Assembly: GCA_022736495.1 (NCBI GenBank) | Contig: DZCR01000054.1 | Coordinates: 1 to 19,538, forward strand | DNA: 19,538 nt | Origin: Desulfobacca acetoxidans | GTDB lineage: Bacteria > Desulfobacterota > Desulfobaccia > Desulfobaccales > 0-14-0-80-60-11 | Direction: 5' to 3' | Part shown: positions 1 to 19,538 of the stretch, in pieces | Layout: each line of letters starts with the position of its first letter | How positions within the stretch are numbered: the first letter of the stretch is position 1 | The notes under the pieces: model-generated | What the model was told of the DNA's origin: nothing | Databases searched by the model: none | What the model saw: only the letters and a program-made list of their open reading frames with translations | Made by a program: the position numbers and the translations under genes

Positions 1-1
1 T

Positions 2-286
2 GAGGGGGCCCTGCAGGCCCGGCTGCTGTATCCGGTGGACTTCAATGGCAAGGCTGAACCATATCTCATTGAAATTTCTCCAAAAGCAACGCTGCCGACC
101 CACTTCTTTTTTCATAAAGGCGAAGAGGTCGGCTACGTTTTGTCGGGAAGATTGCAGGTGCGGGTAGGGAAAGGGGTGCATACCCTGAAGGCCGGGGACG
201 TCATATACCTGACCTCGGACATCCCCGGCGCATGGCGCAATCCGGGCCCCGCCGTGGCCCGGTTGCTGTGGGTCAAGGTGAAGTAA
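2..286 (+). CDS. Cupin-domain transcriptional regulator, C-terminal part (5' end outside window)
   Basis: An open frame runs from the window edge (frame of base 2) to a TAA at 284-286. A GTG at 35 is in frame, but coding sequence continues upstream of it, so the gene is truncated by the window. The roughly 94 visible residues form one cupin beta-barrel: an HKGEEVGYVLSG strand pair, then a VGKGVHTLKAGDVIYL turn, then a proline/tryptophan strand ending in RLLWVKVK. This is the usual C-terminal effector domain of XRE-cupin regulators (PuuR-like), in which an N-terminal helix-turn-helix binds DNA and the cupin binds a small ligand. The HTH itself is not visible, so the regulator role is inferred from the family. 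The gene converges on the leftward flavoprotein gene, with a 31-base gap and no obvious terminator between them. Confidence 0.75.
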   Translation, partial: EGALQARLLYPVDFNGKAEPYLIEISPKATLPTHFFFHKGEEVGYVLSGRLQVRVGKGVHTLKAGDVIYLTSDIPGAWRNPGPAVARLLWVKVK

Positions 287-317
287 TCATGGGGAGGATT
301 GGCTGCGCGGTCTCCGA

Positions 318-3300
318 TTAAAACTTGACAAATTGCTGGGCCTTTTCCTGCCTGGCGCAGGCAGGACATAAACGGCGCAGCACTTGTTTGTTCATGGCTT
401 CGTCGCTGCGCTTGCTGACATATCCCAGGTAACGGGATGGGGGAATAGGCGCCCCACAGGAAGCACAATGCTCTTCCTCCAGATGGTTTAACACCGTACC
501 GCAGAGACGCACCTCGCGATAATCCGGCCCCTCAATGTAATCAATGGCCTGGGTGGGGCAGGCCAGGGCGCAGGCGCCACAAGCAATGCAGGTGTTGGCC
601 GCCAGGGGGTAGTCAGTGAGGACCCGCTCGGTGGTGGTGATTTGGGAAAATTTCAGGGCGCGCACCCGCATCCGAACGCAGGTTTTTTCACAAGTGCCGC
701 AGCGGATACACACATCGCAGCGCAGGCAGCGGCTGGCTTCTTTCTGGGCCTGAGCGTCGGAGTAACCCATTTCCACCGGCATAAAGGTGGTTTTGCGCAA
801 TTCTACGTCCAACATCGGGATGGGAGTACGGTGATTGGCGATTTTTTCTGCGGCCGGGATGGTTTGAAAAGGTACTTTACGGCGTTTTTGAGGACTCATC
901 ACCAGGGCCGGGGTGGTGGCCCCGGTGAGGTAATGGTCGATTTCCGCAGCCGCTTGTTTCGCGGCGGCGATGGCTTCCACCACCGTGGCCGGGCCGGTGA
1001 CTGCGTCGCCCCCAGCGAAAATATCTTTCACGCTGGTATGGGTGCTGCCGGTTTGGGTGACGATGGTGCACCAGGGCGTGGTTTGCACCGGGTGTTCCGG
1101 GAAAGGACAGAAATCCGGTTGCTGCCCAATAGCGGTGATGACCGCGCCGACCTCGATGAGATAGTTGCTCTCCGGAATGGGTATAGGACGACGCCGGCCG
1201 CTGGCGTCCGGCCGCCCCAAGGCGGCCTGCAGGCATTCCACCTGAGTGACCTGGCCGTTATCGCCACCTATCTTGATGGGCACCGTCAGAAAATGTATCT
1301 GCACCCCTTCTTCCAGGGCCTGCTCCACCTCCTCGGGGTGGGCCGGCATCTCGGTCCGGGTGCGGCGATAGGAGACGTGGACCTCGGAGCACCCCAGGCG
1401 CACACAGGTGCGGGCCGCGTCCATGGCGGCATTGCCGCCGCCAATTATCAACACCTTGTCAGCGGGTTTTTCCTTTTTCCCCAGATAAATTCCCTGGAGA
1501 AAAGAGATCACATCATGGACCTGGGGAAAATCGGCTTCACCCTCGATTTTTAACTTGTAGCCCAAGTGAGCGCCGATTCCCAGGAAGAAGGCCTCATAGC
1601 CCTGAGTCCGCAATTCATCCAGGGTAACATCCTGGCCCACCATGACCCCGGTTTTGATCCTCACACCCAGAGACTTGATCAGCCGGACTTCTTTCCGCAC
1701 CACCTCCCGGGCCAGCCGGTAGTCGGGAATGGCGGCCATTAGCAGGCCGCCCGGTTCTTTCAGCCCTTCAAAAACCGTTACTTCGTAGCCGCGTAAAGCC
1801 AGAAAATAGGCGCAAGAAAGCCCGGCGGGCCCGGAGCCGATGATGGCCACCTTGTGGCCGTTGGCCGGAGCCGGCTGGGGCGGGAGAAAATTCCCGTGTT
1901 TGGAGACCCACTCGGAGGAAAAGGCTTTCAAGTAACGAATGTTGATGGGTTCGTCCAGGGTGGCCCGCACGCAAGCCCGTTCACAGGGATGGGGACATAC
2001 CAGGCCGCACACCCAGGGAAAGGGGTTGTCCTCTCGCATCACCTCCCAGGCTTCCTGAAAGTTGCCCTGGGCAATTAACCCGATGAAGCTGGGAATATCG
2101 ATGCCGGTTGGGCAGGCCTGATGACAGGGGGCCAGGAGCAGCTTGGGGCAGGTCCGGGCCGGACAATGCTTGTTTTCCAGGTGCAGGCGGAATTCTTCCG
2201 GGAAGTAATGGAGCGCGGTCAACAGGGGGTTCACCGCATTGCGGGCCAGTTGGCAGGCCCCCTTCATCTTCAAGGCCTGGCCTTGGTTTTCCAATTCTTT
2301 GAGGATATTCACACTCCCTATCCCCTCGGAGACTTGATCCAGCAGTTCACTGATCTTTAATAGGGCGACCTGACAAGTGGGGCACTGGCCCCCCGGCTGA
2401 TCGAGGATGAATTTCACCTGGTCCCGCACCAAAGAGACCAGGCAATCCCGCTCGTCCAGAACTTGCAAAGAGGCCACGGACAAAGTCGCGCCCATTTCTT
2501 TAATGGTATCGTGGGCCAGGTTCATATTAAGCAAAGACATGGGAAAAATTCCCCCCAGGGGGCCTCCCACCTGGATGGCCTTCGGGGTGTGCCCGAAGCT
2601 GAACCCGCCGCCTTCACCGTTAATAATGTCATGCAAGGTGGCGGACAAGGGCACTTCTATAAAACCGGGGCGTTCCACCGACCCGTGCAGGCGGAAAACC
2701 ACCGTGCCCGGCGCGCATTCTACTCCTAACTTACGGAACCAGGCCACCGGAGTCTGGGCGATAAACGGCAGAGAAGCTATAGTCATCAGGCTATGGGTGA
2801 GGAAAACCCGCCGAGGAAATCTGTCCAGGAAGCTCCGGGGCAAAAGCCCCGTCAGGCTGCGGATGAGGAGTTGTTCGTCCTCCATCATATAGCGGCCATG
2901 GCCGGAAACCAGCTTGATTTCCACCAAGGGTTCCTTCTTGGGCCAGATGGGAGCTGCCACGCAAGCCGCCATGGCTTCTTGCAGCCTCTCCCGGGCCAAC
3001 TCATCCTCCTCGGGCAGATAGATTACGGCGGCTTGAGCCTTCAAAGTTTTGGCCGCCAGGAGAATACCTTCCAAAACCTGGTGGGGACAACCTTCCATCA
3101 GAAACATTTCACTGCTGGCGTGGGGCGTGGGGGAAGCGGCGTTGACCACAATAATCGGCTGTTCTTTCTCCACCCGCAGTTCGCACCACCGCCTTCCCAG
3201 AGAAGAAGTGGTGAGACGGGAAAATTCGCAGAAACCCGCAGCCACCACTTTCTGCAGAAAGGGATCAAATCCCTGGCTTAGAAAGGATTGTAACCCCTTA

Positions 3301-3710
3301 TAACCGTCGTAATCCTGGTATTCCTCCCAAGACACCGGATCGATCTGGCCCACCAATTCGGAGATATACCGTTTTTGGGGTTCAACAAAGTCGCGAAAAT
3401 CTTTGCCCACCAGCCAGCGCTTCACCGGCCGTTTCTCATCCACGTGGCTTTGAACAATGCGGGCCGCCATGTCAGGGGTGATGAGCTCATAGAGATGAGC
3501 TCCGGCAGCATCCAGGACCTCCACCACCACATCTCTGCCTTCAATGCCCCGCCAGCCCACCAGGTGAACTTCCAGCGGCCCGAGGTCGTCCAGAGACCGC
3601 TCTTGCATAGCTTCCAGGAAAGCCTTTTGGACGGCCCGCGGCTCCCTTAAACTTTTACCCGGAAAGGTACAGATATTTACATGTAGCAAAGGCTGCCCGC
3701 TGTTAGCCAT
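318..3710 (-). CDS. NuoE/NuoF-like (cofactor-depleted) - GltD-like FAD/NAD(P)H oxidoreductase - ferredoxin fusion
   Basis: This 1130-residue protein is likely the flavin/NAD(P)H module of a cytoplasmic redox complex. Residues ~8-95 resemble the thioredoxin-like 2Fe-2S domain of NuoE/HydB-type proteins and ~145-510 resemble NuoF including its SLBB part, but most cofactor residues are lost (see finding). Residues ~515-600 are a GltD/DPYD-type Fe-S helical domain (Cys 529, 533, 568, 572, 576, 580). Residues 620-930 are a GltD-like flavoprotein with an FAD Rossmann motif GSGPAG (625-630), an NAD(P) motif GGGNAAMDAA (757-766) followed by YRRTRTEMPA, and a closing FAD motif FAGGDAV. Residues ~990-1055 are a ferredoxin domain (Cys 995-1011 and 1041-1051). 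The tail carries two CxxC pairs (1082/1085, 1115/1118), possibly a zinc ribbon. There is no signal peptide. It is the last gene of the operon after the ferredoxin and molybdoenzyme genes. Expected reaction: NAD(P)H to flavin to Fe-S to the ferredoxin subunit, or the reverse. Confidence 0.85.
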   Translation of the reverse strand: MANSGQPLLHVNICTFPGKSLREPRAVQKAFLEAMQERSLDDLGPLEVHLVGWRGIEGRDVVVEVLDAAGAHLYELITPDMAARIVQSHVDEKRPVKRWLVGKDFRDFVEPQKRYISELVGQIDPVSWEEYQDYDGYKGLQSFLSQGFDPFLQKVVAAGFCEFSRLTTSSLGRRWCELRVEKEQPIIVVNAASPTPHASSEMFLMEGCPHQVLEGILLAAKTLKAQAAVIYLPEEDELARERLQEAMAACVAAPIWPKKEPLVEIKLVSGHGRYMMEDEQLLIRSLTGLLPRSFLDRFPRRVFLTHSLMTIASLPFIAQTPVAWFRKLGVECAPGTVVFRLHGSVERPGFIEVPLSATLHDIINGEGGGFSFGHTPKAIQVGGPLGGIFPMSLLNMNLAHDTIKEMGATLSVASLQVLDERDCLVSLVRDQVKFILDQPGGQCPTCQVALLKISELLDQVSEGIGSVNILKELENQGQALKMKGACQLARNAVNPLLTALHYFPEEFRLHLENKHCPARTCPKLLLAPCHQACPTGIDIPSFIGLIAQGNFQEAWEVMREDNPFPWVCGLVCPHPCERACVRATLDEPINIRYLKAFSSEWVSKHGNFLPPQPAPANGHKVAIIGSGPAGLSCAYFLALRGYEVTVFEGLKEPGGLLMAAIPDYRLAREVVRKEVRLIKSLGVRIKTGVMVGQDVTLDELRTQGYEAFFLGIGAHLGYKLKIEGEADFPQVHDVISFLQGIYLGKKEKPADKVLIIGGGNAAMDAARTCVRLGCSEVHVSYRRTRTEMPAHPEEVEQALEEGVQIHFLTVPIKIGGDNGQVTQVECLQAALGRPDASGRRRPIPIPESNYLIEVGAVITAIGQQPDFCPFPEHPVQTTPWCTIVTQTGSTHTSVKDIFAGGDAVTGPATVVEAIAAAKQAAAEIDHYLTGATTPALVMSPQKRRKVPFQTIPAAEKIANHRTPIPMLDVELRKTTFMPVEMGYSDAQAQKEASRCLRCDVCIRCGTCEKTCVRMRVRALKFSQITTTERVLTDYPLAANTCIACGACALACPTQAIDYIEGPDYREVRLCGTVLNHLEEEHCASCGAPIPPSRYLGYVSKRSDEAMNKQVLRRLCPACARQEKAQQFVKF

Positions 3711-3750
3711 AATTCTCTATCTCCCTATTTTCTTAATCAAGGGAACAGTT

Positions 3751-3782
3751 TGCCGGGGCGAGCCTCATAACCCGCCCCGGCA
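3751..3782 (-). terminator. Intercistronic GC hairpin (attenuator or mRNA-stability element)
   Basis: A perfect 10-bp stem, TGCCGGGGCG (3751-3760) paired with 3773-3782, has a 12-base loop. It lies between the ferredoxin stop and the start of the fusion flavoprotein gene. In the direction of transcription it is not followed by a U-tract, so it is more likely a partial terminator or a 3'-end stabiliser that sets subunit ratios than a full stop. Confidence 0.5.
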
Positions 3783-3795
3783 GTGGTGTCTTTTT

Positions 3796-4320
3796 TTAAC
3801 GCGCGCTGACCACCGTCTCCAACTCAAAGGCCACGGTCTTGGCAAAGCGCTCCCGTTTGGTGGTGTCCATCTGTTCGACCCGGCCGAAACTCAGGCAATG
3901 GGTGACGCATTTGGCCACGCAGGCAGGCTCCAGACCCTGGTCCACCCGGTCCATGCAGTAGTCGCACTTCACCACTTTTCCCGTCTCCGGATTCCATTGG
4001 GGGGCGCCCCAGGGGCAGGCGGTGATGCAGGACTTGCAGCCCACGCACAGAGCGGCCTCTACATAGACGATGCCGTCCTCCGCCCGCTTGCGCATGGCGT
4101 GGGTGGGGCAGACGGGTACGCACCAGGGGTCTTCACAGTGGAAGCAGGGCATGAAGACGAAGGCCTGCTGAGGTAGTCCCGCGACCATTTTAGGGCCCAC
4201 AGGCATGATCTGCCCCAGACGGGGCCCGCAGGGCAGTCCTTTATTGGTTTTACAATGAACCTCGCAGCTCAAACAGCCGATGCACTTTTTTTGATCTTGC
4301 AGAAGAAAGTATTTGCTCAT
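3796..4320 (-). CDS. Four-cluster ferredoxin subunit of molybdopterin oxidoreductase (PhsB/NrfC/DmsB-like)
   Basis: A 174-residue electron-transfer subunit with 16 cysteines in four 4Fe-4S groups: Cys 13/16/19/23, 59/62/67/71, 92/95/98/102 and 119/122/134/138. The last group has the long spacer (EPAC..KC) typical of the NrfC/PhsB/DmsB family. I chose ATG at 4320 because AGGA lies five bases upstream. A GTG at 4332 overlaps the preceding gene's TGA and would add four residues. There is no Tat or Sec leader, so the protein is cytoplasmic, unlike many family members whose catalytic partner is exported. It probably passes electrons between the GltD-like fusion protein encoded downstream and the molybdoenzyme encoded upstream; the near-overlap with the latter suggests translational coupling. 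Confidence 0.88.
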   Translation of the reverse strand: MSKYFLLQDQKKCIGCLSCEVHCKTNKGLPCGPRLGQIMPVGPKMVAGLPQQAFVFMPCFHCEDPWCVPVCPTHAMRKRAEDGIVYVEAALCVGCKSCITACPWGAPQWNPETGKVVKCDYCMDRVDQGLEPACVAKCVTHCLSFGRVEQMDTTKRERFAKTVAFELETVVSAR

Positions 4321-4328
4321 GGGATTCC

Positions 4329-6422
4329 TCACGAAAGGGGGCGCACCTGCACCAGGGTTTCATCCAAAGCGGGGCTGCCGCCAACTTTATCAGAATTGTT
4401 TTCTTGCAGCAGGGCGTCACTGGCCCCCTTCTGATAACAACGGGTTTGGGCCGGCACAGTCTTGCCGAAACCGTGCAGCATGAATGCGGCTTCAGGGTGG
4501 ATAAAGTCGGTAACCTTGGCCCTGATTTTACCCTTGGTGCCCAATGGCGAGAGCACCTCCACATAGTTACCGTTCTTGATGCCCAGTTTTGCCGCGGCCT
4601 TGGTGGGAATCCACACCTCGTTCTCCGGGACCAACTCGTTCAGCATCGGGTTGTTCTGGGTGGACATATGAGTGTGGACGGCGCAACGCCCCACCATCAT
4701 GCAGAACTGGCCCTCCGGCGGTGGCGCTACCGGCTCGTAAGGCACAAACGAAGGTATGCCGGCTTTTTCCATAAGAGAGCTCACCAATTCGATCTTCCCC
4801 GAGGGAGTCAGGAACTTGAGGCCGTCTTTCCGGTCCATCATAATCGCCTTGTCGGTAAGCGCCACGAACCCCTTGGCGTCAAAATCCTCCAGCTTCACTC
4901 CCAGGTCTTTTAACTGGAAGTTCCAGATATCCTCAATGGTTTCATAGGGCAGATATTGCCCTATGTCCAACCGATTAGCCAGCTCTTTGATGATCTGCCA
5001 GGCCGGTTTGGTATCGTAGCGGGGGGAGACGGCTTGGCGGCGGATGCGCAACTGGGGCCGCGCCCCGGACACCAGCTGAATGGAGTCGGCCCGTTCCAGA
5101 TACATGGATTCCGGCAGAATGACGTCGGCATACCAGGCAATTTCACTAAAATTAACGTCAATGGCGACGATGAGGTCCAGCTTGTCCAGGGCCTGGCGCA
5201 CTTGGGCGCTGTTCGGAATGGACTGCAGCGGTTCAAAGCGGTTGGCGATCAGGGCCTTGATGGGGTAAGGGTCTTCGTTCAGGATGGCGTGGGCCAGCAT
5301 CTGGGGGTTGCCGTGGCTGGAGTCAGCGATAGGAAAGGCTTCAAGACCCGAGCCGTCAAACCGGGGGGCGGTAATTTTAGGAAATTCCTGGGACGAGACG
5401 TACTTGCCGATGTCGCCCCGCCCCGTGGCTTTGGGGCCTTTCCGAATGACCAAGCCACCCTGAGCCTCGATGCTGCCCATCAGGGCATTCAGGATGATAA
5501 TGGACCGCCTGAGATAAATCTCATTGGTGTGATGAGCGGCCCGGTAACCATAATGAAAGGTAACCGCGGGTTTGACTTCGGACACCTCCCGGGCCAGGGC
5601 CACGATCTCATTGGCCGGGATGCCTGTTTCCGTTGCGGCCCACTCGGGAGTGTAAGGCTCCACGAAGGCCATCAATTCGTCTAATCCGGAGACCCAGCGG
5701 CGCACGTAATCCTGATCATAGAGCCTTTCTTTCAAGATGGTATGGATCAGGGCATAATTCAAGGCCAGGTCGGTACGGGGACGGATCATCCAGTACCGGT
5801 GGGCCTTGGTGGCGGTGATAGTCGCCCGGGGGTCGATGTAGGTGAGCTTGGCCCCCTTGTCCATAGCTTTGAGAAGATTGTTGATGGGGGCAATCTCTAA
5901 AGATTCAAAGAGGTTGCGACCGTACATGATAATATGCTTGGTATTGGCGTAGTCCACAGACATCTGACCGTCGGTGTAGCCCGTCAGGGTCCGGAAGGCA
6001 GTGTTCGAGGACCCCTTGCACAGGGCGTCGTGAGTAAAGTGGTTAGGACTGCCCAGGGCCTTTACGAAAGCCTTGTTGATGTGAGTGTTGAGATTGGTCC
6101 GCTCGCCGAACACCAGGCTTTGCCCCCCGTGCTCTTGGAGGATGGACCTGAGTTTGTCCGTCACATATTCCAGGGCATCCTCCCAACTGGCTCGGCGCCA
6201 CTGGCCGGCGCCCCGGGCCCCGGTGCGGATCATCGGGTACTGGGGCCGTTCATGATCATGCAGCAGAGACAGCCCCGCACTTCCCTTGGCGCACAACGCC
6301 CCTTCAATGCCCCCAACATGGGGATTGCCCTGGATCCAGGTAACGTCATCGTTTTCCACCATCACCTGAATCGGGCAGCGCACCGTGCACATGAAACAGA
6401 TGCTCCAAACCTCAGTTGCCAT
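4329..6422 (-). CDS. Molybdopterin oxidoreductase catalytic subunit, PhsA/PsrA-like, cytoplasmic
   Basis: A 697-residue DMSO-reductase-family enzyme. The N-terminal 4Fe-4S motif is Cys 9, 12, 16 and 44 (CFMCTVRC, then GALCAKG). Cys135 in HDALCKGSS sits where the Mo-ligand cysteine is expected. Cofactor segments YIDPRATITA (195-204) and IRPRTDLAL (213-221) follow. The C-terminal dinucleotide-binding domain has HTHMSTQNNP, HGFG (650-653) and KGASDALL (665-672), and ends ALDETLVQVRPL, a pattern close to thiosulfate/polysulfide reductases. The Mo ligand, family and fold are well supported. The substrate (thiosulfate, polysulfide, tetrathionate or another oxyanion) is inferred from neighbours. The Cys motif begins at residue 9 with no room for a twin-arginine leader, so the enzyme is cytoplasmic. 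The start ATG at 6422 has an AGAGGA site just upstream. No membrane anchor subunit is encoded nearby. Confidence 0.88.
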   Translation of the reverse strand: MATEVWSICFMCTVRCPIQVMVENDDVTWIQGNPHVGGIEGALCAKGSAGLSLLHDHERPQYPMIRTGARGAGQWRRASWEDALEYVTDKLRSILQEHGGQSLVFGERTNLNTHINKAFVKALGSPNHFTHDALCKGSSNTAFRTLTGYTDGQMSVDYANTKHIIMYGRNLFESLEIAPINNLLKAMDKGAKLTYIDPRATITATKAHRYWMIRPRTDLALNYALIHTILKERLYDQDYVRRWVSGLDELMAFVEPYTPEWAATETGIPANEIVALAREVSEVKPAVTFHYGYRAAHHTNEIYLRRSIIILNALMGSIEAQGGLVIRKGPKATGRGDIGKYVSSQEFPKITAPRFDGSGLEAFPIADSSHGNPQMLAHAILNEDPYPIKALIANRFEPLQSIPNSAQVRQALDKLDLIVAIDVNFSEIAWYADVILPESMYLERADSIQLVSGARPQLRIRRQAVSPRYDTKPAWQIIKELANRLDIGQYLPYETIEDIWNFQLKDLGVKLEDFDAKGFVALTDKAIMMDRKDGLKFLTPSGKIELVSSLMEKAGIPSFVPYEPVAPPPEGQFCMMVGRCAVHTHMSTQNNPMLNELVPENEVWIPTKAAAKLGIKNGNYVEVLSPLGTKGKIRAKVTDFIHPEAAFMLHGFGKTVPAQTRCYQKGASDALLQENNSDKVGGSPALDETLVQVRPLS

Positions 6423-6495
6423 AAAACTATCCTCTCTCCTTATAACCGATTACTTTCAATGTAAGTTTATTAGTTATCATAATTAACTTATTGAC

Positions 6496-6501
6496 ATTAT
6501 A
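6496..6501 (-). promoter_or_regulatory. Candidate -10 box (TATAAT) for the molybdoenzyme operon
   Basis: Read leftward, the AT-rich stretch upstream of the molybdoenzyme gene contains a perfect TATAAT at this place. No good -35 element lies 16-18 bases upstream, so the promoter may be activator-dependent, or the match may be chance in AT-rich sequence. Confidence 0.3.
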
Positions 6502-6541
6502 TTTTCTGTGAGCAATTACTCTGTTGAAAATTCTGCCCCCT

Positions 6542-6578
6542 GGCCCGCCCTTTTCAATTGGTGGCCCAGGGGCGGGCC
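6542..6578 (-). terminator. GC-rich hairpin after the rhodanese gene
   Basis: GGCCCGCCC (6542-6550) pairs perfectly over 9 bp with 6570-6578 around a 19-base loop. It lies 12 bases beyond the rhodanese stop in the leftward direction. A short AATTTT follows about ten bases after the stem, so termination may be incomplete, allowing some read-through into the molybdoenzyme operon. Confidence 0.5.
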
Positions 6579-6590
6579 CCGGCATACCTC

Positions 6591-7235
6591 TTATTTCCCT
6601 TTAGGCTTCTCCTTGAGAAGATAGATCAGGTTGGTATCGAGGTCATAAGTCCAGGGTAGGCCCGCATTGCGCCAGCCGTTTTTGGTGCGTTTGCCGTAAT
6701 TGGGATCGTTCTTGTCTTTGACTTTGTCGCCTTCAAAGCCCTCTTGAATTTCGTATAAATTTTTATAGCCGCCTTTGACCATCTTTTCCACCGCCGGACC
6801 GGAACGGTTTCCCGAGCGGCACATCACCAGGATGGTGTCGGTGGGCTTGAAGATTTTATTGACCTGACGGATAAATTGGGGATTGTCCTTCCAGACGTAA
6901 TCTTTCTTGGTCGGATTCCAGCGATACGTCATGAACATGCTGGGTATATTGACCGCCATGGGAGCGTGGCCGATCTCCGCATATTCATCCGGGGTGCGTA
7001 CATCCAGGATTTTAATCTTATCCGGTTCCTTCTGCCACATAGCGTAGCCCTCGCGGGCGGTGATAATGGGAACCAAGGAAGCTGGGGTTTTCGGACCCTC
7101 GGAAACCACCGGTTTGGTCACGGGCGCTGCCGCTGGCGCCGGTTTGTCGGGAGTCCGGGTTTGGGCCAAGAGCGCGGTAGCTAAGGTTACATAGAGGAGA
7201 TAGCAGAGGAAAATAACGGCGATTCTTTTAAACAT
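6591..7235 (-). CDS. Secreted rhodanese-like sulfurtransferase
   Basis: A 214-residue protein with an N-terminal signal peptide (MFKR, hydrophobic core, then ALLAQ; likely cleavage near residue 24-25), a Pro/Ala-rich linker and a single rhodanese domain. The active-site loop is CRSGNRS with Cys139, and the domain opens with the usual ILDVRTPDEYAEIGH. It carries an aromatic and Lys/Asn-rich insert (~102-120). Rhodaneses move sulfane sulfur from thiosulfate or polysulfide to a nucleophile via a Cys persulfide; here that would happen in the periplasm. I chose ATG 7235 because AGGAGG lies seven bases upstream; an ATG at 7253 is in frame but would sit before this site. It overlaps the preceding gene by eight bases, implying translational coupling. 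Placement beside a sulfite-type permease and a PhsA-like enzyme supports a sulfur role. Confidence 0.85.
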   Translation of the reverse strand: MFKRIAVIFLCYLLYVTLATALLAQTRTPDKPAPAAAPVTKPVVSEGPKTPASLVPIITAREGYAMWQKEPDKIKILDVRTPDEYAEIGHAPMAVNIPSMFMTYRWNPTKKDYVWKDNPQFIRQVNKIFKPTDTILVMCRSGNRSGPAVEKMVKGGYKNLYEIQEGFEGDKVKDKNDPNYGKRTKNGWRNAGLPWTYDLDTNLIYLLKEKPKGK

Positions 7236-7833
7236 GCATATTCCTCCTCTCATTTGTGCTCAGAGGTAGTGCGGATGGGGCCGGCAGAGCGGACAAACTA
7301 TCCCCCTGAGTCGGGTCATGAACCGCCCTGGCTTGTATCCTGCGAAAATATCTCAGCCGTTTTTTTGCCCCTTTAACCAGGATATAGGCTGCTACATAGA
7401 TGAGAATAAAAACCCCGATGAAACCTAAAGACCAGTTGGTGCCCGGAATGGGGAACTCCACCTCCAAGAAGCGGGATTGCATCCAGGCCAGGGCCAGGAA
7501 GACTGGCCACAGAAACGCGCCCGACAGGGTGGCCTGTTGAAAGAAGGTATGCCCGAAGGCATCTTTGGCCAGATGGTTGGCGGCCTGATAAGCCTCCTTG
7601 TTACCGGCCTTCAAGGCCTCTATGGACAGGTCCTGGTACTTTGTCGCTTCCGACATTTTCTCACCGAGGCTCTTCCGGGTGAACCGGGAGACCAGCGAGA
7701 GGGTAACTTCCCCAATAAGCAGACATATACACGCCAGGACCAGGGTGCCGATGACAAAGTCTACTCCGGCCTGGCCGGTGAGCCGATAGAACCTGATGAG
7801 ATATTGATCAACAAATTGGATCAGTGGCTGCAT
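7228..7833 (-). CDS. Three-helix membrane protein of unknown function
   Basis: A 201-residue protein that I do not recognise with confidence. Predicted transmembrane helices lie at ~24-48, ~101-119 and ~135-155. Between the first and second is a charged, probably helical segment (~52-98) rich in Ala, Lys and Glu. The C-terminal tail is basic, then Ser/Pro/Ala-rich. The order helix, charged coil, two helices loosely recalls EMC3/DUF106 (YidC-superfamily) proteins, but this is a topological resemblance only. ATG 7833 has no good ribosome-binding site, so translation may depend on the gene upstream. It lies between the permease and rhodanese genes and is likely co-expressed with them, so it may be an accessory subunit of the transporter. 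Confidence 0.7.
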   Translation of the reverse strand: MQPLIQFVDQYLIRFYRLTGQAGVDFVIGTLVLACICLLIGEVTLSLVSRFTRKSLGEKMSEATKYQDLSIEALKAGNKEAYQAANHLAKDAFGHTFFQQATLSGAFLWPVFLALAWMQSRFLEVEFPIPGTNWSLGFIGVFILIYVAAYILVKGAKKRLRYFRRIQARAVHDPTQGDSLSALPAPSALPLSTNERRNMHV

Positions 7834-7866
7834 GGGATAGCAAGTCCGGTTCGGAGACTGACACCG

Positions 7867-7894
7867 AGGGGGGCCGTTGTTTACCGGCCCCCCT
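7867..7894 (-). terminator. Hairpin between permease and membrane-protein genes
   Basis: A 10-bp stem, AGGGGGGCCG (7867-7876) with 7885-7894, and an 8-base loop lie in the 72-base gap between the two leftward genes. There is no U-tract, so it probably acts as an RNA-stability or processing element rather than a strong terminator. Confidence 0.45.
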
Positions 7895-7905
7895 ATGCGT
7901 CTTCA

Positions 7906-9054
7906 TCAAATGCCGGGCAGACGGATTTCCAAAAATCCTCGTAAAGTGTACCCTAAGCCCACGTAAATGGCCAGGATCACGAACAGCCGTTTCAGCCAGA
8001 CGTCGGGGATGTACTTGGAGGTATAAGGCCCGACCACGGAGCCGACGGCGATGCCTATCAGTTCGGCGCCCACGAACAGAAAGTCAATGGGTGTGCCCTT
8101 GACGAACATGAAGGTGAAGATAGAGGTGATCATGCTGATGAACACCGCCAACGCCGAAGTGCCGGCTACTACGTACATGGGGAGCTGTGTCACGGACGTG
8201 AGAAAGGGCACATAGAGGAAACCGCCTCCCACCCCGATGAAGGACGAGAGGGCGGCGATGAAGAAGCCGCCCAGGACCGGCCAGAGAGGGTTGAAGTGGA
8301 ATTCCACCCCATAAAAACTGAAATCTACCCGGGTTAAGCCCCAGGACTTCACCTGCACTCCCTGGGCCGCACTTTCCCCGCCTTTTTTTACCGCCTCCTG
8401 AAAGGCCTGAGCGGCCTTTTTGGCCTTTTTCTTTTTTTCCTGCCCCTTGGGGGTGGTGTCATAAAAGAGGAAGCAGCCGATCACTAAAACGACCAGGCCG
8501 AAATAACCTACGTACGCCTTCAGGCTAATCTTGCCGGCGGTGAGCACCGGGATCAGGTAGGCCCCGGCGATGCCGCCGATGGCCAGGGCGATACCCAAGG
8601 GCAAGACCAAACGGCCCATGCGGTAATAGGTTACGGAAGACATGAGAGCCGATAGACCTACCAGGTATTGGTTGGAAGTCCGGATGGAGTCGGTGATAAG
8701 CTTGTTCAGGACCGGGCTGGTTTTCCGGAAACTGGTGGCGTAATCACCCAGGCCGAAAACGCTGATGTGGCCCACCCCGGCCATGATGCCGCCGAAGGCT
8801 CCCACGGTAGAGAAGATCCAACCCACCCAAACGCCCCACAAGATGCCCCAGAACCAGAAGGGGGTGGGGCCGCCGGGAATGCCCAGAAAGCCCCTGGGGG
8901 CGTCAGGGTTGATCTGCCCCGGCCCGGTGCCCGCGGGAGTCTTGGCAATGGCTTCCTCCAGCTTGCCCGCCTCCGCCGGGGCGGTCAGCACCAGGGCAGC
9001 GAAGGCGACCAGGATGACCGCCATGCCAATAAGAATCCAGGTGTTTCTCTTCAT
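7906..9054 (-). CDS. TauE/SafE (TSUP) family permease, probable sulfite/sulfur-compound exporter
   Basis: A 382-residue polytopic membrane protein. It has a signal-like first segment (residues 5-29, ending TAPAEAG), several further hydrophobic helices in two halves, and the repeated glycine-rich TSUP signature: STVGAFGG near residue 82 and SSFIGVGGGFLYVPF near residue 270. A Lys/Ala-rich hydrophilic loop (~202-238) separates the halves and is longer than in minimal ~250-residue TauE proteins. TSUP members move sulfite, sulfoacetate, thiosulfate-like or other small organosulfur anions. The direction and substrate cannot be read from sequence. I chose ATG 9054 because AAGGAGG lies eight bases upstream; an upstream in-frame start would add 29 unlikely residues. 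It heads the operon with the unknown membrane protein and the rhodanese. Confidence 0.85.
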   Translation of the reverse strand: MKRNTWILIGMAVILVAFAALVLTAPAEAGKLEEAIAKTPAGTGPGQINPDAPRGFLGIPGGPTPFWFWGILWGVWVGWIFSTVGAFGGIMAGVGHISVFGLGDYATSFRKTSPVLNKLITDSIRTSNQYLVGLSALMSSVTYYRMGRLVLPLGIALAIGGIAGAYLIPVLTAGKISLKAYVGYFGLVVLVIGCFLFYDTTPKGQEKKKKAKKAAQAFQEAVKKGGESAAQGVQVKSWGLTRVDFSFYGVEFHFNPLWPVLGGFFIAALSSFIGVGGGFLYVPFLTSVTQLPMYVVAGTSALAVFISMITSIFTFMFVKGTPIDFLFVGAELIGIAVGSVVGPYTSKYIPDVWLKRLFVILAIYVGLGYTLRGFLEIRLPGI

Positions 9055-9154
9055 ACAATAAGCCTCCTTAATGAAATTATTTAGACCCGCCCCGGTGTAC
9101 GCCTCCCTTGGGTCGGTTTGGTACGCTGGGCCTATCCCCAAAACATCATTTCAG

Positions 9155-9265
9155 TTAACAATTAACATATAAAACATGTTGATATCAGTTGTCAATTATT
9201 TTTTGATTGAGCCTGGGCGTTAAAAATGTTAATGGTAAAAATAATAATTAACCAGTTAACTTAAC
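9155..9265. repeat. Cluster of TTAAC motifs in the divergent promoter region
   Basis: TTAAC occurs at 9155-9159, 9162-9166, 9248-9252, 9256-9260 (inside the palindrome GTTAAC) and 9261-9265, with related TGTTAA between. The motifs flank the candidate leftward promoter and precede the rightward regulatory operon. They could be operator half-sites, though the region is AT-rich and chance repeats are possible. Confidence 0.35.
9166..9195 (-). promoter_or_regulatory. Candidate sigma-70-type promoter for the permease operon
   Basis: Read leftward, a perfect TTGACA (9190-9195) is followed after 18 bases by TATATG (9166-9171). It would start transcription about 100 bases before the permease ATG. 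It lies in the AT-rich divergent region next to TTAAC repeats. Confidence 0.45.
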
Positions 9266-9300
9266 CTAAAAATAATTTGCCGCCGGTTAAAAGGAGCGCC

Positions 9301-10680
9301 ATGTTCCAAGGAGATTTGGGGAAACTCTGGGAAAAAGTGAGTGCCACCATGATGGAAGGAGTGGTAGTGGTGGACCCCAAGGGAACAATCCATACGGTCA
9401 ACCGCGCCATGGAGGAGATTTCCGGCTATACGCGCCACGAACTCATTGGTCAGAGCTGTGCCATGATCAGGTGCAGCGCTTGTTTCAATACGGAGCAATC
9501 CCCCACCCGCAAACTGTGCGAGCTTTTCCAAAACGGCGTGATTCCGCCCTCCAAATGCGTCCTGGCCAACAAGGATGGTAGCCTGAGACACGTCCTGAAA
9601 ACTGCGACTCTCATCATGGACGACGACGCCCAGATTTTGGGGGGCGTGGAATTCTTTATGGATATCAGCGAGTTGGCAGCACAGGAACGGCTTATCACCC
9701 GATTGCGCCGGGAACTTAGCCAGGAGGACGGCTTTCAGGGGATCACCGGCAAGTCTGCCGCGATGCTGCAGCTCTTTTCCCTGATCTCCAGCGTCGCGCA
9801 AAACGACGCTTCGGTAATCATTTATGGTGAGAGCGGCACCGGCAAGGAATTGGTGGCCCGGGCTATTCATAATCTCAGCCCGCGGCGCCAGGGGCCTTAT
9901 ATCAGGGTGAACTGTAAGGCCCTACAGGAATCGCTGCTCGAGACCGAGCTCTTTGGGCCCGGGTCTGGAGCTTTCAGCGAAGCGGAACCAACCCATCCCG
10001 GCCATTTCGAAGCGGCCCATGGGGGCGACATCTTTCTGGATGAGGTGGCGGACCTCTCCCCCACCATCCAGGCCAAGCTGCTGCGGGTTTTATGTGAAAA
10101 AGTCATCGAAAGAGAGGGTAGCCAGCGACCCATCGTGGTGGACGTGCGGGTGATCGCGGCGACTAACCGGGATCTGCACCAGCTTGTGGCGGCAGGCCGT
10201 TTCCGGGAAGACCTGTTTTATCGCCTCAATGTCATCCCCATGCATTTGCCGCCCCTGCGAGATCGGAGAGAAGATATTCCCCTGCTGGCGGAGTCCTTCA
10301 TCGAGCGGACCAGGCTCAAGACCGGCAAACTCGTGGCTGGCCTTAGCAAAGAGGCCATGGAGCTCTTGACGAAGCATGATTGGCCAGGCAATGTGCTCGA
10401 GCTCATCAATGCCATGGAGTATGCCTTTATGTTGTGCCCGGAGGGGTATATTTTGCCGGAGCATCTGCCGATGCACCTCAACCAGAGGGGCGTGGCCCGG
10501 TTCCGGGGGAACTCCAAAGCGCAGGATGGCAGCCCGGCCCGGGACAAGGAAGAGCTGGTAAGGGCTTTAAGAGGAGCCGGAGGGAAGATGAGCGAAGCCG
10601 CCAAAATTTTGGGAGTAAGCCGCGTTACCTTGTGGAAGTGGCTAAAATATCATAAAATTAATGTTAAAGATGTGATTTGA
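9301..10680 (+). CDS. PAS - AAA+ (sigma-54 interaction) - Fis-HTH regulator with atypical GAFTGA loop
   Basis: A 459-residue regulator of the NtrC/bacterial enhancer-binding class. Residues ~10-125 are a PAS sensor domain with five cysteines (53, 58, 61, 73, 86). Residues ~147-385 are the AAA+ domain, with Walker A GESGTGKE (176-183), Walker B GGDIFLDE (241-248) and arginine-finger region GRFREDLFYRL (299-309). The C-terminus (~417-453) is a Fis-type helix-turn-helix. Two key sites are altered: the sigma-54-contacting GAFTGA loop reads GAFSEA (223-228), and the sensor II arginine of GNVREL is leucine (GNVLEL, 363-368). I chose ATG 9301 with AAGGAG four bases upstream; a TTG at 9277 is in frame. 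It is the first gene of the rightward operon, divergent from the sulfur genes, which are its plausible targets. Confidence 0.88.
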   Translation: MFQGDLGKLWEKVSATMMEGVVVVDPKGTIHTVNRAMEEISGYTRHELIGQSCAMIRCSACFNTEQSPTRKLCELFQNGVIPPSKCVLANKDGSLRHVLKTATLIMDDDAQILGGVEFFMDISELAAQERLITRLRRELSQEDGFQGITGKSAAMLQLFSLISSVAQNDASVIIYGESGTGKELVARAIHNLSPRRQGPYIRVNCKALQESLLETELFGPGSGAFSEAEPTHPGHFEAAHGGDIFLDEVADLSPTIQAKLLRVLCEKVIEREGSQRPIVVDVRVIAATNRDLHQLVAAGRFREDLFYRLNVIPMHLPPLRDRREDIPLLAESFIERTRLKTGKLVAGLSKEAMELLTKHDWPGNVLELINAMEYAFMLCPEGYILPEHLPMHLNQRGVARFRGNSKAQDGSPARDKEELVRALRGAGGKMSEAAKILGVSRVTLWKWLKYHKINVKDVI

Positions 10681-10715
10681 TTCCCTTGCCTGGGCGAAAC
10701 GGCGCGCCCCGTGGG

Positions 10716-10734
10716 AACTTTAAGGGGTAAAGTT
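10716..10734 (+). promoter_or_regulatory. Small hairpin around the ribosome-binding site of the PhnD-like gene
   Basis: AACTTTA (10716-10722) pairs with TAAAGTT (10728-10734), leaving the G-rich Shine-Dalgarno (AGGGG, 10723-10727) in the loop, one base before the ATG at 10736. It may modulate translation; the stem is AT-rich and weak. Confidence 0.35.
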
Positions 10735-10735
10735 C

Positions 10736-11674
10736 ATGAGTGCGCGAATCGTGGCTCTCCTGTTGTGTGTCGGGCTGCTTCTGGGTGGTTGCGGGGATGA
10801 CGAGTCGGCCAAAACCATCGATTTATCCAAACGGGGGGAGGTCACGATAGACCGCCCGGAGAATGCCATCACCTATGCTTATCTGCCCCAGTACGCGCAT
10901 ACGGTCTCCTATGAGCGGCACCACCTGATAATAGAATATCTGAGTCGCGTCACCGGTCTGACCATCCGGCAGGTTTTTCCCGATACCTTTGATGAACACA
11001 TGCAGATGGTGGGCAAGGGGCTCATCGATATCAGCTTTAGCAATCCCTTCATTTACGTAAAGATCGCGGACCGGGATGGGGCCCGGGCCTTCGCCCGGAT
11101 TGTGGAACCGTTGGGCCAAGAAAAATTCCGGGGGGAGATCATCTGCCGCGCCGATAATCCCAGCATCAAAACCCTGGCGGATTTGAAAGGCAAACGCCTG
11201 ATAGCTGTTGACCCCACCTCCGCGGGAGGCTATCTCTATCCCTGGGGCTTGATTTTGGATAACGGCCTGCGCAAGGAGGATTTCTCCGAAATAACCTTCG
11301 CCACCGGGCCCGGCGGCAAGCAAGAGCGGGTGGTCATGGCGGTGTATTCGGGGAAGTACGATGTGGGCCTGATTCGCGAGGGAACTCTCAATATCTTGAG
11401 GGACAAGATCGATCTCACGAAAATTCGCGTCCTGGCGTACTCTCCCTGGTATCCGGGCTGGGTGTATGCCGCCCGGCGAGGCTTGGACCCGGCCGTAGTG
11501 GAAAAGATCAAACAGGCCTTGTTAGCCTTGAATATGCGGAACCCAGAGGATAAAGCCATCCTGGAAAAAGCCGGCTTTGTCGCGGTGATCCCGGCCCAGG
11601 ACGCGGACTTTAACCGGGTGCGGCGGCTGGCCGATATCGTGGAATCCGGAGGCGGCCCTAAGTCCCATCGTTAA
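10736..11674 (+). CDS. PhnD-like periplasmic substrate-binding lipoprotein (sensor partner)
   Basis: A 312-residue lipoprotein: signal sequence with lipobox LGGC and lipidated Cys19, then a two-lobed phosphate/phosphonate-binding (PhnD) fold. Family signatures are the VGKGLIDISFSNP segment (~92-104), SIKTLADLKGKRLIAVDPTS (143-162) with GGYLYP, and the later VYSGKYDVGLIREG. No ABC permease or ATPase gene is adjacent; a membrane histidine kinase follows after 35 bases. That arrangement matches binding proteins acting as sensory partners, such as AioX for AioS (arsenite), and the PhnD-like periplasmic domain of TtrS (tetrathionate). Mature Cys137 (EIICRAD) may matter for a thiophilic ligand. The ligand is not determinable from sequence; a sulfur oxyanion, arsenic oxyanion or phosphonate/phosphite are the options. 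Confidence 0.85.
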   Translation: MSARIVALLLCVGLLLGGCGDDESAKTIDLSKRGEVTIDRPENAITYAYLPQYAHTVSYERHHLIIEYLSRVTGLTIRQVFPDTFDEHMQMVGKGLIDISFSNPFIYVKIADRDGARAFARIVEPLGQEKFRGEIICRADNPSIKTLADLKGKRLIAVDPTSAGGYLYPWGLILDNGLRKEDFSEITFATGPGGKQERVVMAVYSGKYDVGLIREGTLNILRDKIDLTKIRVLAYSPWYPGWVYAARRGLDPAVVEKIKQALLALNMRNPEDKAILEKAGFVAVIPAQDADFNRVRRLADIVESGGGPKSHR

Positions 11675-11709
11675 CTTAACTGGAGCGAGCCTCAGGGAGT
11701 GAGGGCATT

Positions 11710-13818
11710 ATGCGGTTTTTAACCAGGCTGTCGTTTCGCAGCAAAATAATTTTGGGAATCACCGCCGTAGTCCTGGTCTTCGGCCTGCTCTCGGCTATTT
11801 TCGTGAGCAGAATTGCCACTCAGGCCATGCTGGGGGAAATCAAGAAGCGCGGCTTGAGCCTGGGCTTATCTCTCTCGGGCCGCGCCGCAGACCCCTTGTT
11901 GGCTCTGGATTTCCTCCGCCTGAAAAATATGGTGGACGAATTAAAAGAATCCAGTGATGACATTAGCTATGTCTTTGTCCAGGATAAACACGGCCAGATA
12001 TTGTCCCACACGTTCAAGGGCGGTTTTCCCATAGAACTCAAAGACGCCAATCGAGTGCCCCTGGGTTCGCCTCAGCAGATCCAACTCTTGGATGTTCGAG
12101 GGAAGCAAGGGGAGGAGCGGGTCTACGATTTCGCCATACCGGTCACCCTCAGTAATGAGCGCCTGGGAACGGTGCGGGTGGGTCTGTCCCAGGTCAAAGC
12201 CCAGGCCGCCGTGCGCCGGCTTCTCTTCATCATTTTCTGCATTTCGGCCGGGGCCGGTCTGATGGCGGTGGTGCTGGGCACCCTGTTTGCCGGCACTGTC
12301 ACCCGGCGTTTGGACAAGTTGCGCGTATCAGCTGAGGATATAGTCAAGGGAAATCTAGATCTCCAGACCGGGCCCCAGCTCAAGCGCAATTGCTGGGATA
12401 TCAAGGATTGTCAGCAGCCCCAATGCCCGGCCTACGGCGATACTCGCCGCCGCTGCTGGTATCTGGTGGGAACCATGTGCCCTGAGTGCGCCGCCGGAGG
12501 TTTCGAGCAGAAATTCGAAGCCTGCCGGGAGTGCCCGGTTTACCAGGAAATCAGGGGCGACGAAATTCAAAGCCTGGCTGAGGCCTTCGACTTTATGGCT
12601 CTCAATCTGGATACCTATATCACCGACCTCAAGGAGGCCGAACGGACGCTAACCAGGCAGCAGCAGCTGCTCAAAACCATCCTGGACGTTACCCCGGACC
12701 TGGTGAGTTTGCAGGATGAACATCTCACTTACCGGGCGGTTAATCCGGCTTTTTGCCAGTTCTTTGGCCTGAAGGAACAGGATATTTTGGGCAAATCGGA
12801 TGCCCAGATCTTTCCCCAGGTAGCCGCAAGCCATCAAGCGGAAGATCTGCAGATCATTAAGACCGGCCTTCCCCTGAGCAAGGAACTCCTGTTAAGCCGG
12901 AACCACCGGCGCTACTGGCTGCATATGGTCAAGGTGCCGGTTTACCTTGAGGACCGGATTGCCGGCCTGCTGCTCACGGTCCGGGATATTTCCGAGCTCA
13001 AACAATACCAGGAGAAATTATTGCAGTCGGTAAAAATGGAGCAGTTGGGCAAGTTGGCCGGAGGTATGGCCCACGAAATCAACACCCCTTTGTGCATCAT
13101 CCTGGGTTACGCGCAGATGTTGCTGGAAGACGTACCCGCAGGCACGCAAAGTTTTGAGTATTTAGGGATTATTGAAAAACAGGCCCAGATTTGCCGGCGC
13201 ATTGTCGCCGATCTCCTGAGTTTTTCCCGGAACCTTGAGAGCAAAATGGAGGAGATGGATCTCAACCAGTCCATCGAGGAGGTCTTGCACCTGGTCCGCC
13301 ACACCTTCAAGCAAAGCTGGGTCGACGTGGTTACCGCTTTTGACCCAGACTTGCCGCGTATAACCGGCGATAAGGAAAAACTTAAGCAAGTGTGGATCAA
13401 CCTCTTGAATAATGCCTTTGATTCCATCGGCCAGGACGGCACCATCTGGATAAAAACCAGTATCTGTCCCCAGGGCAAGCGGGTGCTGGTTACGGTGGCC
13501 GACAGCGGTTCCGGCATTGAAGCTGAAGACTTGAAAAGGGTATTTGAGCCGTTCTTCACCACCAAGGCTCCCGGCGCCGGCACCGGCCTGGGACTGTCGG
13601 TCTCCTTTGGCATCATCCAGGATCATCACGGCACCATCTCCGCCGTGAGCCCAAGCCCTCCGGCCTTTCGGGGTGAAGCCGGGCCGGGCAAAAGAGTACC
13701 AGGGCCGGGCTCGGTGTTTCTGGTGGAATTGCCGCTGTCGCCGAATGAACTCGGGGCAGATTCTTGTAGGGACCTGGTGACGAATTTGAAGCCGAACAGT
13801 TATCAGAAAGCCTCATAG
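11710..13818 (+). CDS. Membrane sensor histidine kinase with Cys-rich insert in HAMP, and PAS domain
   Basis: A 702-residue kinase. Domains in order: TM1 (~13-35); a small periplasmic domain (~36-168); TM2 (~171-194); a HAMP domain whose first helix (~195-220) is separated from its second (~283-305) by a 55-residue module with eight cysteines (228, 234, 239, 249, 257, 260, 272, 275); PAS (~318-430); HisKA with phosphoacceptor His455 (MAHEINTPL); and HATPase_c with N-box ([12 protein letters not shown]), DSGSGI and GTGLGLS (624-630). The Cys module has the CW...C...CPAY...CW...GT.C layout of the so-called two-CW domain seen in deltaproteobacterial sensors. A Pro/Gly-rich 15-20-residue insert interrupts the last beta strands. 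It follows the PhnD-like gene and is eight bases from the response regulator, so the three form one signalling unit. Confidence 0.88.
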
Positions 13819-13826
13819 GAGGGGTT

Positions 13827-14216
13827 ATGGGTGATATTCTAGTGCTCGACGACGTCTTGGACGCCGGCGTCATGATCAAACGCATCCTGGAACGGAAAGG
13901 CCATCAGGTAACAGTTTTTACCGAAGAGGAAGCGGCCCTCGGGCATGTTCGAACTCACCCGGTGGAGGTAGCGATTTTGGACATCCGGCTCAAAAAGATG
14001 AGTGGCGTGGATATGCTGGAGGAATTGAAAAAGGTCTCGCCCCATATCCAGGTAATTATGCTGACCGGTTATCCCACCCTGGAAACGGCGCGCCGGGCCA
14101 AGGAAATGGGTGCCTTTGATTATTGCATCAAACCCATTGACAAAGACGAACTGGAAGAGAAGGTGGCCAGCGCCCTGTCCGCGGCAACGGCGCAACTTGC
14201 AAATATGGCAGATTGA
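13827..14216 (+). CDS. Single-domain response regulator (receiver only)
   Basis: A 129-residue CheY-like receiver with acidic pair Asp8/Asp9, phosphoacceptor Asp52 (AILDIRL), conserved Thr in LTGYPT and Lys in CIKPID. No DNA-binding output domain follows; a stop comes right after the last receiver helix. It has a strong Shine-Dalgarno (AGGAGGGG) and starts eight bases after the kinase stop, so it is the cognate partner. As it lacks an output, it must act by protein contact, perhaps on the AAA+ regulator at the head of the operon (which lacks a receiver) or on the dikinase-like and phosphatase proteins encoded downstream. Confidence 0.88.
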   Translation: MGDILVLDDVLDAGVMIKRILERKGHQVTVFTEEEAALGHVRTHPVEVAILDIRLKKMSGVDMLEELKKVSPHIQVIMLTGYPTLETARRAKEMGAFDYCIKPIDKDELEEKVASALSAATAQLANMAD

Positions 14217-14297
14217 TCACCTTGAAGGTGAAGGCCGGCGGGTCCATCGCTCCCGTCCTTCCTTTTAAAGTCCCTTCCCACCCAAACCTGGTTTGCC

Positions 14298-16811
14298 ATG
14301 TATCTCCGCCAACTCTTCAAGTATTGGACTCTCCAGGTCTTCGCCCCTGGTAAACTCCTGCGCCTGAAATACGAGGCCTTCAAAGAACTCCTGCGCCACG
14401 ACAAAAAGAGCCTGGAGCTCATCACGGACCTGGAGGAACTCCTGCATGAGGAAGTGAGCGTTGATTGGACCAGGGTGGAGAGCCTGGTGCGGGCCCTGCT
14501 CTGGTCGGTGGGGTCTCTCATCCGCGCTTTGCTAGCCATGCAGCCATCGGCCTATCATGATTTGGAGGAGCAATTCCAGCGACTGGAATTGTCTTTGCTG
14601 GGAGCGGTTTCCCTGCCAGAGGCGGATTGCCGGCCCCCCTACACCCTGACGCTGGGCGAGGCGGGAGATGCCCCGGAGATGGCCGGGGGCAAGGCGCACA
14701 CCCTGGGGCGGATCCACAGGGAGACCGGTCTTCCCGTTCCCCATGGGTTTGTGGTCACCACCCGCGCCTTTTCTCTTTTTTTGGAGCACAATGGCTTGCG
14801 GCACCGCCTGGACGAGGTTCTGGCCCAGGTGCGGGTGGACGACTGGGAGCGGCTGGCAGAGCTCTCCGGGGAAATGGGGACCATGATCCGGGAGGGGGAG
14901 ATACCACCCGAGGTGCAAGACGAAATCCACCGCCGCCTGGAGGATAGCCGGCGCCAGGGTTTGACGGGCCCCTGGGTCTTGCGGAGCAGCGCCTTAAGCG
15001 AAGACGGAAAGGCGTCCTTTGCCGGGCAATACTCCAGTCTCCTGAAGGTTCCCGATTCCGAGATAATGGTATCCTATAAGGAAGTTCTGGCCAGCAAATA
15101 TGCCCCCCGGGCGGTGGCTTACCGCCTCCGCTGCGGTCTGGCTGACCAGGAAACCCCCATGGCGGTTCTGGTCTTGGAGATGATTGATCCGGCGGTGAGC
15201 GGCGTGGTTTACACCTGGGAACCGCAGCCCCCGGCAGGCGAAGCCCCCTGCCTGGCCGTTTACGCCATCCCTGGTCTGGGGGCGTCTCTGGTGGACGGCA
15301 GCACGGTGCCAGAAGTCCATTATCTGAGCCGAGAGAGGCCGCCCCGGCTGCTGGCCGGAATTGCCAGCCCCAATTGTCCGCTAAAGCCCGGCGACCCTGG
15401 CAGGGCCTGTCTCGCGCCAGAGGCCGCAGTCTCGCTGGCCGGATGGGGCCTGACTTTGGAAAAGCTGGGTGGGCACCCCCAGGATCTGGAATGGTGTCAG
15501 GACAAGCAGGGAAGACTGTTCCTGCTGCAATCCCGCCCATTAAAACCTGGGCCCGCATCTGTACAAGACCTTCAGGAAGTTAAGGAGAGTCCCGAAATTG
15601 CCCAACCCATTGTGCTGCACGGAGGGGTTACCGCCAGCCCTGGTCTGGGCATAGGAAAAGTGTGGTTGGTCAGAAGAGAGACTGAACTGGGGGGCGTGCC
15701 CGAAGGAGCGGTGTTGGTTTCCCCTACTCTACCCCCGGCCTTCGCCGCAATCATCCAACGTCTGCGGGCCGTGGTGGCTGACGGGGGCAGCCGGGCCAGC
15801 CACTTCGCCGCGGTGGCCCGGGAATACGGCCTGCCAGTCTTGGTGGGCGCCGTGGACGCCACCCGGCGCCTGACCCCCGGACAGGTGGTGACGGTGGACG
15901 CCAGTCATGGCCGGATTTATCAGGGAGAGGTGGAGAGCCTGAAAAAATACGCCGGCCGAGGGGTGGTCAAGCCTGAAACCCCCTTTGCCTCACGGCTACA
16001 AGCTTTGATGTCGTTCATCTCACCCCTTAATCTGCTGGATCCCGCCTCCCCGGAATTCAATTCCCGAAACTGCCGCAGCATGAATGATCTGGTGCGGTTT
16101 GCTCACGAAAAGGGCATGGCCGAGATGTTTTCCCTGGTGGGACGCCACGGTCGCGGCCTGGCCCGGGCCCGGCGGTTGGCCACGGAGTTGCCCCTGGTCA
16201 TGTATGTCCTGGACCTGGAAGGCGGCCTGGACAGCCAGACGCAAGACGCCAGGACCATTGAGCCGCAGCTCATCTTATCCAAGCCCATGCGGGCCTGCTG
16301 GGAGGGTTTGAGCCATCCTGACGTGGTCTGGCGCCAGGGTCTGCTTCACCTGGACTGGGAGGAGCTGGATCGCGTCAGCGCCGGCATCCTGAGCCTTAAG
16401 GGGGCCGGGCTGGCCAGCTATGCCATAATTTCCCAAAATTATCTGCACCTGGTGCTGCGTTTCGGTTACCATTTTGCCGTGCTGGACACCCTGTGCAGCG
16501 AGCACCCGGAAGCCAATTATATCGCCTTTCGCTTCAAAGGGGGCGGGGGGGGGTACGAGCAGCGGTTGTGGCGGGTACAGTTGATTAAGATGGTGTTGGA
16601 ATGGGCCGGCTTTACGGTGAAAACCCGGGGCGATCTCCTGGATGCCCGGTTTGACCGGCAGGAAGCCCGCCATCTCCTCCCTCGCCTGACCCTTTTGGGC
16701 ATTCTCCAGGGAAAGACTTGCCTGCTGGATATAGGTTTGGACAGTGAAGAGCACGCTTTAAGATTCGCAGCGGACTTTCAGGAGCGTTATGCCAGCTTTA
16801 TTGAGGCCTGA
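14298..16811 (+). CDS. PEP/pyruvate-dikinase-like protein with unrecognised C-terminal domain
   Basis: An 837-residue protein. Residues 1-110 are a helical leader. Residues ~118-415 are a PPDK/PEP-synthase ATP-grasp domain (GGKAHTLGRI at 130-139, VLRSSALSED at 227-236, LFLLQSRPL near 410). Residues ~437-545 are the swivelling phosphohistidine domain (GGSRASH with His502, then AREYGLPVLVG). The remaining ~290 residues do not show the PEP-binding TIM-barrel motifs of PEP synthase, and I do not recognise them. The domain order is like rifampin phosphotransferase and other ATP-dependent dikinases in which the third domain sets the acceptor. Function is unknown; it could phosphorylate a small molecule or protein. 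The ATG at 14298 lacks a strong Shine-Dalgarno. It is followed after 39 bases by a phosphatase gene, suggesting opposed activities. Confidence 0.8.
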   Translation: MYLRQLFKYWTLQVFAPGKLLRLKYEAFKELLRHDKKSLELITDLEELLHEEVSVDWTRVESLVRALLWSVGSLIRALLAMQPSAYHDLEEQFQRLELSLLGAVSLPEADCRPPYTLTLGEAGDAPEMAGGKAHTLGRIHRETGLPVPHGFVVTTRAFSLFLEHNGLRHRLDEVLAQVRVDDWERLAELSGEMGTMIREGEIPPEVQDEIHRRLEDSRRQGLTGPWVLRSSALSEDGKASFAGQYSSLLKVPDSEIMVSYKEVLASKYAPRAVAYRLRCGLADQETPMAVLVLEMIDPAVSGVVYTWEPQPPAGEAPCLAVYAIPGLGASLVDGSTVPEVHYLSRERPPRLLAGIASPNCPLKPGDPGRACLAPEAAVSLAGWGLTLEKLGGHPQDLEWCQDKQGRLFLLQSRPLKPGPASVQDLQEVKESPEIAQPIVLHGGVTASPGLGIGKVWLVRRETELGGVPEGAVLVSPTLPPAFAAIIQRLRAVVADGGSRASHFAAVAREYGLPVLVGAVDATRRLTPGQVVTVDASHGRIYQGEVESLKKYAGRGVVKPETPFASRLQALMSFISPLNLLDPASPEFNSRNCRSMNDLVRFAHEKGMAEMFSLVGRHGRGLARARRLATELPLVMYVLDLEGGLDSQTQDARTIEPQLILSKPMRACWEGLSHPDVVWRQGLLHLDWEELDRVSAGILSLKGAGLASYAIISQNYLHLVLRFGYHFAVLDTLCSEHPEANYIAFRFKGGGGGYEQRLWRVQLIKMVLEWAGFTVKTRGDLLDARFDRQEARHLLPRLTLLGILQGKTCLLDIGLDSEEHALRFAADFQERYASFIEA

Positions 16812-16850
16812 AAAAGCCAGGCCCGAGCCAATGCAGGAGAACTGGGTTTC

Positions 16851-17915
16851 ATGGGCAAAGAGCGCTATACGGTGAATTGGGTGACGGACAATTTGGCGGT
16901 GGGGCATGCGCCCATGTCTTACGCCGATTTGGATTCTCTCCGGCGCCAGGGCATCCAGGCGGTTATGAATCTCTGCGCCGAGTTTTGTGACTTGCACTGG
17001 ATAGAAGCCGACGCCGGCTTTGAAGTCTATTTTTTCCCCATTCCGGATGAAGAGGCACCGGACCTGCAAGAGTTGGAAAAGGCCTTGGATTGGCTGGACG
17101 AATGCCTTTATTTAGGCAAAAAGGCGCTGGTGCACTGCCGCCATGGCATTGGCCGAACGGGCACGGTGGTCACCGCCTATCTTCTCCGCAAAGGTCTGGG
17201 CCACAAGCTGGCCGGCAAGAAGCTCAAAGGACTGAGATCCCAGCCGGCCAATTTTAATCAATGGTGGTTTTTGCGGAAATACGGCAAAAAGGAGGGGGCC
17301 CTGACCATCCGGGAGCCCTCCCTGGAGAGCAAACATCTGGTGGATTTATTTCCCTTTTTCAGGGACTATCTCGGGTTACGGGAAGAGGTGGACGCCAACC
17401 TCATACAGCAGGGAAAAACGGCACTCTGCGGACAGGGACATATGGATTGTTGCCGTGAACTGGTAGAAATGACCTTTATGGAAGCGACTTATATCAGCCA
17501 TACGATGAACACCACCTTGGGACAGAAAACACGCCAAGCTGTTGTTCAGCGCGCCATGGACGCGGGACGCGCTCAAAAGGCCTTGCCAAACCCGAACCGA
17601 GGGAATTATTCAGACGACCGATTCGCGCAAATTTATCGGCAAGCCCACATTTTATGTCCCCTGAACGAATTTGGCGAATGCCTGATTTTCCCTGACCGGC
17701 CGCTAGCCTGCCGCCTCTTTGATGTAGCCCCGCAAGAGCGCCATAATGTTATCACGCGCTTGGAGAGAGAGTTGGGCAAGATCTCGGGGGAATTGTTTTT
17801 TGCTTTCACTTCCGAGTTCGCCAAAGAGATACCCTTGCGTTTCAGCTTATGGGAAGTGGTTTCCGGCAAATTTGTTCAGATCTTTTTCCACCACCTGGTT
17901 AAAACCCATCAATAA
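16851..17915 (+). CDS. Dual-specificity/tyrosine phosphatase fused to YkgJ-type Cys-cluster domain
   Basis: A 354-residue two-domain protein. Residues ~8-150 are a cysteine phosphatase with P-loop HCRHGIGRTG (Cys96, Arg102). A plausible general acid lies in the PIPDEEAPD segment (~63-71). Residues ~185-300 resemble the YkgJ/UPF0153 family: Cys 193, 200, 201, 269, 277 and 287, the last two in GECLIFPDRPLACRLF, which would bind a metal or Fe-S centre. A GCAGGAGAA site precedes ATG 16851. Last gene of the rightward operon; no terminator is evident before the convergent cupin gene. The phosphatase fold is secure; the substrate (protein Tyr/Ser, phosphohistidine of the neighbouring protein, or a phosphoinositide-like molecule) is open. 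Confidence 0.82.
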   Translation: MGKERYTVNWVTDNLAVGHAPMSYADLDSLRRQGIQAVMNLCAEFCDLHWIEADAGFEVYFFPIPDEEAPDLQELEKALDWLDECLYLGKKALVHCRHGIGRTGTVVTAYLLRKGLGHKLAGKKLKGLRSQPANFNQWWFLRKYGKKEGALTIREPSLESKHLVDLFPFFRDYLGLREEVDANLIQQGKTALCGQGHMDCCRELVEMTFMEATYISHTMNTTLGQKTRQAVVQRAMDAGRAQKALPNPNRGNYSDDRFAQIYRQAHILCPLNEFGECLIFPDRPLACRLFDVAPQERHNVITRLERELGKISGELFFAFTSEFAKEIPLRFSLWEVVSGKFVQIFFHHLVKTHQ

Positions 17916-17957
17916 ACCAAAGCCTGGTCGCAGCCCGCGCGCGCACCTGATCGTTCA

Positions 17958-18308
17958 TTAAAGTTCCGGGGCACTGGCGGGAATAAGGCAAACGACTACC
18001 AATAACTCCTTCCCCGAATTTCTTATTTGATGTTCTTCATTGCCGGGGATAAACACCACATTGCCGGGTTTGACCGGGTGCCATTGCTTATTGCCATAGA
18101 CTTCGCCCGCACCTTGATGAACGAACATTTCGTGTTCCCAAGCATGGGTATGCTTGGGAGTGTGTCCGCCGGGCGCAATCTCAAAAACCCGCATATAAAA
18201 GTTGTCCCCGCCGTCCTGCTGGCCGATGACTACCCGAGCCGAAACCCCTTTGGCTTGCTCATTATCAAAATGAGTGGCTTCGACCTTGGCATATTCTTTA
18301 ATCTGCAT
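17958..18308 (-). CDS. Small metal-binding cupin protein
   Basis: A 116-residue single cupin barrel. Motif 1 is PGGHTPKHTHAWEHE with His53, His55 and Glu60; motif 2 is PGNVVFIPGNEEHQIRN with His93. These four residues form the usual 3-His/1-Glu metal site. The start is ATG 18308, with GGGAGGA a few bases upstream; the open frame extends 81 codons further but that part is non-cupin and implausible. Many such small cupins are of unknown function; some are dioxygenases or bind a ligand only. It is transcribed convergently to the phosphatase gene with a 42-base gap and appears to be monocistronic, with its own candidate promoter. Confidence 0.85.
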   Translation of the reverse strand: MQIKEYAKVEATHFDNEQAKGVSARVVIGQQDGGDNFYMRVFEIAPGGHTPKHTHAWEHEMFVHQGAGEVYGNKQWHPVKPGNVVFIPGNEEHQIRNSGKELLVVVCLIPASAPEL

Positions 18309-18381
18309 GAATCCTCCCGTGATGCCTGAAGGGCACCATGAACGCTTGGGCCGCCGTACCCATGGCCCTGATAGAAAGTAT

Positions 18382-18410
18382 ATAACACGCCGGCCCGGCA
18401 GGGAAGTCAA
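18382..18410 (-). promoter_or_regulatory. Candidate sigma-70-type promoter for the cupin gene
   Basis: Read leftward, TTGACT (18405-18410) and TGTTAT (18382-18387) are separated by 17 bases, about 70 bases before the cupin start. Five of six and four of six consensus matches. The rest of the 18309-18517 gap shows nothing I can assign. Confidence 0.45.
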
Positions 18411-18517
18411 AGGCTTATTTCCCTTTATTTCTCTGGCCCTGCCGTTCCCTTGCACCTGGCCGACGAGATGGCTGATGCTTTTGTGGCGCGGCAAGAGCGC
18501 AAGGCGGCGAAAGGCCC

Positions 18518-18546
18518 AAAAAAGGCAGGGCCGCGTGGGCCCTGCC
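18518..18546 (-). terminator. Rho-independent terminator of the secreted Gly/Pro-rich protein gene
   Basis: In leftward reading, GGCAGGGCC and GGCCCTGCC (18524-18532 and 18538-18546) form a perfect 9-bp stem with a 5-base loop, followed directly by six Us (18518-18523). It lies about 38 bases after the stop codon of the upstream gene. This is the clearest intrinsic terminator in the window. Confidence 0.85.
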
Positions 18547-18583
18547 GGCAAGCTGTTTGGGATAACAAAAAATTAACTGCGCC

Positions 18584-19309
18584 CTAATCGGCAGCTACGG
18601 GAGGCGTCACCCCGCCGATGGTCGACTCTGAGGAGACGCGGGTATTGTGATGGCCGGTCCAGCCAGTTCCGGAGTTTGTATTACGCATCCACCCACCGGC
18701 TCTAGTGGTGCCGATGGCCCCGGATGGAGTGGTGGAAGTCTGGGTTATGGTTCCCGGGACTCCCGAGGCGGTGGCGGGCGGCCGATAGCCGTTGTAAGTT
18801 CCGGAACCTGGCCCGTAAGGGTTGCTGGTTCCATGAGAGTAGGGTTGCGGGGCGCGGCCAGGTCCAAACGCGGCTTGGGGGCCACGATTATAGCCGCCGT
18901 TCCTGGGTCCATAGGCAGCCGGGCCATAAGGCGGCCGATAATTGCCGTACGCCCTTGCCTGGTAAGGGGGGCGGGCATTGCTATGTCCCCACCCCTGGTG
19001 CTGGCCGGGATGCTGATAGGGCCCCCGGGCCCATTGCCTGGGCCCGTATTGAGGATGATAATTCCGGTTCTCCGCCCTGGGACCTCGATGGTCGAATCCT
19101 CGGCCTCGATGGTTCAGTCCTGCGCTTTGCTGCGGAAATCCGTGGTTCCCCGACCATGCCGCTCTCTGCTGTGGCATGACGCCGCGGTTTCCCATGTGGG
19201 GCATGGGGCTGCGGTTTCCCAGGCATTGGCCGCGTCCCATTTGCGCTTGCACCGCTGGCGCCGCCAAAAAAGATGTTGCCAAAATGGATAACAGGATTAG
19301 CTTTTTCAT
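18584..19309 (-). CDS. Secreted low-complexity Gly/Pro/Tyr/His-rich protein
   Basis: A 241-residue protein with a clear Sec signal peptide (MKKLILLSILATSFLAAPAV, cleavage likely after Ala22 in VQA-QM). The mature part has no recognisable fold. It is rich in Gly, Pro, Arg, Asn, Tyr and His, with loose repeats of types YGP, RGP, NYRPP and AYGP between ~60 and 180, and a Ser/Thr/Gly-rich C-terminal third. A single Cys (residue 29) lies near the mature N-terminus. AGGAGGG precedes ATG 19309. The GC-rich reading frame also produces long open frames on the other strand, but the signal peptide, ribosome site and terminator all support this strand. Likely extracellular or envelope-associated and disordered; no function can be assigned. 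Confidence 0.75.
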   Translation of the reverse strand: MKKLILLSILATSFLAAPAVQAQMGRGQCLGNRSPMPHMGNRGVMPQQRAAWSGNHGFPQQSAGLNHRGRGFDHRGPRAENRNYHPQYGPRQWARGPYQHPGQHQGWGHSNARPPYQARAYGNYRPPYGPAAYGPRNGGYNRGPQAAFGPGRAPQPYSHGTSNPYGPGSGTYNGYRPPATASGVPGTITQTSTTPSGAIGTTRAGGWMRNTNSGTGWTGHHNTRVSSESTIGGVTPPVAAD

Positions 19310-19538
19310 GGTCCCTCCTCATGGCTGTCTGATCTTCTGCCCAAGCAAAATTCTCTTTAGTTACCGGGTTAGACCGCAGATCAAAGGAAAGGTTAATGAG
19401 AATTTTATTATTAATTATTTTAGTAAGTTAACTGTAGAGCGCTGCAGAGCCGATATTTTGTCTAACACATGGTGCGGAGATTTATCTAGTGTATTGATTC
19501 ACAATTAGCTTTAATTAATCTCCGCTTTGTGATATCTT
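19310..19538. other. AT-rich non-coding end of window with a spaced inverted repeat
   Basis: No gene is supported here. The region holds the Shine-Dalgarno of the secreted-protein gene, a GTTAAC palindrome near 19430, and the inverted pair GCGGAGATT (19474-19482) and AATCTCCGC (19517-19525) with a 34-base spacer. It presumably contains the promoter of the leftward gene and of whatever lies beyond the window. Confidence 0.5.

What the first reader, a model, noticed from the sequence alone, without database searches (positions are those of the whole stretch)
318..6422. Soluble PhsA/PhsB-like molybdoenzyme wired to an NAD(P)H flavoprotein instead of a quinone anchor
Seen: three adjacent leftward genes encode a PhsA/PsrA-like catalytic subunit, a 16-Cys ferredoxin and a GltD-like FAD/NAD(P)H fusion. 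None has a leader peptide, and no membrane anchor gene is present. Known: characterised Phs and Psr enzymes are exported by Tat and take electrons from menaquinol via a membrane subunit. Inference: this is a cytoplasmic NAD(P)H-linked (possibly bifurcating or confurcating) reductase or oxidase of a sulfur compound.
Basis: partly seen in the sequence, partly recalled or inferred. Interest (0 to 1): 0.7.

Follow-up and report, generated by a model that had tools for sequence, protein, structure and literature searches.

The report
Anchorless thiosulfate-reductase-like NAD(P)H enzyme
Three neighbouring genes of a probable sulfate-reducing bacterium appear to encode a molybdenum enzyme inside the cell that swaps electrons between a sulfur compound and NAD(P)H, which would suggest how a widespread thiosulfate-reductase-like pair without its membrane part gets its electrons.

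Summary
Genes at 4329-6422, 3796-4332 and 318-3710 (minus strand) encode a PhsA/PsrA-like subunit without Tat signal, a four-cluster ferredoxin and a flavoprotein. The NfnB/GltD half is intact. The order is conserved: in 80 relatives the ferredoxin follows directly in 79, and a GltD gene is in the locus in 67 of 72 informative ones. Ten relatives carry a separate HydB-like gene (motifs intact in the eight long enough), each with NuoE; none of 12 with the decayed domain shows NuoE. The catalytic subunits form one clade (support 99) beside PhsA and PsrA; no convincing Tat leader was seen in 131 scanned. A sister branch sits before complex I genes in 15 of 50 loci. In 297 Desulfobacterota genomes, 74 of 76 carriers have dsrA. 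PhsAB without PhsC is already reported, without known electron partner; these partners are what is added. Best reading: a cytoplasmic NAD(P)H-linked thiosulfate or polysulfide oxidoreductase. Substrate and direction are unproven; bifurcation is unlikely here, plausible in relatives.

The parts
4329..6422 (-). MopB catalytic subunit, PhsA/PsrA-like, 697 aa; N-terminal 4Fe-4S motif C9-C12-C16-C44; Mo-ligand Cys135 followed by Lys136; no Tat signal
   Evidence: Cys9/12/16/44/135 conserved in 81 of 81 sequences; trees
3796..4332 (-). PhsB/DmsB-like ferredoxin, 178 aa, four 4Fe-4S motif sets (18 Cys in all); GTG start overlaps the end of the catalytic gene
   Evidence: directly downstream of the catalytic gene in 79 of 80 loci
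318..3710 (-). flavoprotein fusion, 1130 aa: pseudo-HydB/NuoF domain + NfnB/GltD domain + C-terminal 4Fe-4S pair and CxxC pairs
2136..3710 (-). residues 1-525 of the fusion: HydB/NuoF fold without the FMN loop, NADE, GES/GEE and NNVET motifs and with three of the four N3 cysteines
906..2165 (-). residues 516-935 of the fusion: FAD/NAD(P)H GltD-like domain (NfnB/StnC type), Arg665 at the place of NfnB Arg201 and StnC Arg239
   Evidence: the arginine from the alignments and PMC10482914 (passages)
318..905 (-). residues 936-1130 plus stop: C-terminal 4Fe-4S pair and CxxC tail
7906..9141 (-). TauE/SafE-family membrane protein, upstream on the same strand
   Evidence: TauE-family match in 56 of 80 loci with the window protein as query
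7228..7833 (-). 201-aa hydrophobic protein without Pfam match, next to the TauE gene
   Evidence: 35 of 80 loci
6591..7253 (-). rhodanese-domain protein with an N-terminal hydrophobic stretch; not a conserved part (found in 1 of 80 loci)
9277..14216 (+). divergent regulators: PAS/sigma-54 activator 9277-10680, PhnD-type binding protein 10736-11674, histidine kinase 11710-13818, receiver-like protein 13827-14216 (the last read by eye, not scanned)
   Evidence: binding-protein gene in 11 of 80 loci

Best explanation
The three genes encode a soluble cytoplasmic complex. NAD(P)H binds the GltD-like half of the third subunit and reduces its FAD. Electrons pass singly through the 4Fe-4S clusters of that protein, then through the four clusters of the PhsB-like ferredoxin, to the Mo/W-bisPGD centre (Cys135 ligand) of the PhsA-like subunit. 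There they cleave a sulfur-sulfur bond, most likely of thiosulfate (to sulfite and sulfide) or of a polysulfide or persulfide, inside a sulfate-reducing cell where DsrAB takes over the sulfite. The N-terminal HydB/NuoF half no longer has the residues for FMN and NADH or a full N3 cluster; it probably serves as scaffold and docking surface left from a bifurcating ancestor. Shown: families, fold of the fusion, lost motifs, selection, gene order, absence of Tat and of a nearby NrfD anchor, clade position, link with dsrA. Inferred: assembly into one complex, electron path, direction, NADPH or NADH, substrate, and that the window's organism itself reduces sulfate (its genome is not held).
For: Domain families. 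Closest solved relatives 2vpw A and B and NfnB/StnC. Clade beside PhsA/PsrA and away from FdhF, FdnG, acetylene hydratase, DmsA, TtrA and Nas (family 99, with PhsA 86, with PsrA 93; 73-row clade 99). Gene order in 80 loci: ferredoxin directly downstream in 79; GltD (strict score) downstream on the same strand in 63 and in the locus in 67 of 72 informative ones, 8 being too short. Second sample, narrow branch: of 14 loci not already among the 80, 13 have room and 12 of these have GltD. No Tat: of 81 narrow sequences one (L065) has an RR hit, 13 residues before the Fe-S motif and without hydrophobic stretch; 0 of 50 broad-branch sequences (L207 is cut at its start); the outlying homologue L171 does have a Tat leader. 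NrfD (PF03916): none in 3 of 10 genomes; in the other 7 the only ones on the gene's contig lie about 70 and 557 kb away (positions). dsrA: 74 of 76 carriers against 70 of 221 non-carriers. In Desulfofundulus australicus, D. thermobenzoicus and Desulfovirgula thermocuniculi this is the only strong PhsA-like gene (531-536 bits, next best 203-232); Desulfofundulus uses thiosulfate and D. thermobenzoicus disproportionates it (PMC11206085, passages). D. alaskensis PhsAB mutants are slightly less fit on thiosulfate (-0.79, -0.30; PMC4215793, passages), but I could not test whether that protein lies in this clade.
Against: No activity has been measured for any member to my knowledge. The residue after the Mo cysteine is Lys in the window's branch, Pro in PhsA and Thr in PsrA, and nearby stretches differ too, so the substrate may differ. 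Thiosulfate (about -402 mV, recalled) is hard to reduce with NAD(P)H alone (-320 mV, recalled). DsrAB can itself reduce thiosulfate (stated in PMC4215793). Five of 72 informative loci show no GltD gene: L012, L074, L075, and L022 and L049, whose contigs end about 5 kb behind the gene. In the broad branch only 9 of 46 loci with room have GltD, 15 have complex I genes and 22 neither, so the partner is not fixed; two near-identical loci there (L161, L208) do have a NrfD gene directly upstream. PhsC-type cytochrome b was not sought genome-wide.
Confidence: 0.55

Rival explanations
1. The enzyme runs the other way: it oxidises a reduced sulfur compound (for example sulfide plus sulfite to thiosulfate, or sulfane sulfur) and feeds the electrons to NAD(P)+; in the sister branch it feeds complex I and the quinone pool, in the place of NuoEFG.
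For: 15 of 50 broad-branch loci have the PhsA-like gene, the ferredoxin gene directly after it and NuoD on the same strand within 6.5 kb, with no NuoE or NuoF match in the stretch searched; Pfam confirmed the 49-kDa subunit in four of them and NuoH and NuoA types in one. A couple near -402 mV (recalled) is favourable as donor to NAD(P)+. PMC9751629 lists PhsA-1, PhsB-1 and a NuoB with neighbouring locus tags, detected by proteomics.
Against: Characterised PhsA and PsrA are listed as reductases (PMC10100899, passages). No data on direction here; NuoEFG could be encoded elsewhere in those genomes (not searched).
Confidence: 0.2
2. The complex bifurcates or confurcates: the GltD-type FAD splits electrons between NAD(P)H, ferredoxin and the sulfur compound, as in NfnB, so that thiosulfate reduction is driven partly by ferredoxin.
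For: The NfnB Arg201 equivalent is present (Arg665). Ten relatives carry NuoE plus a HydB-like NuoF (747 bits to NfnB 9n5u_B, 732 to HydB 7q4v_B for L061), motifs intact in the eight long enough to show them, and Nqo3-like proteins occur beside them. One broad-branch locus (L202) also has NuoE, NuoF and GltD.
Against: In the window the HydB domain has lost its motifs and NuoE is missing. The same Arg is present in non-bifurcating StnC (PMC10482914, passages), so it does not discriminate. No NfnA-like small subunit among the ten window proteins scanned.
Confidence: 0.15
3. The Mo subunit acts on something other than sulfur-sulfur bonds, such as selenite, an arsenic oxyanion or an organic compound.
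For: Selenite reductase SrrA is grouped with PsrA and PhsA (PMC10100899, passages). Lys136 and the GERxN stretch differ from PhsA and PsrA.
Against: Carriers nearly always have dsrA; TauE-family neighbour in 56 of 80 loci; a PhnD-type binding protein with weak similarity to the tetrathionate sensor TtrS in the window (34.5 bits, cut-off 750).
Confidence: 0.12

Closest known systems
PhsABC thiosulfate reductase and PsrABC polysulfide reductase (2vpw)
   Same: catalytic MopB subunit with Cys ligand and four-cluster ferredoxin, best sequence matches, neighbouring position in the tree
   Different: no Tat signal, no membrane anchor gene, different residue after the Mo cysteine, an NAD(P)H flavoprotein in the operon
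PhsAB without PhsC of Desulfolithobacter and other bacteria (PMC9751629)
   Same: PhsA and PhsB without PhsC; a NuoB with a neighbouring locus tag, as in the sister branch seen here
   Different: the passages read assign no electron partner and state that no functional analysis of PhsAB had been performed; GltD, pseudo-HydB and HydBC-type modules are not mentioned in them
StnABC and NfnAB transhydrogenases
   Same: GltD-type NAD(P)H/FAD domain; in Stn also a HydB-type module
   Different: the Stn HydB-type module has FMN and bifurcates; here it is decayed and fused to the GltD domain, and a PhsAB-like Mo enzyme is attached
Bfu family (HydBC-core enzymes, PMC9304861)
   Same: relatives such as L061, L063 and L068 have the HydB-like and NuoE-like parts
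   Different: the words thiosulfate, polysulfide and molybdopterin do not occur in that paper's main text
Aromatoleum W-dependent aldehyde oxidoreductase AorABC (recalled; a ferredoxin called a potential aldehyde oxidoreductase subunit, 8c0z_C, is a hit)
   Same: soluble metalloenzyme, four-cluster ferredoxin and a GltD-like FAD subunit (recalled)
   Different: catalytic subunit of the AOR family, not MopB (recalled)

Membership tests
PhsABC/PsrABC respiratory reductase | catalytic subunit next to PhsA/PsrA in the tree, with Cys Mo ligand and N-terminal 4Fe-4S | tested here: met
PhsABC/PsrABC respiratory reductase | NCBIfam PhsA score above the curated cut-off | tested here: not met
   592.6 bits against 694
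PhsABC/PsrABC respiratory reductase | Tat export signal on the catalytic subunit | tested here: not met
   absent in the window; no convincing leader in 80 relatives and 50 broad-branch sequences; outlier L171 positive
PhsABC/PsrABC respiratory reductase | membrane anchor subunit (NrfD or cytochrome b type) in the gene set | tested here: not met
   none in the ten window proteins scanned; NrfD absent from 3 genomes of relatives and not near the gene in 7; PhsC-type cytochrome b not searched genome-wide
PhsABC/PsrABC respiratory reductase | thiosulfate or polysulfide reductase activity | not testable with these tools
   needs enzyme assay
Formate dehydrogenase | His after the Mo-ligand residue and placement with formate dehydrogenases | tested here: not met
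   Lys136 in the window, His in FdhF and FdnG; separate in the tree
HydBC/Bfu electron-bifurcating core (window's N-terminal half) | HydB/NuoF fold | tested here: met
HydBC/Bfu electron-bifurcating core (window's N-terminal half) | FMN loop, NADE, GES/GEE and NNVET motifs, four N3 cysteines | tested here: not met
   all four motifs absent; 3 of 4 N3 Cys
HydBC/Bfu electron-bifurcating core (window's N-terminal half) | NuoE/HydC-like 2Fe-2S partner | tested here: not met
   no NuoE-like domain among the ten window proteins scanned; no NuoE match in 12 relatives with the decayed domain (L003 and L020 end early), present in the 10 with a separate HydB-like gene
NfnB/GltD NAD(P)H domain | FAD and NAD(P)H Rossmann folds and the 4Fe-4S ligand set | tested here: met
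   Cys529/533/568/572/576/580
NfnAB bifurcating transhydrogenase | NfnA small subunit with FAD and 2Fe-2S | tested here: not met
   no such domain in the ten window proteins scanned; only 317 bases of the window lie beyond the fusion gene, so a further gene could lie outside

The most novel reading that the evidence does not exclude
PhsAB without PhsC is a cytoplasmic plug-in of sulfate reducers that is connected in different lineages to an NAD(P)H flavoprotein, to a complete HydBC-type bifurcation module plus flavoprotein (which would be the first electron-bifurcating or confurcating thiosulfate/polysulfide enzyme), or directly to complex I in place of NuoEFG; in the window's lineage the bifurcating HydB domain has become a conserved pseudo-enzyme scaffold fused to the flavoprotein.
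Probability: 0.4. Interest if true: 0.78.

Novelty: new variant of a known kind. Interest (0 to 1): 0.58.

Why it matters
PhsAB without its quinone-reactive subunit is widespread in sulfate reducers and sulfur disproportionators, and its electron partner is an open point (PMC9751629, passages: no functional analysis of PhsAB had been performed, and subunit C is considered essential for contact with quinone). The conserved gene partners found here name concrete candidates and make the question testable. A decayed yet conserved HydB domain would also be a clear case of a bifurcation module turned into a scaffold.

Tried and rejected
Search of the window's own genome: none is held. Structure of the catalytic subunit from A1: mean pLDDT 47.9, not used. 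Sigma-54 sites: 7 matches in the window against 11.6 expected by chance; promoter and terminator scans gave nothing decisive. Rfam: no match. No tRNA. Formate dehydrogenase or acetylene hydratase reading of the Mo subunit: rejected by tree and, for formate dehydrogenase, by residues. Rhodanese as a conserved part: rejected, 1 of 80 loci. NfnB Arg201 as test for bifurcation: present, but also in StnC, so inconclusive. Rows dropped: paralogues L092 and L105 fell out of the tree because my ORF pick took a wrong frame; L009-type rearranged and too-short loci are counted apart as told. Recount: one search gave 65 loci with GltD downstream, but its query contains the ferredoxin tail and two of these (L022, L049) matched only that; the strict count is 63. 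Of the 88 places, 77 were examined for context; 2 others were already among the 80 loci and 9 were not fetched. Twelve of the 26 narrow loci of that sample are the same genes as in the first 80, so the samples are not independent. The quick trees warn of long branches among the reference enzymes; only the branches named are relied on. In one search the best 80 of 159 relatives were kept. Paper searches aimed at this gene set listed no paper whose title or abstract start describes the GltD or HydB partner; full texts were read only as passages, so this is not proof of novelty.


Full report
WHAT IS THERE. The window carries on its minus strand, in the order of transcription, a 697-aa molybdopterin subunit (6422-4329), a 178-aa ferredoxin (4332-3796) and a 1130-aa flavoprotein (3710-318). 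Pfam gives Molybdopterin, Molydop_binding and Molybdop_Fe4S4 for the first, Fer4 domains for the second, and for the third Complex1_51K and NADH_4Fe-4S followed by Fer4_20, Pyr_redox_2 and a C-terminal 4Fe-4S pair. Upstream on the same strand lie a rhodanese-domain protein, a 201-aa hydrophobic protein and a TauE-family protein; a PAS/sigma-54 activator, a PhnD-type binding protein and a histidine kinase follow divergently.

CATALYTIC SUBUNIT. Best curated model is PhsA (592.6 bits, below its cut-off of 694) and best solved structure the T. thermophilus enzyme 2vpw (385.6 bits; next acetylene hydratase 193.9). In a tree of 54 rows the family (with one paralogue) is one clade (SH-aLRT 99), joined with PhsA (86) and then PsrA (93), away from FdhF, FdnG, Nas, DmsA, TtrA and acetylene hydratase. 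A second tree of 78 rows gives a 73-row clade (99) made of a narrow branch with the window (99, 23 rows) and a broad sister branch (97, 50 rows), next to PhsA and PsrA; it used a simpler model and warns of long reference branches. The four Fe-S cysteines and the Mo-ligand Cys135 are conserved in 81 of 81 sequences. The next residue is Lys in the window and the six narrow-branch relatives compared, His in the two formate dehydrogenases, Pro in PhsA, Thr in PsrA.

NO EXPORT, NO ANCHOR. Among the window and 80 relatives no convincing Tat leader was found; one arginine pair (L065) lies 13 residues before the Fe-S motif without a hydrophobic stretch. Among 50 broad-branch sequences none has the motif (L207 is cut at its start). 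The outlying homologue L171 (36% identity, grouping with PsrA) has a Tat leader, which shows that the test can ring. NrfD-type anchors (PF03916): none in three of ten genomes (those of Desulfofundulus australicus, D. thermobenzoicus and Desulfovirgula thermocuniculi); in the other seven the only ones on the contig of the gene lie about 70 kb (G008) and 557 kb (G004) away (gene positions, NrfD positions; most contigs are shorter than 250 kb). Against a blanket statement for the broad branch, a NrfD gene lies directly upstream in two near-identical loci, L161 and L208. PhsC-type cytochrome b was not sought genome-wide.

THE FUSION'S SECOND HALF. It is NfnB/StnC/GltD-like (9bov_A 353.8 bits, 9n5u_A 343.9, 8oh5_C 333.9, 5jca_L 295.8), with the YRRTR stretch seen in 9bov_A and 5jca_L and Arg665 at the place of NfnB Arg201 and StnC Arg239. 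PMC10482914 (passages) reports that this Arg contacts FAD N5 in bifurcating NfnB but not in StnC, so its presence does not decide whether the window's FAD bifurcates. NADPH rather than NADH would be inference from these relatives.

CONSERVED ORDER. Of 159 relatives found in genome contigs the best 80 were kept. The ferredoxin gene follows within 600 bases in 79 of 80 (L009 is rearranged). A GltD gene (strict score) lies downstream on the same strand within 6.5 kb in 63 loci; three (L043, L061, L063) have it upstream on the same strand and one (L009) on the other strand; eight loci end less than 2.6 kb behind the gene; five show none, of which L022 and L049 end about 5 kb behind the gene and L012, L074 and L075 have 9 kb. 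So 67 of 72 informative loci have it. My first count of 65 downstream was two too high, because two matched only the ferredoxin tail of the query. The fused form occurs in 11 loci (L003 judged by identity, its contig ends in the gene), plus a related decayed form in L020. Ten loci have a separate HydB-like NuoF (L031 and L060 cut by the contig end before the motifs), and exactly these ten have a NuoE gene; none of the 12 with the decayed form shows one, though L003 and L020 end early. The NuoF of L061 scores 747 bits to NfnB and 732 to HydB and sits with NuoE- and Nqo3-like genes (the NuoE assignment by Pfam is for the L060 homologue). In the second sample 12 of 26 narrow-branch loci are the same genes as in the first; of the 14 new ones 13 have room and 12 of these have GltD.

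SISTER BRANCH AND COMPLEX I. Of 50 broad-branch loci 38 have the ferredoxin directly downstream; 46 have at least 2.6 kb behind the gene, and of these 9 have GltD, 15 have NuoD on the same strand within 6.5 kb and 22 have neither (two of the 22 have NuoD on the other strand). Pfam confirmed the 49-kDa subunit in four of the 15 loci and NADHdh and chain 3 in one. No NuoE or NuoF match was found in the stretch searched in the 15; the rest of those genomes was not searched. The nuo label needs three changes on the tree.

LINK WITH SULFATE REDUCTION. Of 297 Desulfobacterota genomes 76 have a member at E<=1e-150 and 144 have dsrA; 74 have both (Fisher p 1.4e-26, not corrected for kinship); the two carriers without dsrA are G103 and G246. 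For the narrow branch (over 1100 bits) 26 of 27 have dsrA. Seventy dsrA genomes lack the enzyme at that limit, so it is not part of the core pathway.

WHAT IS PUBLISHED. PMC9751629 (passages) reports PhsA/PhsB pairs lacking subunit C in Desulfolithobacter, detected by proteomics at low level during disproportionation, says that no functional analysis of PhsAB had been performed, and lists PhsA-1 (GF1_30490), PhsB-1 (GF1_30500) and NuoB (GF1_30520), which fits the complex I arrangement seen here. [quoted passage not shown] PMC4215793 (passages) gives slight fitness defects for Dde_1076:1075 on thiosulfate. PMC11206085 (passages) reports thiosulfate use by Desulfofundulus and thiosulfate disproportionation by D. 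thermobenzoicus; in that genome this family is the only strong PhsA-like hit (532 bits, next 223.5). PMC12998232 (passages) describes a different, Tat-associated MolyAB. PMC9304861 (find) does not contain the words thiosulfate, polysulfide or molybdopterin.

FUNCTION. Taken together the set looks like a soluble, NAD(P)H-linked counterpart of PhsAB/PsrAB. It is not filed as PhsABC or PsrABC, because export signal and anchor were tested and not met. Thermodynamics (recalled potentials) favour polysulfide over thiosulfate as acceptor for NAD(P)H alone; thiosulfate would need ferredoxin or low product levels, which the HydBC-type variants could supply. Direction may be reversed. All of this needs enzyme assays. 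The mended counts did not change my odds.

Noticed in passing
L156, L157, L161, L165, L198, L199, L201, L204, L205, L208, L211, L213, L214, L219, L221: PhsA-like genes of the sister branch stand, with their ferredoxin gene, before complex I (nuo) genes, with no NuoE or NuoF match in the stretch searched; they may be the input module of complex I there.
   Followed up: partly
window 7228-9141 and 56 of 80 relatives: A TauE/SafE-family protein, often with an unassigned 201-aa hydrophobic protein (35 of 80 loci), recurs beside the enzyme in Desulfobacterota and Bacillota; it may move sulfite, sulfide or thiosulfate.
   Followed up: partly
window 9277-17915; L058, L066: A PhnD-type binding protein, histidine kinase, receiver, a PEP-synthase-like protein (the last two read by eye, not scanned) and a dual-specificity phosphatase recur near the enzyme; the binding protein has weak similarity to the tetrathionate sensor TtrS.
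   Followed up: no
window 6591-7253 and L001: A rhodanese-domain protein with a hydrophobic N-terminus lies between the TauE pair and the enzyme, among the 80 loci only in L001.
   Followed up: partly
window 4329-6422, residue 136: Lys directly after the Mo-ligand cysteine in the window's branch (7 of 7 compared, all 15 rows of A1), unlike PhsA, PsrA and formate dehydrogenases.
   Followed up: partly
L058, L055, L029 and others, about 3 kb downstream of the catalytic gene: A CBS-domain protein (16 of 80 loci) and an Nqo3-like 2Fe-2S/4Fe-4S protein follow the GltD gene in a number of relatives.
   Followed up: partly
L161, L208: In these near-identical sister-branch loci a NrfD-type membrane gene and another ferredoxin gene stand directly upstream of the PhsA-like gene.
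   Followed up: partly
L202 and L164: Two broad-branch loci also have a HydB-like NuoF and NuoE near the PhsA-like gene (in L164 on the other strand).
   Followed up: no
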